From: an uncultured Verrucomicrobia subdivision 3 bacterium
GTDB lineage: Bacteria > Verrucomicrobiota > Verrucomicrobiia > Limisphaerales > UBA11358
NCBI GenBank assembly: GCA_903895255.1
Contig: CAITTG010000010.1
Location: 1 to 64,000, forward strand
Length of the DNA stretch: 64,000 nucleotides
Direction: 5' to 3'
The position numbers were made by a program, and so were the translations under genes. The notes under the pieces were generated by a model. The model did no database searches. It worked only from the letters and a program-made list of their open reading frames with translations, and was not told where the DNA came from. The stretch's first letter is position 1. Every line of letters begins with the position of its first letter. This document shows positions 1 through 64,000 of the stretch, piece by piece.

Positions 1-251
1 GCCACCACGGGAAAGAGACTGGTGGCATGCCCTTTGGGAGAAAATTCTCAGTCCTTTTCCCAACTGCAATGCAGTCGAAAATCGTCCCGCTTTCAGTGGC
101 TAAATTATGCACCAATTTGAATTCCTACTGCATGGTTCCGGTTAAGTGCCTCGCTCCCGCCCGGGCGGGGCGGCGGGGTGCTGGGACGGCTGCCCTTGCC
201 GCCTCAAAGTTTTTAATTTCCCGTCGGGATTATTTAAGGCATGCTTCATTT
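1..251. other. Upstream region of nusB, no gene recognised
   Basis: The reading frame of nusB stays open leftwards through this stretch, but the translated extension resembles no protein family. It ends in an AT-richer stretch just before the nusB start, where a promoter would be expected. I see no ribH gene, which often precedes nusB, and no RNA gene. Confidence 0.5.
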
Positions 252-752
252 ATGGGTAAACGACGCGAAGCGCGGGAACGCGCGGTTCAATTTTTGTTTC
301 AGCATGATCTGAATCCTCCGGAAAACCTCGACCAAGAGCTGGCGCTGTTCTGGAATTCCCAGCGCACCGCCGCCTTGGAGGAGGAAAAGGCCCCGTCCAC
401 CTGGGGGCCGCGCGCCGAACTGCCCCCGCCGACGGTGGACGAGGCCGAAACCCGGCTTTTCGCCGAACCGCTCATTCGCGGGGTGCTGGAGCAGCGGGAT
501 GCCATTGATGAGCACATCAAAAAGCATACGCGCAACTGGGATTTTCACCGGATTGCCGCGGTGGACCGCAATATCATGCGCTTGGCCATCTATGAAATGC
601 TCAATCGCGAGGACATCCCCCCGATTGTGAGCATCAACGAGGCGGTGGACATCGCCAAAAAGTTCTCCACCCAGGACAGCGGCAAGTTCGTGAACGGCAT
701 CCTGGACAAGGTCCGGGGGGAACTGATGCGGCCGGCCAGGATTGTGAAATAA
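252..752 (+). CDS. nusB: Transcription antitermination factor NusB
   Basis: NusB binds boxA RNA with NusE (ribosomal protein S10) and supports antitermination of rRNA transcription in the cytoplasm. The start at 252 gives 166 residues beginning MGKRREARERAVQFLFQHD, the typical NusB N-terminus. The C-terminal half has the family pattern DRNIMRLAIYEML, then PIVSINEAVDIAKKFS and a terminal SGKFVNGILDKV helix. The region at residues 30-75 is longer and more Pro/Glu-rich than in E. coli NusB (139 aa). An in-frame start at 27 is possible, but its extra 75 residues look non-coding. A repeat element follows, so no operon partner is visible. Confidence 0.93.
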   Translation: MGKRREARERAVQFLFQHDLNPPENLDQELALFWNSQRTAALEEEKAPSTWGPRAELPPPTVDEAETRLFAEPLIRGVLEQRDAIDEHIKKHTRNWDFHRIAAVDRNIMRLAIYEMLNREDIPPIVSINEAVDIAKKFSTQDSGKFVNGILDKVRGELMRPARIVK

Positions 753-783
753 GCTCAAAGTTGAAGCCGGAGCTATTCATGTC

Positions 784-927
784 AACCACAGATGAACGCC
801 GATAAACGCAGATAAAAATGAGGAATACGCCGTTCCAATGCAGATTAGATCAGGCGCGGGTTGGTGCGTCGGCTTTCAGGCCCGTCACCTCCTCCCAATC
901 TGCGTTCATCGGCGTTTATCTGCGGTT
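784..927. repeat. 144-bp element with 30-nt inverted ends
   Basis: The left end (784-813) and right end (898-927) are inverted repeats matching at 27 of 30 positions, with a spacer of 84 nt. Each end is a degenerate tandem of about 10 nt (AGATGAACGC-like units). A second copy of the right end, with the T-rich tail that follows it, is at 38485-38527. It looks like a non-coding dispersed element. No transposase is near, so whether it is a MITE or another repeat class is open. Confidence 0.75.
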
Positions 928-979
928 AAAGTCTTTTTTAACTGAATCACTCTGGCCAGGATCTAAAGTTTAAATGCGC

Positions 980-1162
980 ATGGCTACGATTGAACGATTT
1001 GAGGAAATGCTGAGCTGGCAGAAGGCCCGCGAGTTGAATCGTTTGGATAGCGGTTTCATGGCCTGTCTGCGCAATTCCGAGCTGAAAGGCATTAAATTCA
1101 AGAAACCCGAACCCCACCCCCGCACGCCCCGAACCTCCCCGACATTAGACATTAGACTTTAG
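980..1162 (+). pseudogene. Internally deleted four-helix-bundle (S23/IVP-like) protein
   Basis: The translated product starts MATIERFEEMLSWQKAREL, matching the N-terminus of the S23/23S-intervening-sequence four-helix-bundle family. After about 20 residues it passes directly into GFMACLRNSELKGIKF, which resembles the C-terminal helix of the same family. The roughly 80 residues that should lie between (helices 2-3) are missing, yet the frame is kept. The Pro-rich tail then runs into a 7-nt repeat. This is probably a relic rather than a working gene. The flanking repeat elements could explain the deletion. Confidence 0.55.
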
Positions 1163-1168
1163 ACTAAT
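1141..1168. repeat. GACATTA-type 7-nt tandem repeat
   Basis: Four 7-nt units follow each other: GACATTA, GACATTA, GACTTTA, GACTAAT. The array ends one base before the start codon of the PHP gene at 1170, so it occupies the place of its ribosome-binding site. It resembles the other short-period degenerate repeats of this window in style but not in sequence. Confidence 0.6.
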
Positions 1169-1169
1169 A

Positions 1170-2033
1170 ATGAAGTTCGCTGACCTCCATCTGCACACGC
1201 AATATTCCGACGGCACGTTTTCGCCGGTGGAACTGGTGGCGCATGCGGTTCAACATGGACTGGCGGCCATCGCGCTGACGGATCACGACACGGTCGAGGG
1301 GTGCGAGCCCACCGCCCGTGAGTGCGCGGCCGTGGGGATCGAGTTTATCCCGGGAACGGAGCTGACGGCGGAGTTCAATGACACGGAGGTTCACCTGCTG
1401 GGCTACTTTCTCGACACCCAGAATCCCCGGTTGCTCGCGGAGATCACCAAGTTTCAAACCGTGCGGCAGCAGCGCATTCATGAGATGGTGGCCCGGATTA
1501 ATGAAGCGGGCGTGCCGCTGGCGGTGGAATCGGTTTTTGCCCTGGCCAATTGCAAATCCCCCGGCCGGCCGCACGTGGCCCGCGCCCTGCATAAGGCGGG
1601 GTTCGTGAAGCACCTGGACGATGCCTTTGACCGTTATTTGAAAAAAGGCCGGGTGGCCTGGGTGCCCAAGGCCCGGATGTCCGCGCTGGAATCCATCGCG
1701 CTGATTCATCAGGCCGGTGGGCTGGCGGTGATGGCGCATCCGGGGTTGAACCGCACGGATGAAATCATCCCGGGCCTGGTCGCGGCGGGTTTGGATGGCA
1801 TTGAATGTTTCCACACGAAGCATACCCCCGCCATGGCGGAGCATTACTTGGAGATCGCCCGGAAATACCGTTTGCTCGTGACGGGCGGCTCGGATTGCCA
1901 CGGTTACAGCAAAGCCAAACCGCTGATTGGCTCCGTGAAACTGCCCTATGAACAGGTGCAGAAGCTGGTCGCCGCCGTGGAGTTCCGCCGGGCGGCCGCC
2001 CCCAACAGTAGCGGTAACGGGCACGGGCCGTAA
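1170..2033 (+). CDS. PHP-domain phosphoesterase (RNase AM / nucleoside 3',5'-bisphosphate phosphatase type)
   Basis: 287 residues. The metal-binding motifs of the PHP family are all present in order: DLHLHTQYSDG (residues 4-14), DHDT (about 38), GTELT (about 62), MAHPG and a C-terminal GSDCHG. The arrangement, with an inserted helical segment GRPHVARAL between the second and third motifs, fits the YciV/TrpH subgroup. That group acts as a 5'-3' exonuclease on RNA ends or removes the 3' phosphate of nucleoside 3',5'-bisphosphates. Which activity applies cannot be read from sequence. Cytoplasmic, no signal peptide. It is followed 18 nt later by ftsY and is probably co-transcribed with it. The start codon directly abuts the 7-nt repeat, so no clear Shine-Dalgarno sequence is visible. 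Confidence 0.85.
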   Translation: MKFADLHLHTQYSDGTFSPVELVAHAVQHGLAAIALTDHDTVEGCEPTARECAAVGIEFIPGTELTAEFNDTEVHLLGYFLDTQNPRLLAEITKFQTVRQQRIHEMVARINEAGVPLAVESVFALANCKSPGRPHVARALHKAGFVKHLDDAFDRYLKKGRVAWVPKARMSALESIALIHQAGGLAVMAHPGLNRTDEIIPGLVAAGLDGIECFHTKHTPAMAEHYLEIARKYRLLVTGGSDCHGYSKAKPLIGSVKLPYEQVQKLVAAVEFRRAAAPNSSGNGHGP

Positions 2034-2051
2034 TCATCGCGTCGCTTTCCC

Positions 2052-2963
2052 ATGGGATTTTTCGATAAAATCAAAGCTGGTCTGTTTAAGACCAAGGACA
2101 AACTCGTTCACGAAATCAAGCGGATCGTCAGCCGCTCCCCCAAGCTCACCCCCGAGGCCATTGAGGAACTCGAGGCCGCGCTGATCGGGGCCGATCTGGG
2201 GCTGGCGATGACCAGCCAGATCGTGGCTGCCGTCAAAAAGGCCTATGAGTCGCAAGGCACTGCCGGGGTGGACTGGCTGGCCATCGCACGCGCGGAGGTG
2301 GCGAGCAGCCTCGCCACCAACCAGCCGCAACTCAAGCGGGCGGCCACCGGGCCGACGATTGTGTCGATTGTGGGTGTCAATGGCACCGGCAAGACGACGA
2401 CCTCCGCCAAGCTGGCCAATTATGTCCAGTTGCAGCAGCACACGGTTCTGCTGGCCGCGTGCGACACCTTCCGCGCCGCCGCCATTGAACAGATCAAGCT
2501 CTGGGGTCAGCGTCTGAAGGTGGATGTGATTGCCGGGGCGTATAATGCTGATGCCGCCGCCGTGGCGCACGATGCCGTCACCGCCGCGCTGGCCCGCAAG
2601 GTGGATTTCCTGTTCATTGACACGGCCGGGCGGTTGCATACCAAGCACAACCTGATGCAGGAATTGCAAAAGCTGCACCGGGTGATTGGCAAACAAGTGC
2701 CGGGCGCGCCGCACGAGGTGTTGCTGGTGCTGGATGCCACCACGGGCATGAACGCGCTGAACCAGGCGCGCGAATTCAACAAGGCCGTGCCGCTCACCGG
2801 CCTGGTGATTACCAAACTGGACGGCACCAGCAAGGGCGGCATGGTCGTGGCCATCCAGAAGGAACTGGGCCTGCCGATCAAATTTATTGGCGTGGGCGAG
2901 AAACCGGATGACTTGCAGCCCTTCGATGCGAAGCAATTTGCGCAGGCGTTGTTTGAGGAATGA
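2052..2963 (+). CDS. ftsY: Signal recognition particle receptor FtsY
   Basis: FtsY is the membrane-associated SRP receptor GTPase that docks SRP-ribosome complexes at the Sec/YidC translocon. The 303 residues hold only the NG domain: a helical N domain (about 1-95), then the G1 motif GVNGTGKTTT (108-117), DTFRAAA, DTAGR and TKLDGTSKGG. The acidic A domain seen in E. coli is absent, which is common in short FtsYs. Its partner ffh is in the same window at 27224. Confidence 0.95.
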   Translation: MGFFDKIKAGLFKTKDKLVHEIKRIVSRSPKLTPEAIEELEAALIGADLGLAMTSQIVAAVKKAYESQGTAGVDWLAIARAEVASSLATNQPQLKRAATGPTIVSIVGVNGTGKTTTSAKLANYVQLQQHTVLLAACDTFRAAAIEQIKLWGQRLKVDVIAGAYNADAAAVAHDAVTAALARKVDFLFIDTAGRLHTKHNLMQELQKLHRVIGKQVPGAPHEVLLVLDATTGMNALNQAREFNKAVPLTGLVITKLDGTSKGGMVVAIQKELGLPIKFIGVGEKPDDLQPFDAKQFAQALFEE

Positions 2964-3005
2964 TCTCCGTTTGCGTCCCTGCCGCAAATCAATTAGAGTT
3001 ATTCC

Positions 3006-3236
3006 ATGAAGACTGTGCTGGCGGATAAGGAACAGTTCATTGTTGATGCCTCTGGGAAACGCGTGGGTGTTTTGCTGGACATCCCCACGTATGAGCGGTT
3101 GCGCGAGGCGAAAGAAGACTTGGACGACATCCGTGCTTATGATGCCGCCGCCCCGCGCGTAAAGGCAGAAATTGCCAAAGGCGATTTCATCACCCTAGCT
3201 GATTACCGAAAAGCGCGGTCGGTGAAGCGGAAATGA
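3006..3236 (+). CDS. Antitoxin of a RelB/StbD-like type II module
   Basis: 76 residues placed directly before a RelE/ParE-type toxin, with a 4-nt ATGA overlap (3233-3236). The N-terminus (EQFIVDASGKRVGVLLDIPTYERL) fits a small beta-strand plus helix DNA-binding antitoxin that autoregulates its operon. The C-terminal part is charged and helical, as expected for the toxin-wrapping tail. Assignment is by neighbour and size more than by a diagnostic motif. Confidence 0.75.
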   Translation: MKTVLADKEQFIVDASGKRVGVLLDIPTYERLREAKEDLDDIRAYDAAAPRVKAEIAKGDFITLADYRKARSVKRK

Positions 3237-3487
3237 ACTACCGTGTTCTGCTTGCCCGTTCCGCGCAAAAGCAACTCGAGGCTTTATCCGGCGAAATCGA
3301 ATCTCGCATTCTGGCCAGGTTGTCAGAGTTGGAATCCAACCCGCGTCCGTCCGGCTGCAAGAAAATTGCGAATCGTGATGGCTGGCGGGTCCGCGTGGGC
3401 GATTACCGCATCATTTACGAAATTCACGACAAAGTAATGCATGTCTTGGTTGTCACCATTGGTCACCGCCGGGAGGTTTATCGGTGA
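3233..3487 (+). CDS. RelE/ParE-family toxin
   Basis: 84 residues with the RelE/ParE fold pattern: YRVLLARSAQKQLEAL at the start, then GCKKIANRDGWRVRVGDYRIIYEI and a final VVTIGHRREVYR. The conserved WRxRxGDYRIIYEI strand and the GHRxxVY terminus are typical of RelE-type mRNA interferases, which cleave mRNA on the ribosome. It overlaps the antitoxin by 4 nt and its stop overlaps the GTG start of ribD. Confidence 0.88.
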   Translation: MNYRVLLARSAQKQLEALSGEIESRILARLSELESNPRPSGCKKIANRDGWRVRVGDYRIIYEIHDKVMHVLVVTIGHRREVYR

Positions 3488-4614
3488 CAGCTGAAGCGCA
3501 GCACATGCGCCTCGCCCTCCGCCTTGCGCGGCGGGGCTTTGGCCGGACCTCACCCAACCCCATGGTGGGGGCGGTGGTGGTGAAGGCGGGCACGATTCTC
3601 GGGCAGGGCTGGCATCATCGCGCGGGCGAACCGCATGCGGAAATTGAGGCCTTGCGCGACGTTGCCAAACAGGGACATTCGGCCCAAGGCGCGACCATTT
3701 TTGTAACCCTCGAACCTTGCTGCACGCACGGCCGGACGCCGCCTTGCACGGATGCGCTTATTGCCGCTGGTATCAAGCGGGTGGTGGTCGGCGCCACGGA
3801 TCCCAATCCGCAGCACGCGGGGCGCGGTTTCAAAATTTTGCAGGGCGCGGGCGTTGAGGTGGTTCACGGGGTTTTGGCCGAGGAATGCACGCGGTTGAAT
3901 GAGGCGTTTAATCACTGGATTGTGCGGCGCACGCCGTTGGTCACGGTGAAGGCGGCGATGACGCTGGATGGGAAAATCGCCACGGCCACCGGGGAATCGA
4001 AATGGATTACCGGCGAGCGCGCCCGGGCATACGGCATGCGATTACGGCAGGGCAGTGAGGCCATCCTCGTGGGCATCAATACGGTCCTGGCGGACGATCC
4101 GTCGTTGACCGTGCGCACGAAGGCGCGCGCTCAGGCCCGTCCGTTGTGCCGCATCATCCTGGATTCCCTCGCCCGCACCCCGTTGACGGCCCGGGTGGTG
4201 ACGGATGACCATGCGTCGCTGACGACCATTGTGGTAAGCCCACAGGCCCCCAAAAAGCGCGTGGCCGCGCTCGCCAAACACGTGACCGTTCTGGTCGCAC
4301 CGCTGGCCAGGCGCCCGTCATCCGCCCCGCGTCATCCGTCACTGGACTTGCGCTGGCTTTTGAAACAGCTCGGCAAAGCCGGCGTCACCCGTTTGCTGGT
4401 GGAAGGCGGCGGGGAAGTGAATGCGTCCTTCCTGCTGGGCGGGCTGGCGCAGCGGGTGGCGTTTTTCTACGCGCCGAAAATTCTCGGCGGCCACGAGTCG
4501 CGCAAGGCCGTCGGCGGGGAGGGGGTTGAACGTTTGAGCGATGTGATTGCCCTGTCGGAGTTGCGCTGGCAGAAGCTGGGGCCGGATTTATTATTGACCG
4601 CGCGGGTCAACTGA
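3484..4614 (+). CDS. ribD: Bifunctional riboflavin biosynthesis protein RibD
   Basis: RibD deaminates the GTP-derived pyrimidine and then reduces its ribosyl side chain, the second and third steps of riboflavin synthesis. The N-terminal deaminase domain (about 1-145) has the zinc motif HAEIEAL and TLEPCCTHGRTPPC. The C-terminal domain has the reductase pattern TVKAAMTLDGKIAT, GINTVLADDPSLTVR and LLVEGGGEVNASFL. GTG at 3484 is taken as start because GGGAGG (3471-3476) lies just upstream; ATG at 3505 is the alternative. It is translationally coupled to the toxin gene and followed 17 nt later by ribE. Confidence 0.94.
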   Translation: MTAEAQHMRLALRLARRGFGRTSPNPMVGAVVVKAGTILGQGWHHRAGEPHAEIEALRDVAKQGHSAQGATIFVTLEPCCTHGRTPPCTDALIAAGIKRVVVGATDPNPQHAGRGFKILQGAGVEVVHGVLAEECTRLNEAFNHWIVRRTPLVTVKAAMTLDGKIATATGESKWITGERARAYGMRLRQGSEAILVGINTVLADDPSLTVRTKARAQARPLCRIILDSLARTPLTARVVTDDHASLTTIVVSPQAPKKRVAALAKHVTVLVAPLARRPSSAPRHPSLDLRWLLKQLGKAGVTRLLVEGGGEVNASFLLGGLAQRVAFFYAPKILGGHESRKAVGGEGVERLSDVIALSELRWQKLGPDLLLTARVN

Positions 4615-4631
4615 CCGCAGGCTGCTATTTT

Positions 4632-5246
4632 ATGTTCACCGGCATTGTCCAGGAAGCGGGCGTCATCAAAGGGATCAAACCCACGGCGCGGTCCATTGAA
4701 TTGACCGTGAGCGCCGGGGCGTCGGCGCGGGGTTTGAAACCGGGCGACAGTTTCGCGGTGAATGGTTGCTGCCTCACCGCCGTGAAAATCACCGCGCGCG
4801 GCAAAACCAAACTGGTGCAGTTTGACCTGCTGCGTGAGACCTGGTCGCGCACCAACTTGCAATTCGCCCGGGTCGGTTCCCTCGTTAATTTAGAGCGGCC
4901 CTTGCGCGCGGATGGGGAATTTGGCGGGCATTTTGTCACTGGCCATATTGACGGCTGCGGCACGATCATCCGCTGGGAAAAATCCGGGGCCGATCATGTG
5001 CTGGACATCACCGCCCCGGCGGACGTGATGCGTTACCTGATTTTCAAAGGCTCGGTGGCGGTGGATGGCATCAGCCTGACCGTGGCCGCCGTGCAAAAGA
5101 AAAGTTTTCGCATTTGGATCATCCCGCACACGTTTGAAGTTACCGCCCTGCGCGAGCGCCAGGTGGGCGACGCCGTGAATCTCGAAGCCGACATGCTGGG
5201 CAAGTATGTGGAGAAGTTTCTGGCCGGGCGCGCGGCGCGGAAATAA
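4632..5246 (+). CDS. ribE: Riboflavin synthase alpha subunit
   Basis: Catalyses dismutation of two 6,7-dimethyl-8-ribityllumazines to riboflavin. The 204 residues show the duplicated lumazine-binding barrel. The first half begins MFTGIVQEAG and contains FAVNGCCLTAV. The second half repeats it with GHFVTGHIDGCG and VAVDGISLTV. The protein starts with the invariant MFTGI. It sits directly after ribD, so the two form a small rib operon. Lumazine synthase (ribH) and ribBA are not in this window. Confidence 0.95.
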   Translation: MFTGIVQEAGVIKGIKPTARSIELTVSAGASARGLKPGDSFAVNGCCLTAVKITARGKTKLVQFDLLRETWSRTNLQFARVGSLVNLERPLRADGEFGGHFVTGHIDGCGTIIRWEKSGADHVLDITAPADVMRYLIFKGSVAVDGISLTVAAVQKKSFRIWIIPHTFEVTALRERQVGDAVNLEADMLGKYVEKFLAGRAARK

Positions 5247-5280
5247 ATAGAGTTGTCACTTCGCGCCGGCGGGCCTCCCC

Positions 5281-6132
5281 ATGAAAACCCCTGAACCCTT
5301 TTTCAAAGGCTGGGCCAAACCCGGTCCGGTGCCGCCCGGCGCTTTGTCCGGCGAGCCCGCCGTGGAGCCGGGCGAAACACTGGACGCCATCAGCGGACAT
5401 TTTCGCTTGTTTCAACTGGCCAATGGGCATCGCTTTTCCACGGATGATGTGCTCACCGCGTGGTACGGCACCAGTTGGTGTCCGACGGCCACCCGCGTGC
5501 TGGACCTTGGCAGCGGCATTGGAACCGTGGGGATGATCGCCGCGTGGCGGCTGCCCGGGGCCCGGTTTGTCACGGTGGAGGCCCAGACAGAGAGTGTCCG
5601 GCTCGCGCGCAAATCCGCGGCCTGGAATGGGCTGGCGGAGCGTTATGAAATCCGGACGGGCGATTTTCGTGATCCGGGGGTGCTGGCCGCCGCTGAGACC
5701 TTTGATCTGGTGCTGGGGAGTCCGCCATATTTTCCACCGGGGAGCGGGGTGGAGAGCGAGCATCCGCAAAAGTTGGCCTGCCGGTTCGAAATGCGCGGGA
5801 CAGTGGCGGATTATTGCGACACCGCCGCACGGCATCTGGCAGCGGGCGGAGTGTTCGCCTGTGTGTTTCCCGTGGATCCGGACGAGCAGGCGGAGCGGGT
5901 CCACGCGGGCGCCCGGGAGGCGGGCTTGACCATCGTGCGGTGGCGGCCGGTGGTGCTGCGCGAGGGGAACCGGCCGTTGCTGGGCTTGTTCCTGATGCAA
6001 CGGGCGGGGGACCTGCCGGAAAGCCTGCGCGGCCGGGCTTGGGCGGAGCCGCCGCTGATCATTCGCACCACTGCCGGGGCGGTGCATCCGGAGTACATGA
6101 CCGTTAAACTGGCCTTTGGATTTCCGCCATAG
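5281..6132 (+). CDS. SAM-dependent methyltransferase, tRNA1(Val) adenine-N6 type
   Basis: 283 residues. After an N-terminal segment with FQLANGHRFSTDDVLTAW there is a Rossmann motif I, VLDLGSGIGTVGM, and the catalytic motif GSPPYFPPG, a variant of the NPPY signature of adenine-N6 methyltransferases. This architecture matches TrmN6/YfiC, which methylates A37 of tRNA-Val. The first Asn of NPPY is replaced by Ser, as seen in some relatives. Substrate is inferred. It follows ribE by 34 nt on the same strand. Confidence 0.8.
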   Translation: MKTPEPFFKGWAKPGPVPPGALSGEPAVEPGETLDAISGHFRLFQLANGHRFSTDDVLTAWYGTSWCPTATRVLDLGSGIGTVGMIAAWRLPGARFVTVEAQTESVRLARKSAAWNGLAERYEIRTGDFRDPGVLAAAETFDLVLGSPPYFPPGSGVESEHPQKLACRFEMRGTVADYCDTAARHLAAGGVFACVFPVDPDEQAERVHAGAREAGLTIVRWRPVVLREGNRPLLGLFLMQRAGDLPESLRGRAWAEPPLIIRTTAGAVHPEYMTVKLAFGFPP

Positions 6133-6205
6133 CGGGGGAGAGTTGGGCAATTCCTGGCTGGTAAAAAGGATGGGCCGGCACCGCAACTTTCGTTATAATC
6201 ATCTC

Positions 6206-6994
6206 ATGGCCGAACATTTTGCCATCATTGAGGACACCTCGCTGGAAGACCTGGCGATGTTGTCGATGGAATTTGGCCGCATCCTGATGGAATGCGGGGC
6301 GAGCGCGAAGATTGTCGAAGAATACGTCATCCGGATCGCGACGGGGTTGGGGGCGGGGCGGGTGGATTTGCGCGTGGGGTATGCGTCGCTGGCGATCACG
6401 GTGGGCATTGGGCGCGGCGGGATCACCCGCATGCGGAAAGTGGGGAGCCTGGGGGTGAACCAACGGCTCGGCCAGGCGGTGCGTGCGCTGGTGCGGCGGC
6501 AGGAGGCGGAAAAGCTGTCGCTGGCGGTGACGCAGGCGGAACTGCTGCGACTGGTCAAGGAAACGCCGCGGCATCCGGGCTGGGTGGTGGATTTGTCGGT
6601 GGGATTGGCGTGCGCGTCGTTCGGGCGCCTGCTGGACGTGGATTGGAGCGCTTTTCTGCCCGTGTTTGGGGCGGCGGCGTTGGGGCAGTGTGTCCGGCGG
6701 CAGTTGCTGCACCGGCAGGTCAATGTGTTCATCGTGGCCACGGTGGTGGCGTTTCTGGCGTCGTTCTTGAGCGGGTGGCTGGCGCGTTGGGCGGGCAGTC
6801 TCACGGTGGACAAGGCGATGGTCTCGGCGGTGTTGCTATTGGTGCCGGGGGTGCCGTTGCTCAATGCGCAGTACGATGTCATGGGTGGTTATCCCACACT
6901 GGGCAACGCCCGGGCGGTGTGGGTGGGTACGATTCTGATTTTTCTGGCGGTGGGCGTCTGGCTCGGGCAAATCGCCTTGGGGGAGGGGCATTAA
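6206..6994 (+). CDS. Threonine/serine exporter ThrE, N-terminal-type subunit
   Basis: 262 residues. The cytosolic front part contains FGRILMECGASAKIVEEYVIRIATGLG, characteristic of the ThrE (DUF1212) domain, and is followed by about five hydrophobic segments from residue 125 on. Together with the next gene it forms a two-gene version of the ThrE amino acid exporter. The start at 6206 (MAEHFAIIEDTSLEDL) is chosen over an upstream in-frame start that would overlap the methyltransferase gene. A TATAAT lies at 6194 but has no matching -35 box. Confidence 0.85.
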   Translation: MAEHFAIIEDTSLEDLAMLSMEFGRILMECGASAKIVEEYVIRIATGLGAGRVDLRVGYASLAITVGIGRGGITRMRKVGSLGVNQRLGQAVRALVRRQEAEKLSLAVTQAELLRLVKETPRHPGWVVDLSVGLACASFGRLLDVDWSAFLPVFGAAALGQCVRRQLLHRQVNVFIVATVVAFLASFLSGWLARWAGSLTVDKAMVSAVLLLVPGVPLLNAQYDVMGGYPTLGNARAVWVGTILIFLAVGVWLGQIALGEGH

Positions 6995-6995
6995 T

Positions 6996-7463
6996 ATGGA
7001 CCCCTATAAGATTCTCCACCAAACGTTTTTCGGCGGCCTGGCGGCGATGGGGTTTGGCGTGCTCTTCAACATGTACCGGCGGCATGTTCTCTGGTGCGGT
7101 CTCGCCGGCGGGCTGGCCCTGGCGGTGCGGACGGCGGGCCTGCAACTGGGCTGGAGCCTGGAGGCGGCCTCCTTTGCCGCGGCGCTGGCGGTGGGCAGCG
7201 TGGTGACGGTGCTGCAGGAGCGGATCGGGGTTTCGCGGAATATTCTGGATGTGGCCGGGTGCATACCGATGGTGCCGGGATTATTTGCGACCAAGGCAAT
7301 TCTGGGGTTCTTCGCCCTCACTGCGCCGAATCCGGTCAATCCGGACGAAACGCTGATCACTTCAGTGGAATTCTTCCTGCGCGTGGCCTTTACCATCGGG
7401 GCGATTGGGACGGGGCTGGCGATTCCTTCGCTTTTGCTGCACGTGCTGGCCCGGAAGCCCTGA
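6996..7463 (+). CDS. Threonine/serine exporter ThrE, C-terminal-type membrane subunit
   Basis: 155 residues with four to five membrane segments. The pattern FGVLFNMYRRHVLWCGLAGG, a glycine-rich second segment and PMVPGLFATKAI matches the ThrE_2 (DUF3815) half. It starts one base after the stop of the DUF1212-type gene, so the two are certainly co-expressed and presumably form one carrier. Confidence 0.85.
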   Translation: MDPYKILHQTFFGGLAAMGFGVLFNMYRRHVLWCGLAGGLALAVRTAGLQLGWSLEAASFAAALAVGSVVTVLQERIGVSRNILDVAGCIPMVPGLFATKAILGFFALTAPNPVNPDETLITSVEFFLRVAFTIGAIGTGLAIPSLLLHVLARKP

Positions 7464-7473
7464 AACGGGCATT

Positions 7474-7504
7474 GAAAAAACGAAAACCCGCGGCGAGCGC
7501 CGGG
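7474..7504 (-). terminator. Rho-independent terminator of the histidine kinase gene
   Basis: Read on the minus strand, a GC stem (CGGCG and CGCCG arms at 7491-7495 and 7498-7502 with outer pairs and one bulge) is followed by a T-rich run. It lies just past the kinase stop codon. In the other direction it also closes the ThrE operon region. Confidence 0.7.
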
Positions 7505-7505
7505 A

Positions 7506-9329
7506 TTAACTGGCACCGGTCACGATGGGCAGGGTGAAATAAATGGTCGCCCCCGGCCCCGCATTGTTCTCCGCCCAGATGCGCCCATCATGAGCGGTCA
7601 CTATCCTCTGGCAGATGGACAGGCCCAGGCCCAGGCCCTCGGGCTTCGAACTGTGGAACGGTTCGAACAAATGGCGCAACCTTTCGGGGCTGATGCCCGT
7701 GCCGCCATCCCGCACCGCCACCTGGACCAGACCAGGCTCCCGGCGCGTGGTCCGCAGGCTGGCTTCCCGCCGTTCATCCGGGGCATCTTTCATGGCGTCA
7801 AAGGCGTTGAGCACCAGGTTCAGGACCACTTGTTGCAACTGCACACTATCACCGTTGATGCGGATGGGGGACGGGTCCAGATCCAGGGTCAGGCGGATCT
7901 TTCGCTGGGTGGAGTCACTGTGTAATAACCGGACGATTTCCGCGATCACCCGGTTGATTTCCAGCGGCTGGCGATTGGGTTCCTCGCGGCGCACCAGATT
8001 GCGCATTTGGCGGATGATCTGGCCCGCGCGCTTGGTGTCTTGCGCGATGTCGTCCAGCGCCCCGCGCACCTCGCTCAGGTCCGGCGGTGTGGCGGCCAGA
8101 AAGCGGGTGGCGGCCTGCGCGTTGTTTAAGATGGCGCTCAATGGCTGGTTTAATTCATGGGCCAGCGAACCGGCGAGGGCGCCCAGATTTGAGACCCGGG
8201 CGAAATGGGTCAACTCCGCGCGCTGGCGGATGGTCGCGGCTTCCGCCAGCCGGAGTTCGGTGACATCCATGCTGACCCCGCGCAAAATCGGTGACTGAGT
8301 TTGCGGGTTGCTTTCCCAGCGGCCGCGCGAGGAGATCCAGCGCACCTGGTCGGGCGGCAGTTGCAACCGGTATTCCGCCTGATAGTCGCCCGTGCCCGCG
8401 ACCGCAGCCTGGACGGCGGAGCAAAGCCGGGACCGGTCCTCAGGATGGACTTTTTGCAGGAAGCGTGCAAAGTCCAGCGGCTCGGACGGGCCAAAGCCAA
8501 AAATCACCCGCCATTCCGGGGAGGCGCGAATGGTGTTGCTTTTTAGGTCGCGGGTCCAGAGGCCAATTCGCGCCGCGCTGCTGGCCAGCACCATCTGTTT
8601 TTGGCTTTCCTGCAAGTCCGCGGCCAATTGACCGGACCGCAGCACGTTCAGGCTCATTTCGAAACTAATGGCGGTGATCACCAGCATGAAAAAGCAACTT
8701 GCAATAACCGGCCAATGAAGCACACCCGTCACAACCAGCAGGCTTTGCAGCATGCCCGCCAGCAGGCAGATCGCGACACTGCCACCCACCGTGAGAGCCA
8801 GCCGCCGCTCCCCGCGCCGCCAGACCGTTATGGCCGCATCCACCACGAGGCCAACCAACAACAGCAGGCTTAACTGGCCGGCCAGCATCCAGGGATTGGG
8901 CACACCCACGGGAACCGCGACCGATTCACCCAGGAACATCACGTGCCGCAGACCGGTAATCTCCCGGTAATTGAGATTGACGGGTTGGAGAAAGTCAACC
9001 ACCAGGGCCAGACTACGGAGGGCGACCACTGAACCGAGCAACCACGAGCGTCCAGCCCCGAGATAAACCTTTACAAACCCGGCCAGACTTAGAATCAGCA
9101 GCCAGACCGGAAGGTGCACCCAGCGAACCGCCACGCCGTACTCGGCGGCGCTGGTGGACCGCATCATCCACAGTTCGATTGCTGCAAAAACCGCGGTGGC
9201 TGCCGAGGCGAGTCCGAAAAGCAGGCTGGCCCAGGCCCGGCGTTGCAGTCCCCAGACCAGCAAATGAATCACCCCCATGGTCAGGCAGGCGGATATGATC
9301 ATCGACCAGAGGATGGTGACCCAGTTCAT
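7506..9329 (-). CDS. Membrane-bound PAS sensor histidine kinase, FixL-like
   Basis: 607 residues. About seven hydrophobic segments occupy residues 5-225, followed by a PAS domain (about 250-360, ending GVSMDVTELR), a HisKA H-box SLAHELNQPLSAI with phospho-acceptor His391, and an HATPase domain with VLNLVLNAFDAM (N box) and GLGLGLSICQRIV (G2 box). The H-box type is that of FixL/DctB-like kinases, which pair with FixJ-type regulators. The nearest such regulators are at 12773 and 13637, separated by a tRNA and a GH35 gene. It is therefore a candidate partner, but the pairing is inference. No ligand-binding periplasmic domain is evident. Confidence 0.9.
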   Translation of the reverse strand: MNWVTILWSMIISACLTMGVIHLLVWGLQRRAWASLLFGLASAATAVFAAIELWMMRSTSAAEYGVAVRWVHLPVWLLILSLAGFVKVYLGAGRSWLLGSVVALRSLALVVDFLQPVNLNYREITGLRHVMFLGESVAVPVGVPNPWMLAGQLSLLLLVGLVVDAAITVWRRGERRLALTVGGSVAICLLAGMLQSLLVVTGVLHWPVIASCFFMLVITAISFEMSLNVLRSGQLAADLQESQKQMVLASSAARIGLWTRDLKSNTIRASPEWRVIFGFGPSEPLDFARFLQKVHPEDRSRLCSAVQAAVAGTGDYQAEYRLQLPPDQVRWISSRGRWESNPQTQSPILRGVSMDVTELRLAEAATIRQRAELTHFARVSNLGALAGSLAHELNQPLSAILNNAQAATRFLAATPPDLSEVRGALDDIAQDTKRAGQIIRQMRNLVRREEPNRQPLEINRVIAEIVRLLHSDSTQRKIRLTLDLDPSPIRINGDSVQLQQVVLNLVLNAFDAMKDAPDERREASLRTTRREPGLVQVAVRDGGTGISPERLRHLFEPFHSSKPEGLGLGLSICQRIVTAHDGRIWAENNAGPGATIYFTLPIVTGAS

Positions 9330-9844
9330 GCGGCCGGGGGGCGGGCGGGCGCGGTTTGGCCTGCGCCTTCGGACTGCTTTTGGAGGTTGGACCTGGCTGT
9401 ATGCATGCCGAGTTTTATCCTAGCGAATGGTCCCGGTCCGCGCCATGCGGAATTTAAACCGCCCCCCGGATGGAGGGATCGCCCAAGATTTTTGCCCAGG
9501 ACCAAAAAACGAGGAAAGCAAGCCAGTGGGTGATGGCGGCAAGCCAATGGTGGTCTGCCTTGGTTGAAAGTTAGGTGGTGGCACTTTTGTGAAGTGGACC
9601 TCATGGTTATCAAACCACCCTGCCGCCAGCTCCACAAGAGCAAGCTTGCGGGCTGCTTTGGACTCGTTCAGGCGCTACACTTTGCCGGCCAGCTAGCTTA
9701 GCCGCCGCCAGCTCGGGATGGCGGCGGGGGTTTTCCGGGACCAGCGGATTTGCTTGCCCGTGCGTCTGAAGAAGGCATAATGCCTTCCTGACAATTCGTA
9801 CCGCGACCACCTTTCCCGGGCAATTGTTAAAATTAGAACGCGAT
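9330..9844. other. Intergenic region between kinase and tRNA-Arg
   Basis: No convincing gene. A strong hairpin has arms CCGCCGCCA (9702-9710) and TGGCGGCGG (9719-9727) and is followed by GGG and four T, so it may end transcription running towards the tRNA. A minus-strand open frame around 9420-9650 encodes a peptide containing VPPPNFQP that I do not recognise. It has no clear start or family. Confidence 0.4.
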
Positions 9845-9921
9845 GCGCGCGTAGCTCAACTGGATAGAGCGTCGGTCTCCGAAGCCGAAGGTTGTGGGTT
9901 CAACTCCCGCCGCGCGCACCA
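9845..9921 (+). tRNA. tRNA-Arg (anticodon CCG)
   Basis: A full cloverleaf is present. The acceptor stem GCGCGCG (9845-9851) pairs with CGCGCGC (9911-9917). The D stem is GCTC/GAGC. The anticodon stem TCGGT/GCCGA has loop CTCCGAA, giving anticodon CCG for codon CGG. The variable loop is 5 nt, and the T stem GTGGG/CCCGC has loop TTCAACT. Discriminator A is at 9918 and CCA is encoded in the DNA at 9919-9921. Confidence 0.97.
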
Positions 9922-9929
9922 TCGCCCCG

Positions 9930-12299
9930 CTAACGTTTCTCCGCAAATCCCGCGTATGGCGCCAGCTCGGCACCGCTGAGTTTGGCCCCTTTATCCGTTG
10001 GACGCAGGCACAGGGTCAGAACGTTCTTTTGGCCTTCACCCGTCTTCAGCCAGCATTCGGGGAGGTAAAATTTGCGTTGCGGACCCGCTTCCCAGTAACG
10101 CCCCAGCGGCTGGTCGTTCAAATAAATCCAGCCATTACCCGAGGCTTCCAGCACCATGCCCCACGGCACCCAAGTGCCGGTCTCGACGTGGGGCACAGAG
10201 AATTCCAGGCGATACCAGGTGGCCAGATCCGTCGCCGGAGCGGCCGGCATGTCGCCTTTTTTGACCGGCAGCACGCTGGTCAAGTCCAGCACCATCGGCG
10301 ACCAGTCCTCGGGGATTGTCGTGGGCGCATACCATTTGCCTGCCACGCCGTCCAATTGCGGGGAGAATTCCCAGGTCAAGGGCTGGGTGGGCACCCCATC
10401 GGCTCCGGCCAGTTCCCCGGACTTGAGCCCTGCCAGTTCTTCCATGCCCTTGCCGCCATTCGCCTGGCCGGCGTTTTCGTAGAGCACCACGATTTCATTG
10501 GCCCCGGCCTTGAGCCGTCCGGTGATATTCAACCGGGCGCTGGTGGGTTTCGCGGCGGCTTTTTTAAGCAAGGCGCCATTTTCCGCGTCGAAATTTTTCT
10601 GCTGGCCGCCCGCCAGACTGGTTTGCACCAGCCGGCCATTGACCCGCACCACCACATGGTCGCCGCGGAACAAGTCCAGTTGCAGCGCGGAAAATCCGGC
10701 CGCCTGCTCCGCCGTGAGGTTCGCCTGGGCGCGATACAGCACAAGGCGCGTGTCGAAAATGCCCAGGGCCGATAGCGGCGCGCCCGGCGGGATTGCCTGC
10801 CAGCCCTGGCTCGCGGTTTCGGGATGGGTCAGACAGGTGGCAATCCGCACCGGCGCGGGATCCGCCGGGCGCTCCGGCGGCGCGACGGGTTGCGGCAGCC
10901 ATTCGCCAGCAGGCAGGCAGAGCACTTTCATGCCGAAGGGCGCCAGGTCATATTTTACCGGGATGGGATCGCCGCTGTCCGGCTTCAACACCACCTGGCC
11001 CTGACGCGGCGCTTTCCGGTCGCCATTGAAACAAAAAACAAACGTCTCGCCATTGGGGTTGCGCCGCACTTTGAAAAACACGTCGCTATTCGTGCTGTCC
11101 GGCGTGCAGTTGACCAGGTCCGTCCGGGCGAGTGACGCGCCGTGGGCCTTGAGGAAATTACCAATGCCCGCCACGGTGAAATAACGGTCGCCCACCCCGC
11201 CATGCTCGCGGATGGGGGCGTTGTAATCATAAGTGGTGGTGAGCGTCCGCGCGCCCCAGCCGTCCACATGAATGCCGCCGTAGAGCATGTAATAACTCGT
11301 AATGGTCGCCCCGCCGGCATACGCCATCAGGGTGACCGCGTTGATTTCCGAGGCGGTTACCCCGTCTTGATCCTCACTGAGCATCCCGCCGATCTGGGCG
11401 AACCATCCGCCTTGCAATTCCGGCACCATGCCCGGGGCGTTCGGTTGGGCCGTCTTTTCCTTGATGACATCCTCGTACACTTTCTTCACCGCCCAGCGCG
11501 GATACTCATTCGCACCATCAAACACCTGGCTCAAAAGCGGGTCGTGACTCCCGCGAATTTCCCTCGTCCAGCACGTCATGATGGGCACTTCAATGCCGTC
11601 GGCTTTGGCGTCCTGATACAACGCGCGCAGGTGGTTTTCCTTCTGCTCGCGGTTGCCGGCGCGGTTGAAGTCGTACTCGTTCTCAATCTGGAAGAGAATG
11701 ATTCCATGGGCGCCTTTCGGTTTGCGGGTCAGTTGTTCGGCGGCCAGCACCGGGCACACGGCATCGTACCAATGCTTGGACCAAGCCAGATAAGTGGGAT
11801 CATCCGAGCGCAGCCACATGTCGGCGCGGAGGGGTTGGGCGGGTTTGAAATTGAGCAGCCAGCGCGGGTAACCGCCCCCGTCCCATTCCGCGCAAATGTA
11901 GGGTCCGGGTCGGATGATGACGTACAGGCCAAACTCGTCCTCCGCCATGTGCAGAAAATCCTTGAGGTCGGCAAGGTCCACCTTGGAAAAATCCTCAAGG
12001 CCGGCGGGTTGGTCTTTTTCGTGCCAGTTCCAAGGCACGTAGGTTTCCACGGTGTTGAAACCGGCGGCTTTGATTTTTTCAAACCGGCTGCGCCAAAGCG
12101 GCTTGGGGCAGCGAAAATAATGGAATGCACCGCTGAAAATCAGCGTGTCCTGGCCGTCAATGGTCAGGCAATGGCCGTCATAATGAATGCGATCGGGTTG
12201 GGCGAAAACCTTGGGAGGCAATGGCTGGTCATCGGCCGCAGTGGCCAGGCCAGGGAGCAGCACGGTAAAACCAAGCAGCAGGGGAAGGACATTTTTCAT
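9930..12299 (-). CDS. Secreted GH35 beta-galactosidase
   Basis: 789 residues with a Sec signal peptide (MKNVLPLLLGFTVLLPGLATA). The glycoside hydrolase 35 barrel shows SGAFHYFRCPKPLW, FNTVETYVPWNWHE, the family signature RPGPYICAEWDGGGYPRWLL (about 130-149) and the acid/base motif QIENEY with Glu208. The nucleophile Glu is likely in VPELQGGW. C-terminal beta domains follow (jelly-roll type, with VVVRVNGRLVQ and GNGWIYLNDQPLGRYW). It should remove terminal beta-galactosyl residues from polysaccharides outside the cytoplasm. Its upstream region (12391-12645) shares an element with the larA homologue at 40620, which suggests common control. Confidence 0.93.
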   Translation of the reverse strand: MKNVLPLLLGFTVLLPGLATAADDQPLPPKVFAQPDRIHYDGHCLTIDGQDTLIFSGAFHYFRCPKPLWRSRFEKIKAAGFNTVETYVPWNWHEKDQPAGLEDFSKVDLADLKDFLHMAEDEFGLYVIIRPGPYICAEWDGGGYPRWLLNFKPAQPLRADMWLRSDDPTYLAWSKHWYDAVCPVLAAEQLTRKPKGAHGIILFQIENEYDFNRAGNREQKENHLRALYQDAKADGIEVPIMTCWTREIRGSHDPLLSQVFDGANEYPRWAVKKVYEDVIKEKTAQPNAPGMVPELQGGWFAQIGGMLSEDQDGVTASEINAVTLMAYAGGATITSYYMLYGGIHVDGWGARTLTTTYDYNAPIREHGGVGDRYFTVAGIGNFLKAHGASLARTDLVNCTPDSTNSDVFFKVRRNPNGETFVFCFNGDRKAPRQGQVVLKPDSGDPIPVKYDLAPFGMKVLCLPAGEWLPQPVAPPERPADPAPVRIATCLTHPETASQGWQAIPPGAPLSALGIFDTRLVLYRAQANLTAEQAAGFSALQLDLFRGDHVVVRVNGRLVQTSLAGGQQKNFDAENGALLKKAAAKPTSARLNITGRLKAGANEIVVLYENAGQANGGKGMEELAGLKSGELAGADGVPTQPLTWEFSPQLDGVAGKWYAPTTIPEDWSPMVLDLTSVLPVKKGDMPAAPATDLATWYRLEFSVPHVETGTWVPWGMVLEASGNGWIYLNDQPLGRYWEAGPQRKFYLPECWLKTGEGQKNVLTLCLRPTDKGAKLSGAELAPYAGFAEKR

Positions 12300-12390
12300 G
12301 CGGATGCGTGTTTTAATTATTTGTAAGGTCGCAGGTTAATGGGCCGCGGGGGAAAAGTCCAGCGGGGGAAGGAATTTCGGAAAGTGCGGG

Positions 12391-12403
12391 AATCTTCAAG
12401 ATT
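12391..12403. promoter_or_regulatory. Palindrome AATCTTCAAGATT upstream of the GH35 gene (copy 1)
   Basis: A perfect 13-nt inverted repeat (AATCTT-C-AAGATT) lies 92 nt before the GH35 start codon. The same 13 bases occur at 40709-40721, 89 nt before the larA homologue. Equal sequence and equal spacing before two carbohydrate genes argue for a regulator binding site. The regulator is unknown. Confidence 0.6.
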
Positions 12404-12424
12404 TTGCGGGAGGGTGGCATCGTG

Positions 12425-12464
12425 ATTTGGTTAAATGGTTATTTTGTTAAATGGTTAAACTGTT
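12425..12464. repeat. 8-nt tandem array (AAATGGTT-like), copy 1
   Basis: Five consecutive 8-nt units: ATTTGGTT, AAATGGTT, ATTTTGTT, AAATGGTT, AAACTGTT. The array is followed immediately by TATAAT at 12465-12470. The matching array in copy 2 is at 40727-40774. The exact period and the -10-like hexamer directly after it could make this a promoter for a rightward transcript ending at the hairpin at 12605. Confidence 0.65.
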
Positions 12465-12604
12465 TATAATAATGCATTTGCAATGAAGTCGCGCGGCGGT
12501 CGGGCGGCTGGGCGGGGCAGGGGTGGCGTCGGAGACGCCAGCCAGACTGGCGGGGCGACCTTTCCCTGATGTCATCATCACTGTCATCGGGATAATATTA
12601 GCGG

Positions 12605-12645
12605 GGGACCCTGGACATCCGCTGTCCAGGGTCCCATTATTTTTT
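12605..12645 (+). terminator. Rho-independent terminator-like hairpin at the end of element copy 1
   Basis: Arms GGGACCCTGGACA (12605-12617) and TGTCCAGGGTCCC (12623-12635) pair over 13 bp around loop TCCGC. ATTATTTTTT follows. It has the form of a strong terminator on the plus strand. No protein gene on the plus strand ends here, so it would terminate either a small RNA or read-through. The hairpin core recurs at 40914-40938. Confidence 0.7.
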
Positions 12646-12772
12646 CGGGCGGCCAACGAGCCCTGGAGGTGCTAAAATACCGCTGGTGGCCGCCGATAAT
12701 GGGTTGATTTTGGCGGAGATGTGGCTTAAAATTCCGCCATTCAGTAAGGAAGCAAATTGACCGTGACATTGT

Positions 12773-13495
12773 ATGCCTGCTGCCACATTTGCCGGTACGG
12801 TTTTTATCGTGGATGATGAAACATCTGTGCGCAAATCATTGGTGCGTCTGCTGGTCTCGGCGGGTTACGTCGTGGAGGCCTTTGCCTCGGCGGAGGACTT
12901 TCTGGGCCAGCCCCGGTCAGCGCACCACACTGGCTGTGTGTTGCTGGATGTGAGCCTGCCGGGGTTAAGCGGCCTGGATTTGCAGCAGGTGCTGCAAGCC
13001 CTGGCACCCCCCCTGCCGGTGATCTTTCTGACCGGGCATGGGGATGTGCCTTCGAGTGTGCGGGCCATGAAGGGGGGCGCGGTGGATTATCTGACCAAAC
13101 CCGTGTGTGCCGAGGCCTTGCTGCCGGCCATCGCCCTGGCCATGGACCGCTCCCGCGCGGCCCGGGAGCGGCATGCCGAGAGGCTGGAACTTCAACGCCA
13201 TTTGGACCAGCTTACCGACCGGGAACGCGAGGTGATGGAATTTGTGGTGCGCGGCTGGATGAACAAGCAGGTGGCGGCGGAACTGGGCACGGTGGAGAAA
13301 ACCATCAAGGTGCACCGCGCGCGGCTCATTGAGAAAATGGGTGTCTCTTCCCTGGCGGAGCTCGTGCTGGTCGCGGAAAAGCTGGGCATGTTTTCCCCGG
13401 AGTCGGGCACGCCCCGCCCGCGAAGTCCGGGGTCCGGCAACCAGCTTCCCCGGCAACAGCCCGCATTTTCCGGCCGGTGGCAAAACCCGGCCTGA
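12773..13495 (+). CDS. FixJ/NarL-type response regulator
   Basis: 240 residues. The receiver domain (10-125) has FIVDDETSV, phospho-acceptor Asp59 in LLDVSLPGLSG, FLTGHGDV and DYLTKPV. The output domain is a LuxR-type helix-turn-helix with LTDREREVMEFVVRGWMNKQ, KTIKVHRARLIEKMG. This is the FixJ layout: a phosphorylated dimer binds short inverted repeats. The gene heads the envelope cluster in which the TTGGAC-N4-GTCCAA sites lie, making it the most likely reader of those sites. The C-terminal 25 residues are Pro/Gly-rich and unlikely to be structured. Confidence 0.93.
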   Translation: MPAATFAGTVFIVDDETSVRKSLVRLLVSAGYVVEAFASAEDFLGQPRSAHHTGCVLLDVSLPGLSGLDLQQVLQALAPPLPVIFLTGHGDVPSSVRAMKGGAVDYLTKPVCAEALLPAIALAMDRSRAARERHAERLELQRHLDQLTDREREVMEFVVRGWMNKQVAAELGTVEKTIKVHRARLIEKMGVSSLAELVLVAEKLGMFSPESGTPRPRSPGSGNQLPRQQPAFSGRWQNPA

Positions 13496-13539
13496 TCACA
13501 CCGGGCCCGGGAAATCACCGGTCTGGCCCAAGATTAATG

Positions 13540-13555
13540 TTGGACCAAGGTCCAA
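13540..13555. promoter_or_regulatory. Inverted repeat TTGGACCAAGGTCCAA (site 1)
   Basis: Perfect 6-nt arms with a 4-nt spacer, lying between the FixJ-type regulator and the single-domain regulator. Its centre is 90 nt before the GTG at 13637. It is one of four such sites in the 13.5-23.4 kb cluster. Confidence 0.7.
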
Positions 13556-13636
13556 TGGTCGTCCGCCCCCGGCTTGGGCTAAGCTCACCCAGCAGCATCA
13601 CCACGCCACCCATGGCGCCGGGGCTGGCTTCAGTTC

Positions 13637-14071
13637 GTGACCAATAAAAAAGCACTCATTGCGATTGTGGACGACGACGAGTCGGTGTGTCGGGCCATGG
13701 AGCGGTTCGTGCGCTCCCTGGGCCTGGCCGCCGACACCTATGTCAGCAGCGAACATTTTCTGGAGCAGTTGGAATCCACCCCGGCCTGCCGGCCGGATTG
13801 CGTGATTCTGGATGTGCAGATGGCCGGGCTGGACGGCGTGGAGGCGCAACGGCGGCTGCGGCGGTCGCATCCCCGGATGCCCGTGATCTTCATCACCGCG
13901 CATGATGACCGCGCCGCGCGGGACCTGGCCGTGGACGGTGGCGCGGTCGCCGTGCTGCGCAAGCCGTGCAATGATGCCCTGATCATCCGCAGCCTGCAAA
14001 CCGCCCTGGGTCTCCGGCCGGCGGCGGATTTATTGGACCAAAGTCCAATTGTGCCGCGCCCGGCCGATTGA
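13637..14071 (+). CDS. Single-domain response regulator (receiver only)
   Basis: 144 residues, GTG start. It consists of a receiver domain only: IAIVDDDESVCRAMERFV, Asp59 in VILDVQMAGLDG, VIFITAHDD and AVLRKPC. There is no DNA-binding domain after residue 125; the tail ends soon after a regulatory repeat embedded in its last codons (14032-14049). Such stand-alone receivers usually act as phosphate sinks or relay partners, or bind another protein. It is preceded by site 1, so it may be a target of the FixJ-type regulator as well as its modulator. Confidence 0.88.
   Translation: MTNKKALIAIVDDDESVCRAMERFVRSLGLAADTYVSSEHFLEQLESTPACRPDCVILDVQMAGLDGVEAQRRLRRSHPRMPVIFITAHDDRAARDLAVDGGAVAVLRKPCNDALIIRSLQTALGLRPAADLLDQSPIVPRPAD
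14032..14049. promoter_or_regulatory. Inverted repeat ATTGGACCAAAGTCCAAT (site 2)
   Basis: Perfect 7-nt arms with spacer CAAA. It lies inside the last codons of the single-domain regulator and about 98 nt before the lipoprotein gene at 14139. A TATCCTAAATTC stretch (from 14125) near the lipoprotein start could serve as the -10 region. A lone half-site, ATTGGAC, recurs at 14547, 38 nt before the next gene. Confidence 0.75.
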
Positions 14072-14138
14072 GATAATTTACCGGTCATTTGGACGCGCAC
14101 CCATTTAACCATCGCCGCCGATCGGATATCCTAAATTC

Positions 14139-14546
14139 ATGAACTCAATCCTCCGCGTGCTCACGCTCTTGCTGGCAGCGGCCGGCCTGCTGGCCGTCAC
14201 CGGCTGCAAAACCGTGGCTATTTCCTCCACCCAATATATCGGCGGACCGATGTACGCCCCCTCGGACCCGAATACGATTGTGATTTTAAACACCGAACCC
14301 ACGCGGCCGAATGTGCGGCTGGGCGAGGTGACAGCCGAGCCCTCCAGCTCCAAGGTCTCGGCGCAGGAAATCATGGCCAAAATCCGGAAAGCGGCCGCGC
14401 AAATGGGCGCTGATGCCGTGGTCATTGTGTCGGACCGCTATCAAATCACCGGGGCAGTGGTCACGGGCGGGTGGATGACGCGCAGCATACAACCCACGAC
14501 CTCCCGGGTGATCGTGGGCGTGGCCATCAAGTACCTCAACCCCTGA
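14139..14546 (+). CDS. Small lipoprotein, function unknown
   Basis: 135 residues with a lipoprotein signal peptide; lipobox LAVTGC with the lipidated Cys near residue 23. The mature part contains VRLGEVTAEPSSSKVSAQEI and AAAQMGADAVVIVSDRY, a pattern of small alpha/beta lipoproteins whose role I do not know. It is the first envelope gene after site 2. Sec and Lgt/Lsp processing to the periplasmic face of a membrane is inferred. Confidence 0.8.
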   Translation: MNSILRVLTLLLAAAGLLAVTGCKTVAISSTQYIGGPMYAPSDPNTIVILNTEPTRPNVRLGEVTAEPSSSKVSAQEIMAKIRKAAAQMGADAVVIVSDRYQITGAVVTGGWMTRSIQPTTSRVIVGVAIKYLNP

Positions 14547-14584
14547 ATTGGACCACACGCCCTTTTTCAATTGCTCATCCTGAT

Positions 14585-15343
14585 ATGAAACACACGATTA
14601 GCCTGGGTGTCATGCTGGCCGCCCTCGGCCTGTTGACCGGCTGCCAGACCGACACCACCACCTACGACCCCGCCCCCACCCCGCCGCCGCCGCTGGTGGG
14701 CAGCGCCCCGGCCAGCAACCCGACCCCAGCGGGGCCCGCCACGGGCCTGGCCGCCCGCATTATTGAAGCCAGCCAGGCCAATGCTGCGCAATTGAAGCGC
14801 TATTCCTGGTCCAGCCGCGTGGAGTTGCTGCAAAATGGCGTGGTGCAGGATATTCGCATTGAACTGGTGGCGCTCGATCCCTACCAGCAATGGCAGCGCA
14901 CCTTGCTCAATGACCAGGCCGCGCCGCTGCCGGATGGCTTTATCCGCCGGCGCATTGCGGAAAACCAGCGCGCCCAGGTGGAGACCTACCTGGTCGGCCT
15001 GCGCAGTCTGCTGGACCAATACACGATGCTCACGCCCGGCCAGGTGGTTAGTTTCGTCGGCCAGTCCCGGATTTCCGCGCCGGATTCCAATGGCCTGCTG
15101 AAACTGACGGGGTCGGATATTGTGGTGCCCGCCGATACCTACAGCGTGTGGCTGCTGCCCGCCAGCCGGCAGACCCGCCGGATTCAGGTCACCACCTTTT
15201 ACCAGCTCAGCCAGGTGCAAATAACCGCCACGTTTGCCACGCTGCCCAGCGGCTTGACCCATGTGCAATACGCGGAAGTCGATGTGCCCGCGCAAGGTTT
15301 GCGTTTGCAAATGCACAACTTTGATTACAACCTGAACAACTGA
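14585..15343 (+). CDS. Lipoprotein, DUF-type, function unknown
   Basis: 252 residues. Lipobox LLTGC is followed by a Thr/Pro-rich linker (to about residue 55) and a folded domain starting LAARIIEASQANAAQLKRYSWSSR. That domain resembles periplasmic lipoproteins with an incomplete beta-barrel fold, with repeated short strands such as VELLQNGVVQDIRIELVALD. No catalytic motif is visible. It starts 38 nt after the previous gene with a half-site ATTGGAC in between. Confidence 0.8.
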   Translation: MKHTISLGVMLAALGLLTGCQTDTTTYDPAPTPPPPLVGSAPASNPTPAGPATGLAARIIEASQANAAQLKRYSWSSRVELLQNGVVQDIRIELVALDPYQQWQRTLLNDQAAPLPDGFIRRRIAENQRAQVETYLVGLRSLLDQYTMLTPGQVVSFVGQSRISAPDSNGLLKLTGSDIVVPADTYSVWLLPASRQTRRIQVTTFYQLSQVQITATFATLPSGLTHVQYAEVDVPAQGLRLQMHNFDYNLNN

Positions 15344-15409
15344 GCCGGGTGGGCCACCCAGGCCGGACCGGGGCGTTGGCGCCCGCCGGACCGCCGGGGG
15401 TTTGAATTT

Positions 15410-17788
15410 ATGCAAATCCAAAATACAAAGCGGTCCGCGTTCGCGGCCCGGATGCTGGTCTGGTGGCTGGCCATAATAACCCTTTCCCTGGCGCTCCGCC
15501 TGCCCGCGCAGGACGCGCCCGCCGGGCCGGTGGTTGATCCGGCCACCCTGTCGTGGCCGCGTTACTATGCTACCAATGGCTTTGAATTTGCGGTTTACCA
15601 GCCCCAGATCAATGCCTGGCCGGGCAACCAGCTCCAAGGCCGGTTCGTGGTGGCCGTCCGCGCGGCCGGCACCACCCAGGAAACCTACGGCGTGGTCTTT
15701 TTTCAGGCCCAAACCGCCATTGACAAAGTGAACCGCCTGGTGACCCTCGACAATTTTTCGATCACCCGGGTTTCCTTTCCGGGGCAGCCCGCGCAGGCGG
15801 ACCAATATCGCGGCATGCTGGCCTCGTTTCAGGGTCAGGCGGTTAAAATCATTCCGCTGGACCATCTGGAGGCGGTCTTTGCCGCCTCGGCGGACATCAC
15901 CCATGCCAAAGTGCAAACGGTGAACAATGACCCGCCGCAGTTGATCTTCGCCACCGTGCCCTCGCTGCTCATCCTGGTGGACGGCCCGCCGGTGTTGCAG
16001 CCCCTGAGCGGGAATTATCAGCGGGTCATCAACACCCGCGCGGTGCTGTTGTTCTGTGTGAACCCGGCCAACCCCGGCTTCTATCTTTACGCTGACAGCC
16101 AGTGGTATTCCGCGCCCGCCGTGACGGGTCCGTGGATCGTGGCAACAAACCTCGGGGTCAATGTGGATAATGCCCTGAGCGCCGCGCTCGCCACCCAGCA
16201 GGTGGACCCGATGTATCCCACAGATGAAAATGCGCCCACGGCCAACCAGGTGTTTGTCGCCACCACCCCCGCTGAGTTGATTGAGACCGCCGGCACGCCC
16301 AACCTGGTGCCGATTCCCGGCACGGACCTGTCCTACGTGCAAAACAGCAGCCGGGCCATTTTCAATTACTCGGACACCGGCAATTATTATGTGCTGGTCT
16401 CCGGACGCTGGTTCACCGCCGGCAGCCTGAGCGGGCCGTGGTCCTTCGTCCCGCCGGGCAGCCTGCCCGGTGATTTCGCCAAAATTCCGCCGGACCACGA
16501 GAAGTCCAACGTCCTGATGTCCGTGCCCGGCACGCCGCAGGCGCGCGAGGCGGTGATCGCCAACGCCATTCCCCAGACGGCCACAGTCCTGCGCAGCCAG
16601 GCCGCGCTGACGGTGAACTATTATGGCACGCCCAGTTTCACGCCCATCGCTGGCACGGCTCTGGCCTACGCTGCCAACACCCAAACCCCGGTGGTTCAGG
16701 TTTCCCCCAATAGTTACTACGCCTGCCAGGGCGGCGTGTGGTTCACCTCATCCGCGGCCACCGGTCCCTGGGTGGTGGCGGACAACGTGCCCGACGCGAT
16801 CTACACCATTCCGGCGAGCTGTCCGATTCATTACGCGACGTATGCCTATGTCTATGGCAGCACGCCCACCGCCGTGGAGGTTGGCTATACCCCGGGCTAC
16901 ATGGGCCCGGTGGTGGCGCCCGGCGGCGTGGTGGTTTATGGCACCGGCTATAATTACGCGCCGGTGGTGACGGGCGGCTCTTATGTGGCGTATCCGCCGA
17001 GTTATGGTTACGGGGCGTCCTTCGCCCTGGGTTCGGCGGTGGGTTATTCTTATGGTTATGCCGGCGGCTCGGTGACCACCTGCTGCTGCCAGCCCTATTG
17101 GGGCGCCTATGCCTGGGCGGCGGGATCGGGTTATAACTATGCCCATTGCAATGTGAATGGCTGCAACGCCTACACCCACTGGGGCACGGCGGTCAGCCGC
17201 ACCGGCAGCTACGGCTACAATGCCTACACCGGCACCCCCTATGCCAGCCGGAGCGCGGTGGCATTCAATCCCTACACCGGCATGCATGCCTCGGCGAACG
17301 GCACGGCCGCCTACAATCCGTATACGGGCAATGCCTCGGATTATCGCAGCGGGTCCTCGTACAACACCCGCACGGGCGGCAGCGCTTCGGGCAGCGCCTC
17401 GGCTTCCGCCTACTCCTACACGGGCAATTATGATGCCAGCAAGCAGGGGAGCTACAACAACGCCAACACCGGCGAGAGCGTCTCCGGCCAGAAATCCGTT
17501 TCCGGCAACTATTATAACGGCACTGCCACCAGCACGGGCTCCGGCTCCGCGTCTAATTCCAAAACCGGCAATTCCGCCGCCTGGAGCAATGGCAGCATGA
17601 CCTCCGACATGGACGGCAACACCTATAATTATAATAAGGGCGACACCACGCAAAACCAGGCCACCGCCCAAAGCGAGGAAGCGGCCCGGCAGGCCTCCGC
17701 GCAGGCCGCGGGCCAGCAACGCTATGAAAGCTATGCCAAGGGCGGCGGCGGCGGCTGGGGTGGCGGCTACCGTGGGGGACGCCGATAA
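15410..17788 (+). CDS. Giant secreted surface protein with YNPYTG repeats (paralogue 1)
   Basis: 792 residues. Signal peptide with hydrophobic stretch MLVWWLAIITLSLALRLPAQ. The conserved front part (about 40-490) contains WPRYYATNGFEFAVYQPQ and motifs shared with proteobacterial proteins annotated as carbohydrate-binding family V/XII: SYYACQGGVWFTS, IYTIPASCPIHYATY and VEVGYTPGYMGPVVAPGGV. A Cys-rich patch follows (TTCCCQPYW, HCNVNGCN), then a low-complexity tail with YNAYTG/FNPYTG/YNPYTG units and a final GGGGGWGGGYRGGRR. The next gene is a close paralogue 36 nt away. Function unknown; an extracellular, glycan- or surface-associated role is inferred. Confidence 0.85.
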   Translation: MQIQNTKRSAFAARMLVWWLAIITLSLALRLPAQDAPAGPVVDPATLSWPRYYATNGFEFAVYQPQINAWPGNQLQGRFVVAVRAAGTTQETYGVVFFQAQTAIDKVNRLVTLDNFSITRVSFPGQPAQADQYRGMLASFQGQAVKIIPLDHLEAVFAASADITHAKVQTVNNDPPQLIFATVPSLLILVDGPPVLQPLSGNYQRVINTRAVLLFCVNPANPGFYLYADSQWYSAPAVTGPWIVATNLGVNVDNALSAALATQQVDPMYPTDENAPTANQVFVATTPAELIETAGTPNLVPIPGTDLSYVQNSSRAIFNYSDTGNYYVLVSGRWFTAGSLSGPWSFVPPGSLPGDFAKIPPDHEKSNVLMSVPGTPQAREAVIANAIPQTATVLRSQAALTVNYYGTPSFTPIAGTALAYAANTQTPVVQVSPNSYYACQGGVWFTSSAATGPWVVADNVPDAIYTIPASCPIHYATYAYVYGSTPTAVEVGYTPGYMGPVVAPGGVVVYGTGYNYAPVVTGGSYVAYPPSYGYGASFALGSAVGYSYGYAGGSVTTCCCQPYWGAYAWAAGSGYNYAHCNVNGCNAYTHWGTAVSRTGSYGYNAYTGTPYASRSAVAFNPYTGMHASANGTAAYNPYTGNASDYRSGSSYNTRTGGSASGSASASAYSYTGNYDASKQGSYNNANTGESVSGQKSVSGNYYNGTATSTGSGSASNSKTGNSAAWSNGSMTSDMDGNTYNYNKGDTTQNQATAQSEEAARQASAQAAGQQRYESYAKGGGGGWGGGYRGGRR

Positions 17789-17824
17789 ACCAACGCCTGA
17801 CTGGCACCCTAACGCCTGCCCACC

Positions 17825-20386
17825 ATGCAAACCCAAGCGTTCAATCATTCCTCGTCAGGCGGTCATTGCCGCGCGGCGGTCCGGCTGGTGCTTGGGATGT
17901 TAATGCTCATGCTGGCGGGAGCCGTCCGGCTGCCCGCGCAAACTCTGCAGGCAGGCCAGCCAGTGTCCCTGGCGGCCCTGGGCTGGCCGCGCTTCTATGC
18001 CACCAACGGCTACGATTTTGCCATCTACCAGCCCTCCATCAGCGCCTGGCCGGGCAACCAGCTCAACGGCCGGTTTGTCGTGGCCGTGCGGCCCACCGGC
18101 ACCACCAACGAATCCTACGGCGTCGTTTTCTTTCAAGCGCGCACGGACATTGACAAGGTCAACCGCCTCGTGACGTTCGAGGATTTTCAGATCAATCGCC
18201 TGAACTTTCCCACCCAGCCCGGCATGCAGGACCAGTACCGGGCCATGCTGCTGTCCTTCCAGCAGCAGACGGTGCGGGTGATACCCCTGGACCATCTGGA
18301 GGCGGTGTTCGCCGCCTCGGCGGACATCACCCAGGCCAAGGTGCAGGCCGTCAAAAACGATCCCCCCGCGATTTTCTACTCCACCCAACCCTCGCTGCTG
18401 GTGCTCGTGGACGGCCCGCCTGTCTTGCAGAACCTCACTGGCAATTACCAGCGGGTCGTCAACACCCGCGCCATTCTGCTGCTGGACAACAACCCCATTT
18501 GGGGCTGTTACTTTCTCTATGCGGACGGCCAGTGGTACACCGCGCCCGCCGTGGCCGGTCCCTGGAGTGTCGTGGTAAATTTCCCTGCCAACATCAACAA
18601 CGCCCTTTCCGCCGCGCTGAACACCGGCCAGGTGGACCCGATGTACCCCAAACATCCGGGCGCGCCGCCGGTGACCCAGGTTTACGTGTCCACCGTGCCC
18701 GCCGAGTTGCTCGAAGTCACCGGGGCGCCCAACCTGGTTTCCATTCCGAACACCGACTTGCTGTATGTGGAAAATACGAGCAATGCCATATTTTATTATT
18801 TGGATGATGGCAATTATTACGTCCTGATTTCCGGCCGCTGGTTCAAGGCGGGGAATTTAAGCGGCCCGTGGGCTTTCGTGCCGCCGGGCAGCCTGCCGGG
18901 GGATTTCCTGAAAATTCCGCCGGACAGTGACAAGTCGAATGTGATGCTTTCCGTGCCCGGCAGCCCGCAGGCGCGCGAGGCGGTGATCGCCAATTCCATT
19001 CCCCAGACGGCGGCGATCGACCGTTCGGCGGCCAAGCTCACCGCCGTATATCTGGGCGGCGCCCCGAGCTTCATGCCCATTGCCGGCACCGGATTATATT
19101 ACGCGGCCAATTCAGACACCCCGGTGATCATGGTGGCCCCCAACAGCTACTACGCCTGCCAGGGCGGCCTGTGGTTTACGGCGGCAACCGCCACGGGACC
19201 CTGGGTGGTGGCGACCTTTGTCCCCTCCGTTATCTACACCATTCCCGCGACCTGTCCGATCCATTACGTGACGTACGCCTATGTTTACAGCTACACGCCC
19301 ACGCTGGTTTATGTGGGTTACACCCCGGGATACATGGGCACGGTGGTGGCCCCGGGCGGGGTGGTGGTATATGGCACCGGTTATTACTATCCGCCGGTGG
19401 TGGTGGGCTCGGTTTATGTGAGCTACCCGCCCACCTATGGTTATGGCGCGTCGTTTGCCATGGGGGCGGCCGTCGGGTTTGCCTTTGGTTTTTGCGCGGG
19501 CTCCAGCACCACCTGCGCGTGCCAGCCCCACTGGGGTTGTTATAGTTACAGTTATTCCACGAGTTACAGTTACACGCACTGCAACGTCAACGCCTGCAAT
19601 TGTTATTCATCCTATGGCACGGCGGTGCACACCACTGGCAGTTATGGGTATAACGCCTACACCGGCAACGAATGGGCCAGCAAAAGCTCCACCGCCTACA
19701 ACCCCTACACCGGCACCCATGCCTCCGGGACCAGCAGCGCCACTTACAACCCTTATTCCGGCAATGCCTCGGCCCAGCGGAGCGGGTCGGCTTACAACCC
19801 CTACAGCGGGGCCAGCGCCTCGGGCAGCAGTTCCGCCTCCGCCAACCGTTACAACGGCAATTATTCCGGGAGCAAGCAGGGCTCGGCCTACAATCCCACC
19901 ACCGGCTCCAGCATGAGCGGTTCGGCCAGCACGTCGGGCAACGCCTACAATGGCACCCAAACCACCACCAAAGCGGGCAGCTACAATAATGCCAACACCG
20001 GGGAGAGCGCCTCCGGTCAGCGGACCACCACCGACAACAACGGCACCTACTCCAGCACCGGTTCCGGCTCGGCGTCCAATTCCAAGACCGGCGCCTCCTC
20101 CTCGTGGAGCAACGGGAGCATGACCTCGGACAAGGATGGCAACACCTATTCCTATAATCAGGGGGACACCTCGCAAAACAAAGCCACCGCGCAAAGCGAA
20201 AGCTCCGACTCGCACCCCGCTTCCTCCTACAATTCGGATGCCGACCGGGATTACTCGGCGCAATCCGAGGGACAAGACCGTGCCAACAGCTTTGGCAGTG
20301 GCGGCGGCGGGGGGTGGGGTGGCTCCCATGGTGGTTGGGGCGGCGGCGGTGGCAGCGGCGGTTGGGGTGGTGGTGGCCGCCGTTAA
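17825..20386 (+). CDS. Giant secreted surface protein with YNPYTG repeats (paralogue 2)
   Basis: 853 residues, closely similar to the preceding gene over its whole length. It has a signal peptide, WPRFYATNGYDFAIYQPS, SYYACQGGLWFTA, YTPGYMGTVVAPGGV, the Cys-rich patch (TTCACQPHWG, HCNVNACNC), repeated YNPYTG/YNPYSG units and a C-terminal Gly-Trp-rich tail ending GGGRR. The repeat region is longer than in paralogue 1 (more YNPYxG copies), suggesting repeat expansion after a tandem duplication. It is probably the last gene of the transcription unit starting at 14139. Confidence 0.85.
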   Translation: MQTQAFNHSSSGGHCRAAVRLVLGMLMLMLAGAVRLPAQTLQAGQPVSLAALGWPRFYATNGYDFAIYQPSISAWPGNQLNGRFVVAVRPTGTTNESYGVVFFQARTDIDKVNRLVTFEDFQINRLNFPTQPGMQDQYRAMLLSFQQQTVRVIPLDHLEAVFAASADITQAKVQAVKNDPPAIFYSTQPSLLVLVDGPPVLQNLTGNYQRVVNTRAILLLDNNPIWGCYFLYADGQWYTAPAVAGPWSVVVNFPANINNALSAALNTGQVDPMYPKHPGAPPVTQVYVSTVPAELLEVTGAPNLVSIPNTDLLYVENTSNAIFYYLDDGNYYVLISGRWFKAGNLSGPWAFVPPGSLPGDFLKIPPDSDKSNVMLSVPGSPQAREAVIANSIPQTAAIDRSAAKLTAVYLGGAPSFMPIAGTGLYYAANSDTPVIMVAPNSYYACQGGLWFTAATATGPWVVATFVPSVIYTIPATCPIHYVTYAYVYSYTPTLVYVGYTPGYMGTVVAPGGVVVYGTGYYYPPVVVGSVYVSYPPTYGYGASFAMGAAVGFAFGFCAGSSTTCACQPHWGCYSYSYSTSYSYTHCNVNACNCYSSYGTAVHTTGSYGYNAYTGNEWASKSSTAYNPYTGTHASGTSSATYNPYSGNASAQRSGSAYNPYSGASASGSSSASANRYNGNYSGSKQGSAYNPTTGSSMSGSASTSGNAYNGTQTTTKAGSYNNANTGESASGQRTTTDNNGTYSSTGSGSASNSKTGASSSWSNGSMTSDKDGNTYSYNQGDTSQNKATAQSESSDSHPASSYNSDADRDYSAQSEGQDRANSFGSGGGGGWGGSHGGWGGGGGSGGWGGGGRR

Positions 20387-20465
20387 CCCGCGATGATTCG
20401 CCGCAAAAATTCTGGGCAAACCGCCATTGGACCTTTAAATTTTTGATGAACTGAGATTGCATACT

Positions 20466-21065
20466 ATGAAAAACTCCATCCGCCAGCTCGCCTGGTTCCT
20501 GCTCCTCCCGGCCGCCTGCCTCCTGGCCGGCTGCTGGACGAATCCCGCCAATCCGCCCGCCGCCACCGCCGACCCGTCTTTCGCCGGCGGCATCGTGTTC
20601 AACGACGAATTCGACACCTCCGCCAAAGTGACCTCCGTGAACCAGGACACCCGCCAGATCATCCTGACGTTCGAAGACGGCACCAGCACCACCAACATCG
20701 CGGGACCGGAAGTCATTAACTTTGATAAAATTCAGTCCGGCGACCACGTCAAGGCCCACATCGGTGTGGAATACGGCGTCTTCCTCGTGAAGAATGGTTT
20801 GCCGCCCGCCGCCGCCAGCTCCGTCCTGTTTGCCGGCGCGGCCAAGGGCGAAAATCCCGCCGGTCTGATGGTGGCCACGCACGACAGCAGCGCCCTGGTG
20901 CTGGCCGCGGACCGCAGCTACCGGCTGCTCACGCTGAAATTTGCCGACGGCCATGTCAAAACCTTCAAGGTGCCGCTGCCCTACACGCTGGAACGGGTCT
21001 CGCCCGGGGATAATGTGATCCTGCGCACCACCGACACCGTGGCGCTGCGGCTGGTGCCGCAATAA
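20466..21065 (+). CDS. Lipoprotein with paired small beta-repeats (family member 1)
   Basis: 199 residues with lipobox LLAGC. The mature part carries two related units. Unit 1 has AKVTSVNQDTRQIILTFEDGT followed by IQSGDHVKAHI. Unit 2 has YRLLTLKFADGHVKTFKVP followed by VSPGDNVIL. Each resembles a small barrel in which a GD-V turn follows a DG turn. The next two genes share this pattern, so they are tandem duplicates. ATG at 20466 is chosen because it begins the signal peptide MKNSIRQL. A half-site ATTGGAC lies at 20426. Confidence 0.8.
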   Translation: MKNSIRQLAWFLLLPAACLLAGCWTNPANPPAATADPSFAGGIVFNDEFDTSAKVTSVNQDTRQIILTFEDGTSTTNIAGPEVINFDKIQSGDHVKAHIGVEYGVFLVKNGLPPAAASSVLFAGAAKGENPAGLMVATHDSSALVLAADRSYRLLTLKFADGHVKTFKVPLPYTLERVSPGDNVILRTTDTVALRLVPQ

Positions 21066-21200
21066 GCGAATGAAGCCGGCAGAATGTGGCATGAAGAAAT
21101 CGCGCCCCAATTAACCTGGGCCACCCTGCCTTTGGGATTGCCAAACCGCTCGTTTCCGCGCATTTTTAAAAAGTTATTTCCGGGACAGGTAAAGGGCCCG

Positions 21201-21216
21201 TTGGACCAAAGTCCAA
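21201..21216. promoter_or_regulatory. Inverted repeat TTGGACCAAAGTCCAA (site 3)
   Basis: The core of site 2 (TTGGACCAAAGTCCAA) recurs here base for base; only the outermost pair differs. It sits in the 260-nt gap before the lipoprotein gene at 21326, about 117 nt from its start. A CTAAATT stretch at 21279 matches the one at 14131 after site 2. Confidence 0.75.
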
Positions 21217-21325
21217 TTGCCCCATCCGGAACCGCCAGCGACCATGGGGCCGCTGAACAACCGCGCATTCAGAACATACTAAATTTCATCTCATGAGCAC
21301 CAACGCCTTTTTGACACCTTCATTT

Positions 21326-21880
21326 ATGAAATCCGCCCGCCGCGTCCGGCTGCCGCTGTTGCTGGCCGTGTCCGCCTCCCTGGCCGTGACCGGTTGCTGG
21401 ACCCCGCCCAACGCCCATGTGCAGCCCAAGGGCAAACCCGGCCTGATTCAAGGCGGCATTCCCGTGGAGGTCATTCAGGACAAGGTGAAGATTATTGCTT
21501 TGGACCCCGAGAAGCGAATCATCACCCTGGCCCATGCGGATGGCACCACCAAATCCTATTACCTGAATGCCTCGGTTAAAAACGCCTCCGCCCTGAAAGT
21601 GGGCGACACGGTCAAGGCTTACGTGGCTGCCCGGGTTTCGGTATACATCACCCAAAACGGCGGGATTCCCGATGCCTCCGGCGCCGGCTTCCACGCCATC
21701 CGCAGCGACGCCAAGATCCAGCAGGTGGATCCCAGCTACCGCCTGGTGGTGGTGGAATTTGCCGGCGGCCAGGTGCTCACCATCAAGGCCGGCCTGGACG
21801 TGCAACTTGAGAAAATGGCCCCGGGCGACGACATTACTCTAATTTCCGAGGAAATTTCCAAGATTAAACTGGAGGACTGA
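21326..21880 (+). CDS. Lipoprotein with paired small beta-repeats (family member 2)
   Basis: 184 residues from ATG 21326 (MKSARRVRLPLLLAVSASLAVTGC, lipobox AVTGC). Same two-unit layout as its neighbours: DPEKRIITLAHADGTTKSYYL with LKVGDTVKAYV, then DPSYRLVVVEFAGGQVLTIKA with MAPGDDITLI. An in-frame ATG at 21293 would add 11 residues before the signal peptide and is less likely. It is preceded by site 3 and followed 26 nt later by member 3. Confidence 0.8.
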   Translation: MKSARRVRLPLLLAVSASLAVTGCWTPPNAHVQPKGKPGLIQGGIPVEVIQDKVKIIALDPEKRIITLAHADGTTKSYYLNASVKNASALKVGDTVKAYVAARVSVYITQNGGIPDASGAGFHAIRSDAKIQQVDPSYRLVVVEFAGGQVLTIKAGLDVQLEKMAPGDDITLISEEISKIKLED

Positions 21881-21906
21881 GAACGCCGGAGAAGGAAGAC
21901 TTTAGA

Positions 21907-22530
21907 ATGAAGAACGAAGAAGTGAAGGCATGGACGGTTTCGCAATTAGCCGCTCTGGCCGCCCTGGTGGTGGCCTTGGTGGGCCTGACGGCCTGCTCCA
22001 CCACTCCCGAGTATCCGGACAATACCAGTCCCAATTCCGGCCAGGGTGGCGATGTTTCCACGGCCGCCACCACCCGCACCGCCACCGTGGTCTCCGTGGA
22101 CCGTGTGAAACGGCTTGTGGTGCTTAAGCGGGAGGACGGCACGGATGTCACCTACAAAGCCCTGCCCAATGCCTTTGCCTTTGACGAAGTGAAGGCGGGC
22201 GACACCGTGAAGGTCTCCGTCTCCGAGGAAATGGCCTTCTACATTGGCAAGGGCAACATGCCCCCCAATTTAGGCCTGAATACCGCCAAACTGCACGCCC
22301 ACCTGCCCGGCAACACCCAGGCTTTCGATGCCGAGGTGGGCACGCTCGTTTACTCCGGCAAGATCATCAATGTGGATGACTGGAACAATGCCGTGACCAT
22401 CAAGGCCAAGGACGGCACCACCAAAACCATCCAGGTGGGCGAGGCCGTCAATCTGGCCGATGTTTCCGTGGGCGACCACGTATACTTGCAGGCTACCGAG
22501 TCCGCCCTGCTATTGCTGGAGAAACCCTGA
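21907..22530 (+). CDS. Lipoprotein with paired small beta-repeats (family member 3)
   Basis: 207 residues with a longer N-region before the signal and lipobox GLTAC. Unit 1 reads DRVKRLVVLKREDGTDVTYKA with VKAGDTVKVSV. Unit 2 reads DWNNAVTIKAKDGTTKTIQVG with VSVGDHVYL. The alternation DG turn / K-x-GD-V is the same as in the two genes before it. Function unknown; a periplasmic binding or stress role is only a guess. Confidence 0.8.
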   Translation: MKNEEVKAWTVSQLAALAALVVALVGLTACSTTPEYPDNTSPNSGQGGDVSTAATTRTATVVSVDRVKRLVVLKREDGTDVTYKALPNAFAFDEVKAGDTVKVSVSEEMAFYIGKGNMPPNLGLNTAKLHAHLPGNTQAFDAEVGTLVYSGKIINVDDWNNAVTIKAKDGTTKTIQVGEAVNLADVSVGDHVYLQATESALLLLEKP

Positions 22531-22580
22531 GCTCCCAACCATTCCCCGCCCGCCACCAACCCTTTAAAACCCTCCCTTTT

Positions 22581-23336
22581 ATGAAATCAATCCTGAGTCA
22601 ACCAACCACGGTGGGCCGCCGGGCCTGGAATTGTTTGTCGACCCTGCTGGCGGCCAGCCTGCTCCTCGGCGGTCTCACCGCCTGCGACACCACCCACCAG
22701 GTCAAAGAAACCCGGAAAGATTTCTCGGGTTTCCTCGGCAATTATGCCGACTTGCAGCCGGGCGGTTCGGACGAAGCCAATTTCCTCTACATCGACCACT
22801 CCGTAAACTGGGCCAAATATACCAAGATTTACATCAAGAACGTGGACCTGTGGAAGTCCGACGAGCTGGACTCGCCGCTGGGTGAACTGCCCCCGGAGAA
22901 GCAACAAATGCTGGTCAACTTTTTCCATACCGCGCTGGCGGACGCCCTGTCTGATCATTATCAGATCGTGGACCAGCCCGGGCCGGACGTGCTGGTGGTG
23001 CATGTGGCCATCACCGAGGCGCGCAAGTGCCGGCCGGTGCTGAACCTCGTCTCCAGTGTCGTGCCCATGGCCCTGGTGGTGAGCTATGGCAAGCAATTGA
23101 TCACCGGCACCGGCACCGGCGTGGGCGAGGTGCGCATTGAGGCGGAATTCACGGATGGCGCCACCGGCCAGCGCGTCGCGGCGGGCGTGGACGCCCGGGC
23201 GGGCACCAAGGCCTTGCGCACGAAATTCGACGGCACCTGGGGCGATGCCAAGCTCGCCTTTGACTGGTGGTCCACCCGGCTCAATGCCCGCCTGCAACTC
23301 TTGCAGAAGGGCGACTTTAGCACGCAGGAATTATAA
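22581..23336 (+). CDS. DUF3313-family lipoprotein
   Basis: 251 residues, lipobox GLTAC. The mature protein has KDFSGFLGNYADLQPG at the start, then YTKIYIKNVDLW, DALSDHYQIVDQPGPDVLVVHVAITEAR and GEVRIEAEFTDGATGQRVAAGVDAR, the arrangement of the DUF3313 family of outer-membrane-type lipoproteins. No biochemical role is established for the family as far as I know. It closes the transcription unit that begins after site 3. Confidence 0.85.
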   Translation: MKSILSQPTTVGRRAWNCLSTLLAASLLLGGLTACDTTHQVKETRKDFSGFLGNYADLQPGGSDEANFLYIDHSVNWAKYTKIYIKNVDLWKSDELDSPLGELPPEKQQMLVNFFHTALADALSDHYQIVDQPGPDVLVVHVAITEARKCRPVLNLVSSVVPMALVVSYGKQLITGTGTGVGEVRIEAEFTDGATGQRVAAGVDARAGTKALRTKFDGTWGDAKLAFDWWSTRLNARLQLLQKGDFSTQEL

Positions 23337-23398
23337 GGCCAAGCGGGCTGGCGGCTTGGTCGGGTTCGGCCCCGGCCTGGTGACGGCGGGCGAATCGT

Positions 23399-23416
23399 AT
23401 TGGACCTAAGTCTAAT
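23399..23416. promoter_or_regulatory. Inverted repeat ATTGGACCTAAGTCTAAT (site 4)
   Basis: 7-nt arms with one mismatch (GTCTAAT against ATTGGAC) and spacer CTAA. It is about 172 nt before the sulfatase start, further than the other sites. It is the weakest of the four copies but keeps the same arm length and spacing. Confidence 0.6.
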
Positions 23417-23579
23417 AGCCGCCCGGTCGGTTTTTTGGGCAGAATAGGTGACTTGGCGGAACTCCCTGGGGTGTCGCCAGCACTTAAAGGGTGGCTGCCC
23501 GCCGACGGCTGCGGGGTGGTGGGGAGAAAATTAATTTAGTCGGCACCCGTAATAAAACTGAGACAACCGAGAAATCCAA

Positions 23580-26108
23580 ATGAAACTGAATCCGATGCTC
23601 ATCCACAGTCCGGCCGCGCTGGCGGGTCTGCTGGTGCTGTTCCAGGCGGCCACCGCGCCCGCCCAACAAATCAACGGCACCCCCGGCTCGACCACGGCGA
23701 CCCAGGTCATTGACGGGAAACAAATCCCGCCGCCCCCGCTGCCCTTCGGCGGCGTGATTAATGAGGACGCGAAAAATTCCAAGCCCTACTGGCCGCCCCC
23801 CGTGGTGCCGCCCAAGAGCGCGCCCAACGTGCTGCTGATCATGACGGATGACCAGGGGTACGGCGTCTCCGGCACCTTCGGCGGGGTCATCCCGACCCCG
23901 GCCATGGACCGCGTGGCCGCCGCCGGCCTCAAGTACACCCAATTTCATTCCACCGCGCTGTGCTCGCCCACGCGGGCGGCCCTCATCACGGGCCGCAACC
24001 ATCACTCGGTGGGCTTCGGCGTGATCGGCGAAATGTCCACCGGATTCCCGGGCTACGACTCGGTCATCGGGCCGGACTGCGCCACCGTGGGCGAAATCCT
24101 GAAGGAAAACGGGTATTCCACCGCCTGGTTTGGCAAGAACCACAACACGCCCACCTACCAGTACAGTGATGCCGGGCCGTTTACCCAGTGGCCGGTCGGC
24201 ATGGGTTTTGAATACTTCTACGGCTTCATGGGGGGTGAAAGCGACCAGTGGACGCCGTACCTCTTCCGCAACACCACGCCGGTGTTTCCCTGGGTCGGCA
24301 AAAAAGGTTACAACCTGACCACCGACCTGGCCGACGATGCCATCGAGCACATGCACGCGCTCAACGCCTCGGCGCCGGACAAACCCTATTTCATTTATTA
24401 CGTGCCCGGCGGCACGCACTCGCCCCACCAGCCCACGCGCGAATGGATTGACAAGATTCACGCGCTGCATCTGTTCGACGGCGGCTACGAAAAATTGCGC
24501 GAGCAGATTTTTGCCAATCAAAAACGCCTGGGCGTGATTCCCCCGGAAACGCAGCTCACGCCGTGGCCGGACGGCCAGGCCGCCTATGGCGGCGCGACCC
24601 TGCCGCGCTGGGACTCCCTCTCGGAAGTGCGCAAGAAACTATACATTCATGAGGCCGAGGTCTTCGCCGCGTATGTCGCCTACACCGATCATGAAATCGG
24701 CCGGGTGATCCAGGAGGTGCAGGACGAGGGCAAGCTCGACAACACCCTGATCATTTACATCAGCGGCGACAACGGCACCAGCGCCGAGGGCACCCTCGAG
24801 GGCACCTACAACCAAATGACGGCCTACAACGGCATTCTGGAAGTGCCGGAGGCGCTGCAATTGTTGCACTTTGAGGACTGGGGTTCGGACAAGACCTATC
24901 CCCACATGGCCGTGCAATGGTCCTGGGCCTTTGACACGCCCTTTAAATGGACCAAGCAGGTGGCGTCCCACTTCGGCGGCACCCGCCAGGGCATGGCCAT
25001 TTCCTGGCCCGGTCACATCACCGATGTCGGCGGCCTCCGGAGCCAGTTCCATCACATGATCGACATCGTGCCCACCATTTTGGAAGCGGCGGGAATTCAA
25101 GCCCCGGACGAGGTGAACGGCATCAAGCAACGGCCGATCGAGGGCATCAGCATGGCCTACACCTTTGACAAAACCAATGCCACCGCGCCCTCGAAGCGCG
25201 AAACGCAGTACTTCGAAATGTTCGGCAACCGGGCGATTTACCACGACGGCTGGGTTGCCGCCACCACCCCGCCCGCCGCCCCCTGGCTGCTGGGTACTTC
25301 CAAACTCCCCAACATCAGCGACTACCATTGGGAACTCTACAACATCGCCGAGGATTATTCTGAAAATAACGATCTGTCGGCCCAAAACCCCGACAAGCTC
25401 AAGGAACTCCAGGCTTTGTTCCTGACGGAGGCGGCCAAATATAACGTGCTGCCGCTGGACAACTCCATCCTGCCCCGGCTGCTAACCCCGCGGCCCAGCG
25501 CCACCGCCGGCAAAACGGTGTTCACCTACACCGGCGTGAATGCCAACATTCCCGTGGGCAACGCGCCCAATATCATGGACCGGGACTATACCATCGCCGC
25601 CGACGTCACCATTCCCGAGGGTGGCGCGGAAGGGATGATTGCCACCCTGGGCGGCCGCTTTGGTGGTTACGGCCTGTTCCTCCAACATGGCAAGCCGGTT
25701 TTCGTGTACAACCTCCTCGACCTGGAACGCTTCCGCTGGGAGGGTGGCGTGGGCGGGGTGGTGGGCGATGACCTCTTTGGCCGGGCGCTCAGCCCGGGCA
25801 AGCATACCGTGGCGTTTGACTTCAAATATGATGGACCGGGCCTCGGCAAGGGCGGCACCGGCCTGTTATCGGTGGATGGCACGGTTATTTGCACCAAAAC
25901 CATCAAGCACACGATTCCCATCCTCATGTCCATCGATGAGACTTTCGACGTCGGTCTGGACACCCGCACCGGGGTGGATAACAGCTATGAGTTGCCCTTC
26001 AAATTCACCGGCACGATTGACAAGCTGACCATTACGCTGGGCCCGTCGCAAATCACGGCCGATGATCAAAAAGCCGTGGACGAAGGCCACAAGAGCGCGG
26101 ACAACTAG
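23580..26108 (+). CDS. Secreted arylsulfatase-type sulfatase
   Basis: 842 residues, signal-like hydrophobic N-terminus. The sulfatase domain starts APNVLLIMTDDQGYG (metal ligands Asp90/Asp91) and contains the formylglycine motif CSPTRAALITGR with Cys128, which a formylglycine-generating enzyme must modify. Later metal-site motifs are present (SGDNGTSAEG, GTRQGMAISWPGHI). After about residue 640 a beta-rich C-terminal domain (FGGYGLFLQHGKPVFVYNL) resembles a concanavalin-like fold. It should hydrolyse sulfate esters outside the cytoplasm. The close match to arylsulfatases (RNHHSVGFG) rather than to typical carbohydrate sulfatases leaves the substrate open. A strong terminator follows. Confidence 0.92.
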   Translation: MKLNPMLIHSPAALAGLLVLFQAATAPAQQINGTPGSTTATQVIDGKQIPPPPLPFGGVINEDAKNSKPYWPPPVVPPKSAPNVLLIMTDDQGYGVSGTFGGVIPTPAMDRVAAAGLKYTQFHSTALCSPTRAALITGRNHHSVGFGVIGEMSTGFPGYDSVIGPDCATVGEILKENGYSTAWFGKNHNTPTYQYSDAGPFTQWPVGMGFEYFYGFMGGESDQWTPYLFRNTTPVFPWVGKKGYNLTTDLADDAIEHMHALNASAPDKPYFIYYVPGGTHSPHQPTREWIDKIHALHLFDGGYEKLREQIFANQKRLGVIPPETQLTPWPDGQAAYGGATLPRWDSLSEVRKKLYIHEAEVFAAYVAYTDHEIGRVIQEVQDEGKLDNTLIIYISGDNGTSAEGTLEGTYNQMTAYNGILEVPEALQLLHFEDWGSDKTYPHMAVQWSWAFDTPFKWTKQVASHFGGTRQGMAISWPGHITDVGGLRSQFHHMIDIVPTILEAAGIQAPDEVNGIKQRPIEGISMAYTFDKTNATAPSKRETQYFEMFGNRAIYHDGWVAATTPPAAPWLLGTSKLPNISDYHWELYNIAEDYSENNDLSAQNPDKLKELQALFLTEAAKYNVLPLDNSILPRLLTPRPSATAGKTVFTYTGVNANIPVGNAPNIMDRDYTIAADVTIPEGGAEGMIATLGGRFGGYGLFLQHGKPVFVYNLLDLERFRWEGGVGGVVGDDLFGRALSPGKHTVAFDFKYDGPGLGKGGTGLLSVDGTVICTKTIKHTIPILMSIDETFDVGLDTRTGVDNSYELPFKFTGTIDKLTITLGPSQITADDQKAVDEGHKSADN

Positions 26109-26125
26109 GCCGCCTCCGGAACAGT

Positions 26126-26161
26126 GCGGCCGGCGATTCTATGAATCGCCGGCCGCTTTTT
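26126..26161 (+). terminator. Rho-independent terminator after the sulfatase gene
   Basis: Arms GCGGCCGGCGATT (26126-26138) and AATCGCCGGCCGC (26144-26156) pair perfectly over 13 bp, with a 5-nt loop and TTTTTAT after. An ATG in the loop (26141) is in frame with the next gene, but the true start is more likely ATG 26162, just past the hairpin. Confidence 0.92.
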
Positions 26162-26542
26162 ATGAACGCCATGAACCTCCTGCTCAAACTCACCGCCCTG
26201 ATTGAGATACCCACCGGCCTGGCCTTTCTGCTTGCGCCGGTCGTGGTCGTGCGGCTGCTGCTGGGCGCGGTCCTCACCGGCCCCGGCATTCCCTTGGGAC
26301 GCGTGGCCGGCTGCGCCCTGCTGGCGCTTGGGGTGGCCTGCCTGCGGGCGGGTGGGGACCCGGCCAACCGCGCCGTGCGCGGCTTGGTGGCGGCGATGCT
26401 GCTTTACAACTCCGGCGTGGCTGCCACCCTGCTCGTCGTGGGCCTGACCTCCCCGCCGGCGGTTGCCTTGCTCTGGATCGCGGTCGTATTGCATACTTTG
26501 CTCGCCGGTTGGTGCCTCCTGGCCCGGCGCGGCCATGCTTAG
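26162..26542 (+). CDS. Small four-helix membrane protein, function unknown
   Basis: 126 residues almost wholly hydrophobic, with four predicted membrane segments separated by short loops (GDPANRAVRG is the main polar loop). No motif recognised. It follows the sulfatase terminator by one base and precedes another membrane protein gene by 15 nt. Confidence 0.7.
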   Translation: MNAMNLLLKLTALIEIPTGLAFLLAPVVVVRLLLGAVLTGPGIPLGRVAGCALLALGVACLRAGGDPANRAVRGLVAAMLLYNSGVAATLLVVGLTSPPAVALLWIAVVLHTLLAGWCLLARRGHA

Positions 26543-26557
26543 CCCCCCCGATTTATT

Positions 26558-27073
26558 ATGAACGCTGATGGACACCGGATTAAACACCTGATTCAAGAAC
26601 TGATCGCCCCGGTCACCTTTTTCTTTGTCTCCTTCGAGCTGCTGGCCTTCACCAAGGCCCTGATGCTCCGGCAGTATGGCATCGAACTGACTGATTTTTT
26701 ATCGGCGGCCATCGGCGCGCTGGTGGCGGCCAAGGTGATTTTGTTGTCGGACCTGCTGCCCTTCGTCAACCGCTTTCCCAACCGCCCGCTCATCTACAAC
26801 ATCCTGTGGCGGACGTTGATTTATTTTGCCGCCGCCGGTTTGGTGCGCTATCTGGAGGAACTCATCCATTTCTACCTGCACCACCACGAAATTATCGGCG
26901 TCGACCGGCATTTGCTGGAAGAGGTCGTCTGGCCCCACTTCTGGGCCATTCAAATCTGGCTGACCGTGTTGCTGATGATCTATACGACCCTGGATGAGCT
27001 GGTCCGTGTCCTGGGCCGCGACCGAATGCGCGAACTCTTCCTCGGCATCAAGCCGGCGGCGAAACAGCCCTAG
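26558..27073 (+). CDS. Conserved integral membrane protein, function unknown
   Basis: 171 residues with about four membrane segments. The order PVTFFFVSFELLAF, LVAAKVILLSDLLPFVNRFPNRPLIYNILWRT, RYLEELIHFYLHHH and a final FWAIQIWLTVLLMIYTTLDEL resembles a conserved membrane family found in proteobacterial genomes. The repeated His (HHH) could bind metal, but this is speculation. The gene closes the envelope cluster. Confidence 0.75.
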   Translation: MNADGHRIKHLIQELIAPVTFFFVSFELLAFTKALMLRQYGIELTDFLSAAIGALVAAKVILLSDLLPFVNRFPNRPLIYNILWRTLIYFAAAGLVRYLEELIHFYLHHHEIIGVDRHLLEEVVWPHFWAIQIWLTVLLMIYTTLDELVRVLGRDRMRELFLGIKPAAKQP

Positions 27074-27223
27074 CCGCCTGGAGCTACCGGCGCGCGGGTC
27101 CGTGACCCGCAGCACGTCCTTTCGCTGGCAAACCTCGCTATTAACCTTCCACCTCACAGCGGCCTCTGGCCCCCTCCCCCGACCCGCCTTGTCAATTCCC
27201 CCCGGCTCGCCTAGCCTGTGGGG

Positions 27224-28576
27224 ATGTTTGAATCGTTAAGCGGCAAGCTCCAGAACGCCTTTCGCAATTTGCGCGGCCTCGGCAAGATCTCCGAGTCCAA
27301 CGTGACCGAGTCCCTGCGCGAGGTCCGCATGGCCCTGCTGGATGCCGACGTCAATTTCAAGGTCGCCCGCGATTTCATCGAGCGGGTGAAAGCGAAGTCC
27401 ATCGGTGCCGAAGTCATCGCCAGCGTCCAGCCCGGCCAGCAGATCATCAAGATCATCCACGACGAACTCGTCGCGCTGCTCGGCTCCGCCAACGCCACCC
27501 TGAATCTGAGCGGCAACCCGAGCTGCCTCATGATGGTCGGTCTGCACGGCGCGGGCAAAACCACCTCCAGCGGCAAGCTCGCCAAACTCCTCCTCAAACT
27601 GGGGCGCCAGCCTTTGCTCGTGGCGGCGGATGTGTACCGTCCGGCGGCCATGGATCAACTCGAGACCCTGGGCAAGCAACTGGACATCCCCGTCTTCCTG
27701 CTGCGCGGCGAGACCGATGTCCTGAAGATCGCCCGCGAGGCGCTGGCCTTCGCCCAGGCGCATAACCGCAATACGATTATTTTCGACACCGCCGGCCGCC
27801 TGCAAATCGATGAGGCGCTGGTGCAGGAACTGGTGCGCTTGCGCGACCTCGTGCAACCTCAGGAAATTTTGCTCGTGCTCGATGCCGCCACCGGCCAGGA
27901 GGCCGTGAACGTCGCCACGCACTTCGACCAGGCCCTGAACATCACCGGCGCGATCCTCACCAAGCTGGATGGCGACGCCCGCGGCGGCGCGGCCCTGAGT
28001 TTGAAATCCGTCACCGGCAAGCCCATCAAGTTCATGGGCACCGGCGAGAAACTGGACGAGTTCGAGCCGTTTCATCCCGAGCGCATGGCCTCGCGGATTC
28101 TCGGCATGGGCGACGTCGTGAGCCTGGTGGAACGCGCGGCCGAGGCCGTGAGCGAGGACGATGCCCGGCGCATGGAGGAAAAGATGCGCAAGGGCCTCTT
28201 CACCCTGGAGGATTTTCAGGAGCAATTGCGCGCCATGAAGAAGCTCGGTTCCCTCGAGAGCATCGTGGGCATGCTCCCTGGCGGCGCGGAAATGATCAAG
28301 CAGCAGGGCAACCTCTCCAAACAGGAGAAGGAATTCAAGCGCATGGAAGCGATGATTTGCGGCATGACCGTGCAGGAACGCCGCAGCCCGCAGATTTTGA
28401 ATGCCAAGCGCCGCATGCGCATTGCCAAGGGCAGCGGCGTGACCGTGACCGAACTGAACACCATGCTCAACAAATTCGGCGAGATGCAGCAAATGATGAA
28501 AAAAATGGGCAAGATGTCCAAGCTCATGGGCAAAATGGGCGGCATGCCCGGCATGGGTGGCATGATGCGGCGGTGA
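27224..28576 (+). CDS. ffh: Signal recognition particle protein Ffh
   Basis: Ffh binds 4.5S RNA and signal sequences of nascent membrane proteins and docks with FtsY. 450 residues: N domain (1-95), G domain with GLHGAGKTT (106-114), DVYRPAA, DTAGR, TKLDGDARGG, then the Met-rich M domain from about residue 300 with the RNA-binding stretch ERRSPQILNAKRRMRIAKGSG and a C-terminal GMGGMMRR tail. ATG at 27224 is used; a GTG two codons earlier is in frame. The SRP RNA gene itself was not found in the window. Confidence 0.96.
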   Translation: MFESLSGKLQNAFRNLRGLGKISESNVTESLREVRMALLDADVNFKVARDFIERVKAKSIGAEVIASVQPGQQIIKIIHDELVALLGSANATLNLSGNPSCLMMVGLHGAGKTTSSGKLAKLLLKLGRQPLLVAADVYRPAAMDQLETLGKQLDIPVFLLRGETDVLKIAREALAFAQAHNRNTIIFDTAGRLQIDEALVQELVRLRDLVQPQEILLVLDAATGQEAVNVATHFDQALNITGAILTKLDGDARGGAALSLKSVTGKPIKFMGTGEKLDEFEPFHPERMASRILGMGDVVSLVERAAEAVSEDDARRMEEKMRKGLFTLEDFQEQLRAMKKLGSLESIVGMLPGGAEMIKQQGNLSKQEKEFKRMEAMICGMTVQERRSPQILNAKRRMRIAKGSGVTVTELNTMLNKFGEMQQMMKKMGKMSKLMGKMGGMPGMGGMMRR

Positions 28577-28579
28577 GGG

Positions 28580-28867
28580 TTATGCGGTGGGTTGTTGCGA
28601 AATCCAAATCTCTGAGCCAATCGGAACGTCCTCCTTTTTGATGCCCGCAAGGGACAAAGCGAAAGGATAGCGTGCTTGTGCCGAGTTGAATCTGGGAATA
28701 TCCAGATGAGCTTGAACTGATAACACTTGTCCGTTTGGCTTTCGAAGCACCACAGAAAAAGACATTGGGCCGCTGTAATTTGTTATCATAGGCAGAACAA
28801 GAACACATCGATCTTCGATTAGAAAGGTGTCCTCAACTGTCAACAATTTAATGTTCAATTTATCCAT
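28580..28867 (-). CDS. Low-GC orphan gene, function unknown
   Basis: 95 residues, beta-rich, starting LNIKLLTVEDTFLIEDRCVLVLPMI and containing FSVVLRKPNGQ and KKEDVPIGSEIW. The LTVEDTFxI start recalls small beta-barrel proteins, but I cannot name a family. Base composition is visibly more AT-rich than ffh and the rest of the window, which with the neighbouring higBA suggests acquisition by transfer. It ends 3 nt after the ffh stop on the opposite strand. Confidence 0.6.
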   Translation of the reverse strand: MDKLNIKLLTVEDTFLIEDRCVLVLPMITNYSGPMSFSVVLRKPNGQVLSVQAHLDIPRFNSAQARYPFALSLAGIKKEDVPIGSEIWISQQPTA

Positions 28868-28984
28868 GACTTGTGAAATTTCCTGGTCTGCAATCTCCCC
28901 ACATTTACTCCTAATCTACTCTGGTTCGTGATGATAATGTTTTGGCCTTTGATGACTGTCAACTCCGGGGCAGTCTGATTTGGA

Positions 28985-29035
28985 ATTTGAATATTGGAGT
29001 TTGGAGGTTGGTTCTTGGAGCTTTTCCCCATCCGC
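28985..29035. repeat. Dispersed TTGG.TCTTGGAGCTTT repeat, left of higBA
   Basis: A short-period degenerate repeat of TTTGGA/TTGGAG units ending TTGGTTCTTGGAGCTTTTCC. The end portion recurs at 29850-29893 in the same orientation on the far side of higBA, and inverted at 55503-55566. It forms one of several simple-sequence-derived dispersed families in this window. Confidence 0.65.
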
Positions 29036-29071
29036 GCCATCCGCTGTTGAAAAATCCCGCCCAAGACCCGC

Positions 29072-29101
29072 TTGACATCCCCTGCGACTTATGCATACAA
29101 T
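29072..29101 (+). promoter_or_regulatory. Sigma-70-like promoter of higBA
   Basis: TTGACA (29072-29077), an 18-nt spacer and TACAAT (29096-29101). The expected transcription start, about 29108, is two bases from the GTG start of higB, so the message would be nearly leaderless. CATA-CAA-TATG across the -10 box is a small palindrome that could be the HigA operator. Confidence 0.75.
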
Positions 29102-29109
29102 ATGTGTGC

Positions 29110-29418
29110 GTGCGGATTGTGAAGGAAACGTTCTTGCGGGAGGCGGCGGGGAGGCACCCCAAGGCCGCGAAATGGCTGGCCGCTTGGGTGGTGACCGTGC
29201 GCGGCGCGGACTGGCGCGGGTTGGCCGATGTGCGACGCAGCTACCCCAGCGCGGACATGCTGCGGGTGGGCAGCGGCAAGCCGGCGCTGGTGTTCAACGT
29301 TTGCGGCAACACGTACCGGCTCATAGTGGCCATGCATTTTGACCGTCAGACCGCCTACAAACTGCGTTTCCTGACCCATGCGGAATACAGCACGGACCGT
29401 TGGAAAAATGAATTATGA
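29110..29418 (+). CDS. higB: HigB-type mRNA interferase toxin
   Basis: 102 residues from GTG 29110. It matches the HigB toxin family: RIVKETFLREAAGRHPKA, W (Trp in RGADWRGLADV), LVFNVCGNTYRLIVAMHF and the terminal RFLTHAEYSTDRW. HigB cleaves mRNA on ribosomes. Upstream in-frame starts would lie inside the promoter and repeat, and the family begins at this MRI/VRI position. It overlaps higA by 4 nt. The toxin-first order is typical of hig modules. Confidence 0.92.
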   Translation: MRIVKETFLREAAGRHPKAAKWLAAWVVTVRGADWRGLADVRRSYPSADMLRVGSGKPALVFNVCGNTYRLIVAMHFDRQTAYKLRFLTHAEYSTDRWKNEL

Positions 29419-29837
29419 AAACCCGGAACCAAGTTCGCTTTGCGGAATTGCCGAAGGATTATCCCGGTTTATGCCGGGTGCTGCTGCCGCGGCCCATACA
29501 TGATGCGGTGGATTATGCGAATGTGACGGAAATCGCGGATGCCCTGGCTTTGTGGCAGGATGATTTCACCCCCGACCAGGCCGATTATTTCGACCTGCTC
29601 TGCTCGCTGATTGAGGATTATGACGCGGAACACGTGAAATGGCCCAAAGTGCGCGGTCTGGATTTGCTAAAGCATCTGCTGGCTGAACACAAACTGGCGG
29701 CGGCGGATTTGTCCCGGATTCTGGGCGGCAGCCGCAACTTGGGCGCCATGATTCTGCGCGGCGAACGCAACCTCACCGTGCCGCACATCCGCAAGCTGGC
29801 GGCATTTTTCAAGGTGAGCGGCGAATCCTTTATCTAA
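29415..29837 (+). CDS. higA: HigA-type antitoxin (COG5499-like)
   Basis: 140 residues. The N-terminal half (LPKDYPGLCRVLLPRPIHDAVDYANV) is the accessory segment of the longer HigA group. The C-terminal half is an XRE-like helix-turn-helix: LKHLLAEHKLAAADLSRILG, then ERNLTVPHIRKLAAFFKVSGESFI. It should neutralise HigB and repress the operon. The ATG overlaps the higB stop. Confidence 0.9.
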   Translation: MKTRNQVRFAELPKDYPGLCRVLLPRPIHDAVDYANVTEIADALALWQDDFTPDQADYFDLLCSLIEDYDAEHVKWPKVRGLDLLKHLLAEHKLAAADLSRILGGSRNLGAMILRGERNLTVPHIRKLAAFFKVSGESFI

Positions 29838-29849
29838 ACGCCGGCCATT

Positions 29850-29893
29850 TAATATTGAAGTTGGCTCTTGGAGCTTTGCCCAAATCCGTGGCT
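29850..29893. repeat. Dispersed TTGG.TCTTGGAGCTTT repeat, right of higBA
   Basis: Contains AATATTGAAGTTGG followed by CTCTTGGAGCTTTGCCC, a direct repeat of the left copy (28985-29035). The two copies bracket higBA and its promoter. Confidence 0.65.
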
Positions 29894-29908
29894 AAATAAT
29901 TCCCCGCG

Positions 29909-31483
29909 CTAATGCCCACCCACCGGCTTCGCCATCGGCCGCTTGACCTTCTGTAGTAGCAGCAGCATCGGCAACCCCGCCAGCGCCAGCAGGCCAAACA
30001 AATAAAAATTATCCACAAACGCCCACAGATGCGCCTGCTGGTCCAGCACCCCGTAAATCGCCCCATACGCCTGCGTCGTGGCCGTGGCCGGATCCGCATG
30101 TAACGCCAGCGCCTGCTTGGCCGTGGCCAGTTGCTCGCGGAACGCCTGATCATACGGCGTCAGGTGGCTCACCATCAGCGCCTGATGCGACTGTGCCCCG
30201 CGCGCCAGCATGGTGGTCACGAAGGCAATCCCAATGCTCCCGCCCAAATTGCGCGTAAGATTATAAAGCCCGCTCGCATTGCCAATCTGTTGCTGGCCCA
30301 ACTGGCTCATCGTGATCGTCGTCAGCGGCACAAAAATAAAGCTGATGGCAATCCCATTGACCACGCTCGGCCAGATGACGTCAATCTGGCTCACCTGCAA
30401 ATTAATATTTGCCAGCATGAAGGACGACGTCGCCAGCAACGTGAACCCCACCACCAGCATCCAGCGGAAAGGCACCTTGCCCACCATCCGACCGACAAAA
30501 AACGTGGTGATAAACGCCGCCACCCCGCGCGGGCTCATCGCGTACCCGCTTTGCAGCGCGGGATAACCCATCAATGTCTGCAAAAACAGCGGCAGTTGCG
30601 CCGTGGTGCCATAGAGAATCGCCGCCAGCGACATCATCAATATCAAGCCCACGGTGAAGTTGCGGTGTTTGAACACGTGCAAATCCACCAGCGGATGGTC
30701 CACGGAAAATTCCCAGGCAATGAAGGCGATGAACGTCACCAGGGACACCGCCGCAAACCAGCAGACCCATGGCGTGCCAAACCAGTCCGCCTCCTGTCCC
30801 TTGTCCAAAATAATCTGGAGCGTGCCCAGGCACACCGCCATCAAGCCGAACCCCACGAAATCAATATCCGCCGCCACATTACGTTTAATATACGGCGGAT
30901 CCTCCACCACCCATTTGGCCATCAGCACCGCGCCGATGCCCACGGGCAGATTGATGTAAAAAATCCAGCGCCAGGTGTAATTGTCCGTGATCCAGCCGCC
31001 CAGGGTCGGCCCCAGAATCGGCGCCACCACCACGCCCTGCGCAAAGATGGCCATCGCCACGCCGCGTTTCTGGCGCGGAAAACTCTCCAGCATGATGGAT
31101 TGCGCGATCGGCACCATCGCCCCGCCCCCCACGCCCTGAAGAATGCGCGCGATGATCAGCGTTGGCAGATCCCACGCCAGCCCGCAAAGCGCCGAGGCAA
31201 TCGTGAACATCGTGATGCACGAAATCAGCACCCGTTTCCGCCCAAAATAATTCCCAAGCCAGCCTGTCATGGGCAGGATAATGGCGTTGGAGACAAGGTA
31301 ACTGGTCAGCACCCAGGTGGCCTCGTCTGTGGTGGCCGAGAGGCTGCCGGCAATGTGGGGCAGGGCGATGTTGGCAATGGAAGTGTCCAGCACTTCCATG
31401 AACGTCGCCATCATCACCCCCAGCGCAATCAGCCAGGGGCTGTGTTTCGGCCGCCAATCCTGTGCTGATGCCGCGTCCGCCAT
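29909..31483 (-). CDS. emrB: DHA2-family multidrug efflux permease (EmrB-like)
   Basis: 524 residues with about 14 membrane segments. Typical DHA2 motifs: VMMATFMEVLDTSIANIALPHI in segment 1, GWLGNYFGRKRVLI in loop 2-3, and the motif C-like stretch VVVAPILGPTLGGWITD. It exports hydrophobic drugs by proton antiport, with EmrA bridging the periplasm. It starts 7 nt after emrA in the same operon. No TolC-like gene lies next to them. Confidence 0.92.
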   Translation of the reverse strand: MADAASAQDWRPKHSPWLIALGVMMATFMEVLDTSIANIALPHIAGSLSATTDEATWVLTSYLVSNAIILPMTGWLGNYFGRKRVLISCITMFTIASALCGLAWDLPTLIIARILQGVGGGAMVPIAQSIMLESFPRQKRGVAMAIFAQGVVVAPILGPTLGGWITDNYTWRWIFYINLPVGIGAVLMAKWVVEDPPYIKRNVAADIDFVGFGLMAVCLGTLQIILDKGQEADWFGTPWVCWFAAVSLVTFIAFIAWEFSVDHPLVDLHVFKHRNFTVGLILMMSLAAILYGTTAQLPLFLQTLMGYPALQSGYAMSPRGVAAFITTFFVGRMVGKVPFRWMLVVGFTLLATSSFMLANINLQVSQIDVIWPSVVNGIAISFIFVPLTTITMSQLGQQQIGNASGLYNLTRNLGGSIGIAFVTTMLARGAQSHQALMVSHLTPYDQAFREQLATAKQALALHADPATATTQAYGAIYGVLDQQAHLWAFVDNFYLFGLLALAGLPMLLLLQKVKRPMAKPVGGH

Positions 31484-31489
31484 GGCCGG

Positions 31490-32710
31490 TTACGCGCGGT
31501 TGGCCCGGCGGCTCGCCAGGAAATTAAAAATGACCCCGGCGAGGATGCCCGCCGCGAGGGCTGTCACCACCACCACCCATTCCGGCAGCGCAAATCCCGC
31601 CACTGCCACGCTCGGGGTCACGGAGAGCCCCGGCCCCAGCGTGTGATCCGCCGGCAGCGGTTCATCGAACACAATTTTCACCGGCACGCGCTGCACCACT
31701 TTCACGAAATTACCCGTCGCATTTTCCGGCGGCAACAAACTGAACTGTGCCCCGCTCCCCGCCTGAATACTGTCCACGTGCGCCGCAAAACTCCGGCCCC
31801 CCAGCGCGTCAATCTCCACCCGCACCTTCTCTCCCGGCGACATCTTCTTCAATTGCGATTCCTTGAAATTCGCCTCCACCCACACTTCCGTGGGCACCAG
31901 CGCCAGCAGCGCCTGTCCGGTCTGCACATAATCGCCCGGCTCCACCGCCTTGCGCGTGACCCGCCCGTCCGCCGCCGCGTAAATCCGGGTGTAGGAAACG
32001 TTGAGTTGGGCGGACGCCACATCCGCCTGGGCCTGGCGCATTTTGGCCAGTTCCGTGGCCACAGCGGATTTCGTCGCCACATACTCCGCCTCCGCCTCCT
32101 TCACCCGCGAGGTGTCCGCCACCACCTTTTGCCGGGCGGAATTCAAAGCCGCTGCCGTCTGTTGTGCCGCCGCTTCAGCGGCATCAAATTCCTGCGCGGA
32201 AATGGTTTTGTCCCGGCGCAATTCCGCGGCACGGGCGTCATCCGCCTGGGCGCGGGTGGCGGCGGCGGCCGCGGCATCCGCATCCGCCTGAGATTCCACC
32301 ACCGTGTCCCGCGCCGTGGCGAGTTTGGTCTGCATCACCTCGAGGCCCGCCAGGACCGCCTGATAATTGGCGGCCATCGCATCGGCGGCGGCGTCTTTCT
32401 GGGCCAGCGTCATCTTAAAATCCGCCGGATCAATCTCCACTAGCAAATCATTGGAATGCACCAGTTGGTTGTCCACCACCGGCACCGTGATCACCTGCCC
32501 GGACACCCGGGGTGCCACCGATATCACGTGCCCCGCGATAAAGGCATCATCCGTGGATTCATGCGTGAAAGCCTCCCCCAGGTAATTCAGACCGAAATAC
32601 ACGCCTGTCGCCACGAGGACAGCCCCCGTCACCACCAGCCATCCGGTCTGCGGTTTGGGGTCGGCGGCCACGGTCAGCGATCCTGGATTTGGTAATTGAG
32701 TATCAGCCAC
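31490..32710 (-). CDS. emrA: HlyD/EmrA-family membrane fusion protein
   Basis: 406 residues from GTG 32710, preceded by AAAGGA. One membrane segment (about 25-45) is followed by the first half of a lipoyl-like domain (TDDAFIAGHVISVAPRVSGQVITVPVVDNQLV), a long alanine-rich coiled coil (residues 115-220), the second lipoyl half and a beta barrel (VWVEANFKESQLKKMSPGEKVRVEID). This is the adaptor of an EmrAB-type tripartite pump. The operon is probably repressed through the palindrome at 32730-32749. Confidence 0.92.
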   Translation of the reverse strand: MADTQLPNPGSLTVAADPKPQTGWLVVTGAVLVATGVYFGLNYLGEAFTHESTDDAFIAGHVISVAPRVSGQVITVPVVDNQLVHSNDLLVEIDPADFKMTLAQKDAAADAMAANYQAVLAGLEVMQTKLATARDTVVESQADADAAAAAATRAQADDARAAELRRDKTISAQEFDAAEAAAQQTAAALNSARQKVVADTSRVKEAEAEYVATKSAVATELAKMRQAQADVASAQLNVSYTRIYAAADGRVTRKAVEPGDYVQTGQALLALVPTEVWVEANFKESQLKKMSPGEKVRVEIDALGGRSFAAHVDSIQAGSGAQFSLLPPENATGNFVKVVQRVPVKIVFDEPLPADHTLGPGLSVTPSVAVAGFALPEWVVVVTALAAGILAGVIFNFLASRRANRA

Positions 32711-32729
32711 AATGTCAGTTCCTTTCAAC

Positions 32730-32749
32730 AACTTACCGAACGGTAAGTT
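32730..32749. promoter_or_regulatory. TetR-like operator AACTTACCGAACGGTAAGTT
   Basis: Perfect 9-nt arms around AA, 20 nt upstream of the emrA start. It overlaps a weak -10 box (TACCGT, minus strand), with TTGACG 17 nt further upstream as -35. Operators of this form (TTACCG-N2-CGGTAA) are typical of TetR/AcrR repressors of efflux genes. No tetR-type gene lies in this window. Confidence 0.75.
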
Positions 32750-32853
32750 TTGGCGGACCCATCGTCAATCAATTATTCCTGCTTAAATCATGCCTGCGGG
32801 AACTCCGCCGCTTCTTCTCCCAACTGCACCGTCAACAAACCCATTAACCGTTC

Positions 32854-32881
32854 TTGACACCCGGCTCGTCACTGGTATTCT
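32854..32881 (+). promoter_or_regulatory. Promoter of rpmH operon
   Basis: TTGACA (32854-32859), 16-nt spacer and TATTCT (32876-32881), giving a leader of about 47 nt before rpmH. It is divergent from emrAB. Confidence 0.65.
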
Positions 32882-32934
32882 CCCACACTCCGTTGGACTG
32901 ATTGTTCCATGCGGAACAGACGCACTAAGAATTT

Positions 32935-33072
32935 ATGAAACGCCAGTATCAACCGTCAAAAATCCGCCGCAAGCGCCAGCACGGATTTCTCAACCGGAAT
33001 TCGAGCAAGAGCGGCAAGGCCACGCTGGCCAACCGCCGGCGCGTGGGCCGCAAACGCCTGACGCCGGTTTGA
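32935..33072 (+). CDS. rpmH: 50S ribosomal protein L34
   Basis: 45 codons. It begins [18 protein letters not shown] and ends in [12 protein letters not shown], the invariant L34 pattern (basic, no acidic residue). It precedes rnpA by 7 nt, the near-universal bacterial order rpmH-rnpA-yidD-yidC. Confidence 0.97.
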
Positions 33073-33079
33073 TCCGGCC

Positions 33080-33460
33080 ATGCACGACGACCCGCCGAGC
33101 CGTCTGAGTTTGGGCCGCGCGCAGCGGGTCACCCGGAATCGCGACTTTATGCGGGTCCGCGCCCAAGGGCAACGCCTCGTGGTGGGGTGTTTGATCGCCA
33201 ACTGGCAGGCCCTGCCCGAAGGGGGCAAACCCAAGCTGGGGGTCGTCACCAGCAAAAAAATTGGCAACGCCGTGGCTCGCAGCCGCGCCCGCCGCTTGCT
33301 CCGGGAAAGTTTCCGGCATCATCAATATGAGCTGGCCAAACCGGTCGAACTGGTGCTTGTGGCGCGTCCCTCCATTGCCTCCTGCGATTATGCGCGGGTG
33401 GAAAAAGATTTTTTAACGTCCTTGCGCCGGGCCGGTTTGCTCAAAACTACCATCGCGTGA
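33080..33460 (+). CDS. rnpA: Ribonuclease P protein component
   Basis: 126 residues. It has [17 protein letters not shown] near the N-terminus, [27 protein letters not shown] (RNR motif, substrate and P RNA contact) and a C-terminal [11 protein letters not shown]. It supports the catalytic RNA of RNase P in tRNA 5' maturation. The stop codon overlaps the GTG start of yidD. Confidence 0.95.
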
Positions 33461-33726
33461 ATCTCCTTCAACATTCGCTAGTGCTGGCGATTCGCGGTTA
33501 CCGCTGCTCGGTGTCCCCCGCGCAGGTTTATTTATTTGGCGCCACCAGCGGCTGCCGCTTTACCCCCACCTGTTCGGCTTACGCGCTCGAGGCAATTGTT
33601 ACCCATGGTGCCGTCAATGGCACCGCCCTGGCCGCCCGGCGCCTGGCCCGCTGCCACCCTTGGGGTGCCTATGGCTATGACCCGGTCCCCCCCGCTCTTC
33701 CCTCCCTCCCGGAGCAACCTGACTAA
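33457..33726 (+). CDS. yidD: Membrane protein insertion efficiency factor YidD
   Basis: 89 residues, GTG start overlapping rnpA by 4 nt. The family signature is complete: [38 protein letters not shown] and [18 protein letters not shown], with the three conserved Cys. It assists YidC at the inner membrane. Confidence 0.95.
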
Positions 33727-33731
33727 TTTTC

Positions 33732-35540
33732 ATGGATAGACTTGGAATCATCGTAATCTCAATATGTGTCCTGCTCATGGGCGTCTGGCTCTATGAGGAG
33801 CAACAATACGCCAAACAATACGCCCAGCAACAATTGCTGCACCCCACGCCCCCCCCGCTGGCGAATGGCACCACTCCCGGTGCCTCCCCCAATGCGCCCG
33901 TGCCCGCCAGCCCGACCGCCCCCGTGGCCGTGTCCCCCTTTGATACGAACACCCCCGAGCGCCTGCTTCTCCTCACGAATGCCAATGCCATTTATACCTT
34001 CACCTCCCATGGCGGCGGGCTGAAAACCGTCGCCCTCCTGCATTATCCCCAGCACGTCTCCGTGCGCTGGCAAAAGACCACCGGTTCCGATGCCCTCGCC
34101 ACTCTGAATACCCACTCCGTGGTGCCCACCCTCGCCATCCTGGGCGATGCCCGGCTGGTGGGTGACGGCAACTTCACCCTCACCCGCACCGCCACCGGCG
34201 GGGTGCAGGCCGAGAAATCCCTCGCCGGCGGCCTGCGGATCATCAAAACCTTCGAACTGAGTTCCAATTACCTGGTCAACGCCACTGTCCGCCTGGAAAA
34301 CCGCACCAGCCAGCCGCTGACGATCCCGGCGCAGGAATGGGCGCTCGGCACCGCCACCCCCATGGATGTCGATGACAACGGCATGGTGGAGGGGGCGATG
34401 TGGTACGATGGCACCGGCGTTCAGGATTGCGCCCCCGCCTGGTTCGCCGGTTCCGGTTTTGCCTGCATGCGCGGCGCTCCGCGCAGTGAATATCTGGCCG
34501 GCAGCAACAATGTTTACTGGGGCTCGATTCACAATCAATTTTTCACCCTGATTGCCATGCCGCCCACCAACCTGCCCGCCCAGCAAATCCTGGCCCGGCC
34601 GGTTTCCCTGCCCTGGCTCGCCACCGACCCCGCGCAGCCCGCTCCCGTGGGCGTCCAAACGTCCCTCATCTATCCCGGCCAGACCATCACCGCCAACTCC
34701 GGCGTGGAACGTTCCCTGGTGTTATACGCGGGCCCCAAGGAATATCGCGGCCTCGCCCGCATCGGCGAGGATTTTCAAAACCATGCCGACCTGGTCATGA
34801 ATTTTGGCACGGGCTTCGCCGGTCTCTTTGGCATTGGCTCCTTTTTCGCCAAGGCCCTCCTCCTGGGGATGAACTGGATCCACGACGTCACCAACCTCGG
34901 CTACGGCTGGACGATTGTGCTGATCACCATCCTCCTCCGCGCCATCTTCTGGCCCTTGACCGCCGCCAGCACCCGTTCCATGAAACGGATGCAGGCCCTC
35001 GCCCCCAAGCTCAAGGCCCTCCAGGAAAAATACAAGGACGACGTCCAGAAGCTTACCGCCAAGCAATGGGAACTCTACAAGGAAAACAAGGTCAGCCCCC
35101 TGAGCGGCTGTCTCCCCATGCTCATTCAGATGCCCGTGTTCATCGGCTTTTTCACCATGATCCGCAGCGCCATCGAACTGCGCGGCGCGCATTTCCTGTG
35201 GGTCTCCGATTTGTCCAAGCCTGACACCCTGTTCCTTATCCCGAACACCAGCATTCCCTTCAACCTCCTGCCGCTGCTCATGGTCGCGGCCATGATCTGG
35301 CAGGCGCATTTGCAACCGCCCTCCCCGGGCATGGATCCCGGCCAGCAAAAAATGATGCGCTTCATGCCCTTGATGCTGCTCTTGTTCCTGTACAATTACT
35401 CCTCCGGCATGGCCCTCTACATGACCGTCAGCACCCTCGCCGGCGTGTTGCAAAATAAACTGACGAATATTCCCCCCGCCGCACCGGTCGCCGCGCCCGT
35501 GGATACGCGCTTGACGCCCGTCTCAAAACGGCAAAAATAA
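33732..35540 (+). CDS. yidC: Membrane protein insertase YidC
   Basis: 602 residues. An N-terminal membrane anchor (residues 5-20) is followed by a Pro-rich linker, a periplasmic beta domain of about 300 residues (Gram-negative type) and the insertase core from about residue 370 with WTIVLITILLRAIFWPLTAAS, Lys-rich coiled loop LAPKLKALQEKYKDD, SPLSGCLPMLIQMPVFIGFF and MMRFMPLMLLLFL. The conserved hydrophilic-groove Arg is in the LLRAIFWPL segment. It inserts membrane proteins alone or with SecYEG. Confidence 0.96.
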   Translation: MDRLGIIVISICVLLMGVWLYEEQQYAKQYAQQQLLHPTPPPLANGTTPGASPNAPVPASPTAPVAVSPFDTNTPERLLLLTNANAIYTFTSHGGGLKTVALLHYPQHVSVRWQKTTGSDALATLNTHSVVPTLAILGDARLVGDGNFTLTRTATGGVQAEKSLAGGLRIIKTFELSSNYLVNATVRLENRTSQPLTIPAQEWALGTATPMDVDDNGMVEGAMWYDGTGVQDCAPAWFAGSGFACMRGAPRSEYLAGSNNVYWGSIHNQFFTLIAMPPTNLPAQQILARPVSLPWLATDPAQPAPVGVQTSLIYPGQTITANSGVERSLVLYAGPKEYRGLARIGEDFQNHADLVMNFGTGFAGLFGIGSFFAKALLLGMNWIHDVTNLGYGWTIVLITILLRAIFWPLTAASTRSMKRMQALAPKLKALQEKYKDDVQKLTAKQWELYKENKVSPLSGCLPMLIQMPVFIGFFTMIRSAIELRGAHFLWVSDLSKPDTLFLIPNTSIPFNLLPLLMVAAMIWQAHLQPPSPGMDPGQQKMMRFMPLMLLLFLYNYSSGMALYMTVSTLAGVLQNKLTNIPPAAPVAAPVDTRLTPVSKRQK

Positions 35541-35564
35541 GCCCCAAGCCATATTTTGATTTTT

Positions 35565-36026
35565 ATGCCGGCACAGCCCAAAGCAACCTTGGAACAAATG
35601 CTCACCCTGATGGGGTTTTCCGCCACCATTGAGGAAACCAAATTCGACGACGGTGTCATGCTGGACGTCAAAACCGAGGACTCTGGCCGCCTGATTGGCC
35701 GCCAGGGCCAGACGCTGGCGGACCTGCAATACCTGACCAACCGGATTTTATTCCAACAAGACCCTCGCGCCCCCAAGGTGCTGATTGACGTCGGGGGTTA
35801 CCGCGCCGAAGCCCGCGAGTTGCTGGTGAAGAAGGCCAAGGACGCCGCCGACAAAGTGCGCCGCTGGGGTGACGTGGTGGAACTGGAACCCATGGCCGCC
35901 TACGAACGCCGCGTCGTCCATCAAGCCTTGCGCGACGATCCCGATGTGGAAACCCAGAGCGTCGAAGTTGATGGCACGGAGAAAAAAGCCCTGCTGTTGC
36001 GCCCCCGCCAGCCCGTCGCCCGCTGA
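35565..36026 (+). CDS. jag: Jag/KhpB-type KH-R3H RNA-binding protein
   Basis: 153 residues from ATG 35565. KH domain with the GRLIGRQGQTLADLQYL loop (about 45-61), and an R3H domain with ELEPMAAYERRVVHQALRDDPDVETQSV. The N-terminal Jag_N domain of the Bacillus protein is absent, so this is a short form. It is the usual gene after yidC, and binds RNA in the cytoplasm. Confidence 0.9.
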   Translation: MPAQPKATLEQMLTLMGFSATIEETKFDDGVMLDVKTEDSGRLIGRQGQTLADLQYLTNRILFQQDPRAPKVLIDVGGYRAEARELLVKKAKDAADKVRRWGDVVELEPMAAYERRVVHQALRDDPDVETQSVEVDGTEKKALLLRPRQPVAR

Positions 36027-36083
36027 ACCACCCGAGCGCGCTCCCTTCCCGGGAAATCAGCCGCTTTGCGGCCGGTCATCTCC

Positions 36084-36114
36084 AAAAAAATTACCCATCC
36101 AAAAGGATGGGTAA
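36084..36114 (-). terminator. Rho-independent terminator of the lipoprotein gene 36147-36527
   Basis: Perfect 10-bp hairpin TTACCCATCC / GGATGGGTAA (36091-36100, 36105-36114) with loop AAAA. Read on the minus strand it is followed by seven T. It also closes the rpmH-jag operon from the other side. Confidence 0.9.
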
Positions 36115-36146
36115 GCAATGTTTAAATCAGTGTTTCTTTGACGGCC

Positions 36147-36527
36147 TCAGTCCACGATCTTAAGCGTGTAGGGCGGCGAGATCTTGGTGTCGGGCCGGGG
36201 CTCCGAACCCATGGTGTTCAACTTGTAGTCGAACACGAAGCGATAGGTGACGCTGTTTTGATCGGCCGGCACCGGAATGTAGCCTTCCCAGCGGTTGTTC
36301 AACCCTGCCACCGGGGTCATGGGCAGAACCTTGCCGCCGACCACCACCGAGCATTGCAGGGAATCCCAGCGCAGCGCGGTTTGTTCACTCGCGAAAGTCG
36401 CCTCCACGAGGTACTGGTTTTTCGCATTGCGGGGCGCTTCCCCAGGGGTTAGCCGACTGATCGTCGACATGCTCGCGCAACCCGTGATCAACAGAACCGG
36501 CAAAAACTTCAAAAATTTCTTCCACAT
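36147..36527 (-). CDS. Small lipoprotein, function unknown
   Basis: 126 residues from ATG 36527 (MWKKFLKFLPVLLITGC, lipobox LITGC). The mature protein is beta-rich with YLVEATFASEQTALRWDSLQCSVVVGG and VTYRFVFDYKLNTMGSEPRPDTKISPPYTLKI, an Ig-like arrangement. No family recognised. It is divergent from the MFS gene and has its own terminator. Confidence 0.75.
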   Translation of the reverse strand: MWKKFLKFLPVLLITGCASMSTISRLTPGEAPRNAKNQYLVEATFASEQTALRWDSLQCSVVVGGKVLPMTPVAGLNNRWEGYIPVPADQNSVTYRFVFDYKLNTMGSEPRPDTKISPPYTLKIVD

Positions 36528-36617
36528 AATGTATAGAGCCTCGCACAAAGCCCACCCCTTTGTAAAGTTGGATTTCAACGCTTGAAACCACCCCCCGTTT
36601 CCGCTAAACCTCTGCGC

Positions 36618-38378
36618 ATGCAATCACCCCGTGCCAGCCAGCCTTCCCGCAGCCACTTTCGCTGGGTGATTTGCGCCCTCCTGTTTTTTTCCACCACCGT
36701 CAACTACATGGACCGGCAGGTGATCAGCTACCTCAAAGATTACTTCTGCACCCCCGCGGAGCTGGGCGGCTTTGGCTGGTCCAATACCGACTTCTCGCAT
36801 CTAACCGCCTTCTTCACCGGTTTTTACGCCGGCATGACCATTCTGGCCGGCTGGGTGATTGATAAAATCGGCACCAAAATGGGCCTCGCGTTGTCGCTCA
36901 TTATTTGGTCCGTTTTTGGCATTTTAAACGCCTTTGTGGGCCGTCTGGTGGCCATGCATGTGATGGTGCGGAGCGCCTTCGGGATCGGCGAGGCGGGCAA
37001 TTTCCCGGCCTCCATCAAAACCGTCGCCGAGTGGTTTCCCAAGCGGGAACGCGCCCTCGCCACCGGTATTTTTAACAGCGGTTCCAACTTCGGGGCCATG
37101 ATTGCCGCCCTCTTTGTCCCCTGGTGCCTCACTTATTTCGGCGCGGAAAAGGGCTGGAAGATGGCCTTTATCATCACCGGCTCCGTCGGCTTCATCTGGT
37201 TGATTTTCTGGTTCTGGCTGTATGACACCCCCGCCAAAAACAAATGGCTTTCCAAGGCGGAATACGACTATATCCACAGCGACCGCGACGAAACCGGACC
37301 CGAGGATAAGTCCGGTAAAAAGGTTTCCGCCGGTTTGTTCTCTTTTGAAGGCCGCCTGCCCCGCTCCGCCTTTTGGGGCCTGACGATCATGATCCACATT
37401 TTGTGTGTCTTCATCTTTTTCATCACGCAGAAAATTGTCGGCCAAGGCGTCCTGCAGAATCAGCCCTCCCTGATATTCTTTGCCCTCACCGGCCTGGTGG
37501 CGGTGGCTGCCAGTGTATCCCTGCACGCCCGGCGCTGGCATGATGTCAACCAGTCCGGCTGGCTCGCCCTGACCTACGCGGTCCCGGTGCTGGCCGGGTT
37601 TGGTTCGGTGATCGTTCTAGGATTCGATAATAAAATTTATCTGGTGGCCGTGGCCCTGGCACTGATCGCCATGGTCGCCGCCGGCGCAGGCTCGAGTGTT
37701 TCTGGCCCGGGTAAATTTGGCCACCCGGGCAGCCCCGGCCTCCTGGGCTACCGCCAGACCTGGTCCTTTTTTGTGGGGAAATTAATGACCGACGGCATCT
37801 GGTGGTTCTACCTCTTTTGGCTGCCCGACTATCTGGTGAAACAATTCCACATGAAAATCCACGACACCATGTGGCCCACCTTCATCGTGTATGGCATCTC
37901 GATTGTCGGCAGTGTGTATGGCGGCAGCATTCCCATGACCCTCATGAAACGGGGCATGCCCGTTTACCGGGCGCGCATGACGGCGATGTTTCTGATCGCC
38001 GTCTGTCCGCTGGCGGTGCTCTCCACGCAATACTTTGGCGACGTCAGCCACTTTGGCGACCGCGCCATGTATTACGCCGTGGCCGTCATCTGCATCGGCG
38101 CCGCCGCGCACCAAGCTTGGTCCGCGAATCTCTTCACCACGGTGTCCGACATGTTCCCCAAACGCGCCGTCGGTTCCGTCACCGGCATCGGTGCCATGGC
38201 CGGCGGCTTGGGCGGCGTGATTGTGCAATTAATCGCCGGCACGCTCACCGACACCTACAAAGCCACGCCCCAAACTGCTTACCTGATTATGTTTTGGATC
38301 TGCGCCCTGAGCTATTTGATCGCTTGGACGGGAATGAAGTTGCTGGTGCCCAGACACCAGCCGATCACCGATTTGTAA
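36618..38378 (+). CDS. MFS sugar-acid transporter with inserted DUF805-like domain
   Basis: 586 residues from ATG 36618. Residues 15-205 and 378-580 form the two halves of a hexuronate/anion-symporter-type MFS carrier (ALLFFSTTVNYMDRQVISYL, FGIGEAGNFPASIKTVAEWFPKRERALATGIFNSG, WWFYLFWLPDYLVKQF). Between them, residues about 241-370 read FSFEGRLPRSAFWGL, SLHARRWHDVNQSGWLALTYAVP and GPGKFGHP, the complete pattern of a DUF805 membrane domain. Normal relatives have about 430 residues, so the loop holds a whole extra domain. No frameshift or stop interrupts it. Neighbouring SDR and larA homologues support sugar-acid uptake. Confidence 0.88.
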   Translation: MQSPRASQPSRSHFRWVICALLFFSTTVNYMDRQVISYLKDYFCTPAELGGFGWSNTDFSHLTAFFTGFYAGMTILAGWVIDKIGTKMGLALSLIIWSVFGILNAFVGRLVAMHVMVRSAFGIGEAGNFPASIKTVAEWFPKRERALATGIFNSGSNFGAMIAALFVPWCLTYFGAEKGWKMAFIITGSVGFIWLIFWFWLYDTPAKNKWLSKAEYDYIHSDRDETGPEDKSGKKVSAGLFSFEGRLPRSAFWGLTIMIHILCVFIFFITQKIVGQGVLQNQPSLIFFALTGLVAVAASVSLHARRWHDVNQSGWLALTYAVPVLAGFGSVIVLGFDNKIYLVAVALALIAMVAAGAGSSVSGPGKFGHPGSPGLLGYRQTWSFFVGKLMTDGIWWFYLFWLPDYLVKQFHMKIHDTMWPTFIVYGISIVGSVYGGSIPMTLMKRGMPVYRARMTAMFLIAVCPLAVLSTQYFGDVSHFGDRAMYYAVAVICIGAAAHQAWSANLFTTVSDMFPKRAVGSVTGIGAMAGGLGGVIVQLIAGTLTDTYKATPQTAYLIMFWICALSYLIAWTGMKLLVPRHQPITDL

Positions 38379-38484
38379 ACTGCCCGCCGGAGCGCGCCGT
38401 TCAAGGCGCATCCAACTGGCTGCGCTGACTGATAACAAATGTCAGGTTGAAGGGGCTGGCCCTCCAGCCTCTCGCCGTCTCCGC

Positions 38485-38527
38485 ATCTGCGTTCATCTGC
38501 GTCTATCCGCGGTTAAACTCTTTTTGA
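38485..38527. repeat. Second copy of the ATCTGCGTTCATC repeat end
   Basis: ATCTGCGTTCATCTGCGT followed by CTATCCGCGGTTAAACTC and a T run aligns with 898-940 at most positions. Only this end is present here, without the inverted partner. It lies between the convergent MFS and SDR genes. Confidence 0.7.
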
Positions 38528-38544
38528 ATGGAGTGCGTCCTTGA

Positions 38545-39318
38545 TCAAATGCTCATCGCATCATAGCCGCCATCCACCACCATCTCTGTTCCCGTGATGA
38601 AACTGCCCGCCTCCGAGGCCAGCAGCAGCGCGGCCCCGACGAGTTCATGCGCTTCGCCAAACCGTTTCATCGGGGTCTTCGCCATGATCGAGGCAATCCG
38701 CTCGGGGTTCAGCACCTTGCGGTTTTGCTCGGCCGGGAAGAAGCCAGGCACGAGGATGTTCACCCGCACGCCCGACGTGGCCCATTCGCGGGCGAGGTTT
38801 TTGGAAAGATTATGCACCGCCGCCTTGGAGGCGGAGTACGTGAACACGCGGGACAGCGGCTTGAGCCCGGAAGCGGAACCCAGGTTGATGATGCTGCCGG
38901 AGCGTTTGTCCACCATGTGCTTGCCAAAGACCTGGCACCCCAGCACGACCCCCTTCAAATTCACCGTGATGATCTTGTCAAACTCCGCCTCGGTGATGTC
39001 GAAAAACGGTGTGGGCGAATTGACCCCCGCGCCATTCACCAGCACATCCACCGGACCAAATTTCGCGATCACTTCCGCCAGCAGCGCCTCCAGGCCCGCC
39101 TTCGAGGTGGTGTCGCAGGCGAAGAACGCCGCCTTGCCGCCGTTCGCGGCGATGCGATCCAAGCGCACCTGCGCTTTGGCCGCGTCCCGGCCGACCAGCG
39201 CCACCGTGGCGCCCGCCGCGGCAAAGCCCTCCGCCATCGCGCCGCATAATTCGCCGGTGCCGCCAATCACGACCGCCACTTTGCCGGTGAGAGAAAACAA
39301 TTCCGATGGTTTTTTCAT
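38545..39318 (-). CDS. SDR-family oxidoreductase (sugar-acid dehydrogenase type)
   Basis: 257 residues. Classical SDR with nucleotide motif [13 protein letters not shown], DxxS region, NGAG (about 95), catalytic Ser in NLGSASG and YSASK (Tyr/Lys), and a C-terminal GGYDAMSI. The segment [14 protein letters not shown] resembles D-mannonate/gluconate oxidoreductases of the SDR type, which interconvert fructuronate or keto-gluconate with the aldonate. It lies 27 nt after the larA homologue, same operon. Exact substrate is inferred. Confidence 0.85.
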
Positions 39319-39345
39319 AAAGTAAATTTACTGCCCATACTGCGA

Positions 39346-40620
39346 TTAATCGTTGAACCGGCCGCGATAAGCCCACAGGCCCAGCGCGGGGTTGGAGATG
39401 TAAAAAATTTCCTCGCCATCCGGCAGCGTGTTCCAGCCGTCCTTCAGCAGGGCCGGATTGTAACGCTGGGTCATCGTCTTCAAATCCGCGTACTTGAAAT
39501 TCACGCTCTCAATTTCCGCCTGCGTGAGTTCGCCGGGACAATACGTGACGTTGAACCGGCCTTCGGTGGAACCATGAATTAAATGCGCGGCCGCGCTCAA
39601 GTTGTTGCGCAACTCCGCATTCGCCTGCGTGGCGGCCAGGGTTTCGGGCGTGCCCCGGTAGCCGTATTTGCGGATCAAGCGGTCAATCTCATGGTCCTCG
39701 CCAAATTCCTTCAAACCCGGCGCCAGCACGATGAGCTCGCCGCCATCGGCCATCGCCATGCGCGTGCGGTAAATACTCTTGTTGCCCAGCCAGGTGCTTT
39801 TGAATTCCGAGGGGTCCAAATACACGACCACCTTCTGGAGCGGCGCCGCCAGCATTTGGAAATTCACTTCCAGCGATAATTTGGCCGCCCGGTCAAAGCC
39901 GGACACATCATCGCTCACATACAGGCCGCGCACCACCAGCTTGCCATCCTCCGCCCGGCCCACCACTGTGTGCACATAAACGATGGGCAGGTGCTTGGTG
40001 AAATGTTCCGAGGCGTAATTCAGGATGCGGCGCACCGGGGTGTTCGACCGGCCCATCATGCGCTCCATGCCATAGGCCGCACCCACAAAATGGCTCTTGT
40101 TAATCCCCTCCACCCCGCCGGTGCCCACAAAAATGTTCTTGTTGTAATTGGCCATGCCAATCACTTCGTGCGGCACCACCTGGCCGATGGACAAAATCAA
40201 ATCATGCCGGCCGGTCCAGATCAGGTTGGCGAGCTGCGCGGGCCAGGGGAAATCCACCGCGCCCTCGGAAACTTCTTTCACAAACGCCGCCGGCACCTCG
40301 CCCACCGTGGTGATGCCCGTGCGCCAGTTGTGCACCCGGAACAAATCGTGCGGCACGCCCGGGAACATCTCATCCAATTGATGCGGCGTCATCGCCGTGT
40401 GCGTGCCCAGCGCGGGCAGGATGTCCGTGAGGGCCGGACCGTAGAAATCGTAGGCCAGGCGGGTGAGCTGGCCGGCTTGGGAATGGAAGCGGGTGAAATC
40501 CGGCGGCACCACCAGCACGCGCCGGCGCGGGCCGAGACTCTTCAAGGCCGCGAACAGGCACTGGCGCAAATCGTCCGGCGACAGCCGGTCCGTGGTGGAA
40601 CCACGCTCAAAGTACAGCAT
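39346..40620 (-). CDS. LarA-family nickel-pincer racemase/epimerase homologue
   Basis: 424 residues. The family residues of lactate racemase LarA are in place: Arg44 in PPDFTRFH, His74 in LGTHTAMT, His151 and Lys161 in PHEVIGMANYNKN, and His177. Spacings His-10-Lys and Lys-16-His equal those of LarA His174/Lys184/His200, the residues that tether the cofactor and hold nickel. So this is probably an active nickel-pincer enzyme. LarA relatives racemise or epimerise 2-hydroxyacids, including sugar acids. With the SDR and MFS neighbours an aldonate epimerase is more likely than a lactate racemase. larE is in the window at 42340. Confidence 0.88.
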   Translation of the reverse strand: MLYFERGSTTDRLSPDDLRQCLFAALKSLGPRRRVLVVPPDFTRFHSQAGQLTRLAYDFYGPALTDILPALGTHTAMTPHQLDEMFPGVPHDLFRVHNWRTGITTVGEVPAAFVKEVSEGAVDFPWPAQLANLIWTGRHDLILSIGQVVPHEVIGMANYNKNIFVGTGGVEGINKSHFVGAAYGMERMMGRSNTPVRRILNYASEHFTKHLPIVYVHTVVGRAEDGKLVVRGLYVSDDVSGFDRAAKLSLEVNFQMLAAPLQKVVVYLDPSEFKSTWLGNKSIYRTRMAMADGGELIVLAPGLKEFGEDHEIDRLIRKYGYRGTPETLAATQANAELRNNLSAAAHLIHGSTEGRFNVTYCPGELTQAEIESVNFKYADLKTMTQRYNPALLKDGWNTLPDGEEIFYISNPALGLWAYRGRFND

Positions 40621-40708
40621 AAATCGTACAAATGGATGACAGCTTAAGCATCCGGCACTGGTGAAAAATTGTAAAGATTTTTTGGCCGGGCAGCGCGGGA
40701 AGCACGCG

Positions 40709-40721
40709 AATCTTCAAGATT
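40709..40721. promoter_or_regulatory. Palindrome AATCTTCAAGATT upstream of the larA homologue (copy 2)
   Basis: Same 13 bases as at 12391-12403. It lies 89 nt before the larA-homologue start (copy 1 lies 92 nt before the GH35 start). Confidence 0.6.
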
Positions 40722-40726
40722 TGGCT

Positions 40727-40774
40727 CATCGGTTAAACGGTTAAGGCGTTAATTGGTTAAATTGTTAAATGCTT
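40727..40774. repeat. 8-nt tandem array, copy 2
   Basis: Six 8-nt units in register: CATCGGTT, AAACGGTT, AAGGCGTT, AATTGGTT, AAATTGTT, AAATGCTT. They are then followed by TACTGA where copy 1 has TATAAT. CATTTGC follows within 25 nt in both copies. Confidence 0.65.
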
Positions 40775-40913
40775 TACTGACATTCATTTGCGACGGGACC
40801 GGCCGGCGGTCCGGCACCTGGGGGTGCGGCGTACGGGCGGCGACGGCGCGCGGGGCCGGTCCGTTCCCAAAAGTTGCCTTTGCCACTTTCATCGGGAACC
40901 AGTTTATACCCCC

Positions 40914-40959
40914 ACCCTGGACATCCGCTGTCCAGGGTCCAAAATAATTAAACTTTTTT
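40914..40959 (+). terminator. Terminator-like hairpin at the end of element copy 2
   Basis: Arms ACCCTGGACA (40914-40923) and TGTCCAGGGT (40929-40938) around TCCGC, the same core as at 12608-12632. A T run follows only 14 nt later (40953-40959), so termination would be weaker than in copy 1. CATCGGGA precedes both hairpins by a similar distance. Confidence 0.5.
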
Positions 40960-41194
40960 TCCCAGGCGGAATCGGGGTTTAAACGCGGCTGGAAACCCGC
41001 AGCCTGCTTTGCGGGCGGAGCACCGGCTTGCCGCCGGCTTTGGACGCTCCTATTATCCCAGCGGTCCGCAACCCAACGAGCCTACCCCAACGTCGCCTGG
41101 CTGAAAAGCGGCCACATACCGGCGATCCGCCGTCCCTTTTTATTTTACAAAACCGGTTTTTTGCCAGAAATTCTGCGAGCTTGGAATATAACGC

Positions 41195-42094
41195 ATGAAT
41201 TTATCCCGTTTGGTCCTTTTAAAGTCCCCGGTCCCACCCCGGCTGGCAGCTTGGTTGTTGCTGACGCTGGTTTTGGCCGCCGCCGTTGGCCGGGCGGATG
41301 CCCCCGCCACCGCGGCTTCGCCGGTCACCTACCGCCATATTGTCCGGCGCTCACCCAACTTCTCCATTCACATCGTCACCATTGATCTGGCGGACCCCCG
41401 GGTCACCGTGCGGGTCGCCCCCGGCGGACCGGCCCCCACCAACGGCGTCCCCTGGGTGACCACCCTGCTGCCGCCCAGTGAGATTGCCACCCGGGAACAC
41501 TTTGACGTCGCCGTCAACGGCGATTTCTTCTCTGCCATCGCCACCAAGGACATTGAGGGGCGCAAAACCGGCTACATTCGGGGCAAGCCCGCCTTCCCCG
41601 AAGGCCCGGCCATGACCGACGGCCACCTCTGGCACGCCGAGACGCAAGCCCGGCCTTACTTGGAAATCACCGCCGACCGCCATGCCAAAATCCTCCCCGG
41701 CCAGCCCAGCCTCCCCTTGGAAGCCTCCGCCCGCGAAGCCGTCGGCGGCGGCCAGATTATTGTGAGCGACGGCAAATCCCAGGTCTTTACGAACACCTTT
41801 GCCACCGCCCGCCATCCGCGCACCGTGGTGGGGGTGGACCGCGCCGGCCAGCGCCTGACCTTGTTCGTGGTGGATGGCCGGCAGCCGCAACTCTCCATCG
41901 GCATGACCCTGGCGGAACTCGCGCAAGAGATGCTCGCGCTCGGCTGTGACCGCGCCTTGAACCTCGATGGCGGCGGTTCCACCGAACTGGTCTGGCGGCA
42001 GCCGGACACCCACCAGTTGCAAGTCTTGAACTCCCCCTCCGATTCCAAAGAACGCTCCGTCGCGGATGTGCTGGGCGTGACGTTTGAGCCCTGA
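41195..42094 (+). CDS. Secreted phosphodiester glycosidase (NAGPA-domain) protein
   Basis: 299 residues with signal peptide (LAAWLLLTLVLAAAVGRADA). The NAGPA/DUF2233 domain is shown by VAVNGDFFS, GYIRGKPAF, HPRTVVGVDRAGQRLTLFVVDGRQPQLSIGMTLAELAQEMLALG and the signature NLDGGGSTELV. Relatives hydrolyse phosphodiester-linked sugars or take part in exopolysaccharide metabolism in the periplasm. It reads away from the larA homologue and towards larE. Exact substrate unknown. Confidence 0.88.
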   Translation: MNLSRLVLLKSPVPPRLAAWLLLTLVLAAAVGRADAPATAASPVTYRHIVRRSPNFSIHIVTIDLADPRVTVRVAPGGPAPTNGVPWVTTLLPPSEIATREHFDVAVNGDFFSAIATKDIEGRKTGYIRGKPAFPEGPAMTDGHLWHAETQARPYLEITADRHAKILPGQPSLPLEASAREAVGGGQIIVSDGKSQVFTNTFATARHPRTVVGVDRAGQRLTLFVVDGRQPQLSIGMTLAELAQEMLALGCDRALNLDGGGSTELVWRQPDTHQLQVLNSPSDSKERSVADVLGVTFEP

Positions 42095-42109
42095 AAGCCA
42101 GTTCAATCA

Positions 42110-42135
42110 CGCCATGCCCCAAAATGGGCATGGCG
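42110..42135 (+). terminator. Hairpin after the phosphodiester glycosidase gene
   Basis: CGCCATGCCC (42110-42119) pairs with GGGCATGGCG (42126-42135), a 10-bp stem 16 nt past the stop codon. The following GAAAAGCCTTTG is not a clean T run, so termination is uncertain. Confidence 0.5.
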
Positions 42136-42180
42136 GAAAAGCCTTTGATTGTAGGAGACGAGGTGACGAATCTCTGACTT

Positions 42181-42253
42181 TTCCCGCTGGAGCACCCGTC
42201 TGCCATTGGCCGCCGAGCGCCTGGCCGATAAAGGCCGGGAAACCAGCGGGGAA
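42181..42253 (+). ncRNA. Structured leader upstream of larE (candidate cis-regulatory RNA)
   Basis: TTCCCGCTGG (42181-42190) pairs with CCAGCGGGGAA (42243-42253). Inside, CCCG/CGGG and GGCC-GATAAA-GGCC form further stems and GGGAAACC lies at the closing side. The layout (one closing stem enclosing nested stems, about 90 nt before the larE start) is that of a riboswitch-like leader. I cannot match it securely to a known class. Confidence 0.4.
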
Positions 42254-42339
42254 TTGTGACCGGGTGTTCGTTTACCAGCGTTTGCCGCCGCTCCCCCGTG
42301 CCGCTCGACATTACGGCGGGGAAATGCGATTATAATGGC

Positions 42340-43179
42340 GTGACGACCAGCAAATTAGAACTCCTCCGGCGCACCCTCCAGGGCTACGGCTCCTGTCTGG
42401 TGGCCTATTCGGGCGGGGTGGACTCGGTCTTGCTCGCGCGGGTGGCCCATGAAACCCTGGGCGCGCGGGCGCTGGCGGTGATCGCGGATTCCGCGAGTCT
42501 GCCCCGGCGCGAACTGCAGGAGGCGCTGGACCTGGGCGTCCAGTTCGGGTTTCCGGTGCGGGTGGTGAAAACGGCGGAGTTTGACAACCCCAGCTATCTG
42601 GCCAATCCCTCCAACCGCTGCTATTTCTGCAAGCACGAGCTGTTTGAGCATCTCACGCCCATTGCCCGCGCGGAGGGGTTTGCCGTGATCGCCTATGGTG
42701 AAAATGCCAGTGATGCGGGCGATTTCCGGCCCGGGTCCAAGGCGGCGGCGGAGTTTGCCGTGCGCGCCCCCCTCAAGGAGGCGGGGCTGACGAAGGCGGA
42801 GATTCGCGAAATTTCCGCGCAATTGGGCCTGCCCACGGCGGACAAGCCGCAAATGGCCTGCCTGAGTTCGCGCATTCCCTACGGCGAGGCGGTTTCCCCG
42901 GAAAAACTGGCCATGATCGAGGCGGCGGAGAATATTTTGCGGGACGCGGGGTTTTACGAGGTGCGGGTGCGCCATCACGAGGGCGCGGCGGGGGCCATTA
43001 CGCCGGCCAAGCTGGCGCGGATTGAGATTGCGGTGGCGGAGATTCCCAAATTGCTGGCCGGCGATACTCTGGCCCGGATCTCGGCGGCCATTGCGAAGGT
43101 AGGTTACCAGCATGTGACGCTGGATTTGCAGGGCTACCGGCGGGGCAGTGTCAACGAGGTTTTGGCCAAGCTGACTTGA
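42340..43179 (+). CDS. larE: ATP-dependent sacrificial sulfur transferase LarE
   Basis: 279 residues from GTG 42340. The PP-loop SGGVDSVLLARVA activates the pyridinium precursor as an AMP ester. NRCYFCKHELF and QMACLSSRIPYGEAVS are LarE signatures, the latter holding the Cys whose sulfur is donated in the Lactobacillus enzyme. LarE makes the dithiolated intermediate of the nickel-pincer nucleotide used by LarA. LarB and LarC are not in this window. GTG is chosen because the longer frame has no family similarity before it. A TATAAT sits at 42331. Confidence 0.93.
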   Translation: MTTSKLELLRRTLQGYGSCLVAYSGGVDSVLLARVAHETLGARALAVIADSASLPRRELQEALDLGVQFGFPVRVVKTAEFDNPSYLANPSNRCYFCKHELFEHLTPIARAEGFAVIAYGENASDAGDFRPGSKAAAEFAVRAPLKEAGLTKAEIREISAQLGLPTADKPQMACLSSRIPYGEAVSPEKLAMIEAAENILRDAGFYEVRVRHHEGAAGAITPAKLARIEIAVAEIPKLLAGDTLARISAAIAKVGYQHVTLDLQGYRRGSVNEVLAKLT

Positions 43180-43215
43180 AACTTTTGACCGGGTTCGGGT
43201 ATTAACAAGGGGACT

Positions 43216-44490
43216 ATGCCGCAATTTTCATATAAAGCCCGCCGGCGCACGGGGCAGCTCGTCGAGGGCGTGCTGGAGGTCGCCGACCGTCCGGCGGCGC
43301 TGGCGCAGATTCAGCGGCTCGGGTTGTTCCCCCTGGCGGTCGATGCCGCGCGCGCGGGCACGGTGGTGACCATTGATGGCAAGGCGAAGCAACCGGGGCT
43401 GGACTTGATGTCCTTCCTCCCGCCGGCCTTCCGGGCCAAGCTCAAGGAAAAGCGCAAACCCAAGATGCAGGAACTGGCCACCTACACGAACCAGCTCGCC
43501 AACCTGCTCCAATCCGGCATGCCCCTCACCACGGCCCTGGGCAGCATGACGCATTTGGAGAGCAAGGGCATTTCCGCCGACGTCAGCCGCGACCTGAAGA
43601 CCGAGGTGACCGAGGGCCGGGGTTTGTCCGATGCGATGGCCAAGCAGCCGCATATTTTTTCGGATTTGTACGTGAACATGGTGCGGGCGGGCGAGCAGAG
43701 CGGGTCGCTGGTGCAAGTGCTGCGGCGGATGGCGGGGCATCTGTCGCAATTCGCCGAGGTGCAGGCTAAATTCACCTCCGCGATGATTTATCCCCTGCTG
43801 GTGATGATCGTGGGCGCGGGCATCATCGCGTTCTTCATGTTTTTCATGATGCCGCGATTCATGACGATTTTCAGCGGGTTTGGCGTGGACCTGCCGCTGC
43901 CCACGAAGTTGCTGATGGGCTTTAGCAATTTTCTGCTGGGGTATTGGTGGTTGATCGCGCTGCTGGTGATCGTGGCGGTGATTTTATTCAAACGGTTTCA
44001 GACCAGCGAAAAGGGCGCGCGCAAGCTGGATGAACTGCGCATGAAACTGCCCGTGGTGGGCAAGGTGGTGAAGCTGAATTTGTTCGGCCAGTTCGCGCGC
44101 ACGCTGGGGACGCTCCTGCAAAACGGCGTGCCGGTGCTCACGGCTTTGAAAATCACCGAGCAAGTGCTGCCCAACCGCATCGTCAAAGAGGCCATCGCCA
44201 AAACCCGCGAGGCGGTGACGGACGGCAAAACGCTGGCGCAACCGCTGGCGGCGAGCAAGGTGTTCCCGCAACTCATGGTGGACCTCGTGCGCATCGGCGA
44301 GGAGACGGGCGACGTGCCCGGGGCGTTGAACAACATCGCGGACACTTACGAGGGCGAGCTCGAAATCGGCCTGCGGGTGATGACCCAGTTGATCGAGCCG
44401 ATCATGATCATCATGATCGCGCTGGTGGTGGGCTTCCTGTTGTTGAGCCTGCTGCTGCCGATGTTCCGGCTGATTTCCCAGATTCATTGA
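43216..44490 (+). CDS. gspF: Type II secretion / pilus inner-membrane platform protein GspF
   Basis: 424 residues. It has an N-terminal MPQFSYKARRRTGQLVEGVLE and two repeated GspF domains (each with QLANLLQSGMPLTTAL / TLGTLLQNGVPVLTAL and GEQSGSL / GEETGDVPGAL). Three membrane segments include a C-terminal LIEPIMIIMIALVVGFLLLSLLLPMF. It anchors the GspE ATPase and the pseudopilus. First gene of gspFHIJK, separated by 36 nt from larE. Confidence 0.95.
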   Translation: MPQFSYKARRRTGQLVEGVLEVADRPAALAQIQRLGLFPLAVDAARAGTVVTIDGKAKQPGLDLMSFLPPAFRAKLKEKRKPKMQELATYTNQLANLLQSGMPLTTALGSMTHLESKGISADVSRDLKTEVTEGRGLSDAMAKQPHIFSDLYVNMVRAGEQSGSLVQVLRRMAGHLSQFAEVQAKFTSAMIYPLLVMIVGAGIIAFFMFFMMPRFMTIFSGFGVDLPLPTKLLMGFSNFLLGYWWLIALLVIVAVILFKRFQTSEKGARKLDELRMKLPVVGKVVKLNLFGQFARTLGTLLQNGVPVLTALKITEQVLPNRIVKEAIAKTREAVTDGKTLAQPLAASKVFPQLMVDLVRIGEETGDVPGALNNIADTYEGELEIGLRVMTQLIEPIMIIMIALVVGFLLLSLLLPMFRLISQIH

Positions 44491-44987
44491 TGAACGTGGC
44501 AGGGCCATCACGGGCGCGGCGCGGCTTTACCCTCATGGAGGTCATGGTCGTGGTGGCCATCATGGGCATGATCATGGCCATGGGCGTGCCTTCGATCCTC
44601 GCGGCGTTGAAAAAGGACGGCATGCGCAAGGCGGTGAGTGATTTGCAGGATGTGTGTTTCCAGGCGCGCGGCCAGGCGATCATGCAGAACCGCACGGTGG
44701 CGGTGGTGTTTCATCCCGGGGAACGCAGTTTTGCCACCGAGGGGGGCAGCGTGGGGACGAGCGGGGACAAGGTCACCTCCAGCGTGCTGCCCGCCGGCGT
44801 GGACATCGCGATGCTGGACATTAATCTGATGGATTTTGGCGCGTCGGACTGGTGCAAATGCCGGTTTTTCCCGGATGGCACCAGTGATGAAATGACGGTG
44901 GTGCTGCACGCCAAGGATCAGTGGCGCAAATTCACCCTGGAATTTTCCACCGGCCTGCCCACCGTGACGGATGACGTGACCAAATGA
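44490..44987 (+). CDS. gspH: GspH-type minor pseudopilin
   Basis: 165 residues. A type IV prepilin signal, RARRG-FTLMEVMVVVAIMGM, places Gly before the cleavage site and Glu at +5. A short globular domain follows with VCFQARGQAIMQNRTVAVVF and CKCRFFPDGTSD, as in GspH. The start codon overlaps the gspF stop by one base. The major pseudopilin gspG is not in the window. Confidence 0.85.
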   Translation: MNVAGPSRARRGFTLMEVMVVVAIMGMIMAMGVPSILAALKKDGMRKAVSDLQDVCFQARGQAIMQNRTVAVVFHPGERSFATEGGSVGTSGDKVTSSVLPAGVDIAMLDINLMDFGASDWCKCRFFPDGTSDEMTVVLHAKDQWRKFTLEFSTGLPTVTDDVTK

Positions 44988-45433
44988 ACCTGCCCACCCA
45001 CATCACGCCTGAAACCGGGAAGCGCTCCGGCACCGCCGCCTTTTCGTTGCTGGAGGTCATGGTGGCGATCGCGATTTTCTTCACGGCGGCCTTTGCGATT
45101 TTAACCGTGGTGGGCGGCGCGCTGCGCAACGCCCACCTGTTGCAGCGTCCGCAAGTGGATGCCGCCGCCGTGGCCAGCGCGTTGTCCATCACCAATAAAA
45201 TCATCGAGGGGACGGCCAGCGGGGATTTGAGCGAAATCCTGGGCGACACTTACCGCGGTTACACGTACGAGTCCACGGCCGTCGAAGTCCAGTCGAACAA
45301 GCTTTTTCAAGTGGACTTCACGATCTACAGCCCGGATTCGGGGCATCCGGTGTTTTCCAAAATCAGCACCCGGCTGTTCCGGCCGGAATCACCGCCGGGC
45401 ACGCTGGACGGCGGGGGCATGGGGCTGCATTGA
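44984..45433 (+). CDS. gspI: GspI-type minor pseudopilin
   Basis: 149 residues. Prepilin motif SGTAA-FSLLEVMVAIAIFF with Glu at +5, but Ala instead of Gly at -1 of the expected cleavage site. The globular part is short and beta-rich, with QVDAAAVASALSITNKIIEG. It overlaps gspH by 4 nt, and gene order supports the GspI assignment. Confidence 0.8.
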   Translation: MNLPTHITPETGKRSGTAAFSLLEVMVAIAIFFTAAFAILTVVGGALRNAHLLQRPQVDAAAVASALSITNKIIEGTASGDLSEILGDTYRGYTYESTAVEVQSNKLFQVDFTIYSPDSGHPVFSKISTRLFRPESPPGTLDGGGMGLH

Positions 45434-45437
45434 CGCG

Positions 45438-46181
45438 ATGAGGAACCTGCCCGCCAACCGTTCGTCCCGCGCCTTCACCCTCATGGAGATGATGGTGGCC
45501 ATCGCCATCTTTGGCATGATCGTGGCCACGATTTATTCCACGTGGATCCTCATCGTGCGCTCGTCGGTCATTGGGCAGGAGGCGGCGGCGCAGGCGCAGC
45601 GCGAGCGCATCGCCATCCGCACGGTGGAGAGTTCGCTGATGTGCGTGCAGTCCTTCCAGGCCTCGATGAAATATTACAGTTTCGACGTGGAGAACGGCTC
45701 CGAGCCGGTGTTCAGTTTCACGGCGCGGCTGCCGGATGTGTTTCCCCGCAACGGCAAGTTCGGGGACTTCAACGTGCGCCGGCTGACCTACAGCGTGGAG
45801 CCGGGCGCGGATCAAACCAAAAACCTCGTGCTGCGGCAGCGTCCCATCCTCATGGACATGGATGAGGATGAAAAAAACACGCCGCTGGTGCTGGCCCGCA
45901 ACGTCAAGGAATTTGCCATCGAGTGCTGGGATACGAATCAAATGAGCTGGGCGACGGAGTGGGATGACACGAACTCCATCCCGCCGCTGGTGCGGGTGAG
46001 TTTCACGTTGGGCAGCCGCGCCGAAAATGGCCTGGACGGTCCGGACCTGAAATTGTGCCGCGTGATCGCCCTGCCATGCAACACCATGCCCGGCGGCATG
46101 CAATCGCCGGGGGGCCCGGGCCGCGGGGTGCCGGCGCCGGGCGTGCCGCAAGTGAACCCCATCTCGGGATTGCAGCGATGA
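45438..46181 (+). CDS. gspJ: GspJ-type minor pseudopilin
   Basis: 247 residues. Prepilin motif SSRA-FTLMEMMVAIAIFGM, again with Ala at -1. The rest shows the GspJ pattern: a helix followed by beta strands with RLTYSVEPG, LVLARNVKEFAIECWD and VRVSFTLG. It ends in a Gly/Pro-rich tail. It overlaps gspK by 4 nt. Confidence 0.83.
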   Translation: MRNLPANRSSRAFTLMEMMVAIAIFGMIVATIYSTWILIVRSSVIGQEAAAQAQRERIAIRTVESSLMCVQSFQASMKYYSFDVENGSEPVFSFTARLPDVFPRNGKFGDFNVRRLTYSVEPGADQTKNLVLRQRPILMDMDEDEKNTPLVLARNVKEFAIECWDTNQMSWATEWDDTNSIPPLVRVSFTLGSRAENGLDGPDLKLCRVIALPCNTMPGGMQSPGGPGRGVPAPGVPQVNPISGLQR

Positions 46182-47257
46182 AACTAACCACCGCCCCCAA
46201 GCCCGCTGGCATCGCCTTGATCGTGGCCATGATTGCCATTGCCGTGCTCACCGTGCTCGCCGCCGCGTTTGCCTTCTCGATGAAGATCGAAACCCGGCTC
46301 GCCATGAATGCGGATTCCGAGCAGCAAATGTTCTGGCTGGGCCGGGCCGGGGTGGAGACCGCCCGCTGGGTGCTCTCCGAGGAAATGCGCTCCGGTTACC
46401 AGGGCTTTGATTCGTTGAATCAAATCTGGGCTGGCGGTCCGGGCACCGGCGGCGAAACCAACAGCGACCTCTCGGGCTTTTCCTTGAATGACATTCCCAT
46501 GGGCGCGGGCACCTATTCCCTCAAGATTATTGACCAGGAGCGCAAGATGAACATCAACACCGTGCCGCCCATGCTCATCCAGCAGGCGCTCACGGTGATG
46601 GGCGTGAATGCCGACAGCATTAATACCGTGGCCGATTCCATTGAGGACTGGGTCCAGCCGGGGGACGCCCCCCGGCCGGCCGGGGCCAAGAGTGAATATT
46701 ATCAGGGACTGACACCCCCGTATTATGCCAAGGAGGCGCCGATGGATGACCTCTCCGAACTGTTGCTGGTGAAGGGGGTCACCCCGGAAATGTACTGGGG
46801 CGGCGAGGCGGGGGATCACGGTCCGGCGGCCTTTCAGCACAAGCTCGGTTTTGGCAGCGCGCCCGGCCAGGAGCCTAATTATCCCTTTGGCCTGAAGGAT
46901 GTGTTCACCACCGCCTCCACCGGCCGCATCAACATCAACACGGCGGATGCCAACGTGCTGCAAATGATTCCCGGTGTGGATGCCAACGTGGCCGCCGACA
47001 TCATCAAGTTTCGCGCCGGCCCCGACGGTCAGGATGGCACGGAGGATGATCTGCCGTTCCGCAACGTTGGCCAGCTCCAGCAGGCGGGGGTCAACCCCCA
47101 GCTCATGAACCAGCTCAGCCAGGTCTGCGACGTGCGCAGCACCACGTTTGAAGTCCACGTCACTGCCAAATTGGGCAGTTACCAGCGTGAATACGTGGCG
47201 ATCCTCCTCCGCACCAATCCGCAGAACATTGAGATCGTCGGTTTCTGGTGGAAATAA
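46178..47257 (+). CDS. gspK: GspK-type pseudopilin
   Basis: 359 residues. N-terminal PAG-IALIVAMIAIAVLTVLAA lacks the Glu at +5, as is normal for GspK at the pseudopilus tip. The large domain has KMNINTVPP, VADSIEDWVQPGDAPR, PMDDLSELLLVKGVTPEMY and GRININTADANVLQMIPGV, all typical. It caps the pseudopilus with GspI and GspJ. It closes the operon; gspD, gspE and gspG must be elsewhere. Confidence 0.92.
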   Translation: MKLTTAPKPAGIALIVAMIAIAVLTVLAAAFAFSMKIETRLAMNADSEQQMFWLGRAGVETARWVLSEEMRSGYQGFDSLNQIWAGGPGTGGETNSDLSGFSLNDIPMGAGTYSLKIIDQERKMNINTVPPMLIQQALTVMGVNADSINTVADSIEDWVQPGDAPRPAGAKSEYYQGLTPPYYAKEAPMDDLSELLLVKGVTPEMYWGGEAGDHGPAAFQHKLGFGSAPGQEPNYPFGLKDVFTTASTGRININTADANVLQMIPGVDANVAADIIKFRAGPDGQDGTEDDLPFRNVGQLQQAGVNPQLMNQLSQVCDVRSTTFEVHVTAKLGSYQREYVAILLRTNPQNIEIVGFWWK

Positions 47258-47289
47258 TTGGTCCGGTCGGTGGTTCGGCCCGAAAGGCG

Positions 47290-48618
47290 TTAACCGCCCA
47301 GCGTCGTCGGATCTGTCACGTCGCCTTTGTTAAACTCCACATATTCCTCGGTCAGGTCCGCGGCATACATTACCGCGCTGGCGGAGCCGAGGTTGAGGTT
47401 GATGTGCAGGTCGAATTCTTTGGGCGCGGCCGCGGCACACAGGGCGGCATACGTGGCTTTGGTCGGCTGGCCGCGTTTGAGGCTCCACAAGATTTTTTTA
47501 CTGCCGGAAGCGGCGTAACCAATGTCCACCTGCTCCTCCACGATGGTCGCGGCGGAGTAACCCAGGGCATCGATGATGCGGCCCCAGTTTGGATCACCGC
47601 CGTGCCAGCTCGTTTTGACGAGCGCGCTGTTGGCCACGGCCCGGGCGGCCTGGTCGGCCTCCTTGACGGATTTCGCGCCGGACACTTTCACGGTGACCAC
47701 GCGATGGACGCCCTCGCCATCGCGCACGATTTTCTTCGCGAGTTCCAGGCAGACATGGTTGAGCGCGGCCTGGAAGGTGGCGCGGTCGGCGGCGGACAAT
47801 TTGCCGTGGCCGGCCATCCCGTTGGCCAGGACGAGGACCGTGTCGTTGGTGCTCATGTCACCATCCACGGTGATGCGGTTAAAGCTCTGCGCAACCGCTT
47901 GCTCCAAGGCGGCCTGGAGCACTTTGGCGGGAATGGCGGCATCCGTGGTAATGAAGCCGAGCATCGTGGCGTGCAGCCCGCCGTGGGGCAGCGCGGCCGG
48001 CCGCGCGCCGGTGGCGGACATGCCGGGCTGAATCATGCCGGCCCCTTTGCACATGCCGCCCAGGCAAACCGTTTTGCCCGCGAGCTTGAATTCAATCGCG
48101 ATTTGCTTCGGCCGCGAGTCGCTCGTCATGATCGCCTCCACCGCGTGGTCCGCATGCGCGGGCGTGGAGCCGAGTTCCACGGCGGCCTCGATGATGCCGG
48201 CGCGGACCTCATCCATGGGCAGGGTCACACCAATGCGGCCGGTCGAGCCGACCAGCACGGAGCCGCGAGGCACATTGAGGGCAAGCTCGGTGAACAGGAC
48301 CATGTCCGCGGCATCTTTCATGCCTTGTTTGCCGGTGCAGGCGTTGGCGTTTCCGGAGTTGATGACCACGGCGCGGGCGGCGCCCTTTTTCACACGCGGC
48401 ACGCAAATTTTCACCGGGGCGGCGCACACTTGATTGGTTGTGAACATCCCGGCGACGGTGGCCGCGCATTCGGAAACGATCAGCGCGAGGTCGCGCTTCG
48501 GTCCTTTGTTGGAGCCTTTGCCGGTGCCGAGGCGTTTGATGTCGCAAAACACCCCGCTGGCCGTGAAGCCGCGCGGGGCGACCACGGCGCCCGGAATTTC
48601 TTTAAAAACTTTTTTCAT
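47290..48618 (-). CDS. argJ: Arginine biosynthesis bifunctional protein ArgJ
   Basis: 442 residues. ArgJ transfers the acetyl group between ornithine and glutamate. The self-cleavage motif is HATMLGFITTDA, with Thr218 becoming the N-terminal nucleophile of the beta chain. Other family stretches are VINSGNANACTG, VGSTGRIG, ITVDGDMSTNDTVL and GDPNWGRIIDALGYS. ATG 48618 (MKKVFKEIPGAV) is used; a TTG two codons upstream is possible. argC is 3.8 kb away on the same strand. Confidence 0.94.
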   Translation of the reverse strand: MKKVFKEIPGAVVAPRGFTASGVFCDIKRLGTGKGSNKGPKRDLALIVSECAATVAGMFTTNQVCAAPVKICVPRVKKGAARAVVINSGNANACTGKQGMKDAADMVLFTELALNVPRGSVLVGSTGRIGVTLPMDEVRAGIIEAAVELGSTPAHADHAVEAIMTSDSRPKQIAIEFKLAGKTVCLGGMCKGAGMIQPGMSATGARPAALPHGGLHATMLGFITTDAAIPAKVLQAALEQAVAQSFNRITVDGDMSTNDTVLVLANGMAGHGKLSAADRATFQAALNHVCLELAKKIVRDGEGVHRVVTVKVSGAKSVKEADQAARAVANSALVKTSWHGGDPNWGRIIDALGYSAATIVEEQVDIGYAASGSKKILWSLKRGQPTKATYAALCAAAAPKEFDLHINLNLGSASAVMYAADLTEEYVEFNKGDVTDPTTLGG

Positions 48619-48719
48619 GATCAATAATTGGCTTGCCCGATCAAGGTGCTGAGCGGGGGCAAACCGGCGACAATTTTACCGCAGAGGGCGTGATAAACGC
48701 AAAGCAATATGACGCCGGA

Positions 48720-50450
48720 TCAATCCTCCCCGGCGGATGCCTGCGCCAGCGTGGTTTGCGCGCGGAGCAGGTCGTGCAGGGTCACCAGGCCGATCACCTG
48801 GCCGTCCGGACGATCTTGGAGCACCACCAACTGGCTGTCGGAGTCGATGATCTTTTTTTGCAACGCGCGGATGGTCTCATGCCGGTAAACCACCGTGGCC
48901 GAGGCCAGTGGAATGGGAAGATTTTGGGCCAGGGCGCGCTCAGCCGCCGTGCGCACCAACACTCCCTGTAATTTGCCATCCATCACGACGGGAAATTGCC
49001 GGTAGGGATGCGCCGTCCAGGTGGCGCGCAAATCGGCCTCCGTCAGCCCGGTTAGTACTACGGGATGAAAATTGGCCACGGCGGAAACCGGCAGTTGCTC
49101 CCAGTCATGCAGATCGCGCGGCGGGCGTACATGCTCAATGAGGTGGCCGTCCTGCGCCAGCACGGCGTCGTAAAAACTCAGGCGGTTCATCCGGCGCGCG
49201 ATGGTCTGGCTCACCAGGGCGCCCAGCATGAGGGCGGGTACGAGGCTGAATTCCTGCGTCATCTCGAATACAATTAAAATCCCTGTCACCGGGGCCCACA
49301 CCACCGCGCCCAAGCAGGCGCTCATGCCGACCACCGCCAAGGTGAGCAGGTCACCGCGGGACACGGGAAATTCCAGGTTCAACCAGCCGGCGACCATCAC
49401 GCCGATCATCCCGCCAAAAAACAAGTTGGGGGAAAAAATACCGCCGCACCCGCCAAAACCATAGCAGGAGAAAGTGGCGATGAATTTGGCCACCAGCAGC
49501 ACGGCGGCGAGTTGCCAGCCGATGTCCCCGGCGAGGGCGCTGGAGAGATCATCATAGCCCAGACTGAACACGCCGAGATGGCCGGTCGCACAGAACACGG
49601 ACGCCCCGAGCGTCCAGGTGACGAGCGCGCCCGCCACCGGCAGCAACCAGGCGGGGAATTTCCCGTGGTGCTTTACCCGGTGGCGCAGCCGGAGGGACAG
49701 GCGCTGGAACCAAACCCCCGCGAAACTGGCGAGCGCAGCCACCACCGGGGTGAGTACATAACCAACCCACGTGGGCGCCACCACATTCAGCATGCTGAAA
49801 GCCGGTTGTTTGCCCACCAGTCCATGCACCACGAGCGCGCCGAGCACGGCGGCAAGCAAAACCGTGCCGAGCAGCCGGCTGTTGAGGTCGCCGATGATTT
49901 CCTCCAGCACAAATGTCGCGGCCGCCAGTGGCGCGTTAAAGGCGGCGGCCAGTCCGGCGGCGGCGCCAGCGGCCGCGGCGGGGCGATGCTTTTGCTTCGG
50001 CTCGCCCGCCAGCCCCGCGAGGTTTGAGGCGAGCGACCCGCCGATTTGCACACTGGGGCCCTCGCGCCCCAAACTGGAGCCGCACCCCACGCTGATCATG
50101 CCCGCCACGAATTTCACCCAGGCGATGCGGAAAGGCACCCAGCCAAAATCTTTCCAGAAGGCCAGTTTGAGTTGCGGAATCCCGCTTCCCGCCGCTTCCT
50201 TGCAAAATGAATTCAACAGCCACCCAACCATGAGCGAGGAACCCACCACCAGCCCAAAACTACCCGTCAGAAAAACCGCAGTGGACTGGTGCGATAATTG
50301 CACCAGACCCAGTTTGTATATGAAGTTGATGCCCAGGAGAAAGGCCACCGCCGCCACGCCCCCGGCCACACCGTAGGCGCAGGCCAGCAACACCGTCCGG
50401 CCCCGGGCCGGCAGGCGCTGCAAACGTTGCTGCCAGCGGGCCAGGCTCAT
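48720..50450 (-). CDS. ClC-family chloride channel/exchanger with CBS pair
   Basis: 576 residues. The ClC core has the selectivity-filter motifs GSGIPQ (88-93), GREGPS (128-133, gating Glu130) and GGIFSPN, followed by a C-terminal tandem CBS domain (from about 445) likely to bind adenine nucleotides. Inner-membrane anion transport is certain by family; channel versus Cl-/H+ exchange is not decided. The ATG at 50450 overlaps the upstream methyltransferase stop by 4 nt; an alternative start is 50468. Confidence 0.93.
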   Translation of the reverse strand: MSLARWQQRLQRLPARGRTVLLACAYGVAGGVAAVAFLLGINFIYKLGLVQLSHQSTAVFLTGSFGLVVGSSLMVGWLLNSFCKEAAGSGIPQLKLAFWKDFGWVPFRIAWVKFVAGMISVGCGSSLGREGPSVQIGGSLASNLAGLAGEPKQKHRPAAAAGAAAGLAAAFNAPLAAATFVLEEIIGDLNSRLLGTVLLAAVLGALVVHGLVGKQPAFSMLNVVAPTWVGYVLTPVVAALASFAGVWFQRLSLRLRHRVKHHGKFPAWLLPVAGALVTWTLGASVFCATGHLGVFSLGYDDLSSALAGDIGWQLAAVLLVAKFIATFSCYGFGGCGGIFSPNLFFGGMIGVMVAGWLNLEFPVSRGDLLTLAVVGMSACLGAVVWAPVTGILIVFEMTQEFSLVPALMLGALVSQTIARRMNRLSFYDAVLAQDGHLIEHVRPPRDLHDWEQLPVSAVANFHPVVLTGLTEADLRATWTAHPYRQFPVVMDGKLQGVLVRTAAERALAQNLPIPLASATVVYRHETIRALQKKIIDSDSQLVVLQDRPDGQVIGLVTLHDLLRAQTTLAQASAGED

Positions 50451-51091
50451 GACGCGGTCCTTTGCCACAAATCCGAGTGCGCGAAACCAAAGCTGGCGAG
50501 CCGCCGGTCCACCAGCCGGAAACCGGCGCGGGCCAGCAACGGCTCCGGCGGCGTGAGCCGGCTGGCGGACAGCGCGGTGGTCGTTTTAAAAAAGGCATAG
50601 AGCAGCGCCAGCAGCACGCGGGCGCGCCAGCGGGTCCAGCCGCGTTCCGGCACGCGAAAATCCGCCAGCAACCAGCAGGCGTCCGGCGTGGTGCTGGCCG
50701 CCAGGCGCGGCACCAGCAACTCGAGCTGGTCGGGCCGAAAGCAGTCGAGGAAAAAATGGGTGGCCACCATGTCGAATTTTTCAGCCGGGGGGGTCCAGTC
50801 CAGCGCATCCATTTGATGAAATGTGACGCGACTGGCAGCCAGTCCCGCCTGGCGCAAACGCTGGCGGGTTTGCTCGATCATGACCGCGCTGAGTTCGACA
50901 CACGTGACGTGCAACTCCGGCTGCTGGCGCAGCAAGGCGGTGAGAAATTTCCCCGGCCCCTCGCCGAGGATCAGCGCGCGCTGGCATTGGCCGGTGCGCG
51001 GCAAAAACGCCGTCCGGCAGCGCTGCATCACGCCGCCGTCACAAACGGTTTCCAGCCAGGGATAGAACGCGGCGAGGCGGTCGAAATTCAT
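50447..51091 (-). CDS. SAM-dependent class I methyltransferase
   Basis: 214 residues starting MNFDRLAAFYPWLETVC. Motif I is ALILGEGPGKFLTALL, then VTCVELSAVMIEQTRQRL and FHQMDALDW, with FDMVATHFFLDCF as post-II. The FYPWLE start recalls a small family of methyltransferases with unknown substrate. It overlaps the membrane-protein gene upstream and the ClC gene downstream by 4 nt each, so the three are translationally coupled. Confidence 0.85.
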   Translation of the reverse strand: MNFDRLAAFYPWLETVCDGGVMQRCRTAFLPRTGQCQRALILGEGPGKFLTALLRQQPELHVTCVELSAVMIEQTRQRLRQAGLAASRVTFHQMDALDWTPPAEKFDMVATHFFLDCFRPDQLELLVPRLAASTTPDACWLLADFRVPERGWTRWRARVLLALLYAFFKTTTALSASRLTPPEPLLARAGFRLVDRRLASFGFAHSDLWQRTAS

Positions 51092-51504
51092 GACGCAGGG
51101 GAATCGGCGCGGCTGGTCGGGCGGTGCCACCAAAGGGTGGCGGCCACTCCGCCCCCGGTAAAAAAGAGCAGGTCCCACGGATCGGCCACACCGACGTGCA
51201 GCCAGAACGGGCCGACGACCTTGGCCATGACCGACCAAACTGCGAGGTGGGCGAGCATTTCCGGCCAGCTTGGCGGGCGGTCGTGCGGGCGCAGCCCGGT
51301 GATTTTTTGCAACCACAGGACCACGGGCAGCGCGGCGGGGATCAATAACAAATCATCGAAGTGCCCGTGCAGGAATGGCCAGGCCCAAGGCAGGCGCGCC
51401 TGCACCAAACCGCCCAGGTGCGGCACGACCACGAGACGGTTGAGGGCATAAGCCGCCAGGGAAAACCCGAACAGGCGGTCGTGCAGGTACCCAAACCGGT
51501 TCAT
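51088..51504 (-). CDS. Small membrane protein, function unknown
   Basis: 138 residues from ATG 51504. Three to four membrane segments: YALNRLVVVPHL, DDLLLIPAALPVVLWLQ, LAHLAVWSVMAKVVGPF and DLLFFTGGGVAATLWW. His and Trp are frequent. No family recognised. It is coupled by ATGA overlaps to the short peptide upstream and to the methyltransferase downstream. Confidence 0.78.
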   Translation of the reverse strand: MNRFGYLHDRLFGFSLAAYALNRLVVVPHLGGLVQARLPWAWPFLHGHFDDLLLIPAALPVVLWLQKITGLRPHDRPPSWPEMLAHLAVWSVMAKVVGPFWLHVGVADPWDLLFFTGGGVAATLWWHRPTSRADSPAS

Positions 51505-51563
51505 AGCGCCAGCAACACAAATCCCGTGGTGACGGCCAGCAATGCCTTGAGCAGTAAAATCAT
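51501..51563 (-). CDS. Possible 20-residue hydrophobic peptide
   Basis: An ATG opens 20 codons, MILLLKALLAVTTGFVLLAL, and stops in an ATGA overlap with the next gene, the same coupling seen at the two junctions downstream. The peptide would be one membrane helix. It could be a real microprotein (compare KdpF-sized subunits) or a translational-coupling leader. An alternative is an in-frame N-terminal extension of the next gene in another frame, which looks non-coding. Confidence 0.4.
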   Translation of the reverse strand: MILLLKALLAVTTGFVLLAL

Positions 51564-51648
51564 ACACGGTTGATGCTAATAAAGCGCGGGCATTTCGCCA
51601 GCATGATTTTTTGGGTGCGTCGCCGGCCGGCCCGCCCCGCGCCTGGCT

Positions 51649-52425
51649 TCAGCCTTTTACCGCTTCAATTTCCAAACGCACCAGGCGTACGATCACCCGG
51701 CCGGCCGCATCCGGCGGATGCGCGGCCGCGTAGTGTTCCGCCACCGCGGCGATGAATTCATCCCGTTGAGCCGCGGGCACGCGCTGGGTGTAGGGCAGCC
51801 AGGCAGTCCGCAGCCACGCGGCCAGCCCGGCCAGGCCGGCGTAGGCGGCGTCCTTGGGGGCCAGTTCGATGGACTGGGTTTGGAAACCGGCGTCGGCCAG
51901 CCAGACGCGGTAGTCGTCGGGGCCGTAAAAGAAATATGGGCGCGGCAGGGCCCGGAAGCAGTTGCGCCAGCGCTTGCGCCGCATGACGGTGTGCAGGGCC
52001 GTGACGACGGCCTGGGCGTTGCCGCGGCCGCCGCAGGAGATGGCCAGGCGCCCGCCCGGGCGCAGCACGGCGGCCGCGCCGCGCAATACCGCCGCCTGAT
52101 CCGCCACCCAATGCAGGGCGGCGTTGGAAAAAACCAAGTCGAACCGGCGCGGAAAGTGGATCTGCCGCGCATCCATGACGTGAAATTCCTGGCCGGGAAA
52201 CTGTTCGCGCGCGTAGGCGATCATCGGGGCGGAGGCATCAATGCCGGTGGCGGAGCCCCGGGGCACGGCGCGGGCAATTTCCGCAGTGATTTTGCCGTCG
52301 CCGCAGCCCACGTCCAGAATGTGCTCGTCGCCGCGCAGCGGGAGGCGGGCGAGGAGTTCGCGGGCCCAGGCGAGCTGGACGGCGGAGTTGGCCGCGTAGT
52401 CGGCGGCGTTCCATTGATGGGTCAC
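51649..52425 (-). CDS. Trans-aconitate 2-methyltransferase-like SAM methyltransferase
   Basis: 258 residues. It starts MTHQWNAADYAANSAVQLAWA, then motif I HILDVGCGDGKITAEIA, TGIDASAPMIAYAREQF, FDLVFSNAALHWV and LRPGGRLAIS. The WNA-Y-xN-S--Q--WA start and the spacing match the Tam family, which methylates trans-aconitate. It overlaps argC by 4 nt. Substrate inferred. Confidence 0.8.
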   Translation of the reverse strand: MTHQWNAADYAANSAVQLAWARELLARLPLRGDEHILDVGCGDGKITAEIARAVPRGSATGIDASAPMIAYAREQFPGQEFHVMDARQIHFPRRFDLVFSNAALHWVADQAAVLRGAAAVLRPGGRLAISCGGRGNAQAVVTALHTVMRRKRWRNCFRALPRPYFFYGPDDYRVWLADAGFQTQSIELAPKDAAYAGLAGLAAWLRTAWLPYTQRVPAAQRDEFIAAVAEHYAAAHPPDAAGRVIVRLVRLEIEAVKG

Positions 52426-53477
52426 AACAAACCGGCGGTCTCGGGAAAGCCGCAGAGGAGATTCATGCTTTGCACGGCCTGGCCGCTGGCACCCTTCACC
52501 AGGTTATCCTCGGCGCTGATCACGATGAGCCGGCCGGTGCGCACGTCCAGCCGCCAGGCGATTTCGCACACATTCGTGTCGGTCACGTTTTTAGTGTCCG
52601 GCAGGGCTTTGCCGGTCAGCACACGCACGAAGGGTTCGTGGGCATAGGCGGCGGCATAGCAGGCGGCGATTTGGGCGTTCAAGGCCTCGGCCTCGGCGGG
52701 GGTGGAAAAGTGCACGGCGGGCGCGAGATAGAGCGTGGACAAAATACCCCGGTTCACCGGAATGAGGTGCGGGGTGAATTGGATGGTCACGGGGGTGCCG
52801 GCCGCGAGCGCGAGTTGTTCCTCGATCTCGGAGAGGTGCCGGTGCTTGGGCACGCCATAGGCGCGGACGCTTTCGTTGCATTCGCAGAATAAATAATCAA
52901 TCTCGGCCTTGCGGCCCGCGCCGGTGACCCCGCTCAGGGAATCGGCAATGATGCCGGTGGTTTTGATCAGGCCCGCTTTGATGAGCGGGATAGTGGGCAG
53001 CAGAATGCTGGTGGGATAGCAGCCGGGCGAGGCGATGAGCGAGGAATGTTTGATGGCCTCGCGATGGACTTCGGGCAGACCGTAAACCGCCCGGGCCAGG
53101 AGTTCCGGCGCGGGATGTTCATGCGCGTAAAAATCTTTATATACGGCCGCGCTCTTGAGCCGGAAATCCGCGCTCAAATCGATCACGGTGCAACCCGCTG
53201 CGAGCAGCGGGACGGCATATTCCGCCGCCACGCCATGCGGCAGGGCGAGAAACACCACATCGGCCGCCTGCGCGAGCCATTCGACATTCGGCTCGGTGAA
53301 GCGCAGGGACTGGGTGCGGGGATGGCTGGCAAATTTGGGGAAGACCTGGGCCAGGGTTTGCCCGGCATTCTGGCGCGAGGTCACGGCGACCAACTCCACC
53401 TGCGGATGGTTTAGAATCCGTTTCACCAGTTCCTCGCCGGAATAACCCGACGCCCCGACAATCGCGACTTTTTTCAT
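52422..53477 (-). CDS. argC: N-acetyl-gamma-glutamyl-phosphate reductase
   Basis: 351 residues. Nucleotide motif VAIVGASGYSGEELVK at the N-terminus, catalytic Cys153 in ASPGCYPTS, and the His-bearing substrate region CNESVRAYGVPKHRHLSEIEEQL, FTPHLIPVNRGILSTLY. It reduces N-acetylglutamyl phosphate to the semialdehyde in arginine synthesis. The start at 53477 (MKKVAIVGASG) is preferred over upstream in-frame codons in an AT-rich, unrelated stretch. Confidence 0.95.
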   Translation of the reverse strand: MKKVAIVGASGYSGEELVKRILNHPQVELVAVTSRQNAGQTLAQVFPKFASHPRTQSLRFTEPNVEWLAQAADVVFLALPHGVAAEYAVPLLAAGCTVIDLSADFRLKSAAVYKDFYAHEHPAPELLARAVYGLPEVHREAIKHSSLIASPGCYPTSILLPTIPLIKAGLIKTTGIIADSLSGVTGAGRKAEIDYLFCECNESVRAYGVPKHRHLSEIEEQLALAAGTPVTIQFTPHLIPVNRGILSTLYLAPAVHFSTPAEAEALNAQIAACYAAAYAHEPFVRVLTGKALPDTKNVTDTNVCEIAWRLDVRTGRLIVISAEDNLVKGASGQAVQSMNLLCGFPETAGLL

Positions 53478-54042
53478 GGCAATTAAACTATCACAAAATT
53501 GAACAACAAACGGGCGGCGGAACAAAGTTTTTTTGGCGGTCTGTTTTAGAAGGGGGCATTTAACCACGGATGGCCACCGTCTGTGGCACCGATTCAAAGC
53601 GCCAAAACTATGGCAAAACCCCTTTAAAATCAAAGTTTATTCGCCAAAACCGGCCCGTATTTTGGTGGACTTTCGAGGGCTTTTACTTGCACTTTTACTG
53701 CCAGTGCCAAAGCTTGAACGTTGCGGGGCAACCTAGCCTTCTTCCTTAAAAGTCCATTTTCCGTAGCCATGAGCAATAGGCTGCGAGTTTGGCTGAAACG
53801 TCCATAAGGAAAGTGTTTGTGATTTCCACCACGTTTGATTGCATGTCTGTAAAGCAACCGTTGCGCTGCGACCGCACAAGGGCGCTTTCAATTCATGCAA
53901 TCGCGTTTGTATCGCTTCAAAAAATGCGTGACTTAAATCTTGGCTTCAGTTTTTCGATTTTTATGGCTAAAAAGGATGTTGTGAAACGCAAAACCGGAAA
54001 AAACTCGTAAATTAAATTCTACGAAGTTCTAGAAAGTCCCAA
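53478..54042. other. AT-rich intergenic region, no gene recognised
   Basis: Base composition is clearly more AT-rich than the surroundings. Only short open frames with no family pattern are visible. It should hold the argC promoter (minus strand), but no box is convincing. With the gene fragment that follows it looks like decayed or foreign DNA. Confidence 0.5.
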
Positions 54043-54300
54043 TTGGGGTTATTTTTCGCAAAAAGGATGCTCGGCCCAATGACCCTGGAGGCAACCCTTG
54101 CCGCCCATTCATCCCCGCAGCCACTGGGAATGGAAATTGCCTTGATTACCGGCGATGTTTCCGTCGCCCATGCCCGCGCGGTTGCTGCCGGGGCAAACTC
54201 CATCTCCGAACCGAAACAAAAACCGTGGGGACAAACCGTGGCGTGCGTGCGCTGTCCGGATGGCTTGTTGGTGGAGCTTTGCACGCCGGTTAACGCTTGA
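54043..54300 (+). pseudogene. Truncated VOC-superfamily (glyoxalase-like) protein
   Basis: The frame preserves the C-terminal half of a VOC protein: SPQPLGMEIALITGDV, AHARAVAAGANSISEPKQKPWGQTVACVRCPDGLLVELCTPV. The N-terminal metal-binding half is missing, and the bases upstream (KFYEVLES-like in another frame) suggest frameshift and decay. The ATG at 54043 is probably not functional. Confidence 0.6.
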
Positions 54301-54374
54301 TTTGGCCGCGGCCCCCAAACCGTTAAACGCGGATTATCCGGTGCGATGGGGGCAAGTCCGCGGTGGTTTTGCAC

Positions 54375-55451
54375 TTACAAAATCACCAGGTCATCGCGGT
54401 GGACGAGTTCCACGCGGGTGAGTTTTTGCGCGCGGATTTCCTCGGCGCTGTGGCGGGCGAGGCCGCGCGCGAATTCCATGCCGTCGGCATCACACAGCCG
54501 CACCACCTCGCCGGCGGCAAACTCGCCGTCACAAAAAAGCACCCCGGGCGGCAGCAGGCTTTTGCCGCCATTTTGCAGGGCTTCCTTGGCGCCGGCGTCC
54601 ACTTGGAGCGTGCCCTTGGGATGATGGAAGAAGGCGATCCAACGTTTGCGTCCGGCAAGACGGTTGGCGGTGGCCACGAAGAGCGTGCCTTCCTCGGCCC
54701 CGCTGGTGATGCGCGCGAGCACATCGGTCTTGCGGCCGGAGGCGATCACGAGGGGGATGCCCGACCGCACGGCAATTTTGGCGGCATCGACCTTGGACTT
54801 CATCCCGCCCACGGCGGTTTCGCTGGTGGTGCCGCCAGCCATGGCCTCGATGGCGCCGTCGATTTGTTCGATCACTGGAATAGTCCGGGGGTTCGGCCCG
54901 CCGAAGCCTTCGATCACGCCATCCACGGTGGTGAGGATGACCAGCAAATCCGCCGGCAGGAGCGAGGCCACGAGCGCGGAGAGCTTGTCGTTGTCGCCGA
55001 ACTTGATTTCGGTGAAGGACACGGCGTCGTTTTCATTGATGATGGGGACGACGCCCAATTCGAGCAGGGTGACGAGCGTGTTGCGGGCGTTGAGATGGCG
55101 CTCGTGATGCTCGAGGTCGTCATGGGTGAGGAGCACCTGGGCGACGACGAGGCCGTGCCGGGCGAACAACTGGTCGTAAACGGCCATGAGCCGGGACTGG
55201 CCGACGGCGGCGCAGGCCTGCTTTTCGGCGAGGTGATTCGGACGGCTTTTGTAACCGAGGGCCCCCATGCCGGCGCCGACGGCACCGCTGGTGACGACGA
55301 CGACCTGGTGGCCGGACTGGCGCAGGGCGGCGATTTGGGCGACCAACTGCGCGAGCTGCGCGGGGTCGGGCTGCTTCTGGCTGTCCGTCAGCACGCCGGT
55401 GCCCAGCTTCACCACGACGCGCCCGGCGGATTTGAGAGATTCACGATGCAC
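54375..55451 (-). CDS. proB: Glutamate 5-kinase
   Basis: 358 residues, GTG start. The amino acid kinase domain has VVVKLGTGVLT, VTSGAVGAGMGAL, PIINENDAVSFTEIKFGDNDKLSALVA and GGMKSKVDAAKIAVRSGIPLVIASG. The C-terminal PUA domain (from about 275) has LPPGVLFCDGEFAAGEVVRLCDADG. It catalyses the first step of proline synthesis. proA is not adjacent. Confidence 0.94.
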   Translation of the reverse strand: MHRESLKSAGRVVVKLGTGVLTDSQKQPDPAQLAQLVAQIAALRQSGHQVVVVTSGAVGAGMGALGYKSRPNHLAEKQACAAVGQSRLMAVYDQLFARHGLVVAQVLLTHDDLEHHERHLNARNTLVTLLELGVVPIINENDAVSFTEIKFGDNDKLSALVASLLPADLLVILTTVDGVIEGFGGPNPRTIPVIEQIDGAIEAMAGGTTSETAVGGMKSKVDAAKIAVRSGIPLVIASGRKTDVLARITSGAEEGTLFVATANRLAGRKRWIAFFHHPKGTLQVDAGAKEALQNGGKSLLPPGVLFCDGEFAAGEVVRLCDADGMEFARGLARHSAEEIRAQKLTRVELVHRDDLVIL

Positions 55452-55502
55452 GAGGAAAGGTTAAAAGGAAACGGGCGGGCGGAAAAGGAAGAATGCGCGG
55501 TT

Positions 55503-55566
55503 AACTTCCAAGCACCAAGCTCCAAGATCCAGAGAAACACCAAATTCCAAGCATCCAGCCAAGGAG
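55503..55566. repeat. CCAAGCTCCAAG-type dispersed repeat, third copy
   Basis: Short-period run of CCAAGCACC / AAGCTCCAAG / ATCCAGAG / CCAAATTCCAAG units. It is the reverse complement in style of the repeats flanking higBA (28985 and 29850). It lies between proB and uvrC, both on the minus strand. Confidence 0.6.
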
Positions 55567-55575
55567 GGCTATGGA

Positions 55576-57099
55576 TCAGGGAACAACGCCCGCGGCGGGC
55601 GGTGCCGGGGTTGGGGTGGCGGGAGTGCTGCGGGCGGCGAGGAAGGTTTTGAGTTCCTCGGCGGCCTTGCCGCCGAAGCCGGGGACTTCAGCGAGTTGTT
55701 CGAGGGTGGCGGCACGCAGACGATGGACGGAGCCGAATTTTTTCAGGAGCGCGGTTTTGCGGCGCTCGCCGATGCCGGGGAATTCGTCGAGGACGCTCTC
55801 GGAGATTTTTTTGACGCGAAGCTGCGCGTTGTAGCTGTTAGCCACGCGGTGGCATTCGTCGCGGAGGCGTTGCAGGAGTTTTACCGCCGGATGATCCACG
55901 CCGAGGCGCAGGGGTTCGGCGCGGTCGGGCAGGTAGATTTCCTCGAATTCCTTGGCCAGACCGAGGATGGGGAGGCGGGCGAGGTTGAGCTTGGCGAGCT
56001 CGGCGCCGGCGGCGTTGAGCTGGCCGCGGCCGCCGTCGATGAGGATGAGGTCGGGCAGGGGCTTGCCTTCTTTTTGCAACCGGCCATAACGGCGGCCGAC
56101 CACCTCGGCCATGCTGGCGAAGTCGTCCTGGCCGGTGACGGTTTTGATTTTGAAACGGCGGTAATTCGTGCGGTCAGGCCGGCCGTTTTTGAAGCTGACG
56201 AGCGACGCCACGGCGAAAGTGCCGCTGATATTGGAGATATCGAAGCCCTCAATGGTCACGGGCGGGGTGGCGAGGCCGAGCACTTCGGCCAGGGCAAGTA
56301 AATCGCGCTGGGGATCAAGCGACACCGGCAGCGTGTAGGGCACGCGCTCGAATTTCTCGGTTTTCTTCCAGGTTTTTTTGAGGTCGGCGATGAGGTCGCG
56401 GAGCGAGGCGGCTTTTTCGAAGTCCTGGGCGGCGGCGGCTTTTTTCATCTCACCCTCGAGCTGGCCCTGCATTTCGCGGCACTGGCCCTCGAGGAAATCG
56501 CAGGCGGAGGAAACTTGCGCCAGATATTGCTCGCGGGTGACGTTGCCCACGCAGGGCGCGGTGCAGTATTTCAGATGGCCGTAGAGGCAGTGCTTGTAAT
56601 CGGCCTCGCCGGGGGTGAAGACGCGGCAGCCGCGCAGGTTGAATTGCTTGCGCGCGAGGGCGACGGTGTTGCGCAGGGCGGTGGAATCCACAAAGGGACC
56701 GAAGTAGCGCGCGCCATCGTCCTTTTTGAGGCGGGTGAAAATAAAATTCGGGATGGGGTCGTGGAGGTTGACCTTCAGCATGAGGAACCGTTTGTCGTCA
56801 CGGAAACTGATGTTGTAGCGCGGCTTAAAATCCTTGATGAGCTTGCCCTCGAGCAGCAGGGCCTCGGGTTCGCTGCGGACGACGTGGAAGTCGAAGTCGT
56901 AAATGGCCTCGACGAGGGCGTTGAATTTGAGGTCCCAACCCATCCGGCGCGAGGGGTGGAAGTACTGGCTGACGCGCTTGCGCAAATCGCGGGCCTTGCC
57001 GACGTAGATGACGGTGCCGAAGCGGTCCTTGTGCAGGTACACGCCCGGCTTGTGCGGCAGGGTGCTCAGCTTGTTGCGAATGGCGTCGGTGATCGGCAC
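55576..57099 (-). CDS. uvrC: Excinuclease ABC subunit C
   Basis: 507 residues, shorter than E. coli UvrC (610) but complete in domains. GIY-YIG nuclease (PGVYLHKDRFGTVIYVGKARDLRKRV, residues 18-43), Cys-rich linker with CLYGHLKYCTAPC, UVR helix pair (QDFEKAASLRDLI), RNase-H-like nuclease (IEGFDISNISGTFAVASLV, LPDLILIDGGRGQL, CHRVANSYN) and C-terminal helix-hairpin-helix (DEFPGIGERRKTALLKKFGSV, LAEVPGFGGKAAEEL). It cuts both sides of a lesion in nucleotide excision repair. Confidence 0.94.
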   Translation of the reverse strand: MPITDAIRNKLSTLPHKPGVYLHKDRFGTVIYVGKARDLRKRVSQYFHPSRRMGWDLKFNALVEAIYDFDFHVVRSEPEALLLEGKLIKDFKPRYNISFRDDKRFLMLKVNLHDPIPNFIFTRLKKDDGARYFGPFVDSTALRNTVALARKQFNLRGCRVFTPGEADYKHCLYGHLKYCTAPCVGNVTREQYLAQVSSACDFLEGQCREMQGQLEGEMKKAAAAQDFEKAASLRDLIADLKKTWKKTEKFERVPYTLPVSLDPQRDLLALAEVLGLATPPVTIEGFDISNISGTFAVASLVSFKNGRPDRTNYRRFKIKTVTGQDDFASMAEVVGRRYGRLQKEGKPLPDLILIDGGRGQLNAAGAELAKLNLARLPILGLAKEFEEIYLPDRAEPLRLGVDHPAVKLLQRLRDECHRVANSYNAQLRVKKISESVLDEFPGIGERRKTALLKKFGSVHRLRAATLEQLAEVPGFGGKAAEELKTFLAARSTPATPTPAPPAAGVVP

Positions 57100-57366
57100 G
57101 GCTTCAGTTTACTCATGCGGGGGAGGGTGCAAGGAATTTTTATTTTTCGCCGGCCGCCGGGTTTCCATGAGGCCGTGGTTCAAAAGTGGCCCTGCCCCTT
57201 CGACTTGACTTGGCCGGGGCTTCCGGGATAGTCAGGAGGCCGCTGGGAGCGGGGTCATGAGGGCCGTCAACGGTTTGCGACCTGAGAGCCTTTGAAAATA
57301 GCCACCAAAAGTGTCCGAACTGGCGGTTGGTCGCCAGCTCAAGGCATGGTACGATCCAATCAATAT

Positions 57367-59031
57367 ATGAAATTTGCCGCCATCACACGCTTGGAACGCA
57401 ATGTTCACCGCGCCGGGGAAATCGTCGGGGTGCTGGCCAAGTATGGGCTGGCGGACTGGATCAAAGGTCTGCATTACGCGTGGATCCAAGAACGCCTCAA
57501 GAGTTTCGACGGCCAAAACATTCCGGACTTGCGGGTGGAGGAGCGTGTCCGGCTGGCATTCACTGAACTGGGCACGACCTTTATCAAGCTGGGACAATTG
57601 CTCAGCACGCGGCCGGATTTGGCGGGAGTGGAGCTGGCCCGGGAGCTGGCCCGCCTGCAAACCGCGGCCCCGGCGGATCCACCGGAAACGGTCCGCGCCA
57701 CGGTGGAGGCGGAGTTTGGCCGGCCTCTAGGCGAGTTGTTTGCCGAGTTCGACCTGTTGCCGCTGGCCTCGGCCTCGATTGCCCAAGTGCATGTGGCCCG
57801 CCTGCTCACGGGCGAGGAAGTGGTGGTTAAAGTGCAGCACGCCGGCATTGAGAGCAAAATCCTGGCCGATCTGGACATTCTGGCAAGTGTGGCCGAATTG
57901 CTGGAAGTGCCCGAGTCGCGCTTGCGGCTCTATCAACCGGTGGCGGTGGTGCGGCAGTTTCGCCGCACCCTGCTGCGCGAACTGGATTTCACGTTTGAGC
58001 GCGGTCATCTGGAGGAGTTTGCCGGACATTTCGCCGAGGACGACCATGTCCATTTTCCAGTGGCGGTCGCCAAACTGTCCACGCGCCGGGTGCTGACGAT
58101 GGAACGGCTCGACGGCATCCTGGGCAATGACGCGGTGGGGCTGGCCGGCTCGGGGGTGGACCTGAATGAATTCGCGCGGCGCGGCGCGACCATGTACCTG
58201 CAGATGATCTTTCGCGATGCGTTTTATCACGCCGATCCGCATCCGGGCAATCTGATGCTCCTGCCGGGCGGGGTGGTGGGGGTGCTGGATTGCGGCATGG
58301 TGGGGCGGCTGGATGCGGAGCTGGCGGAGGGGGTGGATGACATGCTGATGGCAGTGGTGACGCGCAACTCGACGGACCTGGCGGAAACCCTGCTGCGCCT
58401 GGGTTCCGTGCCGCCCGGCACGCACCGCGAGGAATTGCGCGCGGACCTCACGGATTTCGTGGCAGATTACGCGGGCCAGTCCCTGCAGCACCTGGACCTG
58501 AGCGGCGCGCTGAACAGTTTGTTTGAAATTATCCGGCGCCATAACATCACCCTGCCACCGCCGCTCTCACTGCTGCTGCGCACGCTGGTGGAACTGGAGG
58601 GGACGGCCCGGCGGTTGAGCCCGGAGTTCAGCCTGGCGGAGGTGTTCCAGCCGTTTTACCTGACGATGGTCAAGCAGCGGTATTCGCCCCGGCGCGTTCT
58701 GGGCCGGCTCCAGCATGCGTATCACGACTGGGAACGGCTGGCCACCACCCTGCCGCGCGATCTGGGTGAGGTGCTGAAATGCGTGCGCGAAGGCACCTTC
58801 GCGGTGAAACTGGATGTCCGGCACATGGACCCGGTGATCAACCGGCTGGTGCTGGGGGTGGTGACGGCGGCGCTATTTCTGGGGTCGTCGCTATTGTGGA
58901 GCATGAAAGCGCCGCCGCTCGTTGATGGGGTTTCGGTATTTGGCTTTGCGGGCTTTTTGGTGGCGGCGTGGCTGGGCTGGCGGCTGCTGCGGGCGATTAA
59001 GAAATCGGGGGATATTAATTCCAAAAAGTAA
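57367..59031 (+). CDS. UbiB/ABC1 (AarF)-family atypical kinase
   Basis: 554 residues from ATG 57367. ABC1 hallmarks: TFIKLGQLLSTRPDL (KxGQ motif, about 72-86), Ala-rich nucleotide loop LASASIAQVHVA, EVVVKVQHAGIE (Lys), LRELDFTFERGHLEEF, FYHADPHPGNLM (catalytic loop) and VLDCGMVGRLD (DFG equivalent). Two C-terminal membrane segments (about 500-545). The family supports ubiquinone or other isoprenoid quinone synthesis or lipid handling through ATPase activity. It converges with dedA. Confidence 0.9.
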   Translation: MKFAAITRLERNVHRAGEIVGVLAKYGLADWIKGLHYAWIQERLKSFDGQNIPDLRVEERVRLAFTELGTTFIKLGQLLSTRPDLAGVELARELARLQTAAPADPPETVRATVEAEFGRPLGELFAEFDLLPLASASIAQVHVARLLTGEEVVVKVQHAGIESKILADLDILASVAELLEVPESRLRLYQPVAVVRQFRRTLLRELDFTFERGHLEEFAGHFAEDDHVHFPVAVAKLSTRRVLTMERLDGILGNDAVGLAGSGVDLNEFARRGATMYLQMIFRDAFYHADPHPGNLMLLPGGVVGVLDCGMVGRLDAELAEGVDDMLMAVVTRNSTDLAETLLRLGSVPPGTHREELRADLTDFVADYAGQSLQHLDLSGALNSLFEIIRRHNITLPPPLSLLLRTLVELEGTARRLSPEFSLAEVFQPFYLTMVKQRYSPRRVLGRLQHAYHDWERLATTLPRDLGEVLKCVREGTFAVKLDVRHMDPVINRLVLGVVTAALFLGSSLLWSMKAPPLVDGVSVFGFAGFLVAAWLGWRLLRAIKKSGDINSKK

Positions 59032-59032
59032 C

Positions 59033-59683
59033 TTATTTCGCTTTGCCCTTCATCTGCCGGTGAACAAAGAAGTAATAGAGCAGGCCCACACCGGCAAGGA
59101 AGGCGACGAGGATGAGGGTGACCATATGCATCTCGCCTTTGTTGATGTGCTCGCCCACGCTGACGCCCAGCCAGCACAGCACGGACGACCAAATCGCCGA
59201 ACCCAGCAGGGTGTAAATCGAGTAGCGCCAGAAACACATGCGCACGATGCCGGCGGGGATGCCGATGAGGTGGCGCACCACCGGCAGTAGCCGGGCGGCG
59301 AAAATACCAAAGGAGCCATAACTATCCGCCCAGCGCTCGGCGCCTTCGACCTTCTGTCGGGGAATCAGCATATAGCCGCCGAAATTCAAAATGAGCGGGC
59401 GGCCCGCTAGGCGCGAAACCCAATACATGACGCTGGCGCCAACCCAGGAGCCAAGGGTGCTGGCGAGGACCAGGGCGATGAGCGCGGGCCAGCCGGTCAA
59501 CTGATGGCTGAGCAGGGGCAGGCCGGTGGTCCAGGCGAGATGAGCGGCGGGCGGGATAATCACCTCGCTCGGCAGCGGCACGACGGAACTTTCAATGGCC
59601 ATCAACAGGGCGACGAGCGGAAAGCCGCCATTTTGCAACGTGGCGGCGTACCAATCCATCAGGGGCTGGAGTAATTCTTTCAT
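59033..59683 (-). CDS. DedA-family membrane protein
   Basis: 216 residues. DedA pattern: ALLMAIESSVVPLPSEVIIPPA, LGSWVGASVMYWVSRLAGRPLI and the conserved FAARLLPVVRHLIGIPAGIVRM (with the Arg-containing F-RF-P-xR helix), then terminal membrane segments. DedA proteins act as lipid (undecaprenyl-phosphate or phospholipid) flippases or affect proton motive force. Its stop codon lies one base from the ubiB-like stop. Confidence 0.9.
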   Translation of the reverse strand: MKELLQPLMDWYAATLQNGGFPLVALLMAIESSVVPLPSEVIIPPAAHLAWTTGLPLLSHQLTGWPALIALVLASTLGSWVGASVMYWVSRLAGRPLILNFGGYMLIPRQKVEGAERWADSYGSFGIFAARLLPVVRHLIGIPAGIVRMCFWRYSIYTLLGSAIWSSVLCWLGVSVGEHINKGEMHMVTLILVAFLAGVGLLYYFFVHRQMKGKAK

Positions 59684-59819
59684 TTGGCGGGGATGTTTAT
59701 AACCGAAATCGGCCGGGGGGCGAGTAATAAAAGCGGCGGCGACGGGCCTTCGCCCATGGTTTTTTACGTTCCCGCACCCGCCAACGCCCGCGCCCAGCCC
59801 GTTCGCCGAAAATAAACCG

Positions 59820-59847
59820 TTGACATTGTGGCCGGAAGGAGCATAAT
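59820..59847 (+). promoter_or_regulatory. Promoter candidate of yezD-cysK
   Basis: TTGACA (59820-59825), 16-nt spacer and CATAAT (59842-59847; ATAATA one base on gives 17). It predicts a leader of about 155 nt before yezD. A small palindrome, CGAC-N7-GTCG, follows at 59851-59865. Confidence 0.5.
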
Positions 59848-59898
59848 AACGACATAATAAGTCGCGTATGTGATGAAGTTGGCAGGAAAAGCCACTGC

Positions 59899-59928
59899 GG
59901 GACCGGAATTTTGAGAAATTCCCGTTCC
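59899..59928 (+). other. Hairpin in the yezD leader
   Basis: GGAATTT (59905-59911) and AAATTCC (59916-59922) pair around TGAG, with outer pairs extending the stem past a bulge. No T run follows directly, so a structured leader or attenuator part is more likely than a terminator. The rest of 59684-60009 holds no gene I recognise. Confidence 0.45.
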
Positions 59929-60009
59929 TGTTGAACCATCACATTTTTATTTAGATTTAAAGACTACCTTTAAAGTCGTGATTTGAAACCATTGAACCTT
60001 TGGAAAAAA

Positions 60010-60210
60010 ATGAGTGAGCCATCGATCAAGAACGGGACCCAGGAAGTGGCCAATGCCAACTGGCTGGAAATTGTCCGCGAACAGGTCGCCTCGTTGAAAT
60101 ACGGGGTGGTGGAGATCGTGGTGCACGATTCGCAGGTGACCCAAATCGAGAAGACCGAGCGGTTGCGGCTGGACAAGCCGGCGGTCCGCGCTGGTGCCCG
60201 GGTGGCCTGA
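60010..60210 (+). CDS. yezD: YezD-like small protein (DUF2292)
   Basis: 66 residues from ATG 60010. It matches the DUF2292 family: WLEIVREQVASLKYGVVEIVVHDSQVTQIEKTERLRL. In Bacillus and others yezD is found with cysteine/sulfate assimilation genes, and here it precedes cysK on the same strand. Molecular function unknown. The tail after residue 55 is Arg/Ala-rich. Confidence 0.85.
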   Translation: MSEPSIKNGTQEVANANWLEIVREQVASLKYGVVEIVVHDSQVTQIEKTERLRLDKPAVRAGARVA

Positions 60211-60290
60211 GCCGAAGACGGGGAAGCAGATCATGCGGCACAAGCTTTTAGAATTAGTGGTGGTGGCGTGGGGAGATACGCTGAAGAAAC

Positions 60291-60366
60291 CTGCTGGTGG
60301 CGGGGCAAAGGCACCCTTGTTGGAGGCGCGGTGGAACGCCCGGGTGCCTTTGTCCGCCATCAGCAG
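60291..60366 (+). ncRNA. Long hairpin between yezD and cysK
   Basis: The 26-nt left arm (60291-60316) and 25-nt right arm (60342-60366) are complementary apart from about three positions; the innermost 10 bp, AAAGGCACCC/GGGTGCCTTT, are perfect. The 25-nt loop holds a small GGCG/CGCC stem. It ends 61 nt before cysK. No T run follows, so a processing, stability or anti-terminator role is likelier than termination. Confidence 0.55.
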
Positions 60367-60427
60367 TGGCACCGCCGCGCGGCCGCTTTCACTCGTTCCT
60401 TAAACAACCACAAACCGATAGACAACT

Positions 60428-61408
60428 ATGGCGCGCATTTATAACGACATCACGGAAACCATCGGCAACACCCCGCTGGTGCGGTTGAACCGCACGGCGA
60501 AAAAGCACGGGGCGTTCGCCGAAGTGCTGCTCAAGCTGGAATTTTTCAATCCGCTCTCGAGTGTGAAGGACCGCATCGGAGTGGCGATGATTGATGATGC
60601 GCTGAAATCCGGCGCGATCACCCTGAACACGATTTTGATTGAGCCCACGAGCGGCAACACGGGCATTGCGCTGGCGTTTGTGGCGGCGGCCCGCGGGCTA
60701 AAGCTGATTTTGACGATGCCGGAGACGATGAGCACGGAGCGGCGCAAGCTGTTGAAAATCCTGGGCGCCAAACTGGTGCTCACCGAGGGACCCAAAGGCA
60801 TGAAGGGGGCGATTGCGAAGGCCGAGGAATTGCACCAGCAAATCCCGAACAGCGTGGTGCTGCAGCAATTTGCCAATCCGTCCAACCCGGAGATTCACCG
60901 CCGTACAACGGCCCAAGAGATCTGGCGGGACACGGATGGCAAGGTGGATTTCGTCGTGGCCGGGGTCGGCACGGGCGGCACGATCACCGGTGTGGCCGAG
61001 GCGCTTAAAAAGCTGAAGTCGGGCTTCAAAGCCATCGCGGTGGAACCGGCGAAATCGCCGGTCATCTCCGGTGGCCAGCCGGGGCCGCACAAATTGCAGG
61101 GCATCGGTGCCGGGTTCATCCCGGTGAACCTCAACACCAAGATCGTGGATGAAGTCATTCAGGTGAGCGAGGACGATTCCGGGCCGGTTTCCAAGGAAGT
61201 CAATCAACTGGATGGCATACCGGTGGGCATTTCGAGCGGTGCCATCATCTGGGCGGCGCTGCAACTGGCCAAACGGCCGGAAAACGCTGGAAAACAAATT
61301 GTGGCCGTGGTGCCCTCCTCCTCGGAGCGTTATCTCTCCACCTGGCTGTTTGCGGACATTAACACGGATGGGGATGACATCAGCCAACTGACGACCACCG
61401 CCGCCTGA
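60428..61408 (+). CDS. cysK: Cysteine synthase (O-acetylserine sulfhydrylase)
   Basis: 326 residues. PLP Lys47 is in LSSVKDRIG, the substrate loop [13 protein letters not shown], the phosphate-binding [15 protein letters not shown] and the C-terminal [17 protein letters not shown] (Ser to PLP nitrogen). QGIGAGFIP is the family signature. It joins sulfide to O-acetylserine to give cysteine. The tail beyond [15 protein letters not shown] is about 15 residues longer than in E. coli CysK. It is likely co-transcribed with yezD. Confidence 0.95.
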
Positions 61409-61636
61409 ACACTAATTTAAGGCCCACCCCGACCAAGGGGAGGCATAACCTTGAAAACAAACTGTCCAACATTAAACCACAGGGACACTGACCGGACCAC
61501 CGGAGGGACTTCCTGGAACGCCGATCCTCAAGCGAAACCGCTGCCGCCGGGCCAGCCCGGGCAGACGCCACGTTTCGCGCACTGAGGGGCGGGTTCCGCA
61601 ACCCGGCAATAACAACCAACTTAATAACATCATTCC

Positions 61637-62725
61637 ATGAAAATCTCCCTGTTTAAAACTTTGATTCTGACCGGCACGGTGCTGGCCGGATTATCCCTCA
61701 CCCCCGGCCTGCGAGCCAACACCGAAGTGGTGGTTGCCGGCGGCAACGCCAGCTCGGCCATTTTGTATGACCGCGCGACCAACGTGCTGAACGGCGGCCC
61801 GATCACGGCCTATGGGCTGAGTTCCTCCGTGGTGCGCTCGTATCAGGGCACCATCTCGGGCCAGTCCGGCCTGGGCACGGTGACGATCGATTATGTGCTC
61901 AACGGGGCAGTCGGTGCCCTGCAGGACATCGAGGCGGGCAATCCCCAGACCACGGCCTCCGGCAACAACACCCTGCCGCCCACGCTGGTGGATTCCAGCA
62001 CGACCCCGGGCGCGGTGGCCCTGGATCCCTCGGTGCTGACGGCCCTGCCAGTGTATGTGGTGCCGTACGTGTTCTTCCGCAATGCCGGCGCGGGTTCGGG
62101 TGATTCCGTGGGGATCACCAACCTCACCGCGCGGCAGGCGGCGTATTTGGAAGGCGCCACCGTGCCGGCCAGCTTCTTTGGCGGCGCGGGCACGAATCCG
62201 GTGTATTTCATCGGCCGCAACAACCAGTCGGCCGTGCGCACGGAAACCGATTTGAACATCGGTTTCACGGGCACCCTCCACACCTATTATACCAATTCCT
62301 CCAGCGGCAACGTGCCGATCCTGGACACCACCAGCGTGGATGCCAACGGCAACCCCGATCCCGGCCTGACCTCGGGCAGCGTACTGTATAACACCGTTTT
62401 AGTGGTCTCCAATTCCATCGGCAACGCGGCCGTGAAAGACGCCAAGTCCGCCGGGGTGCTCCGCCTGACCTATGAAGGCGTGCCGTACTCCTACTCGAAC
62501 GTGGTCACGGGCAGCTATCCGCTCTGGTACTATGAGAGCTATTACTACAAGAACACGGGTTCCGGCCAGCCGACGGCAGCCCAGCAAACCGTGATCAACC
62601 TGCTCTACCAATCGGTGACTAACTCGGCGTACACCGTCAGCCCCCTGTACACGAACAATTACATCCCCGAACCCGCCCTGATTGTGAAGCGCGGGTTTGA
62701 CGGCGGGCCGATCACCCTCAAGTAA
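61637..62725 (+). CDS. Secreted protein, substrate-binding-protein-like, function unknown
   Basis: 362 residues with a Sec signal (ILTGTVLAGLSLTPGLRA). Short beta segments alternate with Gly/Ser/Thr/Asn-rich loops. VPYVFFRNAGAG, TNLTARQAAYLEG and YFIGRNNQSAVRTETDLNIGF recall PstS-like periplasmic phosphate-binding proteins (the GR-x-x-x-S-x-R-T stretch), but overall similarity is weak. The gene is followed 28 nt later by another secreted protein gene. No membrane anchor or sorting signal is seen at the C-terminus. Confidence 0.65.
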   Translation: MKISLFKTLILTGTVLAGLSLTPGLRANTEVVVAGGNASSAILYDRATNVLNGGPITAYGLSSSVVRSYQGTISGQSGLGTVTIDYVLNGAVGALQDIEAGNPQTTASGNNTLPPTLVDSSTTPGAVALDPSVLTALPVYVVPYVFFRNAGAGSGDSVGITNLTARQAAYLEGATVPASFFGGAGTNPVYFIGRNNQSAVRTETDLNIGFTGTLHTYYTNSSSGNVPILDTTSVDANGNPDPGLTSGSVLYNTVLVVSNSIGNAAVKDAKSAGVLRLTYEGVPYSYSNVVTGSYPLWYYESYYYKNTGSGQPTAAQQTVINLLYQSVTNSAYTVSPLYTNNYIPEPALIVKRGFDGGPITLK

Positions 62726-62753
62726 ACCGGTTCATCCCGAACGCTATTGAACC

Positions 62754-63653
62754 ATGAATAAATTAATACCCTTAACCGTCGCCGCGCTGGCCCTGCTGGC
62801 CGCGCCGGTGGCGCAGGCGTGGACGTACAAGGACGGGGATGTGCTGCTGTTGTTTCGCAACGTCAGCAATCCCAACAACGACGTGGAATATGACCTTGGC
62901 AGCGTGAACCAGTTTCTGGGCCAGACCAATGGCTACACCACCACGATCACCAACTGGAACCCGGCGATCGTGCAGGGGGTTTACGGCACGGACCTGACCG
63001 GCACGAGTGTGGCCCTGCTGGCGGTTACCAGCCTGACGAACGCCACGCTGACGGCCTATGTCAGCGGCCTGGAACCGAACACCACGGCTTACGGCGACAG
63101 CCAGTCAGACTGGACGTATAATTACTACAGCACGATTGACGCCATCGGCATCCGGCCGCTGACCTATTCCGTGCCCACGGCCAGCACGAATGCTTATTCC
63201 ATCAATCCCTCGGGCAAGTACAAAGTCACCTCGTACGAATACATCGCCTCGAGCGGGACATACAACGGCGTTTCGCAACTGGGCGGCGGGGTGCCGTTCA
63301 TTGTGGAACAGGTGATTCCGGGAAAACTGGATTTCTGGGCCGTGCAGCCGCTGGGCGGCGCCACGCCGGACCATCTGGTGGGAAGTTTTAGTCTCGCCGC
63401 AAATGGCACCCTGACCTTCACCGCCGGCCCGTATCCGGCGAACGTCACGGGCATCGCCCGCGCCGGCACCGTGGACACGGTGAGTTACGGCTCCATCGTG
63501 GGAACCAAATATCAACTCACGAAGAGTCCGCAACTGGGGACGGGCGCCACATGGACAGCCGTGGGCGGAATCTTGACGGGCAACGGAGCCGCGCAAACCC
63601 TCACGGACACCAACACCGCCGCCACGGGCTTTTACCGGGTGAGCGCCCAATAA
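62754..63653 (+). CDS. Secreted beta-rich protein, function unknown
   Basis: 299 residues, signal peptide ending AAPVAQA. The mature start WTYKDGDVLLLFRNVSNPNNDVEYDLGSVNQFL is like that of verrucomicrobial/planctomycetal exported proteins of the PEP-CTERM type, yet no PEP-CTERM anchor is present. The C-terminus (YQLTKSPQLGTGATWTAVGG, TDTNTAATGFYRVSAQ) is a common verrucomicrobial exported-protein ending. A strong terminator follows. Confidence 0.7.
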   Translation: MNKLIPLTVAALALLAAPVAQAWTYKDGDVLLLFRNVSNPNNDVEYDLGSVNQFLGQTNGYTTTITNWNPAIVQGVYGTDLTGTSVALLAVTSLTNATLTAYVSGLEPNTTAYGDSQSDWTYNYYSTIDAIGIRPLTYSVPTASTNAYSINPSGKYKVTSYEYIASSGTYNGVSQLGGGVPFIVEQVIPGKLDFWAVQPLGGATPDHLVGSFSLAANGTLTFTAGPYPANVTGIARAGTVDTVSYGSIVGTKYQLTKSPQLGTGATWTAVGGILTGNGAAQTLTDTNTAATGFYRVSAQ

Positions 63654-63677
63654 TAGAGCGAAGCAACGACCGACATC

Positions 63678-63717
63678 GACCGGCCGGGTCTGCGTGCCCG
63701 GCCGGTCACCTTGTTTT
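63678..63717 (+). terminator. Rho-independent terminator after the secreted-protein pair
   Basis: GACCGGCCGGG (63678-63688) pairs with CCCGGCCGGTC (63697-63707) over 11 bp and is followed by ACCTTGTTTTT. Confidence 0.93.
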
Positions 63718-63750
63718 TAATTTGATTCGTCGAGAGGACCACCACAGCGA

Positions 63751-64000
63751 ATGAAATATTGGATAGTTTTATTAATCAGCCTGCTCCTGGCGGATCTCTG
63801 CCCGGCGGCCACGAGCACGAACGCGCCCGCGCGCACCGCAGGCCGGACGTTTGCGGTGAAGGGCTACCTGGTGACGGGCAACACCCTGCTGCCGCCGGAA
63901 AAGATTGGCAATCTATTGAAACATTACACCGGCCCGGCGGTGGACCTGAAAACCCTGACCGAGGGGCTGGGCGCGTTGCAGTTGCTGTACCGACACCTGG
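63751..64000 (+). CDS. ShlB/FhaC-type outer-membrane transporter, 5' part (cut by window end)
   Basis: 83 codons are visible. A signal peptide (MKYWIVLLISLLLADLCPAA) is followed by FAVKGYLVTGNTLLPPEKIGNLLKHYTGPAVDLKTLTEGLGALQLLYR, the beginning of a POTRA_2 domain as in two-partner secretion transporters (ShlB, FhaC, HecB). The rest, including the 16-strand barrel, lies outside the window. It follows the terminator and has its own upstream region. The secreted proteins just before it could be substrates, but none shows a TPS domain. Confidence 0.75.
   Translation, partial: MKYWIVLLISLLLADLCPAATSTNAPARTAGRTFAVKGYLVTGNTLLPPEKIGNLLKHYTGPAVDLKTLTEGLGALQLLYRHL

Follow-up and report, generated by a model that had tools for sequence, protein, structure and literature searches.

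A FixJ-like response regulator of an uncultured Verrucomicrobiota bacterium and the predicted 20-bp operator of its proposed envelope regulon

The palindrome TTGGAC-N4-GTCCAA, which marks a cluster of envelope genes in the 64-kb stretch of DNA analysed here (the window), is real and occurs above chance, and sequence comparison gives good support to its being the operator of the FixJ-type regulator encoded at 12773. The model as a whole, in which this regulator would activate transcription through 20-bp boxes (TATTGGMCYAARGTCCAATA), we hold to be highly probable. It adds a further system to the FixJ type, one whose operator code can be read, and does not make up a type of its own. The regulons of uncultured Verrucomicrobiota are almost unknown; in this case a regulator, its predicted operator, the promoter geometry and some ten target sites can be read from sequence and are directly testable. 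Literature searches with the motif letters matched only primer tables and unrelated papers, and searches for FixJ in Verrucomicrobia, or for Verrucomicrobia regulons with palindromic sites, found nothing relevant.

Three copies in the window are perfect (13540, 14033 and 21201) and a fourth, at 23400 (TTGGACCTAAGTCTAA), has one mismatch, which qualifies an earlier sequence-only reading that had counted four copies with fixed N4 spacing; its positions 14032 and 23399 were each off by one because the preceding A had been counted in. Its statement that no full copy lies elsewhere in the 64 kb holds, there being no further copy with zero or one mismatch. The genome-wide scan it had proposed, done by pattern searches, found seven perfect palindromes in 5.06 Mb vs. 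none for the reversed control. Extending the palindrome and letting one position of the arms be A or C yields ten good sites genome-wide, and all ten precede a gene. Two single-mismatch sites that are apparently intragenic (C77:25696 and C94:15552) were excluded as chance. The lone half-sites ATTGGAC, which had been noted ahead of 14585 and 20466, do not exceed chance (10 observed, 8.6 expected) and were dropped as regulatory elements; ATTGGACC occurs six times where 2.8 are expected, three of the six being parts of full sites.

The regulator gene (12773..13495, forward strand, like all cluster features below) stands behind a predicted terminator-like stem (12605..12635, consensus scan). Its product has the domain build of a NarL/FixJ response regulator, an N-terminal receiver and a C-terminal GerE/LuxR helix-turn-helix (PF00072 and PF00196, both above cut-off) with the helix TVEKTIKVHRAR, and the nearest solved chains, StyR (1yio) and FixJ (5xso), align over the full length. 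It scores 184 bits against the FixJ equivalog NF006900, for which the curated cut-off is 255 bits, and is FixJ-like, not FixJ itself. The kinase gene is not adjacent, as it is in relatives. The likely cognate is a PAS sensor histidine kinase (HisKA, HATPase_c and PAS domains) encoded 3.4 kb off on the other strand (7506..9329, reverse strand), which is this genome's best match, over both the sensor half and the kinase half, to the kinase directly preceding FixJ in the relative G030, and which would most likely phosphorylate 12773.

Elsewhere in the Verrucomicrobiota the same 20-bp box adjoins homologues of 12773, in most cases with the regulator on one side and a stand-alone receiver on the other, as it does in the window. 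Seven genomes of the order have the box, and in five of them it lies no more than 200 nt behind a 12773 homologue, in each case (5/5) with a receiver gene behind it; it is likewise placed behind the homologue in MAG AV60. The sites in G035 and G148, found in the same order-wide scan, are not close to any regulator and may have arisen by chance. Among 66 homologous loci, 34 have a same-strand receiver within 400 nt and in 36 a box of this type, in a version particular to that regulator, follows immediately 3' of the gene, as against 1.19 expected from shuffles; in the remaining 30 the box score falls under the threshold. Differences in the box arms go together with differences in the recognition helix (Mantel r=0.41, 0/5000), also when receiver distance is taken into account (0.27, 0/5000). 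Every regulator with a scored box and a K in the E/Q-K-T position (7/7) has a box fitting the published consensus of the light-sensing regulator EL222, vs. 3/33 of the others, an association that partly reflects shared descent, so that its significance overstates independence. No such box was found behind the regulator genes of proteobacterial FixJ homologues (about 36-49% identity, among L111-L155), and G263, with the same helix as 12773, has none near the regulator or anywhere in its genome.

An alternative is that a different transcription factor uses the palindrome as its operator, the FixJ gene being merely a neighbour or a target, since the genome holds dozens of response-regulator matches (53 to the 12773 query) and the region upstream of 12773 in the window lacks a box, which instead lies behind the gene. 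This we regard as quite unlikely: the arms follow the adjacent FixJ helix beyond what receiver-domain relatedness accounts for, the box matches the consensus measured for EL222, whose helix motif is the same, a search with nothing but the box arrives at FixJ genes from outside the order that carry EKT[IV]K helices, and the two closest paralogues in the same genome have different recognition helices. The assignment to 12773, which the sequence-only reading had proposed, is thus strengthened by the adjoining homologues, the co-variation and the fit to EL222. Like other NarL/FixJ regulators, 12773 would recognise short inverted repeats in its phosphorylated, dimeric form; the co-variation of helix and operator speaks for this indirectly.

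Elsewhere in the genus each genome has 0-1 exact sites; a genus-wide motif was accordingly rejected, and the expanded regulon is peculiar to this species. The 12773 protein itself has a long branch in the tree and falls outside the supported clade that holds the remaining TTGG-box regulators. More broadly, we think it rather probable that many FixJ-type systems in the order have an operator of their own immediately 3' of the gene for the regulator, that such an operator often drives a stand-alone receiver, and that paralogous systems in one genome are separated by matched changes in helix and arms, which would make operator and regulon predictable from the recognition helix, also in uncultured lineages.

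A -10-like hexamer, TANNNT, lies 21-23 nt behind 25 of 49 boxes across the family (1.7 expected), which would put the box at around -44, an activator-like position. This is class II activator geometry (site at -41 to -45 and a fixed distance to the -10), found strictly at only 4/10 of this genome's own sites; 21201, C9, C49 and C101 have no TANNNT at the expected offset. The centre of the box is oriented, with AA in 30/32, and a plain consensus scan showed no sigma-70-like promoters over the boxes. The CTAAATT that had been noted behind the second and third sites, at distances about two helical turns apart, varies in its distance to the box, is not conserved, and was discarded as a promoter element; the conserved element is the hexamer, absent at 21201. 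Repression of the boxed genes by 12773, instead of activation, is unlikely in our view. The case for activation is one of geometry; a repressed promoter has been constructed by overlapping a promoter with EL222 sites (PMC10521638), and StyR represses as well as activates (PMC2442086). On the other hand the oriented centre, the fixed -10 offset and a box just upstream of -35 are typical of activators, and StyR activates from about -40 (PMC2442086). We consider it most improbable that the palindromes work as hairpins in RNA, as weak terminators or as REP-like repeats and not as protein sites. Their arms pair and change together as an RNA stem would, and the reverse strand at 13540 scored as a weak terminator-like stem; yet there are only about ten copies, all before genes, the arms correlate with a protein helix, and the box is upstream of the inferred -10 and so would not be transcribed from that promoter.

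Under activation by 12773, the phosphorylated dimer would bind a box whose centre lies some 44 bp upstream of the transcription start, and would assist RNA polymerase at a promoter with its -10 element 21-23 nt behind. Putative box 1 (13538..13557, TGTTGGACCAAGGTCCAATG), recognised by pattern and by relatives, is matched in position in G026, G030, G125, G068 and MAG AV60, and is followed after 22 nt by a putative -10, TAAGCT (13580..13585), at the offset enriched among the 49 boxes. It would drive the stand-alone receiver (13637..14071), a single-domain response regulator (Pfam: Response_reg only) proposed as a feedback element. Putative box 2 (14031..14050, TATTGGACCAAAGTCCAATT, by pattern) has its palindrome at 14033 overlapping the last codons of the receiver gene and has a putative -10 region, GATAATTT (14072..14079), by offset enrichment; it precedes a lipoprotein with a lipobox and no Pfam or NCBIfam match (14139..14546). 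Next come a second lipoprotein of no known family (14585..15343), two large exported repeat proteins, also of no known family, that are paralogues with 64% identity (15410..17788 and 17825..20386), and a lipoprotein with counterparts in the FixJ clusters of G026, G030 and G125 (20466..21065). Putative box 3 (21199..21218, CGTTGGACCAAAGTCCAATT, by pattern), which lacks the -10-like hexamer at the usual offset, precedes a lipoprotein, so read from its sequence and of no known family (21293..21880), one related to 20466 (21907..22530; 31% identity, with counterparts in relatives) and a DUF3313 lipoprotein by profile match (22581..23336), of which a 62% identical paralogue on contig 22 has its own box. 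The true start of the 21293 lipoprotein may be a downstream ATG near 21326. Putative box 4 (23398..23417, TATTGGACCTAAGTCTAATA, by pattern with one mismatch), with CAGAAT at 23440-23445 as a weak -10 candidate, precedes a sulfatase (23580..26108, PF00884) with the C-S-P-T-R active-site motif, and a strong predicted terminator-like stem (26126..26156, consensus scan) ends the cluster.

The predicted regulon appears to comprise some ten genes or operons, the majority of them encoding envelope proteins or the sulfatase. Besides the two lipoprotein units and the sulfatase, the nine boxes other than the receiver's would drive, elsewhere in the genome, a DUF1254 lipoprotein, a DUF3313 lipoprotein, an outer-membrane-like protein, a small exported protein pair, a glutaminase and an ion channel. 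Target families are shared between genomes. The surface programme envisaged from sequence alone is largely supported by these positions, the exception being that no full box directly precedes the two repeat proteins, 14585 or 20466, which would belong only via read-through within the cluster. Through this regulon a sulfatase, joined in relatives by the enzymes that likely activate it, is linked to a group of unnamed envelope lipoproteins.

Among known systems, DosR/DevR of Mycobacterium (PDB 1zlk, 3c3w) shares the NarL/FixJ-family helix-turn-helix, and the DosR box has a GGAC-N4-GTCC core like that of the palindrome; it differs in its weaker sequence similarity, longer G/C arms and dormancy regulon. 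StyS-StyR is a two-component system whose regulator is the closest solved full-length relative (PDB 1yio), and StyR of Pseudomonas fluorescens acts as an activator at a palindrome around -40 (PMC2442086); its helix (EVTVKVHRHN), its operator and its role in styrene catabolism are different. In the FixL-FixJ-FixT system of rhizobia and Caulobacter, a FixJ-type regulator and a stand-alone receiver are controlled by the same pathway, and FixT inhibits FixL autophosphorylation (PMC7078487). In the window and in relatives the receiver gene lies directly behind the regulator's operator, and the receiver probably holds back the kinase of 12773 or draws phosphate from it, giving negative feedback; the operator and sensor differ, and no fixK, oxygen or nitrogen-fixation genes were seen. 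EL222 of Erythrobacter litoralis binds RGNCYWWRGNCY (PMC10521638), which the box core GGACCAAGGTCC fits exactly, as do all four window boxes, with C49 and C9 having one mismatch, and its helix is EKTVKMHR vs. EKTIKVHR in 12773 (PDB 8a5r, 3p7n). It is a one-component LOV light sensor, whereas the helix-turn-helix of 12773 is fused to a receiver and its box adds TT/AA outer arms. With EL222 as the measured anchor, the dozens of natural regulator-operator pairs in this family could yield a DNA-recognition code for FixJ-type regulators.

The palindrome TTGGAC-N4-GTCCAA is real, and the central idea of the sequence-only reading, that it is the operator of the FixJ-type regulator encoded at 12773-13495 (+ strand), is well supported by the presence of the box beside homologues of the regulator, by co-variation of its arms with the recognition helix and by its fit to the EL222 consensus; it can also be sharpened. 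Of the four copies originally claimed in the window, a mismatch-tolerant scan found three to be perfect (13540, 14033 and 21201), while the fourth, at 23400 (TTGGACCTAAGTCTAA), carries a single mismatch; the other matches have 2 or 3 mismatches each, and the overall number of matches is not above that in shuffles. Over the 5.06 Mb of the bacterium's own genome, the perfect pattern occurs 7 times vs. 0 for the reversed control, and two more strong sites, each ATTGGCCCAAGGTCCAAT, were found via a one-mismatch search or the extended form ATTGGNCCNNNGTCCAAT. Our working set is 10 sites, the four in the window and six on other contigs (C9:51951, C22:22739, C45:28576, C49:3041, C61:2515 and C101:31616). 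Among 49 genomes of the genus this one alone has more than one perfect site, and among 320 of the order only one other has two sites of the form TTGGACCNNNGTCCAA; because multiple sites are so rare in both, the motif is not equally common elsewhere, which had been put forward as grounds for discarding it.

A homologue search of the order showed the same palindrome adjoining several of the best 12773 homologues. The refined 20-bp box TATTGGMCYAARGTCCAATA, with up to 2 mismatches, is present in only 7 of the 320 order genomes, and in five of these (G000, G026, G030, G125 and G068) it lies at most 200 nt 3' of the homologue and is oriented alike, with a stand-alone receiver gene next after it in all five. 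In G125 a pyruvate-formate-lyase-like glycyl radical enzyme (L236:7141-9687) is encoded a few genes past this unit. The MAG AV60 (L110), from another collection, has the identical gene order with the receiver unit duplicated. One duplicate (L110:2208-2663, QHOD01000069.1) forms an in-frame fusion with the FixJ HTH, either a regulator made by recombination or an artefact of assembly, and the truncated start of a third receiver, at 9208, continues into a repeat protein. Nine stretches were examined from a box-only scan of the phylum (388 genomes), and three have FixJ homologues: G537, with kinase, FixJ, receiver and then two boxes (helix TTEKTVKVHRGR); G323, with the box about 0.8 kb behind the homologue (TAEKTIKVHRAR); and G536, with the box about 90 nt in front (ISEKTIKIHRAR). 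No FixJ homologue was found in the remaining stretches, whose boxes may be chance matches.

For 66 order homologues, a 220-nt stretch spanning and following the gene end was scored for palindromic arms flanking the core ACYAARGT; the threshold was reached at 36 loci and missed at 30, vs. 1.19 loci reaching it in dinucleotide shuffles (sd 1.22, maximum 6). At 47 loci with boxes picked by core alone, arm distances follow recognition-helix distances (Mantel r = 0.41, 0/5000 permutations as high), also with receiver-domain divergence controlled (r = 0.27, 0/5000). The helix TVEKT[IV]KVHRAR goes with TTGGMC...GTCCAA, SERTIKAHRA with TGCACCAAAGGACA, EITVKIQRG with ACACCAAGGTAT or ATACCAAGGTAT, and RTVKLHRTN with TGCCCCAAAGGGCA. 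The helices of the two closest own-genome paralogues of 12773 fall into different classes from its own, an argument against cross-talk; a separate box version accompanies the C1 paralogue, and the automatic rule found no box for that on C31. In the tree, a long branch leads to 12773, which falls outside the supported clade formed by the remaining TTGG-box regulators. G263 is an exception to the helix-operator code, its FixJ homologue (L276:3642-4295) having the same recognition helix, TVEKTIKVHRAR, yet no TTGG box within 8 kb.

In relatives a sensor kinase gene directly precedes FixJ, a position occupied in the window by a GH35 gene on the opposite strand. The own genome's best match to the G030 kinase, in both halves (47% and 43% identity), is the kinase at 7506-9329, the only one there matching the sensor half. 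A stand-alone receiver lies within 400 nt behind the FixJ homologue at 34 of the 66 loci and may restrain the kinase, as its proposed analogue FixT does (PMC7078487).

Read toward the downstream gene, 30 of 32 boxes picked blind to the centre bases have AA at the centre, two have TA and none has TT. Of 49 boxes of 20 bp, 25 are followed at 21-23 nt by the hexamer TANNNT, vs. 1.7 in shuffles (maximum 7), and three-base windows away from this peak never hold more than 3. With transcription generally starting about 7 nt behind a -10, the box centre would fall near -44, a predicted position typical of an activator touching RNA polymerase. The site from which StyR acts as an activator is at about -40 (PMC2442086). 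Strict TANNNT is present at 4 of the 10 own-genome sites (13540, 14033, C45 and C22), and CAGAAT behind 23400 is a weak -10 candidate; no -10-like hexamer occurs at the expected offset at 21201, C9, C49 or C101.

Behind the window boxes lie the stand-alone receiver (13540), a lipoprotein (14033), the second lipoprotein unit (21201) and the sulfatase (23400). On the other contigs, the C9 box stands directly in front of a glutaminase that also carries STAS and cyclic-nucleotide-binding domains (L072:3009-4838); the C45 box fronts a DUF1254/DUF1214 lipoprotein, the C49 box two small exported proteins in tandem, the C61 box an outer-membrane-like protein, the C22 box a DUF3313 lipoprotein that shares 62% identity with the window's, and the C101 box an ion channel whose gene diverges from a DUF3300 gene. 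DUF3313 genes number only three in the genome: 21201 has one behind it, the C22 box is directly followed by another, and the third lies some 1.4 kb away from the C61 box. Two details of the sequence-only reading, the half-sites ATTGGAC and the CTAAATT element, fall, and the lipoprotein genes 14585 and 20466 and both large repeat proteins would belong to the regulon by read-through within the cluster. The latter (15410-17788 and 17825-20386) are 64% identical exported proteins with glycine/serine-rich repeat tails, for which neither Pfam nor NCBIfam gave a matching family. The cluster is ended by a terminator-like stem at 26126-26156; a HigB-type toxin gene lies downstream at 28942-29418.

Some of the genes found behind boxes recur from one genome to another. 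G030 and G026 have counterparts of the C61 protein (50-56% identical) immediately after the receiver, and lipoproteins resembling 20466 and 21907 in that region as well; sulfatases occur in the FixJ clusters of G026, G030 and G068, and DUF1254 is present at the G068 locus. G026 has another box (contig 321, L240:1254-9659), which fronts an Omp85-family gene; its setting among this gene, DUF3300, a homologue of the formylglycine-generating enzyme and a radical-SAM/SPASM protein resembling sulfatase maturases suggests that sulfatase activation is co-regulated there.

The closest solved chains to 12773 are StyR (1yio) and FixJ (5xso), and when the HTH alone is compared EL222 ranks next after StyR. 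EL222 has the recognition helix EKTVKMHR, and its binding consensus is RGNCYWWRGNCY (PMC10521638), which the 12773-type core GGACCAAGGTCC fits exactly. All seven regulators with a scored box and K at x of E/Q-x-T fit that consensus within one mismatch, as do 3 of the remaining 33 (Fisher P = 6e-6, which overstates independence because the association is partly shared descent). The 12773 system is new as a FixJ-type system rather than as a kind of system, and its predicted operator code is unusually easy to read.
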